From Bacteroidaceae bacterium (GTDB lineage: Bacteria; Bacteroidota; Bacteroidia; Bacteroidales; Bacteroidaceae): a stretch of 64,000 nucleotides of DNA. Numbering within the stretch: the first letter of the stretch is position 1; each line of letters starts with the position of its first letter. The DNA lies in assembly GCA_017483605.1 (NCBI GenBank), contig JAFUWG010000041.1, positions 62,001-126,000 of the forward strand, written 5' to 3'. Below the pieces are notes generated by a model that was given only the letters and a program-made list of their open reading frames with translations, did no database searches and was not told the DNA's origin. Shown piece after piece: positions 1-64,000 of the stretch. The translations under genes and the position numbers were made by a program.

Positions 1-1201
1 TGCCCTTCATGATTTCCATGCCGTAGGCGAAGGAGAAAGCAATACCCTCGTGGGCAGCACGGATGAGGTGTGCCTTCTTGTGGATATTGAAGTTGATGCC
101 GTGGATGGAGGCTCCGACGTTCTCGTTCTGCAACACACGCTCAGCACCGTTGCCGAAGGGGATGACGGTGAGTCCGTCGGCACCAATGGGGGTGGTCTCT
201 GCCAAGTCGTTCATCTCTGGATAACTCATGCCCTCGGGTGCCACGGTGCGACGCATCCAAGCGTTGAGGATGCCGGTGCCGTTGATGCAGAGGAGGACAC
301 CCAGACGGGTTGCCCCACCCTCGCCGTGGTTGACATGGGCGAAGGTGTTGACACGGGAGAGTTTGTCGTAGTTGACCTCGCCGAGCACACCGTAAACAAC
401 GCCTGACGTGCCGCCTGTAGCAGCGATTTCGCCGGGCTTCATCACATTGAGGGAGAGGGCATTGTTGGGCTGGTCGCCACCTCGGTAGGAGATGGGCGTG
501 CCGACGGGGATGCCGAGTTCGTCAGCGATGGCTTGGCAGACGGTGCTCTGCACGGAGAAGGTGGGCACGATGTCGGCGATGATATCTTCGGGGAAGCCGA
601 AGAACTGCATCACGTCCTTGCTCACCTCGTTGTTCTTGAAGTCCCAGAACATACCCTCGGAGAGTCCCGAAACGGTGGTCTGCTTCTTGCCGCCCGAGAG
701 ACGCATGGCGATGTAGTCGCCCGGAAGCATGATCTTGTCAATCTTGGCGAAAAGTTCTGGCTCGTTCTCCTTCACCCACGCGAGTTTGGCTGCCGTGAAG
801 TTGCCCGGAGAGTTGAGCAGGTGCTGCAGGCACTTCTCACCACCGATGCCCTCGAATGCCTTGTTGCCGTAGGGAACGGCACGGCCGTCACACCAAATGA
901 TGGAAGGACGGAGGGGCGTGCCCTCTTTGTCCACGCAAACGAGTCCGTGCATCTGGTAAGAGATGCCGATGGCTTTCACTTCGGCAAGGCTGCCCCCTGC
1001 CTTGGCTGCCACACGTGCGGTGGCTTGTTTCAACTCATCCCACCACATCTGTGGGTCTTGCTCTGCCCAGCCTGGCTGCTTCGCCGTGATGGGGGCTTCG
1101 CTGTCGGGATATTGTGCACTTGCTACGGTCTGTCCTGTTTGAGCATCAACGAGGGACGCCTTGACAGACGATGTGCCTATGTCGTAACCTAATAAATACA
1201 T
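1..1201 (-). CDS. xylB: Xylulokinase, 3'-truncated by window edge
   Basis: FGGY-family sugar kinase that phosphorylates D-xylulose to xylulose-5-phosphate in the cytoplasm, the last step before the pentose phosphate pathway. The ATG at 1201-1199 opens with MYLLGYDIGTSSVKASLVD, the first phosphate-binding segment of the fold. Further on are QPGWAEQDPQMWW, the SYQMHGLVCVD substrate segment and WCDGRA, all typical of XylB, and then the second ATP-binding region with GGDQPNNAL and ATGGTSGVVYG. About 400 codons are present; the family is usually near 490-500, so only the C-terminal fifth is missing. It lies 29 bp downstream of the GH43 gene and is read in the same direction, so it probably closes the xylan operon: extracellular and periplasmic enzymes release xylose and this kinase commits it. 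The family call is firm; xylulose as substrate is inferred partly from context. Confidence 0.93.
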   Translation of the reverse strand, partial: MYLLGYDIGTSSVKASLVDAQTGQTVASAQYPDSEAPITAKQPGWAEQDPQMWWDELKQATARVAAKAGGSLAEVKAIGISYQMHGLVCVDKEGTPLRPSIIWCDGRAVPYGNKAFEGIGGEKCLQHLLNSPGNFTAAKLAWVKENEPELFAKIDKIMLPGDYIAMRLSGGKKQTTVSGLSEGMFWDFKNNEVSKDVMQFFGFPEDIIADIVPTFSVQSTVCQAIADELGIPVGTPISYRGGDQPNNALSLNVMKPGEIAATGGTSGVVYGVLGEVNYDKLSRVNTFAHVNHGEGGATRLGVLLCINGTGILNAWMRRTVAPEGMSYPEMNDLAETTPIGADGLTVIPFGNGAERVLQNENVGASIHGINFNIHKKAHLIRAAHEGIAFSFAYGMEIMKG

Positions 1202-1230
1202 TTCCTTTTATATTTTTACATGATACATCA

Positions 1231-2271
1231 TTACTTGTCCAGGCCTTCGATGGTCTGGATGGTGCCGTCGGCATTGTAGTGCAGTTCGCACACCTTGAGG
1301 GAGCGAAGCCACGTCTTGTCGTTGGAGGGCACACAGTCGTGGTGGAAGAGATACCACTTGCCCTTGTACTCGGCAATGGCATGGTGGGTGGTCCAACCAA
1401 CGACAGGGGTGAGGATGACACCCTGATAGGTGAAGGGACCGTAGGGGTTGTCGCCGATGGCGTAGCAAAGGAAGTGGCTGTCGCCCGTTGAGTAGGAGAA
1501 GTAGTACTTGCCCTGATACTTGTGCATCCACGAAGCCTCGAAGAAGCGGTGTGGGTCGCTCGCCTTGAGAGGCTGTCCGTCCTTGTCGAGGATGACCACG
1601 CGGCGGGGTGCCTCGGAGAACTGCAACACATCGTCGCTCATCTTCACGACAAAACTGGGCAGAGCGGGTGCATCGGGCTGAGCGAAGAGTTCGCCTTGGC
1701 GTGTGGGCTCGGAACCCAAATCAACCAGCCCGTTCTCGTCGCCATGCTTGCCGTGGATGGGAGCAAAGCCGGGTGCGAGGGGCTGCCACCACTGGAGTTG
1801 TCCGCCCCAGAGACCACCGAAGTAGGTGTAGATGCTGCCATCGTCGTCCTTGAAGACGCAGGGGTCGATGGAGAAGGAACCACGGATGGGCTGTGGCTGT
1901 GGAACGAAGGGACCTTCAGGTTTGTCGGCAACTGCCACACCGAGACGGAAGACGCCGTCGTAGCCCTTGGCTGAGAAGATGTAGTAATACTTGCCGTCTT
2001 TCTCCACCACATCGCTGTCCCACAACTGCTTTTCTGCCCAAGGCACATCGTTCACGTCGAAGATGACACCGTGGTCGGTTGCCTGACCGTTTTCCAAATC
2101 GTCAAAAGAGAGGGCATGGTAGTCCTTCATCTGGAAATGACCGCCGTCGTCGTCCTCGTCTGCACCTGCCTCCCAGTCATGGCTGGGATAGATGTAGAGT
2201 TTGCCACCGAACACATGTGCCGCAGGGTCTGCCATGTAGTCTTGTGGATAAAGATATTTCTTTCCTTCCAT
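1231..2271 (-). CDS. xynB: GH43 beta-xylosidase / alpha-L-arabinofuranosidase
   Basis: Glycoside hydrolase family 43, five-bladed propeller, 346 aa. Catalytic residues visible: general base Asp15 in YMADPAAHVF, pKa-tuning Asp136 in FSIDPCVF, general acid Glu245 in RFFEASWMH. There is no signal peptide, so it should act in the cytoplasm on xylo-oligosaccharides imported by the transporter of the same operon. I chose the ATG at 2271 (MEGKKYLYPQDY); the frame is open 14 codons further upstream, but that stretch lacks family similarity and would abut the GH10 stop. It sits 41 bp downstream of the xylanase and 29 bp before xylulokinase. The order transporter, GH10, GH43 is that of the xynDAB cluster described in Prevotella bryantii. 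Xylosidase versus arabinofuranosidase activity cannot be separated from sequence alone. Confidence 0.93.
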   Translation of the reverse strand: MEGKKYLYPQDYMADPAAHVFGGKLYIYPSHDWEAGADEDDDGGHFQMKDYHALSFDDLENGQATDHGVIFDVNDVPWAEKQLWDSDVVEKDGKYYYIFSAKGYDGVFRLGVAVADKPEGPFVPQPQPIRGSFSIDPCVFKDDDGSIYTYFGGLWGGQLQWWQPLAPGFAPIHGKHGDENGLVDLGSEPTRQGELFAQPDAPALPSFVVKMSDDVLQFSEAPRRVVILDKDGQPLKASDPHRFFEASWMHKYQGKYYFSYSTGDSHFLCYAIGDNPYGPFTYQGVILTPVVGWTTHHAIAEYKGKWYLFHHDCVPSNDKTWLRSLKVCELHYNADGTIQTIEGLDK

Positions 2272-2312
2272 ATTGATATGAGATGTTATGGGGTTAATAG
2301 ATTTTCTGCACA

Positions 2313-3500
2313 CTATTTCTTACGAGACTTCTTGGGGGCTTCCGAAACGGGGGCAACCAAGTCGATGAGTTTTCCGATGGTGCTCTTCGGCTGATTGTCG
2401 CGGCTGAACAGGGTGGCGTAGTCGGTACGGCCCTTGACGGGGAAGTCATTACGCCACGAGTTGGCATCGTTCAGACACCAGAAGCCGACACGGAGGACAT
2501 CGTCCTTGTGCTTCATTAGCATGGTGAAAAGGTCCACCCAGAAGGCATCAATCTTCTGCTGCTGTTCGGCGGAGATGCCATTCTTGTAGGGGTCCAGTTC
2601 CTCGCGATACTGGAAGCGGTCGCTGACATTGGCACCGGAGAATCCATAAGGATTGGGCAGTGCGGAAAGGTCGAGTTCGGAGAACTGTGCCTTGAGCCCC
2701 AGCGAGGCAATGGCCTGGATGGCGTGCTCATACTGCGGCACGTAGTCGGTATCTTCGAAGATGAGGTGTCCCTGCATTCCGATGGCGGTGATGGGGAGAC
2801 CCTTCTGCACGAGGGGACGGAAGAAGTTGACAACTGCATCCACCTTCTGTGCCTTGTTCATGGAGTAGTCATTATAGTAGAGTTCCACCGTGGGGTCGGC
2901 CTCATGAGCATACTGGAAAGCGAGGGGAATGAAGTCTTCACCCAAAATCTCGTAGAACTTGCTGCGACGAAGGGTGCCGTTGTCCTCGAAGGCTTCGTTG
3001 ACCACGTCCCAAGCCTCTACCCTACCCTTGAAGTGGCCAAGGATGGTGAAGATGTGTTCCTTCATACGCTTCTTGAGCACGTCGGCTGAGACCTGCTTGC
3101 CTTCGTCGTCGGTGAAGAACCAAGGGGCACACTGGGAGTGCCAGATGAGACAGTGCCCCACCACGTGGCATCCGTTGGCAAGGGCTTTATCGACAAACTG
3201 GTCGGCAAGGGTGAAGTCATACACGCCCTCCTTGGGATGCACCACTTCGCACTTCATACAATTCTCGGCAACAAGCCAGTTGAAGTGCTGGACGATGATG
3301 GGGAAATTGGCGGTCTGGTCGGCACTCACCGCACCCGTCACGTCATGTTCGTTGCGGATTTCTTTCTCCGCCTTCACCTCCCACTGGTTGACACTCATGC
3401 CCATACGCCAATAGTCGCGGAAGGCATCCTTCAAGCCCTGTGCCGAGGCGGTACTGCCCATCAACAGGGCCATCGCTAATAAAACCAAGAGTTGCTTCAT
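2313..3500 (-). CDS. xynA: GH10 endo-1,4-beta-xylanase, exported
   Basis: Glycoside hydrolase family 10 (beta/alpha)8 barrel, 395 aa. It cleaves internal beta-1,4 bonds of xylan. Signal peptide at residues 1-20 (MKQLLVLLAMALLMGSTASA), followed directly by the catalytic domain. The acid/base Glu169 is in AWDVVNEAFED and the nucleophile Glu275 in AQFSELDLSALP; CLIWHSQ (about 117-123) is the usual subsite strand. No carbohydrate-binding module is present. The C-terminus ends in a very basic KKSRKK tail. It starts 4 bp after the transporter stop, so the two are surely co-transcribed. No lipobox is present, which suggests a periplasmic or secreted enzyme rather than a surface lipoprotein; in the related P. 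bryantii system the enzyme works on oligosaccharides entering the periplasm. Confidence 0.96.
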   Translation of the reverse strand: MKQLLVLLAMALLMGSTASAQGLKDAFRDYWRMGMSVNQWEVKAEKEIRNEHDVTGAVSADQTANFPIIVQHFNWLVAENCMKCEVVHPKEGVYDFTLADQFVDKALANGCHVVGHCLIWHSQCAPWFFTDDEGKQVSADVLKKRMKEHIFTILGHFKGRVEAWDVVNEAFEDNGTLRRSKFYEILGEDFIPLAFQYAHEADPTVELYYNDYSMNKAQKVDAVVNFFRPLVQKGLPITAIGMQGHLIFEDTDYVPQYEHAIQAIASLGLKAQFSELDLSALPNPYGFSGANVSDRFQYREELDPYKNGISAEQQQKIDAFWVDLFTMLMKHKDDVLRVGFWCLNDANSWRNDFPVKGRTDYATLFSRDNQPKSTIGKLIDLVAPVSEAPKKSRKK

Positions 3501-3504
3501 AGGG

Positions 3505-4911
3505 TTATGCTTTGGAACGTGCTTCGATTTCCTTATTCATTTCGTCAAGTTTCTCGTCTGTGAGCGGATAGCGATAAACCAGCAAGCCTACAACAATAAG
3601 CAGGATTGCAGGAATGATGCAAGTGAACCACAGAATGGCATTTTGTGCAATGGCTGAGTAATTCGCCAGATTCGTATAATAGGCGTTGACTGGTGCGCTG
3701 ATAAATGATGCAAGGAACACCACAACAAAGATGCTGAGCATCAGTTGAAGGCACTTGTTGGCTTTGAACTCAGCAAACATCTCACCGTATGTAACTGGTT
3801 TTTCTGGTGTGGTCGCAATTCTCTCCTTACAGCCCGTGAAGCAAAGAAACAAAAGGAAAAAACCGATGACGGCAAAAACACATGTAACCGTAAACCACGC
3901 ATTCGGCTCTATCGGCAAAGCAGATTCCTCACTCGCCAAGTCAAAGCCTATCATTCCCATCACCAATGGAGTGATCCATCCGGCGATGGAGAAACCTGCC
4001 TTGAATGCGACACCTGCAAGTGCGTTCACGGTGGCTGCCGGCCTATTTCCTGTACGATATTCTGCCTCTGTGATAATCTCGGGGACAAGTGCCCACATCA
4101 GAGAACCGACAAGAAGCCCTACTCCTGTCATCACCTTTGCAATCTGAACGAGGGTATTGCAACTCCCAACATCAAAGAATTTGCCGATGGTGTACAAGAT
4201 GACAAAGCCGATAAAGCCGATGGAAAGAAGCGTGTAATAAAGCCCCTTCTTGCCCAGCCATTTCTTCAAGATGGGCAGCGAAGGCAAAATGATGAAAGCG
4301 GGAATCGTGCCGATGGCCATGAATGTTGCCTGATTCCAGTTGATGACCGTGTGAGCAACGATGGCGAGTCCGATAGGGAAGCCTGCCTGAACAATAATCT
4401 GACCGATATTGGCACAAACCATTCGGGTAGATGTCAACTTCAGCACTTCATCATTGTCACGAGTCATGCTTGCCATGATGGAGCCGTATGGTATATTTAC
4501 GACAGAATAGATCATGCTCAGCAATGTATAACTGGCCGTCGCATAAATCATCTTCATGCTCATGGACCATGTGGCCGCCTGAGGAAGCATCAACAAGCAG
4601 GCTGCAACCGTAAGAGGAATACCGCCATAAAGAAGGTAAGAACGGTACTTGCCCAATTTAGGATTGCGATTATCAATATAGCGTCCCACGACAGGACTCC
4701 AAAAGCAATCGATAAGTCGAACCGTGAGAATCAGTCCGCTGACAAAGGCCGGATTGATTTTTAAGACGGTGGTCAGATACAGCATGAGGTAACATGCCAC
4801 TGTTTGGAAGATGAGGTTCTGTGCCAAGTCGCCAGAACCATAGCCGATGCGTTGCAGCCAGTTGAGTTTGTAGAAGCCCTTGGCTTCTTGAGTAGTTGCT
4901 TCTGTTGCCAT
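3505..4911 (-). CDS. xynD: GPH-family xyloside/oligosaccharide cation symporter
   Basis: Glycoside-pentoside-hexuronide:cation symporter of the major facilitator fold, 468 aa with about 12 hydrophobic segments. The N-terminus (GYGSGDLAQNLIFQ) and the cytoplasmic loop GRYIDNRNPKLGKYRSYLL are characteristic of the family. The start at 4911 (MATEATTQEAKGFYKLNWLQ) was preferred: the open frame runs 54 codons further upstream through a region that carries promoter-like sequence and has no membrane similarity. First gene of the leftward operon with GH10, GH43 and xylulokinase, so the likely substrates are xylose, xylobiose or short xylo-oligosaccharides. Family sure, substrate inferred from context and from the equivalent gene in the P. 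bryantii xynDAB cluster. Confidence 0.9.
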   Translation of the reverse strand: MATEATTQEAKGFYKLNWLQRIGYGSGDLAQNLIFQTVACYLMLYLTTVLKINPAFVSGLILTVRLIDCFWSPVVGRYIDNRNPKLGKYRSYLLYGGIPLTVAACLLMLPQAATWSMSMKMIYATASYTLLSMIYSVVNIPYGSIMASMTRDNDEVLKLTSTRMVCANIGQIIVQAGFPIGLAIVAHTVINWNQATFMAIGTIPAFIILPSLPILKKWLGKKGLYYTLLSIGFIGFVILYTIGKFFDVGSCNTLVQIAKVMTGVGLLVGSLMWALVPEIITEAEYRTGNRPAATVNALAGVAFKAGFSIAGWITPLVMGMIGFDLASEESALPIEPNAWFTVTCVFAVIGFFLLFLCFTGCKERIATTPEKPVTYGEMFAEFKANKCLQLMLSIFVVVFLASFISAPVNAYYTNLANYSAIAQNAILWFTCIIPAILLIVVGLLVYRYPLTDEKLDEMNKEIEARSKA

Positions 4912-4974
4912 TGAGATATTAGGTTTTTGATTTTTACGATTGTTGTAATCCGTTGGGACAATGGTTTTTCGGTG

Positions 4975-4982
4975 CAAAATTA
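4975..4982 (-). promoter_or_regulatory. Candidate -7 box of the xylan operon
   Basis: On the minus strand TAATTTTG matches the Bacteroidota -7 consensus TAnnTTTG, 63 bp before the transporter start. A clean TTTG -33 box is not present at the usual 19-21 bp; CTTTA at about 18 bp is the nearest. The remainder of the 268-bp gap 4912-5179 holds no gene that I can see. Confidence 0.35.
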
Positions 4983-5179
4983 ACAAAAAAATCCTTTTTA
5001 TAAAGATGTTATTTGTAACAAAGATTTTCAAACTTGTTTCCAAGTGACGATTCGCAAAATCTCTGCAGGACAAAAAAACTGAAAATTGTCCATTCCATCG
5101 GACAACTTCCAGTTTTTAGCCACTCTGAAAAAGGTTTGTCCACCAAAGACTCACTCAGAGAAATGATAACTGCGGCGTG

Positions 5180-6754
5180 CTATGACAGCAGGAAATAAAC
5201 GGCGACGTTTCTGCCAAAGGCTTCTTCCAATTTATCCAGCAGAGCACTGCCAAAATAGTGGGTGAACGCCTCATGGAAAGCACGGGTTGGAACCGCGATT
5301 GTGACGATGTCTTGCTCTACCTTATACAACTCTATCTCTGGCAGCCAATTCTCTATGCCCTGCATCTCGGACAAACTATCTTTGACTTGCTGGAACACCT
5401 TGCGGTCTGCCTCGGTGAACAGTTGAGAGACCGTCGTTTCGAGTTCCTTCACTACCCCACTCTCGCCTTCCTCGGCATGAACATACGAAGGCTGCTGATG
5501 GGCAGCCACGCTTTGTGCCACCTGCTGTTCCATCATGCGACGCTTGTCCTCGATGCGTGTCTGAAGGAAGTCGGTGAAGGCACGGTTGCAGTAACTTCGC
5601 TTGCTATCCTTGATTTGCACTTTCTTTGACTCAATCAGGTCTTTCAACTCATCCATCTTGCGGACAAACGGCTGGCGGTCGTCGGGGGTGAGCGAGGTGA
5701 TGATGCGTCGCACTTGTGCGGGCGACTGGTCAAACTCGGCTTGCAGGCGACGTTCTATCTCAATGGTCTCCCGTGCTGAAGTCTTGTCGTTCTTGATGCC
5801 CTGGCCGACCTCTGACAGATGGAAGTCAAAGTGAATTTTGTCGGGATTCTTCTGCCGCTTGCTGGTCTCGTAGATGGCGGTGTACTCAAAGTAGAAGTCG
5901 CTGATATTGTTCTCCGCCATCTCCTTGAGGGTGTTCTCGGAGGGACGCAGCACACGCTTCACAAAGTCGCAATAGTGCGGATACTGAATGATGCGTTCCT
6001 TGGTCTTGGCATCCACTTCGTTGTCGTTGAATCCAATGTCGTGACGGAATTTCCAATAGTCGATGGTCAAGCCCCCTGGGATGTACTTGAAGTTGGACAG
6101 GTAAAGGTAGATGCGTTTGGGGAACTTTTCGGAAATCATCAGGGCAGTATCGTCGATGAAATCGTAGATTCTTCCATCGTTGGGGAAGAGAACGTTAACC
6201 ACCTCCTTGCTCATGATGACCGTAAAAACAGGCGAACGGTTTTTATACTTGTAAGTCTGCCGTCCCGTCTGAGGGTCGATGACGATGTCCACATTCTCCG
6301 AACCGATGTCGAAGAAAGACTTGCGTATCATGATTTCTGTGCCGTCTTCCTTTTTGGCAGGCACCCACACCTTGGCATCGGCAATGGTACACACCGCCTT
6401 GAATGCCTGGTTATAGTGCGGCGTGTCCACACCCAACTCCTTCAAGTGGATGTCAAACGCCAAGTCACCATCCCGCAGGTAGTTCTTCTGCACCCCCTCG
6501 TTGTCGAAGATGCTGAGTTGAACCGGCTTCTGTCGGAACTGCCCATCCCGCTGGTCCTTGATGGCCCCACGCAATTTTCGCAGCACGGCGATGACCACAT
6601 TCTGCTGAAACGCCGTCGCCTCATAGCCGTTCACCGCCAATGCTAACGGCTGATAGAGCAGGTTGTCTTTAGTGAGGATAATGTCCTCACGCTTCTGCTT
6701 CTTTGTTTTACGAGCAGTCGGCTTTCCCGCTGCCTCGTTTTCCTTGTTTGTCAT
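5180..6754 (-). CDS. Plasmid-type replication initiator protein
   Basis: Replication initiator of 524 aa that should bind the iteron array immediately upstream and open the origin. After a basic N-terminus (about 1-30) comes TKDNLLYQPLALAVNGYEATAFQQNVV, and then a winged-helix region typical of Rep_3/RepB-like initiators (IYLYLSNFKYIPGGLTIDYWKFRHDIGF). A Lys/Arg-rich linker lies near 330-420. The last 80 residues (about 444-524), with WLPEIELYKVEQDIVTIAVP and HYFGSALLDKLEEAFG, resemble domain I of the chromosomal initiator DnaA, which recruits helicase and DnaA partners. That second similarity is by eye. Its gene is separated by only 24 bp from the first iteron, so autoregulation through iteron binding is plausible. 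Initiator role well supported; replicon type (chromid or integrated plasmid) inferred. Confidence 0.85.
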   Translation of the reverse strand: MTNKENEAAGKPTARKTKKQKREDIILTKDNLLYQPLALAVNGYEATAFQQNVVIAVLRKLRGAIKDQRDGQFRQKPVQLSIFDNEGVQKNYLRDGDLAFDIHLKELGVDTPHYNQAFKAVCTIADAKVWVPAKKEDGTEIMIRKSFFDIGSENVDIVIDPQTGRQTYKYKNRSPVFTVIMSKEVVNVLFPNDGRIYDFIDDTALMISEKFPKRIYLYLSNFKYIPGGLTIDYWKFRHDIGFNDNEVDAKTKERIIQYPHYCDFVKRVLRPSENTLKEMAENNISDFYFEYTAIYETSKRQKNPDKIHFDFHLSEVGQGIKNDKTSARETIEIERRLQAEFDQSPAQVRRIITSLTPDDRQPFVRKMDELKDLIESKKVQIKDSKRSYCNRAFTDFLQTRIEDKRRMMEQQVAQSVAAHQQPSYVHAEEGESGVVKELETTVSQLFTEADRKVFQQVKDSLSEMQGIENWLPEIELYKVEQDIVTIAVPTRAFHEAFTHYFGSALLDKLEEAFGRNVAVYFLLS

Positions 6755-6778
6755 ATATAATATATATGTATAGGTTTC

Positions 6779-7219
6779 TAACTAATTTGTCCGACGAAAG
6801 ATGCCGAATGACCACTCAGAAATTCTCCCCTACTAACTAATCTGTCCGACGAACACGTCTTTTACCGAAGAAACAAATCTGTCTGACGAAATGCCGCAAC
6901 ATCATCCGTACTAACGAACTTGTCCGACGAACCCTGTAACTAATTTGTCCGACGACAGAGGGTTTACAAGCATTCTTGCCCAAGTAACTAATCCGTCCGA
7001 CGAGTACGTCTTTCCCTTCATGCTCAAAGTAACTAATCTGTCCTATGAGATTGATTTTTAACCGATTCGTCCGACGAACTTAACCAATCTGTCGGATAGA
7101 AGGCGGCCTTGTAACCAATTTGTCGGACGAAACTAACTGATTTGACCGACGAGTGTAACTAATTTGTCTGACGACCTGTAACTAATCTGTCCGACAGGAG
7201 TAACCATTTTGTCCGACGA
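6779..7219 (+). repeat. Iteron array, 14 direct copies of a 19-mer
   Basis: Fourteen copies of consensus TAACTAATTTGTCCGACGA on the plus strand start at 6779, 6834, 6871, 6912, 6937, 6985, 7030, 7059, 7081, 7112, 7134, 7156, 7179 and 7201. Exact or near-exact copies: 6779, 6834, 6937, 6985, 7156, 7179. More degenerate copies: 6871, 7030, 7059, 7081, 7134. Spacing is irregular on the left (25-55 bp) and about 22 bp on the right, i.e. roughly two helical turns. Position right upstream of the initiator gene identifies them as initiator binding sites of an iteron-type origin. Confidence 0.92.
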
Positions 7220-7427
7220 GTAAATGTTCTTTCGGCAGAAAATCAGAGAGTTACGCAATGCCATATATATCATACTTTTTAAAGACTCTATAGAAATAAA
7301 GAAATCGATTCGACTCATTTTTTCTTTTTTAAGAACCATTTGTATGACTCATATAGGCTAATTTGCTGCTTTTCATCAGATAGGGAGCCGTCAAATCTTC
7401 TTTGCAGCCGTAGGTTTCGCAGATTTT

Positions 7428-7445
7428 TCATCGGACAAATTAGTA
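7428..7445 (-). repeat. Inverted outlying iteron copy
   Basis: Minus strand reads TACTAATTTGTCCGATGA, an 18-nt match to the iteron consensus in opposite orientation, 208 bp beyond the array. Between it and the array lies an A/T-rich stretch (about 7255-7345) that could be the DNA-unwinding element; otherwise I see no gene in 7220-7520. Confidence 0.6.
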
Positions 7446-7520
7446 TGAACGTACTCTAATGTATTCTAACGTCTCGTATTGTACTGAAGGGTGCATTGCG
7501 AGCAGACATTTTTTCTGTTG

Positions 7521-7868
7521 TCAGTATGACTGCTCTACCCTACTCTTCAACTCGTCGTAATGCTTCGCCAGATATTCCTGCACAGCATCATAGACAATGT
7601 CTTCCACCGTGGTCTTTTCGCCGATGATGCTCTTCCAGTTCTTGATTTCGTTGATGCGGACGGTCGTCATGCGGTCGAAGTGGATGCACTTCTGGTCGGG
7701 ACGTTCCTTTTTGCGGTCAAACACTTTTACCTCCTTCTTCACGGGATGCGTTTCGATGGGGGCAAGGGTTTCGAGGATAGAAGGGGCACTTGCCTTCTCC
7801 GCCTCGATTCTCTCGTCAAACTCCTGCATGGACTTGCCGAGGTCAATGGTCTTTCTTTTTACTGCCAT
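7521..7868 (-). CDS. Small putative centromere-binding partition protein
   Basis: 115 aa, basic, rich in Lys/Glu in its first 65 residues and with a C-terminal segment MTTVRINEIKNWKSIIGE followed by a helix (TTVEDIVYDAVQEYLAKHY) that looks like a ribbon-helix-helix or similar short DNA-binding fold. It is encoded 132 bp downstream of parA in the same orientation, the usual place of the ParB/ParG-type partner of a plasmid ParA. The likely role is binding the A/T repeats around parA and stimulating the ParA ATPase. I do not recognise a precise family; the partition role rests on gene order and size. Confidence 0.6.
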   Translation of the reverse strand: MAVKRKTIDLGKSMQEFDERIEAEKASAPSILETLAPIETHPVKKEVKVFDRKKERPDQKCIHFDRMTTVRINEIKNWKSIIGEKTTVEDIVYDAVQEYLAKHYDELKSRVEQSY

Positions 7869-7884
7869 TTTCTTTGAAAGATAT

Positions 7885-7904
7885 TTTTATAGTTTTCTAT
7901 AAAA
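7885..7904. repeat. TTTTATAG / CTATAAAA inverted repeat
   Basis: TTTTATAG-TTTT-CTATAAAA is a perfect 8-bp inverted repeat between parA and its partner gene. Further half-sites follow at 7961-7980 (ATAGTTTTATAG, then GAACTAT) and 7985-7994. The same motif recurs upstream of parA at 8831-9086. Candidate centromere or operator. Confidence 0.45.
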
Positions 7905-8000
7905 CAATGTTCCGATAAAGTTAGGATACAAGTTTCCGTGCTTTATATGAAACCATTTGGATAGTTTTATAGCGAACTATGTTGTTAGTTTTATCGATTG

Positions 8001-8777
8001 TTATTTCTTCGCTGTGGACTTTCGTTTGATGCCCGTAATCTCTCTCGCCAACTGCATATAGTCCTCAGCACCAATCGCTTGCGGGTTGTAGTCGAAGATG
8101 GTTTGGTGCTGGGCAGGAGTCTTGGAGAGGTCGGTGTTGCGGCGAATGCGGGCATTGAACACCTTGCCTGGATACTTCTGGTGCATTTGAGCCGCAGCCA
8201 TCTTGTGCAGGGTCAGGTGACCGTCGTAGCGGGTGAGCAGATAGCCCTCAATCTCCAGTTCGGGATTGATATACTCTTTCACCTCCTTGTACTTGTCGGT
8301 AATCATTTTCATGCCTTGCAGCGAATAGACCTCGCAGTCGATGGGGACGAGCAGAGAGTCGCTTGCCGACATGGCGTTGATGTTCAGGATGCCGCCGTTG
8401 GGTGGGCAGTCAATCAAGATGTAGTCGTAGAGGTCGGTGTAGGGGCGGATGATTCTCTTCAGAATCTCCTCTTTCCTCAGTCGGTTCACCAGTTGTTCAC
8501 CCACCGTTTCCAGTTGGATGCTGGCAGGCACGAAGTCGAAGCCGTCCTTGTACTCGTAGATGGGGAGTTCCACGTCCTCTTTAGCGGTCAGGGAATCGTA
8601 GATGGTCTCACCGTCACCCACCTCGAAATTGAGCGTGTAGGTGGTGTTGCATTGGAAATCGAGGTCAATCAGAAGGACTTTTTTCTTCAAGAGGTTCAAG
8701 GCAGCCCCCAGATTGATGGCTGTGGTTGTCTTGCCCACCCCACCCTTGAAGTTCAAGATTGCAATTGTTTTTGCCAT
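8001..8777 (-). CDS. parA: ParA-type partition ATPase
   Basis: ATPase of the ParA/Soj/MinD family, 258 aa, that segregates replicated DNA by forming ATP-dependent gradients on the nucleoid. The deviant Walker A motif KGGVGKTTT is at residues 11-19, switch I-like DLDFQCNTT at about 38-46, and Walker B LIDCPPNGG at about 120-128. Length and the absence of an N-terminal helix-turn-helix extension fit the small, non-autoregulating class of ParA. It is followed by the 115-aa partner and lies 1.2 kb from the iterons, completing a replication-partition module. A minus-strand TATATTTG at 8818-8811 is a plausible -7 box. Confidence 0.93.
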   Translation of the reverse strand: MAKTIAILNFKGGVGKTTTAINLGAALNLLKKKVLLIDLDFQCNTTYTLNFEVGDGETIYDSLTAKEDVELPIYEYKDGFDFVPASIQLETVGEQLVNRLRKEEILKRIIRPYTDLYDYILIDCPPNGGILNINAMSASDSLLVPIDCEVYSLQGMKMITDKYKEVKEYINPELEIEGYLLTRYDGHLTLHKMAAAQMHQKYPGKVFNARIRRNTDLSKTPAQHQTIFDYNPQAIGAEDYMQLAREITGIKRKSTAKK

Positions 8778-8830
8778 GTTCTGTCAATTAGGTTTTATTT
8801 TTTCTCGTGGCAAATATAGAGCAAATTTTA

Positions 8831-9086
8831 CAATAAAACTATTTTTCTTGCAAAAAAGTTTCGTATAAACCCATAAAAAGTGCTTTCTTGTTTTCTTTTT
8901 CTCTACTTTTATAGGTTTTTAGCATACAATTTTTCTATAAAAACAGGTTTAGATTTTCCGTTGAAATGGATAAAACTATAAAAATAGGACAAAAGAAAAA
9001 TAGAAACCAATAAACCTATAATGTATATAAACTTGTAAATAAATAAAAATAGTTTTATTGGTACTATGAAAAATATAAAACTATAA
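8831..9086. repeat. A/T-rich ATAAAACTAT repeats, candidate parS/centromere
   Basis: The region upstream of parA repeats variants of (A/C)ATAAAACTATAAA and its complement: 8831 (CAATAAAACTAT), 8907 (TTTTATAGGTTTTTAG), 8933 (TTCTATAAAAACAGG), 8970 (ATAAAACTATAAAAATAGG), 9010 (ATAAACCTATA), 9046 (AAAATAGTTTTATTGG) and 9075 (ATAAAACTATAAA). Orientation alternates. The same motif lies on the far side of parA at 7885-7994. This is what an array of binding sites for the small partition protein would look like. The gap 8778-9386 holds these repeats, a hairpin element (9243-9330) and no convincing gene. Confidence 0.5.
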
Positions 9087-9242
9087 AGCAAGGATGCAAT
9101 GAAGGATGTGGGGAACAGAATGAGGTGGTGGCAGACTAAAGGTGAGAGACGCACAAAAAGGGTAGGGATGGCAGACTTGATGTCGCTATGGCAATTGACT
9201 TTTACAGCATTGCCTTGCGACCGTGTGTTCGAAAAGCAACTA

Positions 9243-9330
9243 GTCGTTACCTCGATGCGTATCAATTCATGTACGGGTGTTGTAATATTACAAATCCTCG
9301 ACACGAATTGATACGCATCGAGGGAACGAC
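9243..9330 (-). repeat. Long hairpin element, copy A
   Basis: Imperfect palindrome: the left arm GTCGTTACCTCGATGCG plus TATCAATT pairs with the right arm (9306-9330) with one mismatch over 25 bp. The 38-nt centre contains TTGTAATATTACAA. Two more copies are at 14298-14371 and 38043-38118. The asymmetric centre of this copy is inverted relative to the other two. It lies between the acetyltransferase 3' end and parA. Confidence 0.85.
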
Positions 9331-9341
9331 GAGGGTAGGGC

Positions 9342-9386
9342 TTACTTCAAGTTCTTGGTGAAGAATTCGGCCAAGGAGTCCCATGC
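9342..9386 (-). pseudogene. Short 3' gene remnant
   Basis: Directly after the acetyltransferase stop the same frame continues as AWDSLAEFFTKNLK and a stop at 9342. This reads like the C-terminus of a lost enzyme, for example an alpha/beta-hydrolase type. The unusual last codons of the acetyltransferase (MTTLNLT) could be the start of the same lost gene. Only 14 codons remain, so the identity is open. Confidence 0.25.
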
Positions 9387-9968
9387 TTATGTCAAATTCA
9401 AGGTTGTCATGTTCTCATTGTTTTGTTTGATAACTCGGCAGGGATTTCCTACGGCAACACAGTCTTCGGGAATGTCTTTCGTCACGACCGACCCTGCTCC
9501 GATGTTGCTTCGTGCTCCGATGGTCACGCCTGGCAAAACAATCACCCCGCCACCGAGCCAACAGTCATCGCCGATGGTGATGGGCTTGGTCGATTCAATG
9601 GGTTTGCGTCGCTCTATGTGGTCGTGGGGATGATTGGGCGTGTAGAACTGGCAGTTGGGGCCAATCTGACAATGTCGTCCGATACGAATCCGGCCTCCGT
9701 CGAGCATTGTGCAATTATAGTTCACGAACGTTCCTTCACCGATGCTGATGCCATGCCCGTGGTCGCAATGGAAGGGTGGACACACACAGGCGGTCTTGTC
9801 CATGTCGGGAATCAACTCCTGCATCGTGGCACGGTAGTCATCATCCTCGATGGTCATGGTCTGCAACTTGGCACAAAGCCGCTGGGCATGTAGGATGCTC
9901 CGTGTGACTTCTGAATCGGCAAAACTATACAGTTCCCCACTTCTCATCTTTTCAAATTCTGTCTTCAT
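9387..9968 (-). CDS. Maltose/galactoside O-acetyltransferase family protein
   Basis: Left-handed beta-helix (hexapeptide-repeat) acetyltransferase, 193 aa, that would transfer acetyl from acetyl-CoA to a sugar hydroxyl. N-terminal Mac domain: MRSGELYSFADSEV (about 8-21). Hexapeptide coils run from about residue 73 (ISIGEGTFVNYNCTMLDGG) to IGARSNIGAGSVVTKDIPED. The catalytic His lies in FYTPNHPHDH, and the closing AVGNPCRVIK is classic for the family. The normal protein ends at about VIKQ; the extra NNENMTTLNLT probably reflects a junction with a deleted downstream gene. Cytoplasmic. Actual acceptor unknown. Monocistronic, 89 bp after the next leftward gene. Confidence 0.9.
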   Translation of the reverse strand: MKTEFEKMRSGELYSFADSEVTRSILHAQRLCAKLQTMTIEDDDYRATMQELIPDMDKTACVCPPFHCDHGHGISIGEGTFVNYNCTMLDGGRIRIGRHCQIGPNCQFYTPNHPHDHIERRKPIESTKPITIGDDCWLGGGVIVLPGVTIGARSNIGAGSVVTKDIPEDCVAVGNPCRVIKQNNENMTTLNLT

Positions 9969-10057
9969 CTTACTCTGTTTGTTTCTTCACTCTTGCAGGG
10001 ATTTCCGGCAACAAGTGTACGAGGGTGGTAAGTCTTTTTCCTTCACCTTTCTTTCGG

Positions 10058-10795
10058 CTAAATCCCTTCGTCTGGCTGCTGACCGTCGTGGGCTTTCCAC
10101 ATGCATTCGGTGATCTTCATGTCGGTAAAGACAGCCGTGAAGGATGATTCTTCGGGGGAACAAGCGTAGATGCCGAAACTGATTTCGTCTGCACCGGCAT
10201 ACATGTGGCAGATTCGCATCTGGCTAAAGTTCTCGCCATCGGTGGAGCACTCTATGCAATAATCGTCCTCTCGACGGGAGAAGCGATACCACATCGTCTT
10301 CACGTCGGCGGGAATGGCTGTCGTTGCCCAGTCGGAATAGCCCTTGTTGGTGGCTACGCTGCCGAGGTGCTGAAACTTGTCGTTCTCGTATTCCACAGAG
10401 CCTTTCAGCCAGTTCTCGCTGTCCAGATACATCACGATGCCGCACTGGTCGAACCGCTGATGGCTCTGTGTGAAGTCAGTCTTCACCACAAAACTGAAGA
10501 ACTTTTCGCGAGTTTTCATCTGGAGGACGGGTGCATTGTCGTTCTGGAAGTGATAGTACGTTCGCTGCCACAGGTCAGTATGCGGTGCGGTCGTGATGCG
10601 GATGGTGTCATCCTTCACTTCATAGCCGCCAGGCTCCCTTGTCCATTGCAGGTTGCTCAAATCGATGTGGCCATTATCAGCGAGAGCCACTTTCACATTG
10701 TCTATCAATTCCATCTCCGATTCTTTCTTGCCTTGCTGCACACAAGCGGTGAGCATGAAGCAGACGCTGAGTAAGGTGAACAAATTCTTTGACAT
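10058..10795 (-). CDS. DUF1349-like lipoprotein
   Basis: 245 aa. MSKNLFTLLSVCFMLTACVQQ is a lipoprotein signal peptide with the lipobox Cys at about 18. The rest is a concanavalin-like beta-sandwich with many Trp (NLQWTREPGG, DLWQRTYYHFQND, DSENWLKGSVEYEND, MWYRFSRREDDYCIECSTDG) as in DUF1349 proteins, often annotated as regulation of enolase protein 1 and related to laminarinase-like lectin folds. The ATG at 10795 was chosen because the longer frame upstream is a shadow of the neighbouring genes. Likely an envelope-anchored glycan-binding protein; function unknown. Confidence 0.8.
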   Translation of the reverse strand: MSKNLFTLLSVCFMLTACVQQGKKESEMELIDNVKVALADNGHIDLSNLQWTREPGGYEVKDDTIRITTAPHTDLWQRTYYHFQNDNAPVLQMKTREKFFSFVVKTDFTQSHQRFDQCGIVMYLDSENWLKGSVEYENDKFQHLGSVATNKGYSDWATTAIPADVKTMWYRFSRREDDYCIECSTDGENFSQMRICHMYAGADEISFGIYACSPEESSFTAVFTDMKITECMWKAHDGQQPDEGI

Positions 10796-10853
10796 AAGCA
10801 GTCTCCATTTTTCGTTGAACAGCCGAGTGAACGGGCGTTTTTTTATCACGTCG

Positions 10854-11186
10854 TCACTTGGCAATGCTCTGTTGCTTGTTGCGATAGATGCGGACAAAGT
10901 AGAAGCAGAGGCCGAGGGCGACGAGGACAACGGCTGAAGTCCAGAGTAGGGTAGTGTTGCCGTTGGTGGCATTGCCTGCAGAATCGCCCAAGAAGTGGAA
11001 GGCCGATTGCAGCGTGTCTGCGACGGTGTCTTGCGGACAGGCGAGGCTGTCAGGAGTCGTGATGGACACCGTGTCGATGTCTTTGGGATTGTCGGGGGCA
11101 ATAATGGGACGGCGGTAGTTGTCCATGTCGTGTGGATTGACTGGAAGAATGTCCAGCACAGGAGTGATAATGTCTAAAAGTTGCAT
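10854..11186 (-). CDS. Hypothetical single-pass membrane protein
   Basis: 110 aa. The N-terminal 80 residues are soluble and Pro/Asp-rich (NPHDMDNYRRPIIAPDNPKD); one hydrophobic segment TLLWTSAVVLVALGLCFYFV at about 79-98 is followed by the basic tail RIYRNKQQSIAK, so the N-terminus is probably outside and the tail inside. No family recognised. It is 12 bp downstream of a four-helix membrane protein and may be co-transcribed with it and the MFS gene. Confidence 0.5.
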   Translation of the reverse strand: MQLLDIITPVLDILPVNPHDMDNYRRPIIAPDNPKDIDTVSITTPDSLACPQDTVADTLQSAFHFLGDSAGNATNGNTTLLWTSAVVLVALGLCFYFVRIYRNKQQSIAK

Positions 11187-11198
11187 AAGATAAAAGTA

Positions 11199-11552
11199 TT
11201 AAAAGTGAATAAACATGTTGCGTATCAATAAAAATAGGAGTTGCACAAGGCAGCCGATGAGGAAACTGATGGCATTGCACAGGAAACTGTACACCAACGC
11301 CTTGCGGAAGTCGCGAATCAGCCAGTAATATCCCATCGCCTCGACAGCCACCACCAACGTCTCACCTACGGCGATGCCTATAGGGCTGATGCCATAGTGG
11401 ATGGCGTAAAGGTTCAACGGCACGTTCGTCAGCACATTGATGAGAACCGACGCCCACAGCACCCTTCGTTGTCGCTCACCCAGCATGAGCAGCACGCCCC
11501 ATTCGATGAGGATGGTCGGTATCAGAGCAATCAACAGTCGGGTCAGCAGCAT
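11199..11552 (-). CDS. Small polytopic membrane protein
   Basis: 117 aa with about four hydrophobic segments: LLIALIPTILIEWGVLLMLG, VLINVLTNVPLNLYAI, GIAVGETLVVAVEAMGYYW and FLCNAISFLIGCLVQLLFLL. The Arg-rich GERQRRVL loop is probably cytoplasmic. It lies 13 bp downstream of the MFS transporter and in the same direction. No family or function recognised. Confidence 0.6.
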   Translation of the reverse strand: MLLTRLLIALIPTILIEWGVLLMLGERQRRVLWASVLINVLTNVPLNLYAIHYGISPIGIAVGETLVVAVEAMGYYWLIRDFRKALVYSFLCNAISFLIGCLVQLLFLLIRNMFIHF

Positions 11553-11565
11553 CCGTCACCTTCTT

Positions 11566-12558
11566 TCAGCACATCGTGAGCAGATAGCCCGGAATCAGAG
11601 CCGCCGCCAAGAGTCCGAACGCCAAACCTTCTCGACCTCTCAACACGGTGTTGGCAAGATAGAGCGTCATCGGCATCGTGCAGTTCATCGCAAAGATGCC
11701 CAACAGCACCGCAGTCCATCCCGTCTCTCGCAGGAAAAGGCAAGCCAATGCCACCACCAACACACCACCCAGTGCCTTCCACAACCCCAGCCGGCGGGCC
11801 ACCCATCCACCTGCCATCTTTCCCAGCATGGCAGCACCCCCCAACACCAGGATGATGCCGCGGCTCTTCGTGATGTCCGATGCAAACGACTCACCTACAA
11901 ACGAACGCAATCCCACGAATGTCATCAGCACTACCATCGACAAAACGATGCCGAACACAGTGGTCGGAAGGAGGCGTTCGATGCCCACATTCCATGTCTG
12001 CACTCCGCTTTCCTCCATGAAGGATGCCTGAGAAGTCTTTCCGCTCCTTTCGTCCAGCATCACATAGACGACGGCAAGCAGCCAGAGTGCCAGCACGAAG
12101 CCGTGCAACAGCCCCCACGAACAGAACATCATGCCCACAGCCAGCCCCATCGCACCGGTCGAGACGAACACGCCCAACGCACGGATGTCATTGCCCGTCC
12201 TTACCGCCGTCTGTCGTCCGCCCCATGCGTGAAACAGCGAGTTGCCGATGCCCAGCAGCGTCGCCACCACAGCCTGCGTCATGCTCCATGCCCCCAGGCT
12301 TTCTATCGCTCTTGCCATTGCCGCCAACAGCACCGCGAGGGTGAGCAGCGTGCCCGACGCCAGCAACATCCAGTGGGGACGCTTCATGTGGTCGGCCGCC
12401 AAGCCTGTCAGTGGCTGCGTGAGGAACGCCAAGACGTTGTAGGTGAGGAAGATGCCGAGAATCTGGGACGCGTGGGCAAATGGCATCATCAGATACATGC
12501 AGCACAGGCACAGCCCGTCCACCAGAAAGTGCATCAGCGCACTCACTCCCGTCGCCAC
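11566..12558 (-). CDS. MFS transporter, GTG start
   Basis: 330 aa, about 10 hydrophobic segments, with the MFS loop GLAADHMKRPHWM after the second helix and GKMAGGWVARRLG in the second half. Short for an MFS protein (usual length near 400); the first helix is incomplete. The only initiation codon consistent with the frame is GTG at 12558-12556, because an in-frame stop lies just upstream inside degenerate octamer repeats. Either the gene uses GTG or its 5' end has been replaced by the repeats. Substrate unknown. Divergent from the alanine symporter. Confidence 0.7.
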   Translation of the reverse strand: MATGVSALMHFLVDGLCLCCMYLMMPFAHASQILGIFLTYNVLAFLTQPLTGLAADHMKRPHWMLLASGTLLTLAVLLAAMARAIESLGAWSMTQAVVATLLGIGNSLFHAWGGRQTAVRTGNDIRALGVFVSTGAMGLAVGMMFCSWGLLHGFVLALWLLAVVYVMLDERSGKTSQASFMEESGVQTWNVGIERLLPTTVFGIVLSMVVLMTFVGLRSFVGESFASDITKSRGIILVLGGAAMLGKMAGGWVARRLGLWKALGGVLVVALACLFLRETGWTAVLLGIFAMNCTMPMTLYLANTVLRGREGLAFGLLAAALIPGYLLTMC

Positions 12559-12571
12559 GAGGTGAGCGTTA

Positions 12572-12646
12572 GGTTTTGGAGTTTTTAAGTTCGTGAGTTT
12601 TTAGGTTTTTAAGTTTTTGAGTTCGTAAGTTCGTGAGTTTCTAATT
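12572..12646. repeat. Degenerate octamer tandem repeats
   Basis: On the minus strand successive 7-8-mers vary around AAAAACTC, ACGAACTT and AAAAACTT for about 75 bp (for example ACGAACTT ACGAACTC AAAAACTT AAAAACCT AAAAACTC ACGAACTT). The block touches the 5' end of the MFS gene. Confidence 0.75.
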
Positions 12647-12723
12647 TGATGGGCAAAAGTACACAAAAATCTTCAAATAGGCGAGATTTTTCAGAAAAAG
12701 TTCGTTTTTCGTTCGTTTTATCG

Positions 12724-12731
12724 TAACTTTG
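12724..12731 (+). promoter_or_regulatory. -7 box of the alanine symporter gene
   Basis: TAACTTTG, a perfect TAnnTTTG, 26 bp before the ATG at 12757. The -33 region has TTCG variants instead of TTTG. Confidence 0.55.
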
Positions 12732-12756
12732 TCGTCAAAAATCCTAAGCGTGGCTT

Positions 12757-14184
12757 ATGAATGAAGTGATCAGTCAATTGAACGATGTTCTGTGGGGCTA
12801 TGTGCTCGTCGGGGTGCTGGTGGTGTGTGGCTTGTGGTTCACATGGAAGACTCGTGGCGTGCAGTTTCGCATGGTGGGAGAGATGATACGCCTGTTAGGC
12901 GACAGCGGAAAGGGTGGGGGAGACTCCCGAGGCGATGCGGCAGAGCAGGGTAGGGGAGTCAAGCACATCTCGTCTTTTCAGGCATTTGCCGTGTCGGTGG
13001 CAACCCGCGTGGGCACAGGCAATCTGGCAGGTGTTGCCACGGCCATCGCTGTGGGCGGTCCTGGGGCTGTGTTCTGGATGTGGGTCATCGCCCTCATCGG
13101 TTCCGCCACCGCCTTTGTAGAGTCCACCCTGGGTCAACTCTTCAAGCAGCGGCATCAAGATTCGTTCATTGGCGGCCCCGCCTACTATATTCGCAAGGGG
13201 CTTCATTGCCGCTGGATGTCCATCCTTTTTGCGGTGCTCCTGACGGTCACATTCGGACTTTCCTACAATTCCATCCAGAGCAACACCATCTGCAGTGCCA
13301 TGCACGAAGCCTTTGGCTGGTCGCCCCTGTGGGTGGGACTGGCCCTCACAGGCATGTCGCTCGTCATTGTTTTCGGCGGCATCCATCGCATTGCTCGCGT
13401 CAGTTCTGTGTTGGTACCCCTCATGGCGGTGGGTTACTTTGTGCTGACGGTGGTGATCATCGTGATGAACCTGCCGCTCATCCCCCACGTGCTGAAGGTG
13501 ATTCTCACCAATGCTTTCGGTGTCGGTCAGGTGGTTGGCGGTGGATTAGGAGCCACGATGATGACAGGCGTGAAACGGGGACTTTTCAGCAACGAGGCGG
13601 GGGAGGGTAGTGCCCCTAATGTTGCCGCAACAGCCACCGTGTCGCATCCCGTCAAGCAGGGGCTCATCCAGGCGTTGGGCGTCTTCACCGACACGCTGCT
13701 TGTTTGTTCCTGCACCGCCTTTGTCATTCTCATCAGCGGACTTTACACCTCGCCCGAACTCAATGGCATCGCACTCACTCAGGCAGCCTTGCAGACCGAA
13801 GTGGGCTCTTCGGGCCCCATCTTCATTGCCTTTGCCATCTTCTTGTTCGCCTTCTCCAGCATCATTGGCAACTACTACTATGGCGAGGCAAACATCCGTT
13901 TCATGACGAAAAGCCGAACGGTCATGACGGTCTATCGGCTCTTCTCGGGTGGCGTGGTGGTCATGTTCGGCGCCCTTGCCACGCTCGACCTCGTGTGGAG
14001 TCTCGGCGACCTCTGCATGGCGCTCATCACGGCTTGCAACCTCGTCGCCATCGTCTGCCTTGGCAAATATGCTTTCCGTCTGCTCGATGACTACCGCCAC
14101 CAGCAACGCCAAGGCATCAAAGACCCCGTCTTCCATCGCCGCCAGTTGGCAGAGATAGAAAGCGACATCGATTGCTGGGAATAA
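12757..14184 (+). CDS. Alanine/glycine:cation symporter (AGCS family)
   Basis: 475 aa inner-membrane sodium-coupled symporter for alanine or glycine. Family hallmarks: the helix-2 region FQAFAVSVATRVGTGNLAGV, GGPGAVFWMWV, the GGPAYYI signature at about 141, and GLFSNEAGEGSAPNVAATA at about 280 which is diagnostic for AlsT/AGCS. About 10-11 transmembrane segments are seen. A loop at about 48-66 (GDSGKGGGDSRGDAAEQGRG) is longer and more Gly-rich than usual. Monocistronic; followed by a hairpin element and a second promoter region. Confidence 0.95.
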   Translation: MNEVISQLNDVLWGYVLVGVLVVCGLWFTWKTRGVQFRMVGEMIRLLGDSGKGGGDSRGDAAEQGRGVKHISSFQAFAVSVATRVGTGNLAGVATAIAVGGPGAVFWMWVIALIGSATAFVESTLGQLFKQRHQDSFIGGPAYYIRKGLHCRWMSILFAVLLTVTFGLSYNSIQSNTICSAMHEAFGWSPLWVGLALTGMSLVIVFGGIHRIARVSSVLVPLMAVGYFVLTVVIIVMNLPLIPHVLKVILTNAFGVGQVVGGGLGATMMTGVKRGLFSNEAGEGSAPNVAATATVSHPVKQGLIQALGVFTDTLLVCSCTAFVILISGLYTSPELNGIALTQAALQTEVGSSGPIFIAFAIFLFAFSSIIGNYYYGEANIRFMTKSRTVMTVYRLFSGGVVVMFGALATLDLVWSLGDLCMALITACNLVAIVCLGKYAFRLLDDYRHQQRQGIKDPVFHRRQLAEIESDIDCWE

Positions 14185-14297
14185 AAGAGGCAAAAAAGCG
14201 TTAAGGTCCAAAAGCATCCATCATGCACCCTACCCCCCCAGAGCGATGACAGAAGACAACCCCATCAAGCCTCTTGATTTTCCCCCCCTACGCAACA

Positions 14298-14371
14298 CCT
14301 CGTCTCGTATCAATTCGTGTCGAGGTATTGTAATATTACAACACCCGTGCATGAATTGATACGAGACGAGG
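14298..14371 (+). repeat. Long hairpin element, copy B
   Basis: Arms CCTCGTCTCGTATCAATT and its exact complement enclose a 38-nt centre with TGTAATATTACA. The arms differ from copies A and C in four bases (TCTC for ATGC) and both arms changed together, so the pairing is conserved. Located downstream of the alanine symporter gene. Confidence 0.88.
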
Positions 14372-14400
14372 GAACGACGAAGGAGACATCCTGAAATCCT

Positions 14401-14432
14401 CGTCAGGGGTCTCGTCAGAACGTGACGTTTTT
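14401..14432 (+). terminator. Weak terminator-like hairpin
   Basis: CGTCA (14401-14405) pairs with TGACG (14423-14427), followed by a T run. It occupies the position that is a strong terminator in the homologous cassette near metF. Confidence 0.35.
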
Positions 14433-14451
14433 GGTTTCTTCTGCCAGAAAT

Positions 14452-14482
14452 TTTGTTAGGTCGAATATTATGTGTACCTTTG
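14452..14482 (+). promoter_or_regulatory. Promoter in repeated cassette
   Basis: TTTG at 14452-14455, a 19-bp spacer, then TACCTTTG at 14475-14482. The surrounding bases (TCGAATATTATGTGTA) are shared with the metF promoter at 37933-37963, so a promoter-bearing stretch is duplicated. No gene follows directly; the next start is 14623, which has its own promoter. Confidence 0.65.
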
Positions 14483-14567
14483 TGGCGTGTAAGTGGCGGG
14501 GCGAGGTGTGTGCGGAAGAGAAAAGTAAATAATCCAAGGTAATTATATACAAATTTACACCAAAACA

Positions 14568-14599
14568 TTTGTTTTCATATAATATTCTTCGTATATTTG
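14568..14599 (+). promoter_or_regulatory. Promoter of the IS1595-type transposase
   Basis: TTTG at 14568-14571, 20-bp spacer, TATATTTG at 14592-14599, 23 bp before the ATG. Perfect match to the Bacteroidota consensus. Confidence 0.7.
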
Positions 14600-14622
14600 T
14601 ACCGAAATAAGGCAAATACAAT

Positions 14623-15258
14623 ATGGTTACAAAGAACCTTGACTCAATTCTTGACTTGTTTAAGGCTTTTCCGGATGAGCAGTCCTGCATTGACCATCTG
14701 GAAAAGTTAAGATGGGAAGGTTTCGTTGTAAGTCCATTTGACCCCTCATCAAAAGTTTACAAGTGCAAGGAAAATCGCTATCGTTGCAAAAATACAGGGA
14801 AGTATTTTAATGTTAAGACAAACACACTTTTTGATAATACAAAGATAGAGTTGAGAAAGTGGTTTGCTGCAATTTGGCTTGTAACGGCTCATAAGAAGGG
14901 TTTTTCCTCTCTGCAATTAAGCCGTGACATTGATGTGACACAAAAAACAGCATGGTTTATGTTGCAGCGTATTCGTAATTGCTTTGGAATAGAGAACAAT
15001 AACGGGCTTACAAACACAGTCGAAATGGATGAAACCAATATGGGTGGAAAGAACAAGAATCGGTACCAAGAAAATAGGGTTGAACATTCCCGAGGTCGCA
15101 GCGTTAAAGATAAAACGCCCGTATTCGGCATAGCCGGAACGTGGAGGGGTTTTGGACGCAGTGGTTGTAAAAGATGCAAGTAACACAACTTTAACAGCGG
15201 AAGCCATCAAGTATGCAAGGATGCATTGATCTATGCTGATGGAACGTGCAAGGTTTAA
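14623..15258 (+). pseudogene. IS1595-family transposase, frameshifted and truncated
   Basis: The intact frame 14623-15183 gives 186 aa with an N-terminal zinc-ribbon-like segment (YKCKENRYRCKNTGKYFNVK), a helical region (LSRDIDVTQKTAWFMLQRIR) and the first catalytic Asp in VEMDETNMGGKNKNR, as in IS1595/ISXO2-like transposases. Near 15145 the frame breaks: the expected continuation GGVLDAVVVKDASNTTLTAE is in another frame, and KDALIYADGTCKV in a third. The rest of the DDE domain, normally about 100 residues more, is missing. The element is therefore dead. Inverted terminal repeats were not found. It lies at the left edge of an A/T-richer island. Confidence 0.85.
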
Positions 15259-15308
15259 CTTACTGGTTACAAAATACAGACTTCGTTTAACTTACAAAGC
15301 ATTGATAT

Positions 15309-16466
15309 ATGGATAATAATATTGATAGACCTCAGGATTTTCTTTTCTACTCGTCGAAAGACGGAAAAATTAACGTACAAGTAATTGCTGATGGTATTAA
15401 CCAAACAATCTGGGCTACTCAGAAGGGTATAAGCGAGATATTTGGGACAACCCCGCAAAATATCACCATACACCTTAAAAACATCTATAAAGAGGGAGAA
15501 TTGCAGGAATCCGCAACTTGTAAAGAAGTCTTACAACTTCAAAAGGAAGGTTCACGTTTAGTAAATCGCAAAGTTAGCTATTATAACCTCGATGCCATTA
15601 TTGCTGTTGGTTATCGTGTAAACAGTTATAAAGCAACCCAGTTCCGCATTTGGGCTACTCGTATATTGAAAGAATATCTTATAAAAGGTTTTGCATTGGA
15701 CGATGATAGACTGAAACAAGGTAACAATCTGTTCGGAAAGGATTTCTTTAAGGAACTTATAGAACGAATACAGGAGATTAGGGCTTCTGAAAGATTGTTC
15801 TATGAGAAGATTACTGATATATTCAGAGATTGTAGCATAGACTACGATCCCAAATCCCCTGTGTCTCATGAATTTTATGCAGCCATGCAAAACAAATTCC
15901 ATTATGCTATACATTTGCATACGGCAGCAGAAATCTTATGTGAACGTGCCGATGCAACAAAGCCATATATGGGGCTGACAAGTTGGGGTAACCAAAAGAA
16001 AGGAGGTAAGATTTATAAATCTGATGTTACAAAAGCCAAAAATTATTTGTCGGAGCCAGAAATCAAAGCCTTGAATCGTCTTGTAAATATGTTTCTTGAC
16101 TATGCAGAACACCAAGCAGAGAAAGGAAAAGGAACCTATATGATGGCAGATTGGGCGAAACGCCTTGAAATGTTCCTGAATTTTAATGATTACCCTGTGC
16201 TGACAAATGCGGGAAGTGTTAGGGCTGATATTGCAAAGCGTTTTGCAGAAACGGAATATAACAAATTCCGAGTTATCCAGGACAAAGAATACAAGTCGGA
16301 CTTCAACAGACTAATTGAAGCAAGTCAAAATGGATTGCCGTCCGAAACTCAACCGATGAATCAGGAACCTCAATCTTCATTCGACCAGTCACTTAAACAG
16401 GCTTTAGATTTTAACCCGCGAAAGGACAAAGAAGATGTTGACGAAGATGAGGCAACGAAACAATAA
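15309..16466 (+). CDS. RhuM-family protein
   Basis: 385 aa. The N-terminal half matches the virulence-RhuM family (named from a Salmonella pathogenicity island but widespread in Bacteroidota): FYSSKDGKINVQVIADGINQ, TIWATQKGISEIFGTTPQNI (a helix-turn-helix-like segment), NIYKEGELQESATCKE, and YYNLDAIIAVGYRVNS followed by ATQFRIWATRILKEYLIKGF, the BRO/KilA-N-like core. The C-terminal half is helical and charged. Cytoplasmic, function unknown; members are often found in mobile regions beside restriction or toxin genes. It follows the broken transposase by 50 bp in the same A/T-rich DNA, which suggests acquisition. Confidence 0.85.
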   Translation: MDNNIDRPQDFLFYSSKDGKINVQVIADGINQTIWATQKGISEIFGTTPQNITIHLKNIYKEGELQESATCKEVLQLQKEGSRLVNRKVSYYNLDAIIAVGYRVNSYKATQFRIWATRILKEYLIKGFALDDDRLKQGNNLFGKDFFKELIERIQEIRASERLFYEKITDIFRDCSIDYDPKSPVSHEFYAAMQNKFHYAIHLHTAAEILCERADATKPYMGLTSWGNQKKGGKIYKSDVTKAKNYLSEPEIKALNRLVNMFLDYAEHQAEKGKGTYMMADWAKRLEMFLNFNDYPVLTNAGSVRADIAKRFAETEYNKFRVIQDKEYKSDFNRLIEASQNGLPSETQPMNQEPQSSFDQSLKQALDFNPRKDKEDVDEDEATKQ

Positions 16467-16573
16467 GTAATACTCGTGCGTCAACCGAGACCTTGTATAT
16501 TATGTAAGTGTTTCTGTTGATACAAAGTATGTGTAAAATTGCATATAATACCTAATCTAATTTTAAACGTACA

Positions 16574-18385
16574 ATGGAAATGAAACGAACAAATTTGTAT
16601 TTAAGACTTTTAGTCGCTATTGTAATGACGGTGATAGGAGAAGGTGTATGGGCAGGAACTGTGAAGGATGTGCTAACATTATCGGCGACGGGCGTTCCTG
16701 CTAAAAATGTATATGAGGATTTCGAGAACAAGTCACTAAAATCCAATGCTGTGTATGCAGGAAATTGTGGTGGTTGGAGTTCAACAATCCAACTTCGAGC
16801 ATCAAACAATTCTGGTATTATAACAACAGAAACTGGAGGAAAAGTAAAAAAAGTGACGGTGAAATGGAACGCTGCAACGACAGCGGGGTATTCTCTTGAG
16901 ATATATGGGAAAAGCAGTGCATATACAACAGCGGCAGATTTGTATAATGAGAAGAAATCAGGAATATCGGTTGGCACGATTAAGAAAGGAACATCAACAA
17001 CATATACATTTTCTGAAAACGCAAATTACTCTTTTATTGGATTGCGTACAAAGGATAAAAGTGGAACATTATATATAGATAAGATAGAAATAGAATGGGA
17101 GGATGATAGTTATGCCAAAAAATCGACGACAATAGCATTTCCCAAAGCGTCATATAATGCAACGATAGGGGAGGCTTTTGATGCTCCTGTGGCAACGGTC
17201 TCTGCTGGTGGTTCTACAGTGGAAGGTGCAGTATTGGCATACACAGGGGATAACGATGCTGTTGCAACAGTTGATGCAGAGACAGGAGCGGTGACATTGG
17301 TCGGTGCTGGTACAGTGAATATTACTGCGACTTATGCAGGAGACGAAACATACGATGCAAGTTCTGGTAGTTATGTTTTGACAGTGGCAAGTGCTGAAGA
17401 ACCCATAATCGTTCCAGGGGAAGAACAAACCGTGACATGGGTCGTGAAAGACTCGGAATACGAAGAGAATCAGAAATTGAATGGAGAAAAGATTCTCAAA
17501 GATAAAATTTCAATTCTTTTGACTAAAGAAGAAAGTTATAATCCTTATTATGACAAATCAAGACAATCCGTTCACTTCTATGATGGAAATGCTTTAACTA
17601 TTGCTGCGGCAGAAGGATATGCGGTTACCAAGATTGTCATGAATTATAATTCATCCATCACTTTTGGGGCGAATGTGGGAACGGTGAGCGAAATTGTTGC
17701 TAAGAGTTCCACATGGACTGGTTTTTCTCCCTTTGTTATTTTGAAGAATAAAGGTGGGGCTTATGGAGAACTTGCAAGTGTTGCCGTCTATTATGTTGAA
17801 TTGGCGGATACGGAGGAAACAGTCATAGTAGGAGCGGCTGGTTATGGAACTTTCTGCCCCAACAAGGCCGTCATTCTTGGCGATGGTACGGTGTCGTCCA
17901 TTATTGTTGGAGTCACAGATGGAGTGCTGGAGCAGGAAACCATTGGTGTAATTCCGGCGGGAACAGGTGTGTTGCTTACCGGGGAAGGGACATATAAACT
18001 GTACACCTATGCAGGGTTGAGTGCAGTTGCTCCCGCAACGAATTACTTGACGGGCGTACTTTCTTCCACCACGGCTCCAGAGGGGTCTTATGTTCTTCAA
18101 AATCATGACGGCGTTGTTGCTTTTTATCATGTTGGCGAAACACGGCCAACTGTTGGTGCGAATAAAGCATATTTGCAATTACCAGCAGAGGCAGCAAAAC
18201 TCCGAACAATCTTTTTTACAGCAGAAGAAGCAAATGCTGTAGGAATATCCCTTCCTCAAATTGCAGAGGATGATGAAATAGAAGCGGTGTACACCTTGAA
18301 TGGTGTGAGGGTAGGGGCTTTGCAGCGTGGATTGAATATCGTGAAGATGAAAAGCGGTAGGACGGAGAAGCGTTTTGTGCCGTAA
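16574..18385 (+). CDS. Large secreted protein with Ig-like domain and C-terminal tail
   Basis: 603 aa. Signal peptide at about 1-28 (LYLRLLVAIVMTVIGEGVWA). Residues about 30-175 form a beta-rich domain with NCGGWSSTIQLRASNNSG and YSFIGLRTKDKSGTLYIDKI; about 185-275 is a bacterial Ig-like (Big) domain (AYTGDNDAVATVDAETGAVT, then GTVNITATYAGDETYDAS). A central beta region and a repeat-like VIVGAAGYGTFCPNKAVILG follow. The end, YTLNGVRVGALQRGLNIVKM plus SGRTEKRFVP, resembles the C-terminal tail seen on two other exported proteins of this window and on Bacteroidota secretion-system cargo. Role unknown; possibly an adhesin or glycan-binding protein. The base composition is A/T-richer than that of genes farther right. 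Confidence 0.75.
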   Translation: MEMKRTNLYLRLLVAIVMTVIGEGVWAGTVKDVLTLSATGVPAKNVYEDFENKSLKSNAVYAGNCGGWSSTIQLRASNNSGIITTETGGKVKKVTVKWNAATTAGYSLEIYGKSSAYTTAADLYNEKKSGISVGTIKKGTSTTYTFSENANYSFIGLRTKDKSGTLYIDKIEIEWEDDSYAKKSTTIAFPKASYNATIGEAFDAPVATVSAGGSTVEGAVLAYTGDNDAVATVDAETGAVTLVGAGTVNITATYAGDETYDASSGSYVLTVASAEEPIIVPGEEQTVTWVVKDSEYEENQKLNGEKILKDKISILLTKEESYNPYYDKSRQSVHFYDGNALTIAAAEGYAVTKIVMNYNSSITFGANVGTVSEIVAKSSTWTGFSPFVILKNKGGAYGELASVAVYYVELADTEETVIVGAAGYGTFCPNKAVILGDGTVSSIIVGVTDGVLEQETIGVIPAGTGVLLTGEGTYKLYTYAGLSAVAPATNYLTGVLSSTTAPEGSYVLQNHDGVVAFYHVGETRPTVGANKAYLQLPAEAAKLRTIFFTAEEANAVGISLPQIAEDDEIEAVYTLNGVRVGALQRGLNIVKMKSGRTEKRFVP

Positions 18386-18427
18386 GGAGGGATTTTGTAG
18401 AAATAGTCCCGCCAAGGCCTTTTCGTC

Positions 18428-18520
18428 AATTCATGATCATTCGTGGGCATTTATGGAAATTCGTGTTTTCAAAAAGAAAAACATATAATGACCATGAATG
18501 CCCACGAATGAGCATAAATT
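18428..18520. repeat. 29-bp inverted repeat between converging genes
   Basis: Arms 18428-18456 and 18492-18520 match at 26 of 29 positions and share ATGCCCACGAATGA; the loop is 35 nt. It occupies most of the 154-bp gap between the convergent secreted-protein and metalloprotease genes. Possible bidirectional terminator or mobile palindromic repeat. Confidence 0.7.
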
Positions 18521-18539
18521 TTATGTAGGGATTTTTGTT

Positions 18540-20120
18540 CTACTTAATAAGAACTTTCTTCACCTGTCCATTGCTCATTCTGACGAGGTTCACGCCTTGT
18601 TGGAGGGTGGGCTGCTGCTGACCTGAGAGGGAGAAGATGGCGATGGGGGTTGCGTCGCCAGAGAGGGTGGGGGTGTGGATGGCATCAGGGGTACCGCCGT
18701 TGATGTCAACGGTGATGGTTCCGTCGGCATGTTCGGTGATGTTGGTAATGGTCTGCGTGAACGGAGCGGTGGGGTCGGTGAAGACGGCACGGCTGGAGAT
18801 TTCCGTCACGTTCTGATTGCCTGGGTAGATGTCGCCTCGGAAGGAGAGGAAATACTTCTCGGAGTAGTCGGTGAGGGAGGAAATGAGTGTGCCGTCGGCG
18901 GGTACAACGGTCAATCGCTGATGGCTGGAATTGCTGTTGACGGCATTGCTTGTCCATGACGACTGGAGATAGTCAACATGGATGATGAGAAGTCCATGAC
19001 AGGTTCCGTATGTGCGGAAGGCTCCTGTGGTGGGGCATCCGAGATAGGTGTCGAAACCGAGGTTCTGGCGATTCTCGAGGATGAAATACTCGTTGCCCGA
19101 GGGCTGTCCGTCGTTCAGGATGACATACCCCTTTCCGCCTTGTTCGATGGGGGCGAGGGTCAGCGTCACTTGGGCATCTTTCTCAACGGTCTCTAACGAC
19201 CTCCAACCCATGAAGTCGCGTTCGTAGGCAGAATAGCCGCTGGGCTGCTTGCCGTCGAGTTGATAACAGCCGGAATCCATCACATCCCAATAGTCCATCG
19301 CATAGCAGTTGCCGCTGGTGTCGTAGAGGTCGGGAAGCCCGAGCCCGTGGCTGAGTTCGTGGCAAACGAGTCCGATGCCGTCCTGGGCATTGTTATAGAG
19401 TTCGCAGGTGCAGCCATAGGCTCCGAACGTGAGTGTCTGTTCGTCCACGCTGACCGCAAGCCTGTTGACGCTCTCTTTGGGCCAGATGGTGTTGGCATCG
19501 TTATGTTCGGAGTCATTCTGCCCGTATCCTGCATAGATGAAGAAAACGAGGTCGATGATGCCGTCGCCGTTATTGTCGAAGTCGCTCCAAGACGTGTCGG
19601 TGGTGGTCATTGCCAACTTACATGCCTCGGAATAGAAGGCGTTGATGTTCACATCATGAACACCCGTATCTTTGCCGTAGTAGGCATAACCCGACGAAAG
19701 GGTGACTGGACCGATAACCGTAAATTCGGGCTTGAAAAGTGAGTCGGACTGCTCGATGTAGTAGTCAGAGACGGAGCCCCAACTGCCGCCCGAAACACGG
19801 TAGGTCTGACCCTCGATGCCTGTGCCGTTGAAGAACTTCTGGTAGTTTGCTTGAACGGCGGAATCGGTCTCTTCGACCGTGAAGGGCAGGTCGCTGAACT
19901 GCACCAACACGACAGGAATCTTGGGGCTGCCAACACAAGGCAGCGGCGCGGTGGCCCGAGTGCCGATGTGTCGTGCCTTCGGATGGGAAACGATGGGAAG
20001 GCTGTAGTCCGTCACGTTTTCGATTCGTCCACGCCCGTGGGCGATAGCGTCCTGGGCTGTGACTGTCGTTGCCGCAAGGAGGGCAAGAACGATAAGTGTA
20101 TAAAACTTTTTCATATTCAA
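18540..20120 (-). CDS. M6-type secreted metalloprotease
   Basis: 526 aa exported zinc metalloprotease of the M6 (immune inhibitor A-like) class. Signal peptide at about 1-22 (MKKFYTLIVLALLAATTVTA). Zinc motif HELSHGLGLPD at 254-264 (HExxHxxxxxD), preceded by FDNNGDGIIDLVFFIYAGYG, a calcium-loop-like strand found in this family. The catalytic region spans about 65-400. The C-terminus SLSGQQQPTLQQGVNLVRMS plus NGQVKKVLIK is a tail of the kind seen on cargo exported across the outer membrane. It starts 2 bp after the RNA methyltransferase stop, so both are read together. Target protein unknown. Confidence 0.9.
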   Translation of the reverse strand: MNMKKFYTLIVLALLAATTVTAQDAIAHGRGRIENVTDYSLPIVSHPKARHIGTRATAPLPCVGSPKIPVVLVQFSDLPFTVEETDSAVQANYQKFFNGTGIEGQTYRVSGGSWGSVSDYYIEQSDSLFKPEFTVIGPVTLSSGYAYYGKDTGVHDVNINAFYSEACKLAMTTTDTSWSDFDNNGDGIIDLVFFIYAGYGQNDSEHNDANTIWPKESVNRLAVSVDEQTLTFGAYGCTCELYNNAQDGIGLVCHELSHGLGLPDLYDTSGNCYAMDYWDVMDSGCYQLDGKQPSGYSAYERDFMGWRSLETVEKDAQVTLTLAPIEQGGKGYVILNDGQPSGNEYFILENRQNLGFDTYLGCPTTGAFRTYGTCHGLLIIHVDYLQSSWTSNAVNSNSSHQRLTVVPADGTLISSLTDYSEKYFLSFRGDIYPGNQNVTEISSRAVFTDPTAPFTQTITNITEHADGTITVDINGGTPDAIHTPTLSGDATPIAIFSLSGQQQPTLQQGVNLVRMSNGQVKKVLIK

Positions 20121-20122
20121 GA

Positions 20123-20950
20123 TTATGTTAAATTCGCCCCTCTTTGCCGAACGGCTTCAAAAAGGAGGATGGCTGCGGAGACAGAAACGTTGAGAGAGTC
20201 GAGTTGTCCCAGCATGGGAATGCGGATATGTGCGTCAGCCGCCTTTCGCCATGTGTCGGTCAGTCCGGTAGATTCGGTGCCCATGACGATGGCGGTGCCT
20301 TGGGTCATGTCGGTATTGTAGTAAAGATGAGAGTCTTGCAATTGGGCAGTGAGGATGCGGATGCCGTGGCTCTTGAGGAAAGCGATGCATTCGTCTGTGC
20401 TGCAAGCGACACAGGGCACCGTGAAGATGGCTCCAATGGAGGAACGAATGAGGTTAGGATTGTAGAGGTCGGTGAGCGGGTCGCAGACAATGACTCCATC
20501 GGCTCCTGCTGCATCGGCACTACGGAGAATGGCACCAAGGTTGCCAGGCTTTTCTACACTCTCCAAGATGATGAGCAAGGGGGCTGCTTTCAAATGGAGG
20601 TCATTCAGCGAAAGAGGCTTCTCCTTCACCTCCGCCACGAGCCCCTCTGTACTGCCACGGTAGGCAATTTTCTGGTACAATTCGGGGGTAACTTGAAAGG
20701 CATGAGGCACTTTTTCGAGAAGAGCCATCGGATTGACCTCTTCCATCGTGTTTGCCTCCCCACTCCATAACTCGGGACAATAAAACACCGTGTCCACTTC
20801 CATCCTGGCATCAAGACAATGTTGCAACTCGCGTCTGCCCTCGACCACAAAAAGTCCCGCCTTGCGTCGCTCGGCAGACTTTTGCTGAAGGGCCAGCAGT
20901 TGCTTGATCTTAGGGTTTTGAGTGCTGGAAAGAAGATTCTCTGTCATCAT
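20123..20950 (-). CDS. SpoU/TrmH-type RNA 2'-O-methyltransferase
   Basis: 275 aa SPOUT methyltransferase. The N-terminal substrate-binding domain is about 1-105 (NPKIKQLLALQQKSAERRKA, then GLFVVEGRREL). The three C-terminal knot motifs are seen: NLGAILRSADAAGADGVIV (motif 1), IVMGTESTGLTDTW (motif 2) and IPMLGQLDSLNVSVSAAILL (motif 3). It methylates ribose 2'-OH of rRNA or tRNA using S-adenosylmethionine; which nucleotide is not deducible. A second ATG lies one codon inside. A minus-strand TACCTTTG at 20977-20970 is a possible -7 box. Confidence 0.93.
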   Translation of the reverse strand: MMTENLLSSTQNPKIKQLLALQQKSAERRKAGLFVVEGRRELQHCLDARMEVDTVFYCPELWSGEANTMEEVNPMALLEKVPHAFQVTPELYQKIAYRGSTEGLVAEVKEKPLSLNDLHLKAAPLLIILESVEKPGNLGAILRSADAAGADGVIVCDPLTDLYNPNLIRSSIGAIFTVPCVACSTDECIAFLKSHGIRILTAQLQDSHLYYNTDMTQGTAIVMGTESTGLTDTWRKAADAHIRIPMLGQLDSLNVSVSAAILLFEAVRQRGANLT

Positions 20951-21021
20951 TGCTCTTTACTTTGGCGGACAAAGGTACGACAATTTTTCGAGACACGCCG
21001 CACGATGGAACGAAAAGATGA

Positions 21022-22047
21022 TTATTTCGTGGTGGCGAAGGCGCGGCTAAGGTCTTCGATGGTCAATTCGGACAACTCTTTAGGACTCGCGTTTGACTTT
21101 TTCGACACTCGATTGGCCTGCTGCTGAATGGATTTCTCAAACAGATTGCGGGCAAAACGTGCATTGCCAAAGTTGCGGGATTTGTATCTAACAGCCGAAT
21201 CCATCCGCTGATGCAGGTAGTCTGCTGCACCAGGTGCGAAGGTGTATTGATTTTTTTTCATGTAAATCTTCGTAAAGATGTCAGACAGTTCCTCACCTGT
21301 GTAATCTGGGAATTTGATATAGCGGTTGAAACGCGACTGGAGTCCAGGGTTAGAGTCGATGAAACGCTTCATCTCGTCTGAATAGCCAGCAATGATGACC
21401 ACCAGCGAATCGCGGTTGTCCTCCATACGTTTGAGCAAGGTCGAAATGGCCTCTTGACCGAAGTCACTTCGGGAGTCCTCAGGCACCAATGCGTAGGCTT
21501 CGTCAATGAACAGCACACCATTCATGGCAGAATCCACAATTTGGTTGGTCTTCACCGCCGTCTGTCCTATATATTCTGCCACCAGTCCTGAGCGGTCGGT
21601 CTCGACCGTATGACCTTTCTTCAGGATGCCCAAGTCTTTGTAGATGCGTGCCACGATGCGTGCCACCGTGGTCTTACCCGTACCAGGGCTGCCCGTGAAG
21701 ACAAGGTGATAGGACATTTTGGGCGTCTTCAACCCTTGCTCGGCACGCTTTTTCTGCACCTTGACAAAGTTGGCAAGTGAGTGTACCTCCTCCTTCACCT
21801 CCTCCAGACCAATCAGTTCGTCCAATTCCTCGTAAGGGTCACCCTCGATGGGTGGGTTGATTACCACGCTGTCTGCTTGGTGAGTTTCTACCCAATTCTC
21901 CAGTGCCTCCTTGTCTGACTGCTCCATCTCGTCGTTCGTTTTTTTCTCGTCGGAATCCTCGCCAATGGTATAAGTCATTATACCCAACAAGAGAAAAACT
22001 CCAACACAGATGCTACCTATCAAAAGGTTTTTCTTTTTTGTATCCAT
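21022..22047 (-). CDS. Membrane-anchored CbbX/SpoVK-like AAA ATPase
   Basis: 341 aa. One N-terminal transmembrane segment (NLLIGSICVGVFLLLGIMTY, about 8-27), an acidic linker (about 30-70), then a single AAA+ module: LIGLEEVKEEV, Walker A GSPGTGKTT at 119-127, Walker B VLFIDEAYAL at 178-187, sensor 1 VIIAGYSDEM, and an arginine-finger region NPGLQSRFNRYI. CbbX, SpoVK and EccA are relatives that remodel protein complexes. The membrane anchor is unusual for a CbbX-like protein and points to a client at the inner membrane. It follows the VanZ-like gene by 19 bp. Confidence 0.85.
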   Translation of the reverse strand: MDTKKKNLLIGSICVGVFLLLGIMTYTIGEDSDEKKTNDEMEQSDKEALENWVETHQADSVVINPPIEGDPYEELDELIGLEEVKEEVHSLANFVKVQKKRAEQGLKTPKMSYHLVFTGSPGTGKTTVARIVARIYKDLGILKKGHTVETDRSGLVAEYIGQTAVKTNQIVDSAMNGVLFIDEAYALVPEDSRSDFGQEAISTLLKRMEDNRDSLVVIIAGYSDEMKRFIDSNPGLQSRFNRYIKFPDYTGEELSDIFTKIYMKKNQYTFAPGAADYLHQRMDSAVRYKSRNFGNARFARNLFEKSIQQQANRVSKKSNASPKELSELTIEDLSRAFATTK

Positions 22048-22066
22048 TTTCTTATATTTTTATAGT

Positions 22067-22474
22067 TCAAATCCAAATGAATAAATATGCCAAGGCATAG
22101 CACAGAGCATCTAACCCGTCTGCGGTGCCAGGCACCAGTCCGATGACTTGTAGCCCTTCTGATAGAACGCCTAACAATGGTATGACCGAGGCCCATGCCA
22201 ACTGTTGCCATCGTGGCTGAGAGGCAAACAAGGCATTGATAATGAGCACATAGGCTGTTGCCCATAACCCTGCAGGCAGATTGAACACGACAAACTCTGG
22301 GAGACGCATGTCTGCTGCGGAATTTCGCCACACCTCAATGCTGTCTGACAACCCCATCTGATGGATGACGTGGAAAATCAACAATGTCTCAGGGCGGAAT
22401 AGTATATAAAGCAAACCACCCATCGTGAGGGTCAGCACACCAAGACATATTTTTGTTGTCGTACAGAGGTTCAT
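22067..22474 (-). CDS. VanZ-like small membrane protein
   Basis: 135 aa with four hydrophobic segments: ICLGVLTLTMGGLLYILF, EFVVFNLPAGLWATAYVLII, LAWASVIPLLGVLSEGLQVI and a C-terminal helix. The PLLGVLSEGLQ and PGTADGLDALCYALAY motifs resemble VanZ-family proteins. I used the ATG at 22474 (MNLCTTTKICLG); the frame is open upstream, but the extra residues overlap the promoter area of the divergent GH3 gene. Function unknown; co-transcribed with the AAA ATPase. Confidence 0.65.
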   Translation of the reverse strand: MNLCTTTKICLGVLTLTMGGLLYILFRPETLLIFHVIHQMGLSDSIEVWRNSAADMRLPEFVVFNLPAGLWATAYVLIINALFASQPRWQQLAWASVIPLLGVLSEGLQVIGLVPGTADGLDALCYALAYLFIWI

Positions 22475-22564
22475 CGGATAGTTAGGTCTACAATACAAAA
22501 CAACTACAAAGAAACGACAAAATTCTGTTTTTTGCAATAAATCAACAAAAAATGTTAATAAAGG

Positions 22565-22596
22565 TTTCATTTTTCTGGCAAAAAACAATATATTTG
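22565..22596 (+). promoter_or_regulatory. Promoter of the GH3 gene / polysaccharide locus
   Basis: TTTC at 22565-22568 (one off TTTG), a 20-bp spacer, then TATATTTG at 22589-22596. It gives a leader of about 60 nt before the ATG at 22663. Confidence 0.6.
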
Positions 22597-22662
22597 TACA
22601 ATTTTACTTCTGAAAAGCCGTTTTGGAAGACAAAATAGAAACTAACTAAACCAATCATACAC

Positions 22663-25038
22663 ATGAAAAAATTGATATTCATGACAACAGTCGTTTTTGC
22701 CTCATTGGGCATGAAAGCACAAACTCCCATTTATCAAGACGAATCTAAGCCGCTCGAAGAACGTGTGCAGGATGCCCTGAGCCGTATGTCGCTGGAAGAG
22801 AAATGTCGCTTGAGTTATGCACAGAGCAAGTTTTCCAGTCCAGGTGTGCCCCGATTGGGTATTCCTGAATTGTGGATGAGTGACGGTCCTCATGGCGTGC
22901 GTCCCGAAATCAACTGGAACGACTGGGCATGGGCTGACTGGACGAATGACGGTTGCACGGCCTTCCCGGCATTGACTTGTCTGGCTGCCACGTGGAATCC
23001 AGAATTGGCACTGCTCTACGGAAAGAGTGTGGGCGAAGAAGCCCGTTACCGCGAGAAGGATGTGCTGTTGGGACCAGGCGTGAACATCTATCGCACGCCG
23101 CTGAATGGCAGAAACTTCGAATACATGGGTGAGGATCCTCTCTTGGCTGGCATTATGGCAGGCGAGTGGATTCGGGGTTTGCAGCAGAATGGTGTGGCAT
23201 GTTGCATCAAGCATTATGTGCTGAACGACCAAGAGGAGTTTCGTGGGCATGTGGACGTGAAAGTGAGCGACCGCGCACTTTATGAGATTTATCTGCGGCC
23301 GTTCAAGATTGCGATTGACCGTGGCGATGCGTGGAGCATCATGGGCTCTTACAATCAGTATCGAGGCATTCACAATACGCATAACCCTTACCTTATCAAC
23401 GACATCCTGAAAGGGGAATGGGGCTTCAAGGGTGCTGTGATTAGTGACTGGGGTGCTGTGCATGACACGAAGCAGGCGGCACTCTATGGACTCGACCTCG
23501 AGATGGGCTCTTACACGAACGGTCTGACCAGCGAGGCGACAGGATTCACGTATGATGACTACTATCTGGGTTCGGCTTATATAGACAAGGTGAGGAAGAA
23601 TGAGATTCCGCATGAGGTGGTGGACGAGAAGGCAGGAAGGATGCTCCGACTGATATTCCAGACTGCGATGAACACGAAGAAGCCGTTCGGCTCGATACGT
23701 ACGCCAGAACATGCAGAAGCGAATCGGAAAATTGCAGAAGAGGGCATCGTGCTGCTGAAAAATGACAAGGCGAAGGACGGTCAGAAACTCTTGCCTTTCG
23801 ATGCATCAAAGTACAAGACCGTGCTTGTGGTGGGCGACGATGCGACTAAGAGTCTGACTCGTGGTGGCGGTTCGTCGGAACTGAAAGCGGAGAATGAGGT
23901 GAGTCCGTTGCAGGGCTTGCAGGAGCGTTATGACAGGGAGTGGAAAATACTGTATGCTCAGGGCTATGAGAGCGGAGAAAGTCGTTACGACGGTGCCGAT
24001 GACATTCCGCAGGCATTGCAGGACTCTCTGCATGACGATGCCATCGAGAAGGCAAAGCAGGCAGACCTTATTATATATATAGGTGGACTGAACAAGAACC
24101 ACTTTGAGGACTGTGAGGGTGGCGACCGCCTGAGTTATGACATGTCTTACAATCAGAACAAACTGATAGCAGACCTGCTGGCAGTGCAGCCCAAGATGGT
24201 GGTGGTCATCACGAGTGGCAATGCGGTGTCGATTCCCTGGCTGAAGCAAGTGCCGGCTGTGGTACAGAACTGGTATTTGGGCAGTGAGGCGGGGCATGCG
24301 TTGACGAATGTGCTGAGTGGAGAGGTGAACCCCAGTGGAAAGACGGTGTTCACATACGCTCAGAAGTTGGAAGACTATCCTGCCCACAAGTATGGTTTGG
24401 TTGGCTATCCTGGCGTGGAGCCACAGGACTTGCCGAAAGCATTCCAGTATGGCGACGGCAATCCGAAATCGGCAGACCTGCTGAAAAACTTTACTGCCAA
24501 TCAGAAGGCGATTCCTGCCGCATTGAGCAATACTCATCTGAACACCAGTTTTGTGGCTGACGACCATTTGGGCAAGGGCAATGAAGTGCAGGTGTATGCC
24601 GAGGACATCCTGACGGGTTACCGTTATTTTGATACGATGAAACAGTCGGTGGTCTTCCCCTTTGGCTATGGACTGAGTTATACGACCTTCGTTTATAGCA
24701 ACCCACGCCAGTCTGCCAAGGTCATGGCGGCTGATGGGACCCTGACCGTGTCTATCGACGTGAAGAATACGGGTGAACGTGAAGGCAAGGAAGTGGTGCA
24801 ACTCTATGTGGGCGATGACAAGGCAAGTGTGGTGCGACCCATGAAGGAACTGAAAGGTTTTGAGAAAGTGAGCCTGAAGCCAGGAGAGACGAAGACGGTC
24901 ACTTTCACCATCAAAGGCGAGGATTTGCAGTTCTTCGATGAAGACAAACACGAATGGGTGACAGAACCTGGAACGTTTAAGGCGTACATCGGTGCCAGCA
25001 GTGCTGACATCAAGGCTGTACTCCCCTTCTCGTTATGA
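22663..25038 (+). CDS. GH3 beta-glucosidase/beta-xylosidase, exported
   Basis: 791 aa glycoside hydrolase family 3 enzyme with N-terminal barrel, C-terminal alpha/beta sandwich and fibronectin-III-like domain. Signal peptide MKKLIFMTTVVFASLGMKAQ (1-20). The nucleophile Asp262 is in GAVISDWGAVHD; CCIKHYVLND (about 180-189) and NGRNFEYMGEDPLL (148-161) are substrate-site signatures. The Fn3-like domain begins near VSIDVKNTGEREGKEVVQLY (about 695). It removes glucose or xylose from non-reducing ends of beta-linked oligosaccharides in the periplasm. First gene of the rightward locus; 167 bp and a separate promoter lie before SusC. Confidence 0.95.
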   Translation: MKKLIFMTTVVFASLGMKAQTPIYQDESKPLEERVQDALSRMSLEEKCRLSYAQSKFSSPGVPRLGIPELWMSDGPHGVRPEINWNDWAWADWTNDGCTAFPALTCLAATWNPELALLYGKSVGEEARYREKDVLLGPGVNIYRTPLNGRNFEYMGEDPLLAGIMAGEWIRGLQQNGVACCIKHYVLNDQEEFRGHVDVKVSDRALYEIYLRPFKIAIDRGDAWSIMGSYNQYRGIHNTHNPYLINDILKGEWGFKGAVISDWGAVHDTKQAALYGLDLEMGSYTNGLTSEATGFTYDDYYLGSAYIDKVRKNEIPHEVVDEKAGRMLRLIFQTAMNTKKPFGSIRTPEHAEANRKIAEEGIVLLKNDKAKDGQKLLPFDASKYKTVLVVGDDATKSLTRGGGSSELKAENEVSPLQGLQERYDREWKILYAQGYESGESRYDGADDIPQALQDSLHDDAIEKAKQADLIIYIGGLNKNHFEDCEGGDRLSYDMSYNQNKLIADLLAVQPKMVVVITSGNAVSIPWLKQVPAVVQNWYLGSEAGHALTNVLSGEVNPSGKTVFTYAQKLEDYPAHKYGLVGYPGVEPQDLPKAFQYGDGNPKSADLLKNFTANQKAIPAALSNTHLNTSFVADDHLGKGNEVQVYAEDILTGYRYFDTMKQSVVFPFGYGLSYTTFVYSNPRQSAKVMAADGTLTVSIDVKNTGEREGKEVVQLYVGDDKASVVRPMKELKGFEKVSLKPGETKTVTFTIKGEDLQFFDEDKHEWVTEPGTFKAYIGASSADIKAVLPFSL

Positions 25039-25105
25039 AAGTCACATACTTTTTTACCTTTTTGTTGTACTACTGCTGAAAATCCGTCGATATTAACAAT
25101 TTAAA

Positions 25106-25138
25106 TTTGTTGAAAAAACAAAAAAAAGGTTAACTTTG
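25106..25138 (+). promoter_or_regulatory. Promoter of the SusC gene
   Basis: TTTG at 25106-25109, a 21-bp spacer, TAACTTTG at 25131-25138. The leader to the ATG at 25206 is about 60 nt, A-rich, typical for SusC genes. Confidence 0.75.
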
Positions 25139-25205
25139 CCACGGAAAATTTGAAAAACAAACAAAAAAGTTAAACATATTTACTAACTAATACATACCAA
25201 ACTCT

Positions 25206-28200
25206 ATGAATCTACATTCAAAGAAAGCCGCATTGTGTGTCAGCATGGCACTTGCCATAATGGCGACCAATGTTCCTTCTGCTGCCTTTGCCAGCAATGG
25301 CGAAGCACCTATGCAACAGCAGCAGACCCGAAAGATTCAGGGTGTTGTGGTCGATGAATTTGGCGACCCAGTCCCTGGTGCCTCCGTTCTTGTGAAGGCA
25401 TCAGGTACAGGTGCAGCCACCGACCTTGACGGTCGCTTCACCGTCGATGCCGCTCCAGGCGCAATACTCCAAATCAGTTTTATCGGTTACATCACTCAAA
25501 CAGTGAAAGCCACAACGGGCACAATGAAGATTGTCTTGACAGAAGACAACCACGCATTGAGCGATGTGGTGGTGGTCGGTTACGGTGTGATGAAACGTTC
25601 TGACCTTACCGGTGCCGTTGCCTCTATCGATGAAAAGGCAATCAAGCAAGGTGTCAACACCTCCATCGAGCAAGCCATGCAAGGCCGTATCGCAGGTGTG
25701 CAGGTGACCCAAAACTCTGGTGCCCCAGGTGGTGGTATCTCGGTACAGATTCGTGGTATCAACTCACTGAATGGCAACGAGCCTCTCTACGTGATTGATG
25801 GTGTCGCCATGTCGGGACAGACTAGCGATAACTCATCCGTGCTCAGCACGCTGAACCCTTCCGACATCACCTCGCTGGAGGTGCTGAAGGATGCATCGGC
25901 AACAGCCATTTACGGTTCTCGTGCTTCTAATGGTGTTGTGCTTATCACGACAAAACGTGGTTCTGAAGGCAAGCCCAAGGTGACCTACGAAGGCATGATG
26001 GGTTGGCAGTCACTGCCTAAGCATCTGAAGATGATGAATCTGCAGCAATACGCAAAGTACTACAATGACCGTGCTGAATTGTGGGGTTGGGGTGCTATGG
26101 AGCAGTACAAAGACCCATCGCTTCTCACGAAGGGTACTGACTGGCAGGATGAGTTGTTCCAGACCGCCTTCATGCATCAGCATCAGTTGGGTGTCAACGG
26201 TGGAACAAAAGACATGAACTACAACCTTGCCGGCGGTTTCTTGAGCCAAGACGGTATCGGTGTGGGCTCTGGCTTTACCCGTGCCAGTTTTCGTGCGAAC
26301 TTCGAGACGGCGGTGAACAAATGGATTAAGTTGGGTGCCAACGGCTATTTTGCCCGCACACGCCAAATCATCACCTTCGATGATGCCAACGTCATTCAGG
26401 ATGCCATCTCAATGACTCCGGACGTGGCTGCTCGCAATGCCGATGGTTCATACGACTCGGGTGCAGAAAACGAGTTCAACTACACAGAGAACCCGCTTTT
26501 CAAGGCTCAGCAGATTGACAATCACAACAAGAAATCGCAACTGGATTACAACCTTTATGCCAACATCACACCTATCAAGGACTTGGTGCTTCGTATAGAG
26601 TATGGTGGCAGTTTCTCTTGGAACGATACTTATTACTTCCGTCCAGAATATTCATACGGTTCCAGCAACCAAAAGGTGGAATCATTGGACAGCCGTACCT
26701 CTGCTACCAGCAAGTACAAAACCTTCAAGCAGTATGCAACCTACGACTTTGACCCCGTGAAGAACAATCACATCCAGGTGATGTTCGGTCATGAGGCACA
26801 GTGGGGTGACTGGGCAAACTTGCAGGCAAGCAGAAAGGGCTACATTTCTACTGCCATCCACTCTTTGCACGTGGGTGACGCGACGACTGCAACCAACGAT
26901 GAGCAAGGCAGTGCTTGGTCCATCGAATCTTACTTCGGCCGTCTGAACTACAACCTCTACGACCGTTACCTTCTCACAGCCACACTCCGTGCCGATGGTT
27001 CTTCATCGTTCGGACCCGACAACCGCTGGGGTTGGTTCCCGTCAGCAGCGGCTGCATGGCGTGTGAACAACGAGAAGTTCATGGAAAGCACCAAGGACTG
27101 GCTCTCCAACTTGAAACTGCGTGTAGGTTGGGGTCTTGTGGGTAATCAGCAGACAGGTTCTTACGCTTATGGTGTGGCAATGGGTACGACCAACACCGCT
27201 TGGGGTACAGGTTACTACGCCAGCAACTATGCCAACAAGAAACTGAAGTGGGAAAGCACGAAGGCATGGAACCTCGGTCTCGACTTTGCCTTCTTGAACA
27301 ATCGCATCGAGTTCATCGTGGATATGTACTACAAGAACACCAATAACTTGCTGATGCAGGCATCACTGCCAACCTATCTGGTGGATGTGGACGGCTACCG
27401 AGGCATCACCGCTCCATGGGTGAATGCTGGTGCCATTCGCAACAAGGGTATTGAGTTCACTCTCAACACCGTGAACATCGACCGTGGTGACTGGAAGTGG
27501 CGTACTGGTGCCACCCTGTCCATCAACCGCAACAAACTGACGAGGTTGAACAGCGATGATTCTTCTCTGCAAGGCCGTATCGGTTCTGAGACTTACACAC
27601 TTTCAGAGATTGGCGGTCCTGTAGGACGTTTCTATGGATATAACGTCATTGGCATGTACACCAAAGAAGACGACTTCTACCAGAAGAATCAGTTGGGCGA
27701 GTTCTTGCTCGATGTGAATGGCAACAAAATTCCTACGGCACGTCCAGCCGACTCTGACGGCAACCTCTATGACATTAAGCAGAATGGTATCTGGGTGGGT
27801 GACTACATCTACGAAGATATCAACGACGACGGAAGAATCACGGAGGCAGACCGTAAGTATATTGGTGATCCAAACCCGAAATTTACGTTTGGTTTGAACA
27901 ACACTCTTTCTTATAAGAACGTAGAAGTTTCCTTCTTCCTGAGCGGTTCTGTCGGCAACGACGTTTACAACGTGCTTCGTCAGACGAAGACCAACCCTGC
28001 CGGTTGGGGTAACAAGATGGCATACGTAGCCAACTGTGCACAAATCGCCATGTATGACGAGGAGGGTTCGTTGAGCGATATTTCTAATGTCTATATTGCC
28101 AACCCAGAAACTGCGGAGTGCTGGCGTATTGAGCCATCAGGCAGTGGACAGAACAACAATGGCCGTATCTCCTCCAAGTTTGTTGAGGATGGTTCATACG

Positions 28201-28436
28201 TTCGTCTCAAGTCTCTTTCTGTGGCATGGAACTTGCCAAAACGCTGGATTGAAAAGATCGGTGTTGAGTGGTGTCAAGTTTATGCCAACGCACAGAACCT
28301 CTTCACCATCACTGGCTATAAGGGCTATGACCCAGAAATCGGTTCGATGGGCCAGAGCGTGATTCTTCAGGGTCTTGACAATGGTCGTTACCCATCACAG
28401 CGTATTTTCAACTTTGGTATTAAACTTAACTTCTAA
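25206..28436 (+). CDS. susC: SusC/RagA TonB-dependent outer-membrane glycan importer
   Basis: 1076 aa. Signal peptide about 1-30 (ALCVSMALAIMATNVPSAAF). Carboxypeptidase-D-like regulatory domain about 43-115 (IQGVVVDEFGDPVPGASVLV). A TonB box-like stretch SDVVVVGYG is at about 119-127. The plug domain includes IAGVQVTQNSGAPGGGISVQ and SLEVLKDASATAIYGSRASN, the SusC signature. The remainder is a 22-strand beta barrel ending in aromatic NFGIKLNF. It imports oligosaccharides across the outer membrane with energy from TonB-ExbBD, paired with the SusD lid encoded 15 bp downstream. Substrate inferred as a beta-glucan or glucomannan from the flanking GH3 and GH5 genes. Confidence 0.97.
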   Translation: MNLHSKKAALCVSMALAIMATNVPSAAFASNGEAPMQQQQTRKIQGVVVDEFGDPVPGASVLVKASGTGAATDLDGRFTVDAAPGAILQISFIGYITQTVKATTGTMKIVLTEDNHALSDVVVVGYGVMKRSDLTGAVASIDEKAIKQGVNTSIEQAMQGRIAGVQVTQNSGAPGGGISVQIRGINSLNGNEPLYVIDGVAMSGQTSDNSSVLSTLNPSDITSLEVLKDASATAIYGSRASNGVVLITTKRGSEGKPKVTYEGMMGWQSLPKHLKMMNLQQYAKYYNDRAELWGWGAMEQYKDPSLLTKGTDWQDELFQTAFMHQHQLGVNGGTKDMNYNLAGGFLSQDGIGVGSGFTRASFRANFETAVNKWIKLGANGYFARTRQIITFDDANVIQDAISMTPDVAARNADGSYDSGAENEFNYTENPLFKAQQIDNHNKKSQLDYNLYANITPIKDLVLRIEYGGSFSWNDTYYFRPEYSYGSSNQKVESLDSRTSATSKYKTFKQYATYDFDPVKNNHIQVMFGHEAQWGDWANLQASRKGYISTAIHSLHVGDATTATNDEQGSAWSIESYFGRLNYNLYDRYLLTATLRADGSSSFGPDNRWGWFPSAAAAWRVNNEKFMESTKDWLSNLKLRVGWGLVGNQQTGSYAYGVAMGTTNTAWGTGYYASNYANKKLKWESTKAWNLGLDFAFLNNRIEFIVDMYYKNTNNLLMQASLPTYLVDVDGYRGITAPWVNAGAIRNKGIEFTLNTVNIDRGDWKWRTGATLSINRNKLTRLNSDDSSLQGRIGSETYTLSEIGGPVGRFYGYNVIGMYTKEDDFYQKNQLGEFLLDVNGNKIPTARPADSDGNLYDIKQNGIWVGDYIYEDINDDGRITEADRKYIGDPNPKFTFGLNNTLSYKNVEVSFFLSGSVGNDVYNVLRQTKTNPAGWGNKMAYVANCAQIAMYDEEGSLSDISNVYIANPETAECWRIEPSGSGQNNNGRISSKFVEDGSYVRLKSLSVAWNLPKRWIEKIGVEWCQVYANAQNLFTITGYKGYDPEIGSMGQSVILQGLDNGRYPSQRIFNFGIKLNF

Positions 28437-28451
28437 TAAATCATAGGAATA

Positions 28452-30323
28452 ATGAAAAAGTTCAATATATTGTTGTTGTCTGTGGCTTCCCTCTTTGCGG
28501 CAGGAGCACTCACGACCAGTTGTAGTGATGGCTTCCTCGACAAGACTCCAAGCAATGACTATACGGCAGAAACCTTCTACTCTTCGGACGCTGCTGTGAT
28601 GAAAGCCATTGAGCCACTCTACAACTACGCATGGTTCAACTATAACTACCGTGCCATGATTGGTATGGGCTCCATCCGTGCCAACGATGGTTGGAACCCT
28701 TATCTTAACCCCGAGTTTGCGACATTCCAGGTGACAGGTCTCTCTACCGAACTTGCCAACGCTTGGTCTTCTTTCTACATGGTGGTCACGATGTCTAACC
28801 AACTCATTGCCGACATCAACGCCTACTGCACCGATGCCGTGAGTGAGGATGTGAAAAACCTTGCTCTGGGCGAGGCTTACCTGATGCGTGGCACAGCCTA
28901 TTTCTATCTGGTGCGTGCATGGGGTGATGTCATCGTCTATGAGGACAACGAGGCACTGACCGCAAATCCTGTTCTTCCGCTCACCAAGGAGGAGGACGTG
29001 CTCAAGTTCGCCATCCGCGACTTCCAGCGTGCAACAGAACTTCTTCCTACCGCCAGCACATCGATGCACGCCACCAAGTATGTGGCAGAGGCATTGGAGG
29101 CAAAAGCACTCCTCGCACTTAGTGGCTGGAACAATGGCGGCACACGCGATGAGGACATGCTGAAGCAAGTCATCGCCCTTTGCGACGACGTTCTGCAGAA
29201 TGGTCCTTATCAACTGATGAGCAACTATGAAGACCTCTTCAAGTATGACAACAACAACTTCTCGATGCAGAACTCAGAGACCCTGCTTGCCATGCACTGG
29301 GCAGACCCGCTCACAGGCTCTTGGGGCAACATGAGTGCCAACGTGTCTGACTTGGCATGGAGTGGTTCTTCCGACATCACCGTCTGGGGTGGCATCTATG
29401 CATCTGCCGACATGATTGACCTCTACAACGAGGACATCAGCGACTCCATCCGATTCCATGCAGCCTTCTGTACGCCAGGTGCTTACTACGACTATTGGGA
29501 TACAGGCAACGACCTCACATCGGCTTCGGAGAAGACTCCTGAGAACGGCTATCCACAGGCAACAGGCTACCTCTACAAGAAGAAGTTCTGCCAACTGAAG
29601 AAGGGCCTTCCTGGCACCAAGGCAGACTGTGGCGGTCACCTCGCACAGATGGCTTCACCGCTCAACACCTACATCATGCGTCTGGCAGATGTTTACCTCA
29701 TCAAGGCAGAGGCGATTCTCGGCAATGCAGAATCGACCAGCGATGCCAAGGGTCTGGCTGCCATCAATGCCGTTCGTACCCGTGCTGGCGTGAAGGCACT
29801 CACTTCCTACAATTTCGACACGCTCATCAAGGAGCGCCGCAAGGAGTTCTGCATGGAATATCAGAATTGGTACGACATGGTCACCTGGTATCGCTGGAAG
29901 CCACAGTACATGCTCAACTACTTCAACAACAAGCAGCACCGTGCTTTCATGATTAACGAGGGCGACGTGCTCTACAATGCCGACCGCACCATCTCTTACC
30001 GCACCTTCCCGCAGCGTCAGTCGCAGCCTTGGTACTTCTACGATTACAATGTGACCATTGGCGGCAAGACCTACGACCAGGTGTGCTACTGGAACGACTG
30101 CCTCCGCGATGCCGACTCTGAGGACATCATCCAGACCGTGGAGGATGGCTACACCTATGACGTGGATGCACTTTCCCGTGCACAGGATGGCTACGACCCA
30201 GTCACTCTCAACGAAGAGAATATCTTCATGCCTTATCCCGAGGCAGACGTGCTCCGCAACCCGAACTTCAAGTTGGCTGCCCAGAGTTACGACTTCGGCG
30301 ATTTCATCATCAAGCAAGAATAG
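28452..30323 (+). CDS. susD: SusD/RagB surface glycan-binding lipoprotein
   Basis: 623 aa. Lipoprotein signal with lipobox Cys at about 24 (AAGALTTSCSDGFLDKTPSN). The TPR-rich SusD fold is recognisable by AETFYSSDAAVMKAIEPLYN, LALGEAYLMRGTAYFYLVRA, YVAEALEAKALLAL and the closing MRLADVYLIKAEAILGNAES and IKERRKEFCMEYQNWYDMVT. It forms the lid on the SusC barrel and delivers glycan. It starts 15 bp after SusC and ends 27 bp before the next lipoprotein gene. Confidence 0.97.
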   Translation: MKKFNILLLSVASLFAAGALTTSCSDGFLDKTPSNDYTAETFYSSDAAVMKAIEPLYNYAWFNYNYRAMIGMGSIRANDGWNPYLNPEFATFQVTGLSTELANAWSSFYMVVTMSNQLIADINAYCTDAVSEDVKNLALGEAYLMRGTAYFYLVRAWGDVIVYEDNEALTANPVLPLTKEEDVLKFAIRDFQRATELLPTASTSMHATKYVAEALEAKALLALSGWNNGGTRDEDMLKQVIALCDDVLQNGPYQLMSNYEDLFKYDNNNFSMQNSETLLAMHWADPLTGSWGNMSANVSDLAWSGSSDITVWGGIYASADMIDLYNEDISDSIRFHAAFCTPGAYYDYWDTGNDLTSASEKTPENGYPQATGYLYKKKFCQLKKGLPGTKADCGGHLAQMASPLNTYIMRLADVYLIKAEAILGNAESTSDAKGLAAINAVRTRAGVKALTSYNFDTLIKERRKEFCMEYQNWYDMVTWYRWKPQYMLNYFNNKQHRAFMINEGDVLYNADRTISYRTFPQRQSQPWYFYDYNVTIGGKTYDQVCYWNDCLRDADSEDIIQTVEDGYTYDVDALSRAQDGYDPVTLNEENIFMPYPEADVLRNPNFKLAAQSYDFGDFIIKQE

Positions 30324-30350
30324 TTATTCATTTCTTTAAGCAACAAAAAT

Positions 30351-31970
30351 ATGAAAAGTATATCAAATATGAAATGGGGCATGTTGATGGTTGCTCTCCT
30401 GGCAGTCCTCTCGTTCGGAGCCACATCTTGTAGCGACGACGATGGTGGTGGACAGCCCGAAATCACAGGTGTTCGTGTCTGTGACCCAGAGTATGCCGAC
30501 AGCCTCTTCACCAAGTCTGCTCAGGGGCAGACCATCGCCATCATTGGTAAGAACCTTGGTGGTGCCACAAAAGTCTATATCAACGACCAGGAGGTATATT
30601 TCAGCCCGACCATGAACACCGACCACAGCATCATCGTGAAGGTGCCATCGGAGACAGACGGTTTCAGACTCACCGCGTTCAACAGCGAGTTGAAAGACGA
30701 AATCCGTGTGGAGACCAACCATGGCAGTGCCGTGTATGGCTTTAAGGTGTTGGGTGCAGCCCCAAGCATCACCCGCATCCAAGGCAGTTATCCACGTTCG
30801 GCAGGCGATGTGCTCAACGTTTATGGTCTGAACCTCTACAGTATCGAGAACATCTACTTCACCGATGTGACAGCCGAGGCGCTCGACACGCTGGAATGGG
30901 AAGACGTCGTGCCGGGCAATCACACCGCAGTGGCTGATTATGAGATTGTCAGCCAGAACCGCTATCTCAATTCCAACCAGAACTATGAAGTTTCTTCACA
31001 AATTCAGTTGGTGACTCCAAGCCTCGCTTTTGACGAAGGTACATTGGTCATCGAGTGTGCAGCCGGAACGGTTTACATCCCATACACGAAGGTGCCAGGC
31101 AAGCCTGTCATCAGCAGCATCAACACGGATATGCCAATCCCCGGCACAGACCTCATTATCAAGGGCCGTGAATTCGTGCAGATAGAGTCCATCACATACG
31201 GCGACGTGACCCTGACGGGCGACGACTTCACCGTGGCAGACTCTGAGGACGCAATCATCATCCCGTTCAAGCAGAAGCCAACAGCAGGTTCGGGCACGAC
31301 GCTCACCGTCACCACACCAGGTGGCAAGGCTACGGTGGATTACTTCTATGTATATGACGGCTTGCTGCTCAACTTCGAGCCTGACTATGCAACCGACAAC
31401 GGATGGGGTCCGAATGGCGAATTGATGCCAGAGGCAACTTCGGCAGGCATCCCATACGTGAGCGACGGCCAGTTCTGGCGTATCAAATCGACCGATGCAG
31501 GTTGGAACTGGTGGGCAGTGATGTGCTATTTCCGCAAAGACTGGAACGGCAACTCCTTCGGTCTGCCGGGCTTCGACATCATTCCTGCCGAAACGCCAGC
31601 CGAAGAGGTGTACCTTGCCATGGAAGTGTGGGACAACAACACCGACTTTGGTGAGGAGCAGTACCCCTTCATGCACTATCAGATTCAGACCATCGGCGAT
31701 GCTCAAACCTACGTCTTCGAGAACTTCATCCAGAATGACGTGGCGTATAAGGAGAAAGCCCTCCGTGCCATCGACAACACACAGCCTAAGGAGCAGTGGT
31801 ACCGCCACGTCGTTTCGCTGGGCAACTTCGACGGCTGGGCAGGCAAGACCTACGCCGACATCGTGGCTGACGGTATCAACCAGATTCGTTTCATGCACAT
31901 GAACTGGACAGGCACACCATCCACTATGGATGTGATGTTCGACAACGTGCGTATCTACTACCAGAAGTAA
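30351..31970 (+). CDS. Surface glycan-binding lipoprotein with IPT/TIG domains
   Basis: 539 aa. Lipobox FGATSCSDDDGGG (Cys about 26), then Asp-rich sorting signal expected for surface lipoproteins. IPT/TIG-type Ig domains follow: ITGVRVCDPEYADSL with TIAIIGKNLGGATKVYINDQ (about 40-125), APSITRIQGSYPRSAGDVLN (about 140-230) and KPVISSINTDMPIPGTDLII (about 245-325). The C-terminal 200 residues are aromatic-rich (MCYFRKDWNGNSFGLPGFDI) and likely hold the glycan-binding site. The position after SusD is that of SusE/SGBP-B proteins. Role: capture of the polysaccharide at the surface. Confidence 0.88.
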   Translation: MKSISNMKWGMLMVALLAVLSFGATSCSDDDGGGQPEITGVRVCDPEYADSLFTKSAQGQTIAIIGKNLGGATKVYINDQEVYFSPTMNTDHSIIVKVPSETDGFRLTAFNSELKDEIRVETNHGSAVYGFKVLGAAPSITRIQGSYPRSAGDVLNVYGLNLYSIENIYFTDVTAEALDTLEWEDVVPGNHTAVADYEIVSQNRYLNSNQNYEVSSQIQLVTPSLAFDEGTLVIECAAGTVYIPYTKVPGKPVISSINTDMPIPGTDLIIKGREFVQIESITYGDVTLTGDDFTVADSEDAIIIPFKQKPTAGSGTTLTVTTPGGKATVDYFYVYDGLLLNFEPDYATDNGWGPNGELMPEATSAGIPYVSDGQFWRIKSTDAGWNWWAVMCYFRKDWNGNSFGLPGFDIIPAETPAEEVYLAMEVWDNNTDFGEEQYPFMHYQIQTIGDAQTYVFENFIQNDVAYKEKALRAIDNTQPKEQWYRHVVSLGNFDGWAGKTYADIVADGINQIRFMHMNWTGTPSTMDVMFDNVRIYYQK

Positions 31971-31995
31971 AAAACCCCTAACCCTTAAAATTGCA

Positions 31996-33477
31996 ATGAA
32001 GAAAACATTCAATATCTTCAGTCTCGCACTCGTGTTCGTTACGGCTCTGTTCATGCAGGGCTGTAGCGACAACGACAACGTGACCGCCTCTCACCTCGAC
32101 ATCTTCCGAGGTGAAGACTCCACCGCTATCAGCCAACTGGACTTCAACATTGGTGCGGCTTTTGCCATGATTAGCGTGGATTGCGACGCCGAATGGACTG
32201 CTGGCAGCGATGCCGACTGGTGTACCCTCTCCAATCATGCAGGCTATGGTTATGCCAACAAGCGTTCGTTCGTGAAACTCTCTGTGAGCAAGAACACTGG
32301 CGATGCCCGCACAGCCACCGTCACATTCTCCTCTGGCTCTACCACTCGCACCCTCACCATCACACAGCGGGGTGCAGGTGCCGACCCTGGCGATACCTTC
32401 CAGACGGCATTCGAGTTTGTGGAAAGCCTGACTTTCGGCTACAACCTCTACAACACACTGGAGGCTCACCACGACCTTGCTGCCTCTTCTTCTTGGTGGC
32501 ATCCAACGAGCGACCTCGATTGGGAGACGGCATGGGGACAGCCCGTGACGACTCAGGAGGAAATCGATTCCATCGTGGCAGGTGGCGTGAACGTCATCCG
32601 TGTGCCCGTCACTTGGTTCCCTCACATGGATGCGGACGGCAACGTGAAGGAAATCTGGATGAATCGCGTGGAAGAAGTGGTTGACTATGTGCTCAGCACA
32701 GGTTCATACTGCATCCTCAATGTTCACCACGATGCCAGCGAGCGCGGTTCTCGCACCGACGGTGCTGGCTGGTTGCGTGCCGACATGGACGAGTATGCCG
32801 AGACTTCTGTCAAGTTCAAGAAACTCTGGACACAGATTGCCAACCGCTTCAAGAGCCGCGACGAGCACCTGCTTTTCGAGGCGTTCAACGAGATTCTTGA
32901 CAAGACCGACAACTGGCAAGACCCGACCGACGAGAGTGCTTACACCGCTATCACTCAGTTGGAGCAGGACTTCGTGGATGCCGTGCGTGCAACGGGTGGC
33001 AACAACGAGTTCCGCAACCTCGTGGTGAATCCATACAGTGCAGGCAGTTCTCCCGCCAAGTTGGCTGGTTTCCAGGCTCCTAACGATGTACACGCTAACC
33101 ACATCCTTGCTTCCATCCACACTTACGACCCATACGGATTCTGTAGTGCTGCCGGCGAGTGGAATGTTTACATGTGGGATACCGATTGCGAGCAGACAGC
33201 CATTGACCTGACTCGTCGTGTCGATACTCGCATGAATGAACTGGGCATCCCATACATCTACACGGAGTTTGGTGCCCTCGACCCAGACAAGGAACTCGGC
33301 GAACGCATCAAGCACGCACGCAGTTTCATCAGCAAGTTCGTTTCTTACGGAACGACAGGTATCTGGTGGGACGGCGACGACTCCAACAAGTCTTGGGATG
33401 GCCTCTTCAACCGCAAGACCAACAAGTGGAACGAGACCGAGATTCTCGACGTCTTCGTCAAAGCGACGGCGAAGTAA
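31996..33477 (+). CDS. BACON-GH5 endo-beta-glucanase, surface lipoprotein
   Basis: 493 aa. Lipobox MQGCSDNDN (Cys23). BACON domain at about 45-127 (DCDAEWTAGSDADWCTLSN, TATVTFSSGSTTRTLTITQR). GH5 catalytic barrel from about 140 (FGYNLYNTLEA): acid/base Glu299 in FEAFNEILDK, nucleophile Glu424 in YIYTEFGALDP, with VIRVPVTWFPHMD and NVHHDASERG. The profile is closest to subfamily GH5_4 in my judgement, which includes endo-glucanases, lichenases and xyloglucanases. It cuts the polysaccharide at the cell surface to pieces that SusCD imports. Last gene of the locus; a strong terminator follows at 33509. Confidence 0.93.
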   Translation: MKKTFNIFSLALVFVTALFMQGCSDNDNVTASHLDIFRGEDSTAISQLDFNIGAAFAMISVDCDAEWTAGSDADWCTLSNHAGYGYANKRSFVKLSVSKNTGDARTATVTFSSGSTTRTLTITQRGAGADPGDTFQTAFEFVESLTFGYNLYNTLEAHHDLAASSSWWHPTSDLDWETAWGQPVTTQEEIDSIVAGGVNVIRVPVTWFPHMDADGNVKEIWMNRVEEVVDYVLSTGSYCILNVHHDASERGSRTDGAGWLRADMDEYAETSVKFKKLWTQIANRFKSRDEHLLFEAFNEILDKTDNWQDPTDESAYTAITQLEQDFVDAVRATGGNNEFRNLVVNPYSAGSSPAKLAGFQAPNDVHANHILASIHTYDPYGFCSAAGEWNVYMWDTDCEQTAIDLTRRVDTRMNELGIPYIYTEFGALDPDKELGERIKHARSFISKFVSYGTTGIWWDGDDSNKSWDGLFNRKTNKWNETEILDVFVKATAK

Positions 33478-33508
33478 AAATCGGTCAACACAACATTTCT
33501 TCAATAAG

Positions 33509-33577
33509 GTGAACCCCTCGGGTACGATGTGCCGTACCCGAGGGGTTCACTTCGTCGTACCCGAGGGGTACGTTTTT
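33509..33577 (+). terminator. Terminator with a third competing arm
   Basis: GTGAACCCCTCGGGTACG (33509-33526) pairs perfectly with 33533-33550 (6-nt loop). The right-arm core CGTACCCGAGGGG recurs at 33556-33568 as part of a smaller hairpin directly before TTTTT (33573-33577). It terminates the GH5 transcript. Confidence 0.85.
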
Positions 33578-33596
33578 CTGTTTCTTTTTCGGCGTT

Positions 33597-33631
33597 CTTG
33601 TTGTCACTTACGAAAAAATTCCTTACCTTTG
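33597..33631 (+). promoter_or_regulatory. Promoter of the FNT-type channel gene
   Basis: TACCTTTG at 33624-33631, 18 bp before the ATG, with CTTG at 33597-33600 as a weak -33 box. Confidence 0.5.
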
Positions 33632-33649
33632 CAAAAAACCTGAAAACTC

Positions 33650-34258
33650 ATGAACAAAGAACTTCTTTCTATCATTCGTTCTGGCATCTTTGCAGGTGTC
33701 TGCATCGGCATTGCCGGATTTGTCTATTTGGCTGAGAAAAGCATCATCGGAGCCGTTCTGTTTGCGTTCGGACTGCTCACGGTTGTCAACTATAAACTGA
33801 AACTCTACACGGGTACGGCAGGTTTCATCAAGAAGGGAGAAGTGGGAACCCTGCTGCTCATTCTGGTGAGCAACATCGTGGGTTGCCTCATTGTGGCACT
33901 GATTGCCCGCTGCTCGCCCATGCCTATCCAAGAGACGGCACAAGGCATCCTGGAGGCACGTCTGAAGACGGGTCCCCTCTGTGGCGGCGTGCTTGCCATC
34001 GGTTGTGGTATGATTATGACGACCGCGGTCAATTTTGCCCGTCAAGGCAAAAACCTGCCCCTGCTGTTCGGTGTGCCACTCTTCATCATGTGTGGCTTCC
34101 CCCACTGTGTGGCAGACGCATTCTACTATCTGACGGTGCCTGCCTGCTTCCTTTCGGCACACGTTTGGGAAGTCCTTGCCTTCTACCTCAGCATTGTCCT
34201 CGGCAACTTTGTCGGCTGCAATCTCTACCGCATCATCGTCGGGAACCCCTCGGAATGA
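33650..34258 (+). CDS. Formate/nitrite transporter (FNT) family protein
   Basis: 202 aa, about six hydrophobic segments, as in FNT channels that move formate, nitrite or hydrosulfide. Visible marks: IRSGIFAGVCIGIAGFVYLA in the first helix, LYTGTAGFIKKGEVG after helix 2, and MCGFPHCVADAFYYL, which corresponds to the family's pore segment with the central His (usually GFEHSVANM). At 202 aa it is somewhat shorter than typical members (about 250-280), with a short C-terminus. It converges on gldH and overlaps its 3' end by 34 bp. A role in export of formate from mixed-acid fermentation is plausible. Confidence 0.8.
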   Translation: MNKELLSIIRSGIFAGVCIGIAGFVYLAEKSIIGAVLFAFGLLTVVNYKLKLYTGTAGFIKKGEVGTLLLILVSNIVGCLIVALIARCSPMPIQETAQGILEARLKTGPLCGGVLAIGCGMIMTTAVNFARQGKNLPLLFGVPLFIMCGFPHCVADAFYYLTVPACFLSAHVWEVLAFYLSIVLGNFVGCNLYRIIVGNPSE

Positions 34259-34728
34259 GACTGTTCCACAAACACGCCCACCTCGGAGATGCCCGTCAAG
34301 GGGTTCAACTTCATGCGGTGGGAGAGGCGAAGCGTATAGGCTTTGCCCTTTTTCAGATGGATGACCGCGACGCCTGAATAATCGTCGGCAAGAGGTGTGC
34401 TGTGCCCGTATGTATAACGCCCATCGTCGTTGATAGCGATGGGCAAGCGGCAGGATGCGACCCTGTGTTGGTCGCATTGCTGTTCTACCGCCACCACGAG
34501 GTTCTCATATTGGTATGCGTCCGTACTCCGCACGCCCACCGAAAGCAACACGTCCATGTCGTGGTCAGCCACGGGCAAGGTGTAAACCAGCGTGTCGCGA
34601 CTGTCCCACAGGCTTTGCGGAATCGGCTGATAGGCGGTATAATACAGACCGTCTTGGCACGAGAGGAAAAGGAATGTGCCAAGACAGCCGAGAAGGATGT
34701 TCCGGAATGTCATCAGAAACTTTTTCAT
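34225..34728 (-). CDS. gldH: GldH-like gliding-motility lipoprotein
   Basis: 167 aa. Lipobox LFLSCQDG (Cys about 24), then YYTAYQPIPQSLWDSRDTLV, the region typical for GldH, and a C-terminal beta-sandwich ending ISEVGVFVEQ. GldH belongs to the gliding/type IX secretion-associated set in Flavobacterium but is also kept in non-gliding Prevotella. The start overlaps the stop of the upstream ricT gene by 4 nt. Its 3' end overlaps the converging FNT gene (34225-34258). Confidence 0.85.
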   Translation of the reverse strand: MKKFLMTFRNILLGCLGTFLFLSCQDGLYYTAYQPIPQSLWDSRDTLVYTLPVADHDMDVLLSVGVRSTDAYQYENLVVAVEQQCDQHRVASCRLPIAINDDGRYTYGHSTPLADDYSGVAVIHLKKGKAYTLRLSHRMKLNPLTGISEVGVFVEQSHSEGFPTMMR

Positions 34729-35855
34729 GCTTGCTGACCACCCGCGTTTCCGCCGCCGTGGTGCTTCTTCTTGTGGTTCTTTTTCCGCTTCGGGTTCTTG
34801 CTGTCGAAGCGTGTGATGTTGTCCTGATTCAGCAGGTCGCTCGATGTGGGCGTTGGCTCGTAGTCTTCCTCCAACAGCGAGTCGGGCTTCTGCCCCTCAC
34901 GATTCATCTGTATCACCTCGAAAGCACGACGGGCTGAGATGGTCTTCTCGTTCACCAGGTTTTTCTTGTCGGTCGAGTAGGTAATCTTGTGCGACAGGAT
35001 GTCCGCCTTGAAGAAGAAATATTCGCTGTCCTTCGTGTGGAGCGTGATTTCACGCGAAGGCAGCCGCTTCAAGGACTCCATATACTGGTCCACCTCGTAG
35101 TTCATGCAGCACTTCAACTTGGCACACTGACCTGCCAACTTCTGCGGGTTGAGCGAGATGTCCTGGAAACGGGCAGCGGCGGTGCTGACGCTGACAAAAT
35201 TGGTCATCCACGTGGCACAGCACAACTCGCGTCCGCATGGGCCAATGCCGCCGATGCGTCCTGCCTCCTGACGGGCACCAATCTGCTTCATCTCGATACG
35301 CACGTGGAATCGGTCTGCCAACACCTTGATGAGTTGGCGGAAATCGACACGCTCGTCGGCGATGTAGTAGAAGATGGCCTTGTTGCCGTCGCCTTGATAC
35401 TCCACGTCACCAATCTTCATCTTCAGTCCCAGTGCCAAGGCAATCTGGCGGCTCTCAATCATGGTGTCGTGTTCACGCCTCTTCGCTTCGTTGAACTTGT
35501 CGATGTCCACTTGGCGGGCTTTCCGGTAGATTTTCTTCAGTTCTGTGCCGGGTTTGAGATTGGCTTTCTTCAGTTGCAGGGGCACGAGGCGACCCGTCAT
35601 GGTCACCGTGCCGATGTCGTGGCCCGGACTTGCCTCCACCGCCACGATGTCCCCCTTCTGCAAAGGGATGTGGTTGACGTTCAGGAAGTAGCCCTTGCGA
35701 GGAGGCTTGAACTGCACCTCCACCACATCACATGCCGCCGCGTTGTCGGGCAGGTCGGCAAGCCAGTCGTATGTATTCAGTTTGTCTGCATGGCGGCTGC
35801 ACCCGCGGGCACACATGCTGCCACAGCCGTTTCCACACTTAAATTCTTCTGTCAT
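34725..35855 (-). CDS. ricT: PSP1-domain protein (RicT/YaaT-like)
   Basis: 376 aa cytoplasmic protein. The N-terminus is Cys-rich (CGNGCGSMCARGC at 7-19). PSP1 core: GDIVAVEASPGHDIGTVTMT, then ESRQIALALGLKMKIGDVEY, KAIFYYIADERVDFRQLIKV and RIGGIGPCGRELCCATWM with further Cys (GQCAKLKCCMNY), a probable iron-sulfur or metal site. The last 40 residues are Lys/His-rich (KRKKNHKKKHHGGG). The Bacillus homologue is part of the RicAFT complex acting on RNase Y. The arrangement holB-ricT-gldH is a recurrent Bacteroidota order. Confidence 0.9.
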   Translation of the reverse strand: MTEEFKCGNGCGSMCARGCSRHADKLNTYDWLADLPDNAAACDVVEVQFKPPRKGYFLNVNHIPLQKGDIVAVEASPGHDIGTVTMTGRLVPLQLKKANLKPGTELKKIYRKARQVDIDKFNEAKRREHDTMIESRQIALALGLKMKIGDVEYQGDGNKAIFYYIADERVDFRQLIKVLADRFHVRIEMKQIGARQEAGRIGGIGPCGRELCCATWMTNFVSVSTAAARFQDISLNPQKLAGQCAKLKCCMNYEVDQYMESLKRLPSREITLHTKDSEYFFFKADILSHKITYSTDKKNLVNEKTISARRAFEVIQMNREGQKPDSLLEEDYEPTPTSSDLLNQDNITRFDSKNPKRKKNHKKKHHGGGNAGGQQA

Positions 35856-35865
35856 TATCTGTTCT

Positions 35866-36957
35866 TTATCTATTCTTGATGAGTACTATCATTTTCAGGG
35901 CGAAATCGAAAAAGACGATTTTCGCGTTGGTGTTCTGGGCGATGTCTCGCTGGGCAAGCGACAGTTCGTCCATGATGCCGATGATGTTCCGCTCGTTGAT
36001 GTAAGGTGCGAACTTGATGGCGAACTGGGCTTCCTGTTCCGACATGTAGTTGAGGTCTGCCTGACGGCCAAAATTGTAGATGAAGTTCTCGCGTATCATC
36101 TTCTGGCAGTATTCCAAGAACGCCTTGATGCGTTCGCGTCCCATGCCAGCCACCCTGTCGCTCCAGATTTTCATCTCCTTCACCTTGCGGACGTAGGAAA
36201 GTCGCATCAACTCCACAAACAACTCGAAGAAATATTCGCTCTCGGCGTCGCTGGTGATAGTTCGGAGGGCTTGGGCCATGTTGCCGGCACACGAACGGGC
36301 AATCCGCTTGGCATCGGCAACCTGCACGGCATACTTGTCTATCAGCGTCTGCTCCACCTCCTGTTCCGTGAGGCGTGGCACGTTCACCATCTGTGTGCGG
36401 CTGCGGATGGTCTGCAACACCTGGTCGGGCTGTTCGCTCACGAGGAGGAAGACGGTCTGTGCAGGCGGTTCCTCCAGGAGTTTCAGAATCTTGTTGGCAC
36501 ACGTCAGGTGCAACTTCTCGGGCAACCAGATAATCATCACCTTGTAGCCTCCCTGACTGGATTTCAGGCTGAGTTTCCGCATGATGGCTTCGCTCTCGTT
36601 GGCGTAGATGATGAGTTGCTGGTTCTCAGCCCCCGACAGATTCATCCATTCCGACATGCCGAAATAGGGATGGTTGAGCAGCAGTTCCCGCCACTCGCGG
36701 ATGAAGTCGTCGCAGTACGAGTCCTTGCCGCTGGTCTTCTTGTAGATGGGGAAGACGAAGTGCAGGTCGGGGTGTTGCAACTTTTCCGCCATCACATTTC
36801 CGCCCAACAGCATCTGGGCGTATGCCACAGCCAACGGCATGGCTCCACAGCCTTCGGGGCCGCACAGCATCAACGCATGTGGCACCCTGCCCTGCTGGTA
36901 CTCTTCCAGCAATCGCTGCTTCACCGCTTCTTGCCCTATGATTTGGTCGAATGTCAT
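35866..36957 (-). CDS. holB: DNA polymerase III delta' subunit
   Basis: 363 aa clamp-loader subunit. FDQIIGQEAVKQRLLEEYQQ (about 3-22), then RVPHALMLCGPEGCGAMPLA, where the Walker A loop has degenerated as expected for delta', and MIIWLPEKLHLTCANKILKL LEEPP (about 140-160), VFLLVSEQPDQVLQTIRSRT with the SRT/SRC-type sensor region. The C-terminal collar domain follows. Core housekeeping gene, normally essential; its presence on the same DNA as a plasmid-type origin bears on the replicon type. It ends 10 bp before ricT starts, and metF ends the unit on the other side 3 bp away. Confidence 0.9.
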   Translation of the reverse strand: MTFDQIIGQEAVKQRLLEEYQQGRVPHALMLCGPEGCGAMPLAVAYAQMLLGGNVMAEKLQHPDLHFVFPIYKKTSGKDSYCDDFIREWRELLLNHPYFGMSEWMNLSGAENQQLIIYANESEAIMRKLSLKSSQGGYKVMIIWLPEKLHLTCANKILKLLEEPPAQTVFLLVSEQPDQVLQTIRSRTQMVNVPRLTEQEVEQTLIDKYAVQVADAKRIARSCAGNMAQALRTITSDAESEYFFELFVELMRLSYVRKVKEMKIWSDRVAGMGRERIKAFLEYCQKMIRENFIYNFGRQADLNYMSEQEAQFAIKFAPYINERNIIGIMDELSLAQRDIAQNTNAKIVFFDFALKMIVLIKNR

Positions 36958-36960
36958 CCG

Positions 36961-37914
36961 TTAATAAATCCTCCTGGCGATTTCCTTGATGCTATCCACG
37001 GCACCCATCGAGTAGAAATGGATGCTGGGCACTCCGTGCCGCATCAGTTCCTTGCATTGCTCCACACCCCACTCGATGCCCAACTGCTTCACCGCCTCGT
37101 CCGTCCGGCACTGCTCCATCGGCTTCGACAGTTCTTCGGGCAGGTCGATGTGGAACGTCTTAGGCAGCACGTTGAACTGGCTCAGTTTGCCCATTGGCTT
37201 GATGCCCGGGATGATGGGGATGGTGATGCCTGCCTCGCGGGCTTTCTCCACAAAATGGAAGTATTTCTGGTTGTCGTAGAAAATCTGTGTCACGGCATAG
37301 TCGGCACCGAGGTCCTGCTTCTGCTTCAGCATCTGCAGGTCAAACTCCAGATTGGGTGCCTCCTCGTGCTTCTCTGGATACGCCGCCACTCCATAGGAGA
37401 AGGGCTGACCGGGGTTCTTGATGGGGGTGCCGTCCACAAATTTCCCCTCGTTGAAGAGGTTCACCTGCTCAATCAGTTCCGTCGCATGGGTGTAGCCATC
37501 CTTCACGGGCTGGAAACGGGCATCGTCCTTCGCTTTGTCGCCACGCAGGAGCAGGAGGTCGCGGATGCCGAGGAACTGGAGGTCGAGCAGCATATACTCG
37601 ATGTCTTCCTTCGTCATGCCGCTCACCACCACGTGGGGCACCACCTTGATGTCATACTTCTGCATGATGGCACTTGCCACCGCCACCGTGCCGGGGCGGC
37701 GACGCACCGAATTTCGCACGAACGTTCCGTCGGGTTGCTCCACATACACATACTCACTCCGGTGGGTTGTGATGTTGATGTACTCCGGCTGGAACTCCTT
37801 CAACGCGTCGATGGTACTGAACAGCGATGCGGTGCCCGTACCTTTCAGGGGCGGCAGAACTTCGAACGAGAACGCCGTCTTTTCTGTTTTATTGATAAGT
37901 TCTGAAACTGTCAT
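36961..37914 (-). CDS. metF: 5,10-Methylenetetrahydrofolate reductase
   Basis: 317 aa flavoprotein that reduces 5,10-methylene-THF to 5-methyl-THF for methionine synthesis. TAFSFEVLPPLKGTG at 13-27 carries the catalytic Glu, NITTHRSEY follows, and RDLLLLRGDKAKDDARFQP and ADYAVTQIFYDNQKYFHFVE are FAD/folate-site signatures. The start at 37914 (MTVSELINKTEK) lies 19 bp after its promoter's -7 box; the longer frame upstream runs through that promoter and is not real. Followed 3 bp later by holB. Confidence 0.96.
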   Translation of the reverse strand: MTVSELINKTEKTAFSFEVLPPLKGTGTASLFSTIDALKEFQPEYINITTHRSEYVYVEQPDGTFVRNSVRRRPGTVAVASAIMQKYDIKVVPHVVVSGMTKEDIEYMLLDLQFLGIRDLLLLRGDKAKDDARFQPVKDGYTHATELIEQVNLFNEGKFVDGTPIKNPGQPFSYGVAAYPEKHEEAPNLEFDLQMLKQKQDLGADYAVTQIFYDNQKYFHFVEKAREAGITIPIIPGIKPMGKLSQFNVLPKTFHIDLPEELSKPMEQCRTDEAVKQLGIEWGVEQCKELMRHGVPSIHFYSMGAVDSIKEIARRIY

Positions 37915-37932
37915 TGTTCTGATTACAGGCCA

Positions 37933-37963
37933 CAAAGTTACACATAATATTCGACCTGACAAA
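37933..37963 (-). promoter_or_regulatory. metF-holB-ricT-gldH promoter in repeated cassette
   Basis: Minus strand TTTG at 37963-37960, a 19-bp spacer, TAACTTTG at 37940-37933. The bases TCGAATATTATGTGTA between and around the boxes also occur at 14461-14476. Confidence 0.75.
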
Positions 37964-37981
37964 ATATCTGACAGAAGAAAC

Positions 37982-38022
37982 AAAAAATCTCCCGTTCAGA
38001 GGAGGTCTCTGAGGGAGATTTT
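37982..38022 (-). terminator. Terminator of the mannan operon
   Basis: AAATCTCCC (minus strand, 38021 to 38013) pairs with GGGAGATTT (37993 to 37985) and is followed by a T run in the minus direction. The loop contains a nested TCAGAG/CTCTGA pairing. It ends transcription from GH36 before the metF promoter. Confidence 0.85.
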
Positions 38023-38042
38023 GGGGAGAAACCTACGTCGTT

Positions 38043-38118
38043 ACCTCGATGCGTATCAATTCGTGTCGAGGATTTGTAATATTACAACACCCGTGCATGA
38101 ATTGATACGCATCGAGGT
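38043..38118 (+). repeat. Long hairpin element, copy C
   Basis: Arms ACCTCGATGCGTATCAATT and its exact complement enclose the 38-nt centre with TTGTAATATTACAA. Arms equal those of copy A, the centre has the orientation of copy B on the plus strand. Between the GH36 stop and the metF promoter. Confidence 0.9.
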
Positions 38119-38173
38119 AGCGCAAGTTGACTCGGAAGGCAATTGTCGCCCCTCGGCGTTTCAGACCGAGCGA

Positions 38174-40408
38174 CTACTCTGCTTCCAGATAGATCACGCG
38201 GCTTGCCCAGTCGTTCTTCTTGTGGTAGTCTACATCGTGCGAGTAAGGTATCTCGATGCCGTTCGCCATGAGGTACTCACCCGTGAAGGTCTTGCCTTCC
38301 ACCGGCAGGGGGTTGTTGTCGATGCGGTTCAACTCGTGCACCGTGTATCGCTTCTGTGGGTCGAGGCCCGCCATCTTGATGCGTGGGAAGTGCTGATTGA
38401 CGAAGGTCTCAAGTTTGTACCAGTAGAAGACTGCCTTTGCCTTGTCTTCGCTCACGTACATGAGGGAAGCGAGGTTGTCGCCTGCATAGGGCGAGTGAAG
38501 GCGGTAGAGGTCGCCAAACTGCACGACGGGACGAATACGCTTGTAGTCGGCGATGGCTTGCTTGCCAATCTTCTTCTCCTCGTCGGTCATGTTTTTGGGC
38601 TGAATCTCCATGCCGAGACGGCCGCTCATGGCAACGTCGCAGCGGAACTTGAACGCCGTGGTGCGGAAAGTCTGATGGTTGGGCGTGGCGGAGATGTGGC
38701 TTGCCATGGCGATGGCGGGGAAGAAGTAGGAGGTGCCCCACTGCATGTAGATACGCTGGAGTGCGTCGGTGTCGTCCGAAACCCAGAACTCGTCGAAGTA
38801 TGGCAAGAGGGCGTAGTTGGCACGACCGCCACCCGATGCACAGTCCTGAATGACCACGTCGGGATACTTGTCGCGGATACGCTGGCAGACCTTGATGAGT
38901 CCTTCGTGGTAGGCGATGTAGAGGTGGCTCTGGTCTTCCTTGGGGAGATACTGGCTGCCGTGGTTCATCACGGGGGCGTTGGCGTCCCACTTGATGTAGG
39001 CAATCTCGGGATAGTTGGACAGGAGGTTGTCCACGATGCCGAAGACGAAGTCCTGCACCTTGGGGTTGGCAAGGTCGAGCACGACCTGAGTGCCGCCACG
39101 ACCGAGCACAGGCTCACGGCCTGGTGCCTTGAGAATCCAGTCGGGGTGTGCCTCATACAGTTCGGAGGTGGTGTTGGCCATCTCAGGCTCAATCCAGATG
39201 CCGAACTTCACGCCGTTCTTCTTGGCATCACGCAGCAGACCTTCGATACCATCGGGCAGTTTGCGTTTGTCCACCACCCAGTCGCCGAGGGAAGAATTGT
39301 CCACGTTGCGAGGATATTTGTCGCCAAACCAGCCGTCGTCCATCACGAAGAGTTCGCCGCCCATCGAGGCGATGTCGGCCATCATCTGGTCCATGCCCTG
39401 CTGGTTGATGTCGAAGTAAACACCCTCCCACGAATTGAGCAGGATGTTACGCTCCTGGTCGCCATGACGCAGTTGATACTTGCGGGCCCAGCGGTGGTAA
39501 TTGCGAGAGGCCCCTGAGAGACCTTCGTGGGTGAAGGTATAAGCCACATGAGGTGTGGTGAGGGTTTCGCCTTTCTTCAGGTGATACTCTGAATTGTCGG
39601 GGTTGATGCCGGCAAAATAGTAGTGGTATTCGGTATCGTCGGTGTCGATGGTGATGCGGAAGTTGCCCGAATACATCAGGGCGGCACCAATCACATCGCC
39701 CTCATTCTCACGGCCGTAGCCATCGAGAGAGAAGAGCACTTCCTGACGGTCGGTGGTGGCGTTGCGAAGGCCATCCTTATTCTTGATTTCGAGCAGACCG
39801 TTGTTCAGTTTCTCGGCGGTGAGTTGACCTTCTGCTGCCCAGGAGCCGTGGAAGTGGTGTACGTACACGTCGCCACGACGGATGGGGAGGCAAGAAGAGT
39901 AGAACTGTGTCAAGGTGACGGTGCTCTTCTCGGCGTTGGTCACGTCGGTCCAGCACTCTATCATGTCCACGTCGCTGTAAGCCTGATAGTAGAGGTGGAC
40001 GATATTCGGATAGAGGGGGTCTTTCAGCGTGATGGTGAGGCGTTCGCCGGTGCGAGTGTTGCCGTTGGGGGCTTTCTCGGTCACGGAAGTCTTCTTATAG
40101 TCCTCGACCAAAAGTTGGGTGCTCAGGTTGCCATCGGCATGACGCATGGCAAAGGCGGTCTCGCTCTGGGTGTGGGTGGCACCGTAGGCGGGATAGACCT
40201 CAAGGTGGCTCCAGTTGGCGTTGGTAGGCTCAGGCAATGCAGCCAGGTCGCTGGCACTGAGTTTCTCGCCGTAGTAAACAAACTTGGGTTCGCCACCCTT
40301 CCAGAGATTCAGCACCAACGTGTTGTGGGGGGTGGACAACTCCACGTTCTCTGCCCTCATGGTGAGGCAAAAAACGGAGAGGAGGGAAAAGAGAATGGTT
40401 TTCTTCAT
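38174..40408 (-). CDS. GH36 alpha-galactosidase, exported
   Basis: 744 aa. Signal peptide MKKTILFSLLSVFCLTMRA (1-19). N-terminal beta-supersandwich, catalytic barrel about 310-640, C-terminal beta domain. The nucleophile Asp475 is in YIKWDANAP; the acid/base is in VSDDTDALQR (Asp545/546); the substrate strands NSWEGVYFD, VMDDGWFG and IWIEPEMA are classic GH36. It removes alpha-1,6-galactose from galactomannan or raffinose-type sugars, opening the backbone for the mannanase. The tail gene of the leftward unit transporter-epimerase-manA-GH36, 27 bp after manA. A hairpin element and terminator lie downstream. Confidence 0.96.
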   Translation of the reverse strand: MKKTILFSLLSVFCLTMRAENVELSTPHNTLVLNLWKGGEPKFVYYGEKLSASDLAALPEPTNANWSHLEVYPAYGATHTQSETAFAMRHADGNLSTQLLVEDYKKTSVTEKAPNGNTRTGERLTITLKDPLYPNIVHLYYQAYSDVDMIECWTDVTNAEKSTVTLTQFYSSCLPIRRGDVYVHHFHGSWAAEGQLTAEKLNNGLLEIKNKDGLRNATTDRQEVLFSLDGYGRENEGDVIGAALMYSGNFRITIDTDDTEYHYYFAGINPDNSEYHLKKGETLTTPHVAYTFTHEGLSGASRNYHRWARKYQLRHGDQERNILLNSWEGVYFDINQQGMDQMMADIASMGGELFVMDDGWFGDKYPRNVDNSSLGDWVVDKRKLPDGIEGLLRDAKKNGVKFGIWIEPEMANTTSELYEAHPDWILKAPGREPVLGRGGTQVVLDLANPKVQDFVFGIVDNLLSNYPEIAYIKWDANAPVMNHGSQYLPKEDQSHLYIAYHEGLIKVCQRIRDKYPDVVIQDCASGGGRANYALLPYFDEFWVSDDTDALQRIYMQWGTSYFFPAIAMASHISATPNHQTFRTTAFKFRCDVAMSGRLGMEIQPKNMTDEEKKIGKQAIADYKRIRPVVQFGDLYRLHSPYAGDNLASLMYVSEDKAKAVFYWYKLETFVNQHFPRIKMAGLDPQKRYTVHELNRIDNNPLPVEGKTFTGEYLMANGIEIPYSHDVDYHKKNDWASRVIYLEAE

Positions 40409-40435
40409 GGAGGTATGATTTTAGGTGTTTGATAC

Positions 40436-41392
40436 TTACATCGTGGCGGTGAGGAAAGTGGCGTTGCCGAAAATGTAAAGCGTGTTCTCGGCGGCAGGGA
40501 CAAGGATGGTCTCGCCCTGACGCACCATCACGCCGTTGATGTTGGCTTCGCCCCACAGACAGATGACGATGACGAATGAGTCAACATGATAGTTGATTTC
40601 AACGGCATTCTGCACCACCACGCGGTGAACGTTGAAGTAGGGGCACTGGATGAGCGGCGACTGCGGACGGCTGCTGTCGTAACTGCGTCGATACTCGGGA
40701 TAGACCTTGTAGTCGATGGCATCCTTGGCTTGCTCCACATGCAGTTCGCGAGGGTTTCCATCGGCATCGCGGCGGTCATAATCATAGATGCGGTAGGTGA
40801 TGTCGCTGGTCTCTTGAATCTCGGCGAGGAAGTTGCCCGCACCGATGGCGTGGACACGCCCTGCCGGCAGGAAATAAAGGTCGCCGTCGTGACTCTCGTG
40901 GGTGGCAACCACATCCATGAAGTGGTTGTTCTTCACCAACCGCTCATAATCTTCGGGGGTGATAGACTGGCTCAATCCGGAGTAGATGCGAGCGCCCGTG
41001 TCGGCACGCATGATGTACCACATCTCGGTCTTGCCCGGACAATGATGCCGCTGCTGGGCAAGTTCGTCGTCGGGATGCACCTGCACGGAGAGGTCCTGCT
41101 TGGAGTCGATAAACTTGATGAGAAGCGGAAACTGGTTGCCGTACTTCTCATAGACCTTGTTGCCGACAAGGGCTCCCTTGAAGCGGTCAATCAGTTGCGG
41201 CAGGGTCATGCCGAGGTCGTTGTCCTCCAAGAGTCCACGAGGGGCTGTGATGCTCTCGTGGCCGGGCACACCGCTGATTTCCCAACTTTCGCCAATGTGG
41301 GTCAGGTCGGTTTGAATCCCCTTGAAGGCAGCGATTTTCTCGCCGCCCCAAAGGGTTTCCTTCAAATATGGGGTAAACTTATAAGGCTTCAT
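40436..41392 (-). CDS. manA: Mannose-6-phosphate isomerase, class I
   Basis: 318 aa cupin-type zinc enzyme interconverting mannose-6-phosphate and fructose-6-phosphate. YLKETLWGGEKIAAF near the N-terminus, the zinc ligands in QVHPDDELAQQ and GKTEMWYIM, and GRVHAIGAGN with the third His site. The start at 41392 (MKPYKFTPYLKETLWGG) was chosen over an in-frame ATG 18 codons upstream that lies within the epimerase gene; with it the gene begins 2 bp after the epimerase stop. In this operon it takes mannose units into glycolysis, after conversion of mannose-1-phosphate by a phosphomannomutase not encoded here. Confidence 0.95.
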   Translation of the reverse strand: MKPYKFTPYLKETLWGGEKIAAFKGIQTDLTHIGESWEISGVPGHESITAPRGLLEDNDLGMTLPQLIDRFKGALVGNKVYEKYGNQFPLLIKFIDSKQDLSVQVHPDDELAQQRHHCPGKTEMWYIMRADTGARIYSGLSQSITPEDYERLVKNNHFMDVVATHESHDGDLYFLPAGRVHAIGAGNFLAEIQETSDITYRIYDYDRRDADGNPRELHVEQAKDAIDYKVYPEYRRSYDSSRPQSPLIQCPYFNVHRVVVQNAVEINYHVDSFVIVICLWGEANINGVMVRQGETILVPAAENTLYIFGNATFLTATM

Positions 41393-41394
41393 GT

Positions 41395-42663
41395 CTAAAA
41401 TCGTTCCATGATTTCGAGGCACATGCGACTGTTGTGGTAGGGACACTTCCAGAAGCCAGCCTTGTCGTCCTTGCGGTTGATGTTGCCTTCGGGGTCACGG
41501 CTCCAGAACCACTCGCCGCCCTCGCGGTCGATGAGGTTCGTCTTGATGTATTCCCAGCAACGGAGTGCCTTCTTGGCGGCATCGGTGTCGCCAAAATACT
41601 GGTAGAGGTTTGCCCAACCCACCACGTTCTCAGCCTGCACCCACCAGTGGCGGTCCACATCCACGTGGCCCGTATCCACATTGGCTTCGTGCAGCATGGA
41701 GCCATCGGGGTTCAGCCCTTTCTCGGAGGCTTTGGCAACGAGGCGGACAATCGGCTCGACCTTTGCCAGCACAGCGGCATCGCCCAACACGAGGGCGGCT
41801 TCGTGCATCAACCACGAGCACTCGATGTCGTGTCCGTAACTCTCCAACTGCCCTGCCCCACGTGTCCAGTCCATCTCGAAAAAGAGGTCGAGGTGGTGGG
41901 TCTCGGGGTTGAGTATCTTGTCGGTAAAGATGCCGATGAGGTTGCGGACAGCGGCAGCGACGCGGTCGATGGTCTCTTGAGGCACGCTGATGCCCGTAGG
42001 GAGTATGGCGCCGATAGAAGGTACATAGTCGCACGACTCGGCACGATGCAGTTCCTGCAAGCAGCGGAGCAAGTTGGTGTAAGGCTCGATGATGTGCAGG
42101 TGGGTGTTCTGCGACTTGGGATAGTTCTCGTCGAGGTCGGAAAGACGCATGTCGGCGATGGGTTGCCAGTCGCGGGTCGTCGCCTCGATGTAGCCGTTGT
42201 ACTCATGGTCAAGGGCGTGTTCCTCAATCGTGTCGAAGAGGGCGATGGCGTAGTCCAATGCCTCGCGGTCTCCTGTGGCACGGACGTACTCGCTCAGGCC
42301 GTAAAGTGCGAAACCGAGGGCATAGAACTGCTTCTTCGTGTCCACAGGGCGACCCAGATAGTCGAGTTCCCAGTAGGTGCCACCGTATTCCTCGTCGAAA
42401 AAGTGCGTCAGGATATAGTCCTTGGCACGCGTGGCAGCCTCCAAATATTCGGGCTTGCGAAGCACTCGGTAGGCAGCGCTGAACGACCACAGGATGCGGG
42501 CATTGAGGATGCCGCCCTTGTTGGCGGTGGGCACGAGCGTGCCGTCACCCTTCATCTGCCCATAGAAGCCGCCGTTCTCGTGGTCCTGCATCTTCGTGAG
42601 CCAGAAGGAGAGGATGTTGTTTTCCAACACCTCTCGCATCTCTTGTTTTGCTTGTCTAAACAT
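41395..42663 (-). CDS. Cellobiose/mannobiose 2-epimerase
   Basis: 422 aa (alpha/alpha)6 barrel of the N-acylglucosamine/cellobiose 2-epimerase superfamily. It epimerises the reducing-end sugar of beta-1,4-mannobiose to give mannosylglucose. Signatures: GGFYGQMKGDG, NKGGILNARILWSFSAAYR, the catalytic histidines in KSQNTHLHIIEPYTNLLR, SYGHDIECSWLMHEAA and FWKCPYHNSRMCLEIM. No signal peptide, so cytoplasmic. Placed between the GPH transporter (4 bp) and manA (2 bp); the neighbouring GH130 supplies the next step of the Bacteroides fragilis-type mannan pathway. Confidence 0.95.
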   Translation of the reverse strand: MFRQAKQEMREVLENNILSFWLTKMQDHENGGFYGQMKGDGTLVPTANKGGILNARILWSFSAAYRVLRKPEYLEAATRAKDYILTHFFDEEYGGTYWELDYLGRPVDTKKQFYALGFALYGLSEYVRATGDREALDYAIALFDTIEEHALDHEYNGYIEATTRDWQPIADMRLSDLDENYPKSQNTHLHIIEPYTNLLRCLQELHRAESCDYVPSIGAILPTGISVPQETIDRVAAAVRNLIGIFTDKILNPETHHLDLFFEMDWTRGAGQLESYGHDIECSWLMHEAALVLGDAAVLAKVEPIVRLVAKASEKGLNPDGSMLHEANVDTGHVDVDRHWWVQAENVVGWANLYQYFGDTDAAKKALRCWEYIKTNLIDREGGEWFWSRDPEGNINRKDDKAGFWKCPYHNSRMCLEIMERF

Positions 42664-42667
42664 GCCT

Positions 42668-44041
42668 TTATTCGGTTACTGTGTTCGTTTTCAAACTGTT
42701 CGTGATTTCCGTCATCTTCTTCTTAGTGAGCGGATAAGCAAGCAAGACAATCAACATGCTGGCTGCGATGCCTGCAGGAATCCAACTCATCGTGAGTTTC
42801 ATGCCGAGGATGGCGCTGTCTGCCTGCTCCACCGCATTGGGCACAAGACCAAAGGCATCAAAAATCATCAGCACAGCCGAACCAGCCACGGCACCACCGA
42901 GTTTCTGGGCGAAAGAGCCTGACGAGAAGACGAGGCCCGTGCAGTTGGCGTTGTCCTTCCAGCGAGCATAGTCTGCCACGTCTGCATACATCGACCAAAC
43001 CAATGGGCTGATGATACCCGTGAAGATGCTAATGATAATCTGGAGCAGCAACATCGTGATGAAACCGCCATTGGTGCAAGGCACATAGAAGAAGAGAACG
43101 CTGAAGACGATGAGGGCGATGGCAGAGAGGATGAACGTCGATTTCTTGCCAATCCGCTTGGAGATGGGCACGGCGGTCACCACGCCAATCATGTTGCACA
43201 CTTCGCCCACTGCCAGGAACAGGCCTGCGAAGAAGAGGAAGGCGGTGAAGCCGAGGTCGATGTGTACGTTCTCGCCGATATAGTACTTGAAGTAGTAGGC
43301 AACGCTCGAACCACGCACGGTGTTGAACAGGTTGGTGCCCACCGATGCCAAGGTCAGAATCCACCAAGGCAGGTTGCTCAGCAAGGACTTGAAGTCGTTG
43401 CCCAAGCCTGTCGGGGAGACCTTGATGTGCTCCCGTGTCAAAGCGAAACTGGTCAGGAACAAGACCAGACACATGCAAGCGATGACAATCATGGCGCTCT
43501 GCCATCCGTCTGTCAGCGAGCCTGTTGCCTCCTTGAAGTAGTCGCACAGAGGCTCCCATGCGAAGAGAGCGATGAACGAGCCGCCGTATGCGAAGAACAT
43601 ACGGAAGGAAGAGAACACCGTCTTCTCGTCCGAGTCGTTGGTCATCACGCCCAGCATGGATGCATAGGGCACGTTGATGCCCGTATAGACCGTCATCATG
43701 AGGATGTAGGTGAAGTAAGCCCAGATGAGTTTGCCGTTCTGGTCGAGGTCGGGCGTGGTGAAGAGCAGCACGCCGGCGATGGCGAACGGTGCGGCAAACC
43801 ACAACAGGTAGGGGCGATACTTACCCCATCGAGTTTGTGTGCGGTCGGCAATCACGCCCATCATCGGGTCGCTCACCGTGTCCCAGATTCGGGTGACGAA
43901 CATGAGGGTTGCCGTCTGAGCAAGACTCAGTTCAAATACGTCGGAATAGAATATCGGAAGATAGTAACTGAAAATCTTCCAGAACATGGAACTCGACGTA
44001 TCGCCAAGTCCGTAGCCAATTTTTTCTTTGAGTGAAGCCAT
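42668..44041 (-). CDS. GPH-family mannobiose/manno-oligosaccharide symporter
   Basis: 457 aa, about 12 transmembrane segments. IGYGLGDTSSSMFWKIFSYY at the N-terminus and MMGVIADRTQTRWGKYRPYL after helix 2 are GPH-family signatures. The order GH26, GH130, this transporter, epimerase is that of the B. fragilis mannan cluster, so mannobiose is the probable substrate. It has its own promoter (44071-44101) and a leader of about 25 nt, so it starts a second transcript in the locus. Confidence 0.92.
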   Translation of the reverse strand: MASLKEKIGYGLGDTSSSMFWKIFSYYLPIFYSDVFELSLAQTATLMFVTRIWDTVSDPMMGVIADRTQTRWGKYRPYLLWFAAPFAIAGVLLFTTPDLDQNGKLIWAYFTYILMMTVYTGINVPYASMLGVMTNDSDEKTVFSSFRMFFAYGGSFIALFAWEPLCDYFKEATGSLTDGWQSAMIVIACMCLVLFLTSFALTREHIKVSPTGLGNDFKSLLSNLPWWILTLASVGTNLFNTVRGSSVAYYFKYYIGENVHIDLGFTAFLFFAGLFLAVGEVCNMIGVVTAVPISKRIGKKSTFILSAIALIVFSVLFFYVPCTNGGFITMLLLQIIISIFTGIISPLVWSMYADVADYARWKDNANCTGLVFSSGSFAQKLGGAVAGSAVLMIFDAFGLVPNAVEQADSAILGMKLTMSWIPAGIAASMLIVLLAYPLTKKKMTEITNSLKTNTVTE

Positions 44042-44070
44042 GTGATTTGAGGTTTTTTAAGATTTGGTTG

Positions 44071-44101
44071 CAAAGATAGTGCAAATCGGACGCAGAACAA
44101 A
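44071..44101 (-). promoter_or_regulatory. Promoter of transporter-epimerase-manA-GH36 unit
   Basis: Minus strand TTTG at 44101-44098, 19-bp spacer, TATCTTTG at 44078-44071. Full match to the Bacteroidota consensus; 30 bp before the ATG at 44041. Confidence 0.8.
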
Positions 44102-44158
44102 ATAAATTCATTTATTTTTTATGCTGAGCGCCGCCTATCTTATCCAAAGATGGGCAAA

Positions 44159-45358
44159 TTATTGGAGATTCACACGATTCTTTGCCACTAATTTCTTAAT
44201 TGTCTCCACAGAGGCTGCGGTGGTGAAGCCATCTTCCGGTGTATTCATGCAGTAGTCGATGAGTTTGCCGATGGCCGATTCAGCCACGTGCATACGGGTG
44301 TCGCTCGATGCGTAGTAGATGAGCACCCGCTCATCGTCGGTGTGGAGACCGTCTGTCGGGTTGCCGTCGGCAATCCAGCCATTGGCAAACGCCACGTTCA
44401 TCACATCGCCGATATATTCCCAGCCCTCAGGCACCAGGAAGTAGCCGCCGGGTTGTGCGATGACACGGGTAGGGTCGTCGAGGGCAGTCATGTACATATA
44501 TAATACGTAGCGGAGTCCGCTGGCGCAACCACGCACGCCATGTGCCAAGTGCAGCCAGCCCTTGGTGGTCTTGATAGGGTGAGGGCCTTCGCCGTTCTTC
44601 ACCTCCATGATGGTGTGGTAGTGGCGGGCATTGATAATCTTCTCGTCGGTCACCTCGGCGTGTTCGATGTCGTCCACCAGTCCCCAGCCGATGCCGCCAC
44701 CCGAACCGGTGTCGATGAAACCATCCTGCGGACGGGTGTAGAAAGCATATTTGCCATCCACAAACTCGGGGTGCAGCACCACGTTGCGCTGCTGGCTCCG
44801 GCTCTTCAGGTCGGGCAGACGCTGCCACGTCTTGAGGTCCTTCGTGCGGGCGATGGCGGCAGTGGCGGTGGCGGCACTGAGGTCGCCCGGCTGGCTGTCG
44901 TCGTGACGCTCGGCACAGAACACACCGTAGATCCAGCCGTCCTCATGGGCGGTCAGACGCATGTCGTAGATGTTGGTGGCGGGAATCACGTCGTCGGGCA
45001 TGGTGATGGGCTCGCCCCAGAAGCGGAAGTTGTCCACCCCGTTGGGCGACTCTGCCACGGCGAAGAAACTCTTGCGGTCGGCTCCCTCCACACGCACCAC
45101 CAGCAGATACTTGCCCTGCCACTTGATGGCGCCGCTGTTCAGCGTGGCGTTCATCATAATACGCTGCATCAGGTAGGGGTTGTCCTGCTCGTTGAAGTCA
45201 TAACGCCACTCCAGCGGCGTGTGCTCGGCGGTCAGGATGGGAAACTCATATTTGTCGTAAATTCCGTTGCCCCACTCTTTCTTCACGTTGGGGCGTGTGA
45301 GCAGTTCCTCGTGATGGGCACGGAGAGCCTGCACTTTCTGTTCAAACTGTGCTGACAT
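44159..45358 (-). CDS. GH130 mannosylglucose phosphorylase
   Basis: 399 aa. Phosphorolyses 4-O-beta-D-mannosyl-D-glucose to mannose-1-phosphate and glucose (GH130 subfamily 1). Five-bladed propeller with NPYLMQRIMMNATLNSGAI (about 61-79), KYLLVVRVEGADRKS, the catalytic Asp region ATNIYDMRLTAHEDGWIYG, and phosphate-binding ENVVLHPEF-like (NVVLHPEFVDGKYAFYTRPQ) and HYHTIMEVKNGEGP strands. Cytoplasmic, no signal. It starts right after the GH26 gene (4 bp) and is followed by a promoter of its own downstream unit. Subfamily assignment is supported by the adjoining 2-epimerase. Confidence 0.95.
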   Translation of the reverse strand: MSAQFEQKVQALRAHHEELLTRPNVKKEWGNGIYDKYEFPILTAEHTPLEWRYDFNEQDNPYLMQRIMMNATLNSGAIKWQGKYLLVVRVEGADRKSFFAVAESPNGVDNFRFWGEPITMPDDVIPATNIYDMRLTAHEDGWIYGVFCAERHDDSQPGDLSAATATAAIARTKDLKTWQRLPDLKSRSQQRNVVLHPEFVDGKYAFYTRPQDGFIDTGSGGGIGWGLVDDIEHAEVTDEKIINARHYHTIMEVKNGEGPHPIKTTKGWLHLAHGVRGCASGLRYVLYMYMTALDDPTRVIAQPGGYFLVPEGWEYIGDVMNVAFANGWIADGNPTDGLHTDDERVLIYYASSDTRMHVAESAIGKLIDYCMNTPEDGFTTAASVETIKKLVAKNRVNLQ

Positions 45359-45362
45359 ATTT

Positions 45363-46511
45363 TTACTTTACTTTCTTGATATCGTTGAGTAACAGGAATG
45401 ACTTTTCGTTCGACCACACCTTGAAGTCGTCGGCTGTGGTCGTCTCTTTGGCAGCACCGAAGTGCTCTTTCTTCCAGTTGCGCCAGGGCAGGAAGTAGCA
45501 CACGGGGAACTGCTCGATGACGGGGCGGAACACCCGTGTCCACCACGTCGCGTCGGGCGAGTTTTGGTAGCCGCACTCCGTCATGGCGATGAGTTTGCCG
45601 TGCTCCTTGGCAATTTTCGTGATGAGCGTGAGGTCGGCGGTGAGTCCTTTCACAAAGTCCGCCTCCGAGCCCCATTGGTAGGCATCCTCGCCAATGAGGT
45701 CCACGCGGTCGTCGCCCGGATAGCGACGCAGCCACGCCTCTTCCGTCCAGTTGCCCTGCAAGTTGGGCGAATACGACCACACGATGCTGGTGGGCAGGAT
45801 GCCGTTGATGTAGTCCTGCGTCATGTTCCACAGGGCGTGATACTCCTCATCCGAGCAGAGATTCTGTCCCCACCAGAACCACGAACCGTTGTTCTCGTGG
45901 TAAGGGCGGAAGATGACGGGGATGGGGTTGCCCTTCGCGTCCTTCAGCGTGGCGAGGAAATCGCCCACCCGCTTCAGCCATGTCATATAGGTGGCGTGGT
46001 GGCTTCCCCCTGCCAGAATGCTTTTCACCGTGTTCTTCGGGTTGAGCACCTGCTTAGCCAAGTCGCCCTGCCCTATCTTCTGCAAGGCGGCAACCGCCTC
46101 GTTGTAAGCCGTTGTGTCGTTCTGAATCCATGCCGTCGTGCCGAGCATCGGATTGCGTGGATGCCACGAGATGGTGACGATGCCGCCACGCTGGTGGTGT
46201 GCCACGATTTCCTTTCGCATACGGTCGAAGGGTACGCCGTCGAGGTTCTTCTGGTCAGCACGCTCGATGCCGCCCAGGTCGAAGCCCATCACGGCAGGGT
46301 AGTCGCCCACCAGTTCCTTCGTGTCGGAACGGCCCTCGTCCCATTCCCACGAGATGCCATAGAACGGGTCGTCCTGATGACCATACATGTAACCTTTCTT
46401 CTGCAACTTTTGCAGACGCTCCAGCAGTTGCTGAGCCGGCGTTTTCGGTGCTGCCTGCAATCCGCAAGTCATCGCCATTGCCACAGCCAGTATAACCATT
46501 TTCATTTTCAT
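45363..46511 (-). CDS. GH26 beta-1,4-mannanase, exported
   Basis: 382 aa. Signal peptide about 1-20 (VILAVAMAMTCGLQA); a Cys at 16 makes a lipoprotein possible but the lipobox is poor. Family 26 barrel: GYMYGHQDDPFYG (40-52), acid/base Glu206 in FRPYHENNGSWFWWG, nucleophile Glu312 in IAMTECGYQNS. It releases mannobiose or manno-oligosaccharides from mannan or glucomannan, feeding the transporter, epimerase and GH130 encoded downstream. A long structured leader (about 215 nt) precedes it. Confidence 0.95.
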   Translation of the reverse strand: MKMKMVILAVAMAMTCGLQAAPKTPAQQLLERLQKLQKKGYMYGHQDDPFYGISWEWDEGRSDTKELVGDYPAVMGFDLGGIERADQKNLDGVPFDRMRKEIVAHHQRGGIVTISWHPRNPMLGTTAWIQNDTTAYNEAVAALQKIGQGDLAKQVLNPKNTVKSILAGGSHHATYMTWLKRVGDFLATLKDAKGNPIPVIFRPYHENNGSWFWWGQNLCSDEEYHALWNMTQDYINGILPTSIVWSYSPNLQGNWTEEAWLRRYPGDDRVDLIGEDAYQWGSEADFVKGLTADLTLITKIAKEHGKLIAMTECGYQNSPDATWWTRVFRPVIEQFPVCYFLPWRNWKKEHFGAAKETTTADDFKVWSNEKSFLLLNDIKKVK

Positions 46512-46515
46512 AACG

Positions 46516-46710
46516 GGTATTGATTAAGTTAGTTGATTGAAGTTTCGTAAACTCTACATGTCTTGTAGATAGAGGGAGTTAGAAGAAGATAAAAGGAGAT
46601 AAAAGACGTTACTCCCATCCAGACGGCAAGTATCGTCCTCTATCTTCTGCCGCTGAAAAGCGGCTATCTTCTTTTATCTTCCTATATCTTCTTAACATAA
46701 GAGAGTTGAG
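46516..46710 (-). promoter_or_regulatory. Structured 5' leader of the mannanase operon
   Basis: Between a possible -7 box (minus TAACTTTG, 46742-46735) and the GH26 ATG lie three potential stems: CTACAAGACATGTAG at 46565-46551, GCCGCTTTTCAGCGGC at 46666-46651, and a long imperfect pairing of A/G-rich 46572-46606 with C/T-rich 46668-46695 (AGAAGATAAAAG type). The last encloses the second stem. The function of the structure is unknown. Confidence 0.45.
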
Positions 46711-46851
46711 TTAGTTGACATACCATAACGAGTGCAAAGTTACGCCTTTCCTGCCAACAAACCTTTACCTTTATTATCCAATCGTGGTACTTTTGCAGAC
46801 GAACACCCTTGCCGCCACCCCACAGCCGCCCTCATCGCCTCCCATCCCCTC

Positions 46852-46946
46852 CTCGTGTCCCCAAAAGTGGTCTGAGTCACACCACCTCGGCGGTCTGACT
46901 CAGACCACTTAAGCGGTGTGACTCAGACCACTTTTGAGGACACGAG
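46852..46946. repeat. Large hairpin, 32-bp arms with internal palindrome
   Basis: Arms 46852-46883 and 46915-46946 pair with one mismatch. The 31-nt loop contains GGTCTGACTCAGACC (46892-46906), so GTCTGA(C/G)TCAGACC-type sequence occurs three times in the structure. No gene lies in 46512-47019 apart from leader, hairpin and terminator. Confidence 0.85.
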
Positions 46947-46962
46947 CGTATGGAAAAAACAA

Positions 46963-46993
46963 AAGGGGCTGCACCCTTTTGGCACAGCCCCCA
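46963..46993 (-). terminator. Terminator of the 47020 secreted-protein gene
   Basis: GGGGCTGTGCC pairs with GGTGCAGCCCC on the minus strand and is followed by TTTTGTTTTTT. Directly after the stop at 47020. Confidence 0.85.
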
Positions 46994-47019
46994 TCATGTG
47001 TGTAGTGTATCGCTTTTGA

Positions 47020-48336
47020 TTACTTAACAAGCACTTTCTTCACAGAACCGTCTGCATACTTCACAATGTTCACGCCCTTTGCAGGAGCAGCGAGGCGAGC
47101 ACCAGAGAGTGAGTAGTAAGCCGATGGTGCAGCAGAGATGGCAGAAGTGCCTGCAATGGCATTTTCAGATGCTGTTGCGAAGGTAATAGTCATCAAAATT
47201 GGGTCAATCGTTACGCTGTAGATGCCGGCAGGAAGTTTGAAACTCTGGTCTGCACCTGTCACAAGCGCAGCAGTCTCGTTCAGAGTGCCGTAGTCAGAAG
47301 TGACGGAGAGACGAGCAGAGTTGAATGTAGTCCAATCGTCGCTGTCTGCACCCAACTTACAACTAAATGCAAACCATCCGTTGCCTTCCCAATTGTCCTG
47401 CACGGAAATAGTGCCTTTGAAAACACATTCTTCCTCGTCATAGGCAAGTTCCAGAGAACCGTCAGAAGGATCCCATCCGTTGCAGCCATCAAGGTTACCG
47501 ATAGCATAAATATGGATGTTATTAATCAGATACTCATCGACCGTTTCCGATGTGAGGAAAACCTGTTTTACGACAATTGTTGTCTCACCATCTGGCACTT
47601 CGGCATCCTCTGAACTTACGTTGATGTTCTGGAATGCGTACTGATTCAGAGTCTTCCAATCTTCAATATCAATGACATAAACAGTTGCCTTGTCAATCTC
47701 GATTTGATCTGAAACCTCTTCGCCGTTGATGTCAATGCCTTGCAATGTCACCTGGCCAAGACCTGTTACAGACGAAATCTCGAAAACGATAGCGTTGAAT
47801 GCCGTTACGTCACGAGCCAGCCAAGAGCCGTCCCAACCCCAGTCGCCAGCGGGCAGTGAGTGAGTGCTGCCATTGTCAAGTACAGCAGTCTTCACGGCAG
47901 GCTCTTCCTCGCCTTCGCCGTCAGAGAGGTAAACACGAGTAACCGTGATGGTGGTTGCACCAGAAGCCTGAAGTGCAATCTGCTCAATGGCACTCATGTC
48001 TTTGCCTTCGAATGAGCACTCCAAAGAAGTGATACCCACATCACCCCAGGCACTTGCATCACCCACGAGAATCTGTGTGTTCACTGTGGTAGGTTCAGCA
48101 AACTCAAATACGACCTTCTTCCAAGCAGACCAGTCGCACTTGCCTTCATCTGTGGCTAACCATGCTGCCATGCCGCCCCATGAAACAGCGTTGAACGTGA
48201 TGCTACCATCCTCGTTGTTTGTCAGACTTTCTGCATTGTTCCACGTATAAGTGAACTTTGCTGTGATGTCTTCTGTGGTAGCGTTTGCCGCAAGAGCAAC
48301 AACTACCATTGCCAAAGAGAGTAAAAATTTCTTCAT
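47020..48336 (-). CDS. Secreted beta-rich protein with C-terminal tail
   Basis: 438 aa. Signal peptide MKKFLLSLAMVVVALAANA (1-19). Two related CBM-like beta-sandwich units at about 20-140 (SWGGMAAWLATDEGKCDWSA, ending TITVTRVYLSD) and 148-265 (GDWGWDGSWLARDVTAFNAI, ending TTIVVKQVFLT). A SusE/SusF-like starch-binding-type module at about 275-385 (AIGNLDGCNGWDPSDGSLEL) follows. The end YYSLSGARLAAPAKGVNIVK plus YADGSVKKVLVK is the same tail type as on 18540-20120 and 16574-18385. Probably an exported glycan-binding protein; it lies upstream of nothing obvious and is monocistronic. Confidence 0.75.
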   Translation of the reverse strand: MKKFLLSLAMVVVALAANATTEDITAKFTYTWNNAESLTNNEDGSITFNAVSWGGMAAWLATDEGKCDWSAWKKVVFEFAEPTTVNTQILVGDASAWGDVGITSLECSFEGKDMSAIEQIALQASGATTITVTRVYLSDGEGEEEPAVKTAVLDNGSTHSLPAGDWGWDGSWLARDVTAFNAIVFEISSVTGLGQVTLQGIDINGEEVSDQIEIDKATVYVIDIEDWKTLNQYAFQNINVSSEDAEVPDGETTIVVKQVFLTSETVDEYLINNIHIYAIGNLDGCNGWDPSDGSLELAYDEEECVFKGTISVQDNWEGNGWFAFSCKLGADSDDWTTFNSARLSVTSDYGTLNETAALVTGADQSFKLPAGIYSVTIDPILMTITFATASENAIAGTSAISAAPSAYYSLSGARLAAPAKGVNIVKYADGSVKKVLVK

Positions 48337-48389
48337 AAGCCTAAAAAATTAGTTGGTTAATAAAATAGTGAATATAAATCGTTTGTTTG

Positions 48390-48692
48390 TTAATCTAAAT
48401 CATGACGCTGCATCCTTGTGAAGAGCAAGTCGATGATGTGCACCTCAGACGACGTGTGCCAATAGTAGATTGAGCACTGAGGGTGGTTGTGAAAGATTCT
48501 GTAGGTATATCGTGGCGTTTGTTTGCGTATCACCCCGATTGAAGGTTGGGCAGACAGTATCTCTATACAATCTCTCACGTCCTCGGCGAAGGTCTTGGCA
48601 AAGGTTTCATTGCGGTTGGCGAGATACCAAAGAGCCTTCTCGTCTAAATGACGCAGTGCCTTCACGCTCCATGTCACTACAAGTTGAGCCAT
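48390..48692 (-). CDS. RelE/ParE-type toxin
   Basis: 100 aa, basic. VVTWSVKALRHLDEKALWYL at the N-terminus, ILSAQPSIGVIRKQTPRYTY and IFHNHPQCSIYYWHTSSEVH IIDLLFTRM at the C-terminus follow the ParE/RelE layout (helix hairpin, then a beta sheet with closing LF..R). It would act as an mRNA interferase or gyrase inhibitor; which is not clear. The start overlaps the upstream antitoxin gene by 16 nt. Confidence 0.8.
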   Translation of the reverse strand: MAQLVVTWSVKALRHLDEKALWYLANRNETFAKTFAEDVRDCIEILSAQPSIGVIRKQTPRYTYRIFHNHPQCSIYYWHTSSEVHIIDLLFTRMQRHDLD

Positions 48693-49006
48693 CTGCCGAA
48701 CACTTTGTTGACTTCTTGGGATGTTGCCACTCCACTTTTTTCAGCCTCGCATTCCAATTGCTCCCAATCCGTTTCTGTCTCAACATCGTCATACTTGAAA
48801 GGCTCATCCATCAGAAAGTTGCGCTCCTTCAGCGATTGTGCCTCTCCGTGGCTATAGTTGGCATAGACAAAATCATACAGAAAAGCACGGCGGGCGTCTT
48901 CCGTTGCCACATCTGTAGCATACGCAACAAAGGTTGCTTCGCTTGCGATGCTGCGGCATTCTGCCTGCTGCGAATCTTCCGTATAATCTATTTGCTTTTT
49001 GGCCAT
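48677..49006 (-). CDS. Putative antitoxin, partner of 48390-48692
   Basis: 109 aa, acidic (MAKKQIDYTEDSQQAECRSI, DEPFKYDDVETETDWEQLEC). The ATG at 49006 gives a product of normal antitoxin size; the longer frame upstream is not plausible. It precedes and overlaps the ParE/RelE-like gene by 16 nt, the usual order. No DNA-binding domain recognised, so family uncertain. Confidence 0.6.
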   Translation of the reverse strand: MAKKQIDYTEDSQQAECRSIASEATFVAYATDVATEDARRAFLYDFVYANYSHGEAQSLKERNFLMDEPFKYDDVETETDWEQLECEAEKSGVATSQEVNKVFGRWLNL

Positions 49007-49160
49007 GGTAAAATCTACAATATTGTATGCAAAGTAACGACTTTTATTTGATTCAAACAAGAATTTTGGCCTCAAAAGGTCAACATAGTATAGGAAATAG
49101 TTATAATTTGCAAAGAGAATGCTTGTTTGTTTCACCTTTTTTTGTAATTTTGCAACTGAT

Positions 49161-50642
49161 ATGAAATCTACCGGTAAAACACAGCGTGTAAAAAAACTAT
49201 TGAAACCCCTGCTCATCCTCCTGTGGGGAGTGGCGTGTTTCCTTTTCTTCCAGACGCAGTTCCCCTACCATTTCTTCTACGAGGAACAGAACCAGTTGTT
49301 CCTGATGGATTGGGGGTATGTCAGCACCTATTTCGACAAACCAGCATGGCTGGCTTGCCTCGTGGGTGACTTCCTTACACAATTTTATTACTACCTCTAT
49401 GCAGGGGCCGCCATCCTGACGGTGTCGCTGCTGATTCTGGGCGACCTCATCCGTCGATGTTTCGAGCGTTGCTTTGAAGGCCATCGCCGCATGACGCTGC
49501 TCGGATGGATTGCCTTCGCCCTTGCCATCGCCGCCATGACGCTGGAGGCTCGGCTTTCCATCTACGAAGGCTACAAACTGGGCTGCATCATCGCATTGAT
49601 AGGCAGCACCGCCTTGTGGTATGCCCACAGCACACTGAACGAATGGGCACACCGATGGTGGGTGCATACCCCCACGCTGCTGGTGCTCGTGCCGCTCACC
49701 TACTGGCTGTTCGGCTTCGGATTGGTCGTGGTGTTCATGTTCGAGATTTTGCGAATCGCTCTCCTGCCCCGCAAGTCGCGTTGGTGTTACACGGCACTCA
49801 TCCCCTTCTGCCTGGCTGCGATGTTGCCCAACATCTTCATGCACAAAGTGTCCGAGCACTATTGCCTCGGCAAACGAGAAGTCATGCTCTATCCCAGCGT
49901 CATCAATTGGGTGGATTATGACCAAGCCGTCATCTTGGAACGCAACTTTGCCTACGACAACGAATACTATTTCGGCCACTACGAGAAGGTCATCCAGATG
50001 TACGAATCGAACACCGAGCCAGAGACCGAGGAGATGTGTTTCTTCTACTGCCTCTCGCTGGCACAACTCGACCAACTGCCCGACAAACTGATGACGATGA
50101 AGAACCCTGTGCTTGGCACCTTCTACAAGATTGGTCCCGACACACCGCTCTACACCACGAAGATGATCAACGAACTCTACTACCTGCTGGGCGATATGAC
50201 CTACGCCGAGCGTGCCGCCCTGCTTGCCAACACGTTCTCTCCCCACGGACGTAACGTGCGGATGGTCAAGCGGTTGGCAGAGACCAATCTGGTGAAGGGT
50301 GACGACGCGGCGGCGATGAAGTACCTGCGTCTGCTCAGCAAGACCTGGGTGTATCGCCAATGGGCAGCCAACCACACCCCCGGCACGATGACCGATGCCG
50401 TGCGGCAGGAAGTGGCTCGCAAGCGGCAGTTCATCAATAAGACCGACCACATCCGTGTGGGCGATGACTGCTACACCATCCTGACTCAGTTGCTCGACAG
50501 CAACCCTGCCAACACCGTTGCCCTCGACTACCTCTTGTGCAGCGACATCGTGGCACGTCAAAAGGAGGTCTTCCATCGCGACTACGAGAAATACGGACCT
50601 CGCCAAAAGGCACTTTATCAGCAAGCACTTTCCCTCGAATGA
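49161..50642 (+). CDS. Polytopic membrane protein with TPR-like tail, paralogue 1
   Basis: 493 aa. One of three paralogues; I recall this family as DUF6057 but could not verify. About ten hydrophobic segments fill residues 10-235. After the first comes the paralogue signature FPYHFFYEEQNQLFLMDWGY, then FLTQFYYYLYAGAAI. Residues about 240-493 are soluble and helical, TPR-like, with LAETNLVKGDDAAAMKYLRL LSKTWVYRQW matching the other two paralogues. I chose ATG 49161 (MKSTGKTQRVKKLLK) over 49119, whose extra residues are not membrane-like. A TAATTTTG box at 49145-49152 would start RNA almost at this ATG. The stop overlaps the start of the propeller lipoprotein gene as ATGA, so the two are translationally coupled. 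Confidence 0.8.
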   Translation: MKSTGKTQRVKKLLKPLLILLWGVACFLFFQTQFPYHFFYEEQNQLFLMDWGYVSTYFDKPAWLACLVGDFLTQFYYYLYAGAAILTVSLLILGDLIRRCFERCFEGHRRMTLLGWIAFALAIAAMTLEARLSIYEGYKLGCIIALIGSTALWYAHSTLNEWAHRWWVHTPTLLVLVPLTYWLFGFGLVVVFMFEILRIALLPRKSRWCYTALIPFCLAAMLPNIFMHKVSEHYCLGKREVMLYPSVINWVDYDQAVILERNFAYDNEYYFGHYEKVIQMYESNTEPETEEMCFFYCLSLAQLDQLPDKLMTMKNPVLGTFYKIGPDTPLYTTKMINELYYLLGDMTYAERAALLANTFSPHGRNVRMVKRLAETNLVKGDDAAAMKYLRLLSKTWVYRQWAANHTPGTMTDAVRQEVARKRQFINKTDHIRVGDDCYTILTQLLDSNPANTVALDYLLCSDIVARQKEVFHRDYEKYGPRQKALYQQALSLE

Positions 50643-52081
50643 CGAAACATCTGCTCTACATCCTCGCCCTCATCCTCACACTCGCCGCCTGCACCTCTTC
50701 GCCTCACGATGCACGACAGACCGACGAGGCGGCACCGATGTATCCCGACTATGCCGATGTGACCATCCCCGTGAACATCGCACCGCTCAATTTCCTCCTG
50801 CGGGACAACGTTTCACGCGTGTGCGTATATATAAATAATGTGGAGTTCGCCAATCAGCGTGGCAACGAGGTTGTCTTCGACCTCGAAGCGTGGCGAACGT
50901 TGCTGGCAGCCAACCAGGGCAAGACGCTTGAGGTGCAGATTGTGGCAGAAGATGCCGACGGATGGAAAGCCTACAAGCCGTTCCGCTGGACGGTGACTGC
51001 CGACCGTGTGGACCCTTATCTCACGTATCGCTTGATTGAGCCAGACTATGAAGTGTATAACAACCTGGTGCTGCAAGAGCGATGCGTCGAAAACTTCAAG
51101 GTCAGAAACTTTGCCGACTACGGCATGGTGGGCAACCAGTGCATGAACTGCCATACCTACGCCCATCAGGAGGCTGGCATGTCGATGTTCTACCTGAGGG
51201 GGCAAGACGGTGGTGCCATCTTGAATGACAAGGGCAAGTTGACCAAGTTGAACCTGAAGCGTGACGACATGGTGAGCGGCAGCGTCTATTTTGGCTTCTC
51301 GCCCTCCGACCGCTACGTGGTCTTTTCTACCAATGTCATCATTCCCGCATTCCACTCCTTGGGCAGCAAGCGGATGGAGGTGTTCGACACCAAGAGCGAC
51401 GTGTATGTGGCAGACCTGACCCACCACGTTTTCATCGACAGCCCCCTGCTTGCCGACAGCACCAGACTGGAGACCTTCCCCACTTTCTCGCCCGATGGCA
51501 AGTACATCTACTACTGCACCGCCCATCGGCTCGACTCGCTGGGTGGGTTGACCTCGCTGAAGTATAGCCTGTGTCGCATTCCCTTTGACGAAGAGACCGG
51601 CAAAATCGGCACGGACGTGGACACCATCTACAATGCCCGAACAGCGGGCAAGAGCGTCTGCCATCCTCGCATTAGCCCCGACGGGCAGTTCCTGGTCTAT
51701 ACCGTTGCCGACTACGGCACCTTCCCCATTTGGCACCGCGAGTCAGACCTCCAGATGATGAACCTCAGCACGGGCGAGGTGAGCGATATGCCGAAGGTGA
51801 ATTCTGCCATGTCGGACACCTACCACTCGTGGTCGTCCAACAGCCGCTGGCTTGCCTTCGCCTCGAAGCGTGACGACGGGCTGTATGGCAAGGTTTACTA
51901 TACCCACATTGACAAAAAAGGCGTGTGCTCGAAGCCGTTTGTTTTGCCTCAAGCACACCCCAGTTTTTATGATAACAGTTTGAAATCTTTCAACGCCCCC
52001 GAGCAGGGGAATGGGCGTCTGCCATTCTCCGTCACTGACGTACAGAAAGTTTTATCCGCTTCGGCGATAGAATTTCGTTAG
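50639..52081 (+). CDS. CxxCH beta-propeller lipoprotein, paralogue 1
   Basis: 480 aa. Lipobox LTLAACTSS (Cys18). An N-terminal Ig-like region (about 33-125) starts with the paralogue signature YPDYADVTIPVNIAPLNF. CMNCH at 168-172 is a single c-type haem-binding-like motif (C168, C171, H172). The rest (about 185-450) is a TolB/PD40-like propeller: GFSPSDRYVVFSTN, FPTFSPDGKYIYYCTAHR, PRISPDGQFLVYTVADYGTF, HSWSSNSRWLAFASKRDDGL. Start at 50639 overlaps the membrane-protein stop by 4 nt. Its 3' end overlaps the converging paralogue 2 by 50 bp. Role unknown; envelope-anchored, probably periplasmic or surface. Confidence 0.85.
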   Translation: MTKHLLYILALILTLAACTSSPHDARQTDEAAPMYPDYADVTIPVNIAPLNFLLRDNVSRVCVYINNVEFANQRGNEVVFDLEAWRTLLAANQGKTLEVQIVAEDADGWKAYKPFRWTVTADRVDPYLTYRLIEPDYEVYNNLVLQERCVENFKVRNFADYGMVGNQCMNCHTYAHQEAGMSMFYLRGQDGGAILNDKGKLTKLNLKRDDMVSGSVYFGFSPSDRYVVFSTNVIIPAFHSLGSKRMEVFDTKSDVYVADLTHHVFIDSPLLADSTRLETFPTFSPDGKYIYYCTAHRLDSLGGLTSLKYSLCRIPFDEETGKIGTDVDTIYNARTAGKSVCHPRISPDGQFLVYTVADYGTFPIWHRESDLQMMNLSTGEVSDMPKVNSAMSDTYHSWSSNSRWLAFASKRDDGLYGKVYYTHIDKKGVCSKPFVLPQAHPSFYDNSLKSFNAPEQGNGRLPFSVTDVQKVLSASAIEFR

Positions 52082-53504
52082 CCACCTGCCGAGCATTGAT
52101 TTCCACCTTCGTCTGGGTGAAGTCGGGCGTGTTGTAACTGTACATCAATCGGTCATAAAATCTTCGTGGATTCCGCTGCGGCAGCATGAACGGCTTCGTG
52201 GCATGACCCTCGTCGTCCATCGCCGAGAGGTAGAGCCGTGTATAAAGCCCGTCGTCGCGGCGTGAGGTGAAGACAAACCAGTGGCTGTTGGTGTTCCAGT
52301 TGTGGAAACTGTCGCTCTCGGGGCTGTTCACCTCGTCCATGCGGCGGGTCTCGCCTGTGCGGAGGTCGAGCAGCCAGAGGTCGGCTTCCTGATGCCAGAT
52401 GGTGAAGGTGCCATAGTCGGCGAGGGCATACATGATGTATTTGCCGTCGTAGGAAGGACGGGGGAAGGTGACGCTGGTGCTGTCGGCCTCGGCACGGATG
52501 AGCGTGTCCACCTGTGTGCCGAACGTGCCTGTTGCGGCATCGAAAGCGATGGAACAGAGGTTGTAGCGGACGATGCGGGCTTCCAGCGGATAGGAACGCC
52601 TCACGGTGGTGCAGAAATAGAGGGTCTTGCCATCGGGCGAGAAGACGGGGAAGGTCTCGTTGCTGTCCGTCGTCTTCAGCAGCGGAGAGAGCAGGAGTTG
52701 GTTCGTCTCGGTGTCCAGCACTTGCAGGTCGCTCACGTGGTCGAACACCTCAATGCGTTCGTCCCTCACCACGTGGAACGCCTGTCGGGTGGTGTTGGTG
52801 GAGAAAGCCACATACCGCCCGTCGGGATGCCAGTAGGGATAGACACACAGTCCCAGCGTCTGGTCGGTCTTCGTGTCCAGCATGTCCATTTTGCCGTCTT
52901 TCTGGAGAGCCGTTGCCCCGTTTTCGCCACGCACGTGGAAAAGAAATTCCTTGGGGTCGGTGCGGTTGCTGGTGTGGCAGTTCACACAAGCCCCGGGGGC
53001 ACGGGTGTTGTCGATGATTTCATACTCGTCGAACGTCGAGAGGTCTCGCTGATACAGCCCCATCTGGCTATACACCTCGTAGCCCGGAGCCACACGGCGG
53101 TAGGTCAAGCCCCATTCGTCCAGGGCGTATGGGCTGACGTACATGGGGAAGTCCTTGTATTGCGTCCACTTGCCGTCAGCCTCCACACACAGGGTGAAGG
53201 TCAGTTCCCCACCCTTGTTCTGCTCCACCAACGCGTGCCACTCGTCGAGGTCGAAGTCCACGAGGCTTCCGTTCGAGTGTACTTCCCCACCCTTGCTGCC
53301 TCGCACCACCACATCGAGGCACTGGTACTCACCCCCCTCATAGTCAAAGTTCATCGGTGCGATGCCCACGGGAATGGTCACGCCGATGTAGTCGGGATAG
53401 ATGTCGGGCAGGGTGTCCACCACCTGTGCGTTCTTCACCTCGTGGGAGCAGGAGAAGAGCAGCAACACCATGAGCAACGTGCAGCAAAGAGGGCTTCTAT
53501 TCAT
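52032..53504 (-). CDS. CxxCH beta-propeller lipoprotein, paralogue 2
   Basis: 490 aa. Lipobox LLFSCSHEV (Cys19). Same layout as paralogues 1 and 3: YPDYIGVTIPVGIAPMNFDY (36-55), GKWTQYKDFPMYVS (111-124), YRRVAPGYEVYSQMGLYQRD (135-154), CVNCH at 173-177, then PD40-type blades YPYWHPDGRYVAFSTN, FPVFSPDGKTLYFCTT, PRPSYDGKYIMYALADYGTF and HNWNTNSHWFVFTSRRDDGL. It is closer to paralogue 3 than to 1. The last 50 bp overlap the 3' end of paralogue 1 on the other strand. 193 bp with A/T direct repeats separate it from paralogue 3 upstream. Confidence 0.85.
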   Translation of the reverse strand: MNRSPLCCTLLMVLLLFSCSHEVKNAQVVDTLPDIYPDYIGVTIPVGIAPMNFDYEGGEYQCLDVVVRGSKGGEVHSNGSLVDFDLDEWHALVEQNKGGELTFTLCVEADGKWTQYKDFPMYVSPYALDEWGLTYRRVAPGYEVYSQMGLYQRDLSTFDEYEIIDNTRAPGACVNCHTSNRTDPKEFLFHVRGENGATALQKDGKMDMLDTKTDQTLGLCVYPYWHPDGRYVAFSTNTTRQAFHVVRDERIEVFDHVSDLQVLDTETNQLLLSPLLKTTDSNETFPVFSPDGKTLYFCTTVRRSYPLEARIVRYNLCSIAFDAATGTFGTQVDTLIRAEADSTSVTFPRPSYDGKYIMYALADYGTFTIWHQEADLWLLDLRTGETRRMDEVNSPESDSFHNWNTNSHWFVFTSRRDDGLYTRLYLSAMDDEGHATKPFMLPQRNPRRFYDRLMYSYNTPDFTQTKVEINARQVANEILSPKRIKLSVRQ

Positions 53505-53520
53505 GTGCTAATATCGTTCT

Positions 53521-53604
53521 TAAAATTAAACTTAAATTTTATAAAACTAAACCTTGATTCTAATAAAATTAAACTTAAATTTTATAAAACTTAACTTTAA
53601 TTTT
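53521..53604. repeat. 43-bp direct repeat, two copies
   Basis: The first 27 bases from 53521 recur identically from 53564 (both start TAAAATTAAACTTAAATTTT), and the following 15 are similar. Very A/T-rich. It fills the gap between propeller genes 3 and 2; regulatory or processing role unknown. Confidence 0.75.
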
Positions 53605-53697
53605 AAGAGAGTCTCCACGTCTGGTCAAAAACACGGGTCAAAAACGGCGATTTTGTCCTATTTTCACACGTTCTTGCGAGGTTTTTGCCTCTGTGGG

Positions 53698-55170
53698 CTA
53701 CCGCATTTTCACTTTCACCTGCACGCGTCCGTTGTCCAAACACTCGCGGCTCGCCTTTCGGGCGTCGAACTGCACCTTCTCCTGGGTGAAGTCGGGACAG
53801 TTGTAAGAATCGAGCATCAGGCGGTAGAACTTCTTCGGGTTGCGTTGCGGCAGGAGGAAGGGCTTGGTGGCGTGACCCTGGTCGTCGATGCCGGCAAGGT
53901 AGGCATGGGTGTACATGCCGTCACCTCGACGGGAGGAGAAGACGAACCAATGGCTGTCGGTGCTCCAGTTGTGAAAACTGTCCACGTCGGGGCTGTTCAC
54001 CTCATGGAGTGGACGGGTGGCACCTGTCTGCAAGTCCATCAGCCAAAGGTCTGCCTCGGCATGGTTGACAGGGAAGTTGCCAAAATCGGTGACGCCATAC
54101 ATGAGCCACCTGCCGTCGTAGGAAGGACGGGGGAAGGTGAAACTCCTGTGGAGCGTCGCGGCACTCAGCAAGGTATCTACCTCGGTGCCAAAGGTGCCGT
54201 CGGCAGGGTTGAAGGCAATCCGGCAGAGGCTGTATTGGGGCTTGTCGTACTCGCGGGGTACGTTGTAAGGCTTTGAGGTGCAGAAATAGAGCGTCTTGCC
54301 ATCAGCCGAGAAGACAGGATAGGTCTCCCAGTCGGTGGTTTGCAGCAGGGGGCAAAGCAGCAGTTCGTTGGTGCGGACATCCATGACCAGCACATCGCTC
54401 ATCGTGTCGTACACCTCGATGCGGCGGTCTTTGCCGACGAAGAAACTCTGGTGGATGCTGTTGATGGACGTGGCGAGAAAGTTGCCCGAGGGGTGCCAAT
54501 AACTGTAGCCAAAGTTGGCTTTGGTGCTGTCGGTCTTGGTGTTGAGCCACGTCTGCTTGCCATCGGTCTGGATGACCGTGCCGCCCTTGTCGCCTCGCAG
54601 ATGCAGGAGAAACTGGTGGGCACTGGCTCGGTTGGCGGTGTGGCAGTTCATGCACTGCCCGGGCACCGCCGACTCTTGCAGGATGGGCGACTCGTCGAAC
54701 GTGTGGAGGTCACGCTGATAGATGCCGATGTTGCCTCCCACCTCATAGCCAGGGGCGATGCGACGGTAGGTGATGCCGTAGTCGGTGAGGGGATGGCGGC
54801 TGATGTGGATGGGGAAATCCTGATATTGTGTCCACTTGCCATCTTGCAGCACCGACACGGTGATGCGGATGTCGCCTCCCTCGTTCCGGGCGGTCAGTTG
54901 ATGCCAATCGTCGATGTCGAAGTCAGCAAACTCGCCCTGCACGTGCAGTTCACCGCCTTTGCTGCCCTTTGCCACCACGTCCATCAGGTCTATGCGGTCA
55001 TCCACCATGTTGAAGTCGAGCGGAGCCATGCCGACGGGGATGGTCACGCCGATGTAGTCGGGGAAAATGGGGGGCTGTTCCGATGCGAGGGTCGGATTTT
55101 CCACGGGTTTCATGCACGAGGCAAGAAGCAGGGTGGCAAGCAGGATGACAGGTAGGAAAAACTTTTTCAT
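53698..55170 (-). CDS. CxxCH beta-propeller lipoprotein, paralogue 3
   Basis: 490 aa. Lipobox LLASCMKPV (Cys19). FPDYIGVTIPVGMAPLDFNM (36-55), GKWTQYQDFPIHIS, YRRIAPGYEVGGNIGIYQRD, CMNCH at 173-177 (identical position to paralogue 2), then propeller blades YSYWHPSGNFLATSIN, YPVFSADGKTLYFCTS, PRPSYDGRWLMYGVTDFGNF and HNWSTDSHWFVFSSRRGDGM. ATG at 55170 chosen because it begins the signal peptide; an in-frame ATG 16 codons upstream lies in the preceding gene. It follows the membrane paralogue 2 by 7 bp in one operon. Confidence 0.85.
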   Translation of the reverse strand: MKKFFLPVILLATLLLASCMKPVENPTLASEQPPIFPDYIGVTIPVGMAPLDFNMVDDRIDLMDVVAKGSKGGELHVQGEFADFDIDDWHQLTARNEGGDIRITVSVLQDGKWTQYQDFPIHISRHPLTDYGITYRRIAPGYEVGGNIGIYQRDLHTFDESPILQESAVPGQCMNCHTANRASAHQFLLHLRGDKGGTVIQTDGKQTWLNTKTDSTKANFGYSYWHPSGNFLATSINSIHQSFFVGKDRRIEVYDTMSDVLVMDVRTNELLLCPLLQTTDWETYPVFSADGKTLYFCTSKPYNVPREYDKPQYSLCRIAFNPADGTFGTEVDTLLSAATLHRSFTFPRPSYDGRWLMYGVTDFGNFPVNHAEADLWLMDLQTGATRPLHEVNSPDVDSFHNWSTDSHWFVFSSRRGDGMYTHAYLAGIDDQGHATKPFLLPQRNPKKFYRLMLDSYNCPDFTQEKVQFDARKASRECLDNGRVQVKVKMR

Positions 55171-55177
55171 GGGCGGG

Positions 55178-56812
55178 TTAGTGTGCGGAAATGGATGTAT
55201 CGTCGGGCACGGCGGCATGGCGGGTCTGCTTCATGCGTTGCACATACGAGGCGTAGGGGGAGCCTGGCACGTTGCCCTTCGCCTGGATGCACTTCATGAC
55301 ATCCTGATAGGTGTAAGGCATCACGGCATAGCCGCCGTAGTGCTGTGCCCAAGGCAGATATTGCTGAAAACCAGCCATGTCGCCCTTCAGGAGCAACTGG
55401 GCAAGGAAATAGTCGAGTGCCATCTTGTTCTCCGGATTGTTGATGAAGAGATTGCCCAGCATCTTGTCCAGTTCGCCGTAATTATACAGGAAGTCGTTCT
55501 GGTAACGGAGTTTGCGGATTTTGCCCCATTGCGGATGGGCGTCTATCCATGCCTCGTTGCCGAGGTAGGTCTTGGCGTCCTTTGCCCACTCGCGGTAGAA
55601 AAGGGACTGTTCGAGCAGGGTCAGATACTTCTCCGCCACGGCATACTTGCCGTTGATGATGCAGCACTCGGCGATGCGTTTCATGAGTCTGCCACTCTTC
55701 TTGCCATTGAGGATACTCTCCTGAAGGTCAAAGGCATAACGCATGGACTCGTTGACCATGCCCAAGCGATAGAAGGCTTCCATCGTGGGGAGGTTGGACG
55801 TGAGGTCGCGCACCATCGGCATGATGAGGGCATCCTCGCCGCTCTGGAAGAAGGCAAACTGGCGTTGCGACAACTGCCCCGTCATGGCAAGGGAGAGATT
55901 GACACATTCGGAGGAGAAATTGACGGGCACCTGGTGTTTCTCGGCACGGCTGATGACCTCCTGCCAACGTTCGTTGCGGACGAGGTAATCTTGGCGAATC
56001 AACTCGTACTTGTCTTCGTCAAACCTGAAAAAGATACACATCACGGCGATAATAGCCAAGGCGGCGACACGCCAACGGCCGTAGGTGCCGAGTTTGTGTC
56101 CCCATGCTGCCAAAATGAGAATGGCGACGGGGATAAGTACCTGAAGAGGCGGCACCTGCAGGGGGATTCGGTAATAGTTGACGCCGCACATGGAGGTGAC
56201 AAAGGGCCACTGAGAAAGCAGCGTGTGGGACACAAGCAACTGAATCGTGAGCAGGTAGAGGAGGACTCCCGCCGTTTGCCAGTTCTTTCGTTGGATGAGT
56301 CGAAGCCCGACATACAGCCATGTGGCAGGGCCAATCAACAGATAGAGCACGGGCACGGTCAGCAGGTCGAAAAGATAGTGTGCCTTTCGCATCACCACGC
56401 TCATGCTCATGGCGAGCAGCAGGGCAACGACGTAACTCAACAGGACGCTCTCGTCGCCCATGTGTACGTGCAGCAAGGCGGCGGGAATGAGTGCATACCA
56501 GATGTTGTCCACGAACTTCGTCGTCAGCAAGAAAAACGCAACGAACAGCAGGGCGAGCACGAGTGCCCCCAGCCATTCAACGTAGTAGAACTGCACGAAG
56601 AACTCGCCGAGCCAATCTGCCAGTCCGCCTACTTGCCAGATGTCTTGAAGGAGATAGTCGCCTGTCCACAAAAAGAGTTGGTACTGCTCTTGATAGGACA
56701 ATGCGTGTGGATAGCATAGCCACCAAAAGAGGAAGACGCTCACGCCGACAACCAACGTGACGGCTGCCGTCAGGAATGACGGGGAGAGGTTTTTCAAACT
56801 TTTACTGCTCAT
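55178..56812 (-). CDS. Polytopic membrane protein with TPR-like tail, paralogue 2
   Basis: 544 aa. Signature YPHALSYQEQYQLFLWTGDY at about 34-53 and GGLADWLGEFFVQFYYVEWL right after; about ten transmembrane segments to residue 265, including HVHMGDESVLLSYVVALLLA. From about 268 (RFDEDKYELIRQDYLVRNER) a helical soluble domain with ECCIINGKYAVAEKYLTLLE and GEFLYNYGEL-like (NDFLYNYGELDKMLGNLFIN) units. Overlaps the end of paralogue 3 upstream by 11 bp and is followed 7 bp later by propeller 3. Possibly a scaffold or transporter for the propeller; no catalytic motif seen. Confidence 0.8.
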   Translation of the reverse strand: MSSKSLKNLSPSFLTAAVTLVVGVSVFLFWWLCYPHALSYQEQYQLFLWTGDYLLQDIWQVGGLADWLGEFFVQFYYVEWLGALVLALLFVAFFLLTTKFVDNIWYALIPAALLHVHMGDESVLLSYVVALLLAMSMSVVMRKAHYLFDLLTVPVLYLLIGPATWLYVGLRLIQRKNWQTAGVLLYLLTIQLLVSHTLLSQWPFVTSMCGVNYYRIPLQVPPLQVLIPVAILILAAWGHKLGTYGRWRVAALAIIAVMCIFFRFDEDKYELIRQDYLVRNERWQEVISRAEKHQVPVNFSSECVNLSLAMTGQLSQRQFAFFQSGEDALIMPMVRDLTSNLPTMEAFYRLGMVNESMRYAFDLQESILNGKKSGRLMKRIAECCIINGKYAVAEKYLTLLEQSLFYREWAKDAKTYLGNEAWIDAHPQWGKIRKLRYQNDFLYNYGELDKMLGNLFINNPENKMALDYFLAQLLLKGDMAGFQQYLPWAQHYGGYAVMPYTYQDVMKCIQAKGNVPGSPYASYVQRMKQTRHAAVPDDTSISAH

Positions 56813-58391
56813 GGGTCTCGCCTCCTTCGTCGGGGTTTGGGTTGGGTTCTTGCGATTGCATGATGCGTTGCACGAAGTTCCTGTACATCATCAACTTCTG
56901 CTGGTCGCCCTCCAAGACGGGCAGGAAGAGCAGGTACTGGATGGCAAGGTAGTTGTCCTTGTTCTGCATGACGAGTTGGCCCATGATTTTGTCCAACTCT
57001 TGCTCGCTGAAGAGGAAATCGTGGGTGAGCCGCAGTTGCCGCATACGGCCATACGTGGGGTGTTGGTTGATGGCGTCTTCATCGCCAAGCAGGGGCAAGG
57101 TCTGCTCTGCCCACTTCTTGTAGAAGAGGGTTTTCTGCAAGATTTTCAGGTATTTGCGTGCCACGGCATACTGTCCGTTGATGAGGTTCGTTTCAGCCAA
57201 TCGTTTGACCAAACGAGCACTTTTGTTGTTGTCGGGAATGGCTTCCATCGCCTCGAAATCAAGTCGTTGGGCGGTATTGACAAGTCCCAACTGGTAGTAA
57301 ATTTCGGCGGTGACGATGGACGACTCAAAGTTCTTGTTGAACGACGGAAACGCCCCTTGCCAACCGTTCTGATAGAACTGCATCCCACGGTTGTTCAACT
57401 CGCCTCTCATGCCGAGGGCAAGGTTGAGGGAGGCAACGGAAAGCGGCAAGTCGGGCTGCTTTTTCTCGGCAATGGCAACAATCTTGTCCCACTGCTGGCT
57501 GCGTACCAACAGGTCGTAGCGGAGAATCTCGTAAGTGGCGTCGTTGAATGCAGATGGAATGCCGAAAATGCCCGCCAGTGCCAAGGTGACCGTAGAAACG
57601 ATGGCAACGGTGCGGGCTTTCTTCCCTTCGAGGTCGGGCAGGAAGTGCATCAAAAGCGGCAAGAGCACACACACCGCCATGATGAAGCACTGCATGAGGG
57701 AGATTTCGGGAATGACAAGGTTATAGTTGATGCCATAGAAAAGTCGATAGAGGGGGTATGGCACAAAGGGGGCACACAGCAAGATGCTGGCGACGGAAAA
57801 GAGTGCGGAAAAAAGGGAAAGGGGATAATGCTGATGACGGAGTGCTTCTTGCCATGCGGCATAGAGTCCCAACATCAACACCACAGGTCCTGCCACCCAA
57901 TGCAGCAGGGGCAGGACGATGAGCAGATAGAGGCTTCGGAATAAAGGGGAACGGCGGTAAGGATAGGCAACGATGGCAACCATTGCCAACAGCAATGCCA
58001 CGGCGTAAGTGAGTTTCACGTTCTCGTCGCCCATGTAGAACCACAGCATCAAGGAAGGAAGAAAGGAAAGCGGATACCATGAGCGGCTGCTGTTTTCTCT
58101 TCGTATGAGCCGCCACGTGAGCACTTGCAGAAGCACATACAGGAGGGCAAGAATGATGCTTCCTGCCGCCAAGTTGTTGTCGAATTGAACCAGAAATTCA
58201 GCCAAATAGCGAGCGATGCCGCCAGGTGCGGACATGCGGTCTGCCAGATATTCACCATCGAAAAGGAAAAGTTGCAACTGCTCTTGGTATGCCAGTGCCT
58301 GCGGATAGCGAAGGTACCAAAAGAGGAATGCTGACACGCCCAACAGCAGTGACAGAAGACAAGGAGAATATTTGGTCAGAAAGGCTTTCAT
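56802..58391 (-). CDS. Polytopic membrane protein with TPR-like tail, paralogue 3
   Basis: 529 aa. Signature YPQALAYQEQLQLFLFDGEY at about 29-48, GGIARYLAEFLVQFDNNLAA, then transmembrane segments including FYMGDENVKLTYAVALLLAM. The soluble C-terminal half has LAETNLINGQYAVARKYLKI LQKTLFYKKWAEQTLPLLGDED, aligned with the other paralogues, and ends in a short Pro/Asn/Glu-rich tail. Starts 2 bp after the DUF4369-like gene and overlaps paralogue 2 by 11 bp. Tandem duplication with paralogue 2 is likely. Confidence 0.8.
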   Translation of the reverse strand: MKAFLTKYSPCLLSLLLGVSAFLFWYLRYPQALAYQEQLQLFLFDGEYLADRMSAPGGIARYLAEFLVQFDNNLAAGSIILALLYVLLQVLTWRLIRRENSSRSWYPLSFLPSLMLWFYMGDENVKLTYAVALLLAMVAIVAYPYRRSPLFRSLYLLIVLPLLHWVAGPVVLMLGLYAAWQEALRHQHYPLSLFSALFSVASILLCAPFVPYPLYRLFYGINYNLVIPEISLMQCFIMAVCVLLPLLMHFLPDLEGKKARTVAIVSTVTLALAGIFGIPSAFNDATYEILRYDLLVRSQQWDKIVAIAEKKQPDLPLSVASLNLALGMRGELNNRGMQFYQNGWQGAFPSFNKNFESSIVTAEIYYQLGLVNTAQRLDFEAMEAIPDNNKSARLVKRLAETNLINGQYAVARKYLKILQKTLFYKKWAEQTLPLLGDEDAINQHPTYGRMRQLRLTHDFLFSEQELDKIMGQLVMQNKDNYLAIQYLLFLPVLEGDQQKLMMYRNFVQRIMQSQEPNPNPDEGGETHEQ

Positions 58392-58393
58392 CC

Positions 58394-59029
58394 TCAGTCA
58401 AGCGGAAATTCTTGGATGGTGCCGTCGGGCATCTTGCGTTTGTAACTGGTGGGGAACATGCCACCAAGAAAGTCTTTCAGAGGACCGTCGGGAAGACCTG
58501 CCGCCATCTTTCGGGTCGCATCCTTGTAGGCATGATGCACGCTGTCGGCATGTGCCTTGACGCTGTTGGCGCGGAGGGAATCGCCCGAGAAGTGAGCATC
58601 TTGGTACATGGAGATCAGTTGACCATATTGCTTGTTGTGTACCTCGGTCATCTGCTTCCAGTTCTGCAGCACGTCATTGTTCTTCGTGCCATGACCGCTA
58701 CTCACCGAGTCGATGGTGACATACAGGTCGCCGGGCTCTTCCACCACCAGGAGGTCTTGCAAGCCGAAACGGAAATGGTAATCCATGCGGATGATACCCA
58801 TCATGTTCTTTCGGGTCGTTATCTCAAACTTTCGGTCTTTCACAAAGCACGAGTCGATGCCCACGCTGTCCCGAATGGTCTTGTCAAGTGCAATCAGGTA
58901 GATGCACTTCCCGTCATATTTGTCGTCGGGCAGCGTCCCATGGATACGGCACTTCCCCGCATCTTCTTTGCACCCTGCCAACATGAGCGTCAGTATGCCG
59001 AGAGCCACAAATAAAGTTCTTTTCATCAC
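58394..59029 (-). CDS. DUF4369-like lipoprotein
   Basis: 211 aa. Lipobox LMLAGCKEDAG (Cys about 20). Beta-rich core CRIHGTLPDDKYDGKCIYLI, DSCFVKDRKFEI, DLLVVEEPGDLYVTIDSVSS resembles DUF4369, the N-terminal domain that in many Bacteroidota proteins precedes a thioredoxin-like domain. Here the thioredoxin part is absent and replaced by a helical region (MTEVHNKQYGQLISMYQDAH) and a short tail. First gene of the leftward operon with two membrane paralogues and two propellers. A TATATTTG box lies on the minus strand at 59054-59047. Confidence 0.75.
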   Translation of the reverse strand: MMKRTLFVALGILTLMLAGCKEDAGKCRIHGTLPDDKYDGKCIYLIALDKTIRDSVGIDSCFVKDRKFEITTRKNMMGIIRMDYHFRFGLQDLLVVEEPGDLYVTIDSVSSGHGTKNNDVLQNWKQMTEVHNKQYGQLISMYQDAHFSGDSLRANSVKAHADSVHHAYKDATRKMAAGLPDGPLKDFLGGMFPTSYKRKMPDGTIQEFPLD

Positions 59030-59118
59030 TATTCTTCTATTTTTTGCAAATATATAATATTATACGGACAGAGTTTTACGGATGGCGTGAAAGAATCGCA
59101 TACTATGCGTTTAGAAAC

Positions 59119-59634
59119 TTACAGAGTAATGGACTCATTTGGTTTATTACTCAAAATATTCACCGTTTCATCAAATTCTTCCGTCACCTTTTCTATCAGC
59201 GGATTATCTTTTCGTATGATGATTGCAGCATACATACCAATACCTTCTACTTCCAGATGTGCGTCTTTACAGACATAGCGAGACTTCATTTCATACGTTT
59301 TAAACCATGAAAGAAAAAGCCTATTTCTCATAGCCTCTTTCCCATCTGCGGTGTCACACATATATAATAAAACATATTCGTTTTCTTCAAAGAACTCTTC
59401 AAGAATCGCTAACGTGACCTCCTTTATTTTCTCATCTTTTGGCGAATGTCTTAAAGTCTCCTTTGTAATGTAAAATTGATACGTTTCACACGAGATGATA
59501 GAATCGTCATTTAGGAAACCCACACGATAATAGATGCCATTGTCTGTGATAAATTTGTACTCTTTACCATCAACCAACGACACCTTATAGGGTGAAACCT
59601 CATTTATTTTGTCAATCGACAAGGTTTTCATCAT
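59119..59634 (-). CDS. Hypothetical protein
   Basis: 171 aa, soluble, alpha/beta, acidic-neutral: KYKFITDNGIYYRVGF-type strands (EYKFITDNGIYYRVGFLNDD), a helix KEVTLAILEEFFEENEYVLL, then CDTADGKEAMRNRLFLSWFK. Layout is reminiscent of small Bacteroidota proteins paired with a tiny upstream gene, but I do not recognise the family with certainty. It starts 7 bp after the 43-aa gene, so the pair is one operon and may be a toxin-antitoxin-like unit. Its ATG may be at 59634 or one codon later. Confidence 0.6.
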   Translation of the reverse strand: MMKTLSIDKINEVSPYKVSLVDGKEYKFITDNGIYYRVGFLNDDSIISCETYQFYITKETLRHSPKDEKIKEVTLAILEEFFEENEYVLLYMCDTADGKEAMRNRLFLSWFKTYEMKSRYVCKDAHLEVEGIGMYAAIIIRKDNPLIEKVTEEFDETVNILSNKPNESITL

Positions 59635-59641
59635 GCAGATA

Positions 59642-59773
59642 TTACAGCGTATTCAAAATTTCCGCGTTGATACGTAACTGAGATTCTGCAATAGCCCTCT
59701 GCTTGTTGATGACAGACCTTTTAATTGCAGCCACGATTTCTTCCCTTGTGCGACGAATTTTTGTACGTTCCAT
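59642..59773 (-). CDS. Very small basic protein
   Basis: 43 aa (MERTKIRRTREEIVAAIKRS and 23 more residues). Arg/Lys-rich and probably one long helix. The ATG at 59773 lies 23 bp downstream of a good -7 box, whereas the longer frame contains that promoter. First gene of a two-gene unit. Function unknown; could be an antitoxin or a regulator. Confidence 0.55.
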   Translation of the reverse strand: MERTKIRRTREEIVAAIKRSVINKQRAIAESQLRINAEILNTL

Positions 59774-59795
59774 AAATAGAGATTTTTTCTTGCTG

Positions 59796-59827
59796 CAAAG
59801 ATACAACATTTTTTCATACGAACCAAA
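59796..59827 (-). promoter_or_regulatory. Promoter of the 59642-59119 operon (cassette copy 1)
   Basis: Minus strand TTTG at 59827-59824, 20-bp spacer, TATCTTTG at 59803-59796. Confidence 0.7.
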
Positions 59828-59850
59828 TTTTTGTATTGAGGATAAAGGAA

Positions 59851-59885
59851 ATCGCCTTGCAGGTCTCGGGGACTTGCAAGGCGAT
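59851..59885 (-). terminator. Hairpin of cassette copy 1
   Basis: 15-bp stem (ATCGCCTTGCAGGTC with one G-U-type mismatch), 5-nt loop, downstream of the vapC-like gene. The 38 bases 59851-59888 are identical to 60672-60709. Confidence 0.75.
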
Positions 59886-59916
59886 GAGGATTTTAAAAGG
59901 GCTATCACGTAGGGAT

Positions 59917-60336
59917 TTATTGCCTATATACCCAATTCTCGATAGAAATGCCGTTTATTCTTTCGAAATGGCAGAGATTGTCAGTAACGACAACCATATT
60001 GTTCTGCATGGCAGTGGCTGCAATCAGGATGTCAAAATCATCCACCATTTCCCCCTTCTTCTTCAATGAAGATTTGGTTTTGGCATACGAGTCATTCTCT
60101 GGAAGAGGAATGATATCAAAGTACTTCTTGATTATCTCTACTTTTGATAACTCTGAAATGAAATATTTCTCAGGAGCCTCGTACACACCCCAATAAAGTT
60201 TATGTACCGTAATGACAGAAATGGCACAATTATCAACACCAACACTTTTAATCTTGTCTGCAACAACCGTGTTGTGACGCAAATACTCGATGACAATATT
60301 GGTGTCAAGCAGATATTGAGTATTAGAGTTCGCCAT
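59917..60336 (-). CDS. VapC-like PIN-domain toxin with altered active site
   Basis: 139 aa PIN domain. Asp11 in QYLLDTNIVIEYL, Asp102 in DDFDILIAATAMQNN and Asp119 in VVVTDNLCHFERI are in place. The conserved acidic residue of the second helix (usually ITxxEL) is Lys46 here (ISVITVHKLYWG), which may weaken or abolish metal-dependent RNase activity. The start overlaps the antitoxin gene by 14 nt, the normal VapBC arrangement. Confidence 0.85.
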   Translation of the reverse strand: MANSNTQYLLDTNIVIEYLRHNTVVADKIKSVGVDNCAISVITVHKLYWGVYEAPEKYFISELSKVEIIKKYFDIIPLPENDSYAKTKSSLKKKGEMVDDFDILIAATAMQNNMVVVTDNLCHFERINGISIENWVYRQ

Positions 60337-60598
60337 AAGTACACATCGGGGTTAGCCTTCTTGTTCCTGTCATGCGACTGCTCCTTATCTTGTGTTTGAT
60401 TTCCTCCGTAGTTACCGTATTATCCATAGGGAGTTGCCACAACTCCGTTGTCATTTGTTCAAACAACGCATCTGCCTTGCCACCCCGCTCCTCAGCCTCT
60501 GCCTGTTCCATCAGATGAGCAGCAAGCCAACGCTTGTTACTGCCACTCAACATACTGAGTGACTGTAAAATTCCATCAAGTGATATAGTTGCGTTCAT
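60323..60598 (-). CDS. Antitoxin of the PIN-domain toxin
   Basis: 91 aa, helical and acidic in the middle (HLMEQAEAEERGGKADALFE). It precedes and overlaps the vapC-like gene by 14 nt and has its own promoter. It lacks an obvious AbrB or RHH motif; similar unclassified short antitoxins (NKRWLAAHL type) accompany many Bacteroidota toxins. Confidence 0.7.
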   Translation of the reverse strand: MNATISLDGILQSLSMLSGSNKRWLAAHLMEQAEAEERGGKADALFEQMTTELWQLPMDNTVTTEEIKHKIRSSRMTGTRRLTPMCTYGEL

Positions 60599-60620
60599 AG
60601 CGGTTTAAATTTTCTCGGTG

Positions 60621-60651
60621 CAAAGGTAAACAATTATTCTGTATGTACAAA
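60621..60651 (-). promoter_or_regulatory. Promoter of the vapBC-like operon (cassette copy 2)
   Basis: Minus strand TTTG at 60651-60648, 19-bp spacer, TACCTTTG at 60628-60621, 23 bp before the ATG. Confidence 0.75.
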
Positions 60652-60671
60652 ATTTTTGAAGAAAAAACAAA

Positions 60672-60706
60672 ATCGCCTTGCAGGTCTCGGGGACTTGCAA
60701 GGCGAT
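60672..60706 (-). terminator. Hairpin of cassette copy 2
   Basis: Same 15-bp stem as at 59851, followed on the minus strand by TTTTGTTTTTTC, so it is a good terminator for the lipoprotein gene ending at 60744. Confidence 0.85.
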
Positions 60707-60743
60707 GAGTGTATAAGTAGGTATTACTTGCGTGGGAGGGTTT

Positions 60744-62207
60744 TTACTTCTTCTTGAATTGCCAGAAGGAAGCCTCGCCCCATGCACCGAGACCATCGAA
60801 TGCACCTCCGTCTGGATAAACGAGCGTCATCGCAGAACCTGAGAGGTAAACAACTTCGAAGGTTGTTGGGCGGTTACCACCAGAGTTGATTTCGAATGGC
60901 CACAGGATTGCACCTGCAGAAGTCTCAAGATTTGCAACTTTCCATTCGTTGGCAACAGAAGTGTCAAACTTGAAGGAACCAGTGTTAAGGAGGTTGCCCG
61001 TTGCATCATACTTGAGCAGGTCACCAGAAGGCTTGAAGAGCATATAAGCGTCCATGCTTTCTTCACCTGTTGCCACACCTGTGTTAGAGTGGCCGAGTTG
61101 TCCCATGAACTCTTCTTCTGAAGTGACACCCCACCATTTGCCGTTGCCAGTGTAAACATCTGCACCATTGCCACCGCAATAGCCCATGTTACCCCAAACA
61201 ACGCCACCGTTTGGACAGTCGGTGTTCCAAGTCCATGCAGTTCCTTCTTCTGAATATCCAGCAGTAGTACCTTCAACATCTGAATTGGAAGCGAAACGCC
61301 AGAAAGAGGCTTCACCCCATGCACCCAGACCATCAAATGCACCACCATCAGGATAAACGAGAACCATCTGGTTTACAGAAAGGTGAACGATATCAAATTC
61401 TGTTGGGCGTCTGCCACCAGAGTTGATTTCGAAAGGCCACAGGATTGCACCTTCGGACGTCTTGAGTAAGCCCTTACGCCATTCAGCATTGGGGTCATAA
61501 TCTGCAATCTCGAAACTACCAGAATTGATGAGGTTGCCAGAAGCATCATACTTCAAGAGAGAACCGTCTTCTTTCCATACCATGTATGCGTCCATGCTTT
61601 CCTCGCCTGTAGCAGTACCTGTGTTAGAGTGGTTCAATTGATCCATGAATTCTTCTTCTGAAGTCACGCCCCACCACTTACCAGCAGTTTCCTTGGTCCA
61701 GTCAGCAGAGCCGCCACAGTAACCCATGTTACCCCAAACGACACCATCAGGAGCATTTGTGTCCCATTTCCAAATCTTCTCGCCAGAATCGGCTACAGCA
61801 AGTTTCATCTCGGCAGGAAGGTCTGTCGGAACATATACATAAAGTTGTCTTTCAATCGTGGTGAATTCACCTCCTGTGTTGTAGGCTCTCACGTAGAGAG
61901 TCTGGTTAGGATCTGAGCCACGATTGGGCGAGAGAACGAATTCACCAGAAGCACCGAGGGCTAACTGGTTCTCAGAACCGTCATTCTTCAAGGTGTAAAT
62001 GCACACGACGGTAGATGGATTTGTGCTATAGGAAATATAGTTACCATCTTCTGCAATATTGCCTTCAGCATCACGCTGCACGAAAGTCAAGCCTTCGTTC
62101 AGTTGATTAGCGTCCACGACCGACTTTGAGAAACTATCACGATCCTCAACAGGGTCACAGGCTACAAGTGTTGCTGCGGCAGCAATAAATAACAAATATT
62201 TTTTCAT
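60744..62207 (-). CDS. Surface glycan-binding lipoprotein with two tandem modules
   Basis: 487 aa. Lipobox ATLVACDPVED (Cys about 17). An N-terminal Ig-like region (about 30-128) precedes two copies of a 150-residue Trp-rich module at about 141-305 and 320-487. Both contain VVWGNMGYCGG, GKWWGVTSEEEFM, HSNTG then ATGEESMDAYM, GAILWPFEINSGG and VYPDGGAFDGLGAWGEASFW. The position directly after a SusD gene marks it as a SusE-type surface glycan-binding protein. Substrate unknown. 25 bp after SusD. Confidence 0.85.
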   Translation of the reverse strand: MKKYLLFIAAAATLVACDPVEDRDSFSKSVVDANQLNEGLTFVQRDAEGNIAEDGNYISYSTNPSTVVCIYTLKNDGSENQLALGASGEFVLSPNRGSDPNQTLYVRAYNTGGEFTTIERQLYVYVPTDLPAEMKLAVADSGEKIWKWDTNAPDGVVWGNMGYCGGSADWTKETAGKWWGVTSEEEFMDQLNHSNTGTATGEESMDAYMVWKEDGSLLKYDASGNLINSGSFEIADYDPNAEWRKGLLKTSEGAILWPFEINSGGRRPTEFDIVHLSVNQMVLVYPDGGAFDGLGAWGEASFWRFASNSDVEGTTAGYSEEGTAWTWNTDCPNGGVVWGNMGYCGGNGADVYTGNGKWWGVTSEEEFMGQLGHSNTGVATGEESMDAYMLFKPSGDLLKYDATGNLLNTGSFKFDTSVANEWKVANLETSAGAILWPFEINSGGNRPTTFEVVYLSGSAMTLVYPDGGAFDGLGAWGEASFWQFKKK

Positions 62208-62231
62208 ATTGGTGGATTCTTTATAAAACTA

Positions 62232-64000
62232 CTAATAAAGTTTCTTGTAGGTAGCCTCTGCAACATCCCAACCGGCATTTTGCTTCATGGCACCATTAGA
62301 GAGTTGTACCTGTGCCTCAGGCTTAGGCAGGAAGCCCTTTGTCTGTACGTAGCGAGTTGCCCATGATGAGGTCATGTGCTTCATCTTCGTCCATGTACCC
62401 ATCACGTTGATGTCCTGTCCGTCCTGCTTCTGCAAAGCCTGGCAAATCTCAGAGTTAGCATCAGCATTGATACCTGACCAGCGACGGAGGTCCTGATAGC
62501 GGAGACCCTCGAAAGCCAACTCGAAGCGACGTTCGTTCTTGATGTTCTGCCAAGTGTAACTGTGGCTTGGCAGACCGACACGTGCACGCACCTGATTCAT
62601 GTACTGAGCATCGCCCGTCAACTCTGTGAGCATCAGCAGCACGTCAGCATAGCGAATCAGATAGTAGTCCTCGTAGTGACCTTCCTGCATGTTGTTAGCA
62701 CCAGACTTGCCACCCCAGCCTTCTTCGAAAGCCCACCAGGTGTAGTCGTCGGTCTGACCCCATGTCTGAACCTTCGAACCGTCGGCGTTAGAGAGGGCAG
62801 TCACAGTGATGTACTTCTTAGGAGCGAAGCCTCCGTCTTCTGTACAAGAAGTGGTGAACACGTAGTGCTCGAGGTCGTTCTGACAGTCGATGACGGAAGC
62901 CTGACGGCGTGGGTCAGCCTTGCCGTCCACGGTCTCAGCGTTCTTCCAGTCATTGATCATGTTAGGAGCCACAGGGCTCATACCCCAACCCTGACCGAAT
63001 GGGAAGGTGTTTGCCTCACCATTTACCAAGCCAGAACCAGCAGCGTCGTCGTTACAACGGAGTCCGCTATAAAGTGAGATGTAGTTGGTGTAAGCCAGAG
63101 GATAGAGTGTCTGAGGGTCACCTGCATAAGTAGCAGCGTTGCCGAAACGAATCTGGAAGATTTCCTCTGCACAGCCGTTCTTGAACATCTCGGTCATGTC
63201 CTGGATGTAAGGATAGTCCTTCTTGATGACACGGTTAGAATACTGCCAGAGTGAGCGATAGTCAGCCATCAGTTGGTAGCCACCGTTGGTTACCACGTCT
63301 TGCAGAGCAGCCACTACGGCATCCTTGGTGAGTGTCGTGTTGTCAACACCTTCCTGAGCAACCAACTCCACGGGTGCAAGGCTGGCTTTTGCCAATTCGC
63401 CTGCCTCCTTGTAGAAGCCCTGATAGAACATGTAGGCACGAGCCAGAAGAGCCTCGGCGGCATACTTGGTGGCATGACCGTCAATCTTCTTGTTCATCAA
63501 CTTAGATGCTGAAACGAGGTCGGAGAGAATCTGTGGGAAGATTTCGTTCTCGGCACTGGCATCTGGGCATGGGTTTGGCACCGTTGTTGATGTAATCAAT
63601 GGAATATCGCCAAAGTGCTGCGTGAGCCAGAATGTGTAGAGAGCACGCATAAAGTAACCCTCGCCACAAGCCTGATTGCGGGCGTTTGTATCGCCATTCC
63701 ACTCCACGTTGTCAATCGTGGAAATCAGTGCATTGGCACGAGCAATACCCTTGTAGCCTTGCTGCCAGAAGTTATCGTAGGCACCTGCATTGAAGAGCGT
63801 GTAGTGCTCGATTGCCTTAGGTGCGTCGTCACCATCGCCGCCACCGCCGAAGCAGTCGTCGGACATCATATCGTCAACGTAGTATGGCATCTCCAATGGG
63901 AAGTTGTTCATGTTGTTCATCACACCATAGGTAGCCGCCAACTCATTGTTCACGTCGTTCACCGTTGCAGGGAAGTTCGACGTGTTTTGTTTTGTATAAC
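62232..64000 (-). CDS. susD: SusD/RagB lipoprotein, 5' end outside window
   Basis: About 589 codons in the window; the frame stays open to base 64000 (upstream of a GTG at 63962 it reads TSNFPATVNDVNNELAATYG). SusD marks: GYKGIARANALISTIDNVEW, EGYFMRALYTFWLTQHFGDI, YAAEALLARAYMFYQGFYKE, and YYLIRYADVLLMLTELTGDA with NIKNERRFELAFEGLRYQDL RRW near the C-terminus. It delivers glycan to a SusC expected just outside the window. Substrate unknown. Confidence 0.93.
   Translation of the reverse strand, partial: YTKQNTSNFPATVNDVNNELAATYGVMNNMNNFPLEMPYYVDDMMSDDCFGGGGDGDDAPKAIEHYTLFNAGAYDNFWQQGYKGIARANALISTIDNVEWNGDTNARNQACGEGYFMRALYTFWLTQHFGDIPLITSTTVPNPCPDASAENEIFPQILSDLVSASKLMNKKIDGHATKYAAEALLARAYMFYQGFYKEAGELAKASLAPVELVAQEGVDNTTLTKDAVVAALQDVVTNGGYQLMADYRSLWQYSNRVIKKDYPYIQDMTEMFKNGCAEEIFQIRFGNAATYAGDPQTLYPLAYTNYISLYSGLRCNDDAAGSGLVNGEANTFPFGQGWGMSPVAPNMINDWKNAETVDGKADPRRQASVIDCQNDLEHYVFTTSCTEDGGFAPKKYITVTALSNADGSKVQTWGQTDDYTWWAFEEGWGGKSGANNMQEGHYEDYYLIRYADVLLMLTELTGDAQYMNQVRARVGLPSHSYTWQNIKNERRFELAFEGLRYQDLRRWSGINADANSEICQALQKQDGQDINVMGTWTKMKHMTSSWATRYVQTKGFLPKPEAQVQLSNGAMKQNAGWDVAEATYKKLY

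Follow-up and report, generated by a model that had tools for sequence, protein, structure and literature searches.

The window analysed here, a stretch of 64,000 nucleotides from a Bacteroidaceae bacterium, encodes members of two protein families that, judging by sequence comparisons, appear to have coevolved across a bacterial order. One comprises membrane proteins (MPs) of the DUF6057 family (PF19529), which has no assigned function; the other comprises propeller lipoproteins (PRs) that are very probably periplasm-facing c-type cytochromes. We propose that an MP and its PR make up a two-protein envelope module, in which a haem-c-bearing PR would be docked on a helical domain of the MP and would serve a redox or sensing role; we put the probability of this proposal as a whole at roughly 45%. 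An unstudied membrane family would thereby gain a specific partner and a probable cofactor, in a geometry open to testing, and a probable c-type cytochrome is placed amid the sugar-uptake loci of gut-type bacteria, an unexpected location. Among the papers searched, none names DUF6057 or PF19529, and none deals with a lipoprotein combining a beta-propeller with a c-type heme in Bacteroidetes, in keeping with the view of an earlier, sequence-only reading of this DNA that the system is undescribed.

Seven open reading frames (ORFs) span positions 49161-59026. Reading of the ORFs and Pfam matches confirm the content given by the sequence-only reading, i.e., three membrane proteins, three CxxCH propellers and a DUF4369-like lipoprotein (D4):

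49161..50642, + strand: MP1, DUF6057 membrane protein of 493 aa (PF19529, E 4.2e-106), cognate of PR1
50639..52081, + strand: PR1, lipoprotein with PD40 repeats and one CMNCH (PD40, E 7.4e-14), overlapping the MP1 stop
51140..51154, + strand: CMNCH haem-c motif of PR1, read from the sequence
52032..53504, - strand: PR3, propeller lipoprotein with CVNCH (PD40, E 1.7e-12), cognate of MP2
52974..52988, - strand: CVNCH haem-c motif of PR3, read from the sequence
53698..55170, - strand: PR2, propeller lipoprotein with CMNCH (PD40, E 2.4e-5), cognate of MP3
54640..54654, - strand: CMNCH haem-c motif of PR2, read from the sequence
55178..56812, - strand: MP3, DUF6057 membrane protein of 544 aa (PF19529, E 2.9e-130)
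56802..58391, - strand: MP2, DUF6057 membrane protein of 529 aa (PF19529, E 1.1e-144)
58394..59026, - strand: D4, DUF4369 lipoprotein without a thioredoxin motif (PF14289, E 1.1e-6)

All three MPs belong to DUF6057, scoring 356.5, 436.3 and 484 bits against a curated gathering cut-off of 29.8; above cut-off, the PRs match PD40 alone (E 7.4e-14 to 2.4e-5). The motifs described earlier as shared among the membrane proteins and among the propellers are both present in the window's proteins. The convergent PR1 and PR3 overlap at their 3' ends by 50 bp. Because 193 bp of AT-rich, repeated sequence part PR3 from PR2, PR3 may be its own transcript.

The two families keep close company. A survey of the order (247 genomes) found both families in 29, an MP only in one (G515), a PR only in none and neither in 217. 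Thus, 29 of 30 genomes with an MP also have a PR, and the co-occurrence extends beyond the genus, as the partnership proposed from the sequence implied. Across 296 genomes of the phylum, a full-length PR lies beside an over-cut-off DUF6057 gene in three, the window's own included; DUF6057 gave 24 matches there, three of them over the cut-off. The PR profile matched at E 0.001 in 125 of the 296 genomes; among the matches listed, all but five are short, weak propellers (best of those 3e-10), with three of the five being full length and two of a fused type. An MP gene lies directly upstream, on the same strand, for 196 of the 219 PR ORFs examined, and the gap is between -25 and +25 bases in 126 of those 196 pairs when the longest-ORF starts are used. 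There are exceptions: in the window's own genome, two of six DUF6057 genes lack a dedicated PR (on contig C9, and the second on C40); no MP accompanies the PRs of loci L015, L086 and L209; the order is PR-MP in L232, L233, L236 and L241; and the L226 pair is divergent. This neighbourhood work excluded L001-L012 (short copies of own-genome genes) and L094, L245 and L246 (copies of own-genome stretches), and some of the named loci or genomes may be identical or stem from very near species.

The divergence of the partners is also correlated. In a mirror test of 187 pairs, which left out the window's pairs, MPs shorter than 340 aa and PRs shorter than 400 aa, cognate MP and PR distances gave an r of 0.891; 500 within-locus shuffles gave an r of 0.394 (s.d. 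0.034, maximum 0.542). Further, PR1 is the best match for the partners of the six nearest MP1 relatives and PR2 for those of the six nearest MP3 relatives, and the six nearest MP2 relatives have partners that share 59-72% identity with PR3 against 49-53% with PR2. These tests support the conclusion that the window holds three pairs, MP1-PR1, MP3-PR2 and MP2-PR3, with MP3-PR2 nested inside MP2-PR3. The suggestion that the leftward run had duplicated thus stands as regards pairs, but not in its original form, in which a duplicated membrane protein was followed by a second propeller. More generally, the tests support the view that MP and PR co-occur, are encoded side by side and have diverged jointly within each pair, and the partnership put forward from the sequence is in this respect well supported. 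Adjacent genes share a history, and joint divergence is therefore no proof of contact; nonetheless, we consider it likely that each MP and its cognate PR touch. As the joint divergence is pair-specific, such recognition could be tested directly by swaps.

The PRs bear the mark of covalent haem attachment. The motif occurs exactly once, always as CxNCH, in 195 of 196 paired PRs, as opposed to CxxCH in three of 575 neighbouring ORFs longer than 300 aa; its presence is consequently not due to chance. In an alignment of 112 sequences (A4), the cysteines, asparagine and histidine of CxNCH and the PR3 residues C19, P37, Y39, P45, P50 and F53 are present in all 112. We regard it as highly likely that the PRs carry haem c. 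Hydrazine synthase alpha and cytochrome cd1 also join a propeller to a c-type haem, and their likeness to PR would lie in that combination and in its working; their Pfam families (HZS_alpha and Cytochrom_D1) find no match in the three window PRs at E up to 1. A search of solved structures with PR returned weak propellers (best E 0.0019). PD40 repeats are common to PR, TolB and other propellers, and weak TolB matches exist, but PR is not a TolB: it scores 22.3-30.5 bits with TIGR02800 against a cut-off of 343.15. TolB is not known to carry a haem motif.

The synthase of System II, CcsBA, joins reduced haem to CXXCH, as described in a passage of PMC10663686. The cytochrome-c assembly family Cytochrom_C_asm is represented in all 29 PR genomes and in 178 of the 218 without PR (p 0.004); the family is so common (207 of 247 genomes of the order) that this association test is weak, and Fisher values assume independent genomes, which these are not. 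A CcsBA-like gene adjoins the MP or PR gene in four loci (L064, L068, L070 and L076; identified by a scan in L068 and by clustering with that gene in the rest), and the window's own genome has one elsewhere, on contig C36. The redox flavour that the sequence-only reading suggested is supported. Its suggestion of a role at the cell surface fares worse: a simple ad hoc rule for the export signal, which asks for at least two acidic residues between +2 and +7 from the lipid cysteine, picks out 23 of 195 PRs versus 36 of 38 SusD proteins of related loci. Since most PRs lack this signal, a surface-exposed PR is less likely and a surface role is unsupported.

The architecture of MP suggests where PR might bind. 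A hydropathy script finds seven membrane segments, and about nine can be discerned by eye; loop charge would place both E37, which follows the first segment, and the C-terminal helical domain in the periplasm. Relatives of MP2 retain E37 (103 of 104), Q38 (100), Q40 (98), F42 (103) and Q69 (all 104). No histidine or cysteine of the membrane part is kept in at least half of the sequences, which makes it unlikely that MP itself is a redox enzyme based on haem b or a metal. In 168 pairs (MPs shorter than 440 aa left out), distances of the helical domain correlate with those of PR at r 0.896, and with those of its own membrane half at r 0.828. The partial correlation with PR is 0.685 for the helical domain given the membrane half and 0.274 for the converse, although the membrane half is less conserved and its lower correlation could follow from that alone. 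In thirteen pairs, the MP has 351-356 aa, and in the three inspected just one hydrophobic segment, at the N terminus, precedes the helical domain; the thirteen come from similar loci and may represent one event. TPR repeats follow the propeller in two PR-like proteins that are more distant and lack an adjacent MP, and a few MPs give weak Pfam hits hinting that their helical domain is itself TPR-like. That this domain is the dock for PR is, in our estimation, probable.

We favor the following mechanism, whose functional steps are inferred, over an assembly-factor or a glycosyltransferase reading. The DUF6057 protein and the CxNCH lipoprotein would form one envelope module. The PR would be a lipid-anchored c-type cytochrome that remains facing the periplasm, and a CcsBA-type synthase, whose gene lies elsewhere in the genome, would attach its single haem. 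The MP would reside in the inner membrane and end in its periplasmic TPR-like domain, to which the cognate propeller would dock, so that the two membranes are bridged. Most speculatively, the haem could be a redox or ligand-sensing center whose state is passed via the helical domain to a conserved MP pocket formed by E37-Q38-x-Q40 and Q69, and the module might serve the neighboring mannan uptake here and other systems elsewhere. Taken alone, the redox or sensing role is a tentative assignment.

The surroundings of the block bear on a possible link to mannan, a sugar polymer of plants, and include the following genes:

38174..40408, - strand: GH36 alpha-galactosidase (PF02065, E 1.5e-114)
40436..41446, - strand: mannose-6-phosphate isomerase-like protein (PF20511, E 1.5e-8)
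41395..42663, - strand: sugar 2-epimerase (PF07221, E 5.9e-34)
42668..44041, - strand: MFS sugar transporter (PF13347, E 1.3e-89)
44159..45358, - strand: GH130 mannoside phosphorylase (PF04041, E 6.2e-18)
45363..46511, - strand: GH26, probable beta-mannanase (PF02156, E 7.8e-35)
60744..62207, - strand: SusE-like lipoprotein, grouped by clustering with the lipoproteins found behind SusD in relatives; without a Pfam match at E 0.01
62232..63998, - strand: SusD (PF07980, E 1.2e-24), running off the window; a SusC-like gene is next on the contig (continuation L245)

With a SusC/SusD pair (SusC assigned by clustering) and adjacent carbohydrate enzymes, this is a polysaccharide utilisation locus, and the block sits between its SusD/SusE-like and GH26/GH130/GH36 genes in what is probably a beta-mannan locus. 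The sequence-only reading missed this locus, as it did the family's link to cytochrome-c assembly. SusC/D, GH26, GH130 and epimerase genes likewise make up the glucomannan locus PUL 7 of Segatella copri (PMC12704710); the main text of that paper does not contain the word "cytochrome", and passages of it on the locus mention neither DUF6057 nor PR-type lipoproteins.

The MP-PR module is not confined to mannan-type loci. It might, then, be a general envelope module unrelated to mannan that has come to lie in this locus by chance, a distinct possibility though not our first choice, and one compatible with any of the mechanisms considered here. A second MP-PR pair of the same genome lies outside any sugar locus, near genes that we take to be ileS and lspA, and SusD is nearby in 13 of 40 loci (27 genomes, order and phylum surveys). 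On the other hand, the SusD cluster is present in 45 of 83 loci, in many of which the pair lies directly behind SusC-SusD-SusE, and GH5, GH26 and GH130 clusters occur in 16, 7 and 6 of the 83; the similarity search that yielded these loci started from the window's PRs, which biases the set toward close relatives.

Two other mechanisms are unlikely. DUF6057 could be a GT-C-like glycosyltransferase, with E37 as the catalytic residue in the first periplasmic loop and the helical domain positioning the lipoprotein as acceptor, cofactor or regulator. The layout of MP presumably resembles that of GT-C enzymes, and the conservation and periplasmic placement of E37 fit. Most sequences have a GDE-type second loop, though its conservation falls below 80%. 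All 56 MPs scanned against Pfam match DUF6057, with any other family in at most three; a search of solved structures with MP yielded nothing convincing (best E 0.074, CbiQ); and profile comparison found no similarity to PMT_2 or YfhO, although the positive control, YfhO against PMT_2, went unmatched as well, so that this comparison carries no weight either way. Moreover, the lineage that lost the membrane part still keeps the pair.

Alternatively, MP could be a dedicated assembly factor, i.e., a chaperone or haem-attachment helper, and PR the working protein, such as a haem-dependent binding protein or a peroxidase-like enzyme. Close pairing, gene overlap and joint divergence would suit this arrangement, with the helical domain as the dock, as would the four loci in which a cytochrome-assembly-like gene adjoins the pair; in other loci, a di-haem peroxidase-like protein accompanies the chorismatase-like and CcsBA genes. 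Yet of the 207 genomes of the order in which a cytochrome-c assembly gene occurs, 178 lack a PR, and apart from G515 these also lack an over-cut-off DUF6057, so cytochrome-c assembly as such is independent of MP. The usual MP-before-PR order is no proof of such a role. This reading, too, is improbable.

A known anti-phage defence system is not indicated: PADLOC models match none of the seven block proteins at E 0.01. As to D4, we rejected a thioredoxin-like (TlpA-type) thiol oxidoreductase: no Pfam thioredoxin domain follows its DUF4369 domain, and CxxC occurs in one of 56 D4-type ORFs, a total in which own-genome copies recur.

The link between cytochrome-c genes and a chorismatase-like gene, which we term K3, is genome-wide and raises the question of what these bacteria use such chemistry for. 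Searches of titles and abstract starts for Bacteroid- taxa turned up nothing on this subject, either for chorismatase or for c-type cytochrome with imelysin. K3 matches the FkbO/Hyg5 chorismatase family (TIGR04444, best E 1.4e-38) but attains 133 bits at best against a cut-off of 325, and some members are nearer to Rid-family models. It would be a long shot, but Bacteroidales might harbor an order-wide set of undescribed haem-c signaling or electron-transfer complexes that span the periplasm. In each, a DUF6057 protein in the inner membrane would read out the haem propeller in the outer membrane that is its partner; separate nutrient loci would rely on separate pairs, and the entire cytochrome-c branch would need a small chorismate-derived compound made by K3. 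The K3 gene is found in 26 of 29 PR genomes versus 17 of 218 others, an association that may be favored by its profile, as all 13 rows come from loci fetched for MP or PR.

The block at 49161-59026 comprises seven genes: three encode DUF6057 (PF19529) membrane proteins (MP1-MP3), three encode PD40 propeller lipoproteins with a single CxNCH motif (PR1-PR3), and one encodes a DUF4369 lipoprotein (D4). No NCBIfam model matches any of the seven proteins at or above its cut-off. We found that MP and PR constitute a real, widespread two-protein module, which is not named in the literature searched for DUF6057/PF19529.

Our survey of pairs covered the window, two further stretches of its own genome, 79 related loci (from the best 80 of 111 matches to the three window PRs; all in Bacteroidales or unplaced Bacteroidota) and 42 other stretches, 40 picked for MP or PR and two for fused PR-like genes. 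It yielded 219 PR and 213 MP ORFs, and an MP lies directly upstream on the same strand for 196 of the 219 PRs. The remaining 23 comprise seven at contig ends (L032-L035, L061, L079, L221), four arising from split ORFs, a gap of >400 bp or gene picking (L049, L050, L052, L053), four in PR-MP order (L232, L233, L236, L241), three with no adjoining MP (L015, L086, L209), two belonging to nested pairs (window, L014), two of the distant fused type (L247, L248) and one divergent from its MP (L226). The sequence-only reading had proposed co-occurrence across Bacteroidota as a check, and it was borne out. Among 247 evenly drawn genomes of the order Bacteroidales (DUF6057 over cut-off, PR at E <= 1e-30), DUF6057 occurs in 30 and PR in 29, all of them among the 30 (Fisher 6e-37); the sole genome with MP and no PR is G515, whose DUF6057 gene is short (a 387-aa frame). 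Among 296 genomes from the phylum, DUF6057 exceeds its cut-off only in G000, G039 and G078, and all three carry an adjacent full-length PR. Two others from that survey, G160 and G196, lack a DUF6057 match and encode longer PR-like proteins ending in TPR repeats. Such single-chain relatives, with an N-terminal hydrophobic segment, a CxNCH propeller and C-terminal TPR repeats, lie at two loci, where no DUF6057 gene adjoins them:

L247, 2608-4716: fused PR relative
L248, 8174-10381: fused PR relative

The partners have also diverged jointly. The correlation between MP and PR distances is 0.891 over 187 adjacent pairs, to which 51 loci contribute two or more each. When PRs are permuted only within their locus, so that the species signal is preserved, it is 0.394 (sd 0.034; highest of 500 shuffles, 0.542). 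For MP1, MP3 and MP2, the six closest relatives have partner PRs that most resemble PR1, PR2 and PR3, respectively. Of the four MP and PR genes in the leftward run, MP3 and PR2 lie between MP2 and PR3; from these positions and the matching partners of the nearest relatives, we conclude that pair MP3-PR2 sits inside pair MP2-PR3. Locus L014 has the nested order too, and its outer genes share 65% identity with MP2 and 78% with PR3; L013 has the plain order MP-PR-MP-PR. The AT-rich spacer between PR3 and PR2 (53505-53697) contains repeated stretches and may hold a promoter or terminator. Elsewhere in the window's own genome, contig C40 carries a further MP-PR pair followed by an extra MP, and C9 an orphan MP. 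This orphan (L093, 3956-5188) is a short DUF6057 gene with no PR nearby; the G515 gene is likewise short.

In MP2, simple hydropathy analysis picks out seven membrane segments. Our own reading, made by eye and from loop charge, gives about nine, which would place the N-terminus inside and the helical domain at the C-terminus in the periplasm. TPR models match a few of 56 MP members, and weakly (best E 0.014). In full-length pairs (168), the helical domain follows PR (correlation 0.896) more closely than its own membrane half (0.828). Its correlation with PR is 0.685 when the membrane half is controlled for, versus 0.274 for the membrane half with the helical domain controlled for. For the propeller alone, these partial correlations are 0.616 and 0.079, whereas for the PR N-terminal domain they are close (0.437 and 0.391). 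Further, at thirteen similar loci the MP has only 351-356 aa, yet a PR follows; those short MPs that we read have one N-terminal hydrophobic segment plus the helical domain. The correlations and the short MPs fit a model in which the helical domain would dock on the propeller, although part of this could stem from shared history and unequal conservation.

PR is probably a haem protein. All 112 aligned sequences have CxNCH, and so do 195 of the 196 paired PRs, once each; CxxCH is found in 3 of 575 neighbour ORFs. A candidate for the second ligand is the histidine at position 401 of PR3, which is kept in 111 of 112 sequences and, by eye, matched in both fused relatives. The cytochrome-c assembly family is present in 29/29 order genomes with PR versus 178/218 others (p 0.004). 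A gene like CcsBA, the System II cytochrome-c synthase, adjoins the MP-PR pair in L064, L068, L070 and L076; these may be two independent cases, since the first three look alike. One assembly-family match was counted in the window's genome, and its contig C36 (L257) has a gene clustering with CcsBA beside genes clustering with di-haem oxidoreductase, imelysin and porin, and a small CxxCH protein.

Acidic export signals have been described for surface lipoproteins of Bacteroidetes (PMC5080379). By a simple rule (>=2 acidic residues at +2 to +7 after the lipid cysteine), they occur in 23/195 PRs and 15/56 D4s, versus 36/38 SusDs and 38/46 SusE-like proteins of related loci; their scarcity in PR leads us to predict that it faces the periplasm. 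For the module's function we favour a redox or sensing bridge. Two other roles for MP, as an assembly factor or a GT-C-like transferase, rank behind the bridge, though not far off.

The module is not restricted to sugar loci, because SusD is near in 13 of 40 stretches around an MP-PR pair (27 genomes). D4 is frequent in loci close to the window's, but appears in only three of the 40 (L205, L212, L217). Three features flank the block:

48390-49216: ParE-type toxin gene with a small upstream partner that lacks a Pfam match
59119-59634: DUF6169 protein, between D4 and the PIN-type pair
59917-60598: PIN-domain gene with a small upstream partner that lacks a Pfam match, on the side opposite the ParE-type pair

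Next outward from the PIN-type pair come genes for a SusE-like lipoprotein and for SusD; farther along the contig (L245) is a SusC-like gene. On the other flank, an unknown secreted-type gene and the ParE-type pair are followed outward by GH26, GH130, an MFS transporter, a 2-epimerase, a mannose-6-phosphate isomerase-like gene and GH36. The window locus probably serves beta-mannan, since GH26, GH130 and an epimerase are reported among the enzymes that process glucomannan in Segatella copri (PMC12704710).

An unexpected companion gene, K3, codes for about 300-440 aa and matches the FkbO/Hyg5 chorismatase model below its cut-off (best E 1.4e-38); some members match Rid-family models better. It occurs in 8 of the 40 stretches around an MP-PR pair, and beside the fused gene of L247. 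At E <= 1e-15 it is found in 43 of 247 order genomes, 26/29 with PR versus 17/218 without (Fisher 1e-20); the profile came from K3 genes at MP or PR loci, and this may bias the count towards such an association. Among the places listed, a hand count puts it within about 10 kb of MP or PR in 11/26 and within 300 bases in 6/26. In a biased set of 20 stretches, retrieved for their K3 or assembly gene, K3 is present in 19, and 11 of those 19 also have a CcsBA-like gene; di-haem peroxidase-like and propeller-cytochrome genes are other neighbours. Given these neighbours and the strong association with PR, K3 seems to mark cytochrome-c gene groups in the order. It is often near cytochrome-c assembly genes. 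Three K3 genes and one cluster that includes K3 are placed as follows:

L212, 13384-14544: K3
L240, 12311-13477: K3
L257, 8651-9799: K3 (own genome, C36)
L257, 788-9799: cluster of an unknown protein, imelysin-, di-haem-oxidoreductase- and porin-like genes, a small CxxCH protein, a CcsBA-like gene and K3

L249, L258, L260, L261, L263 and L264 share much of this cluster. In L254, L255 and L256, K3 and CcsBA-like genes adjoin two others: one encodes a propeller cytochrome, the second a protein of about 1330 aa whose scanned copy, from L255, has FGE-sulfatase, HZS_alpha middle and NPCBM domains. The genes that come next we take to be dihydroxyacetone-kinase-like.
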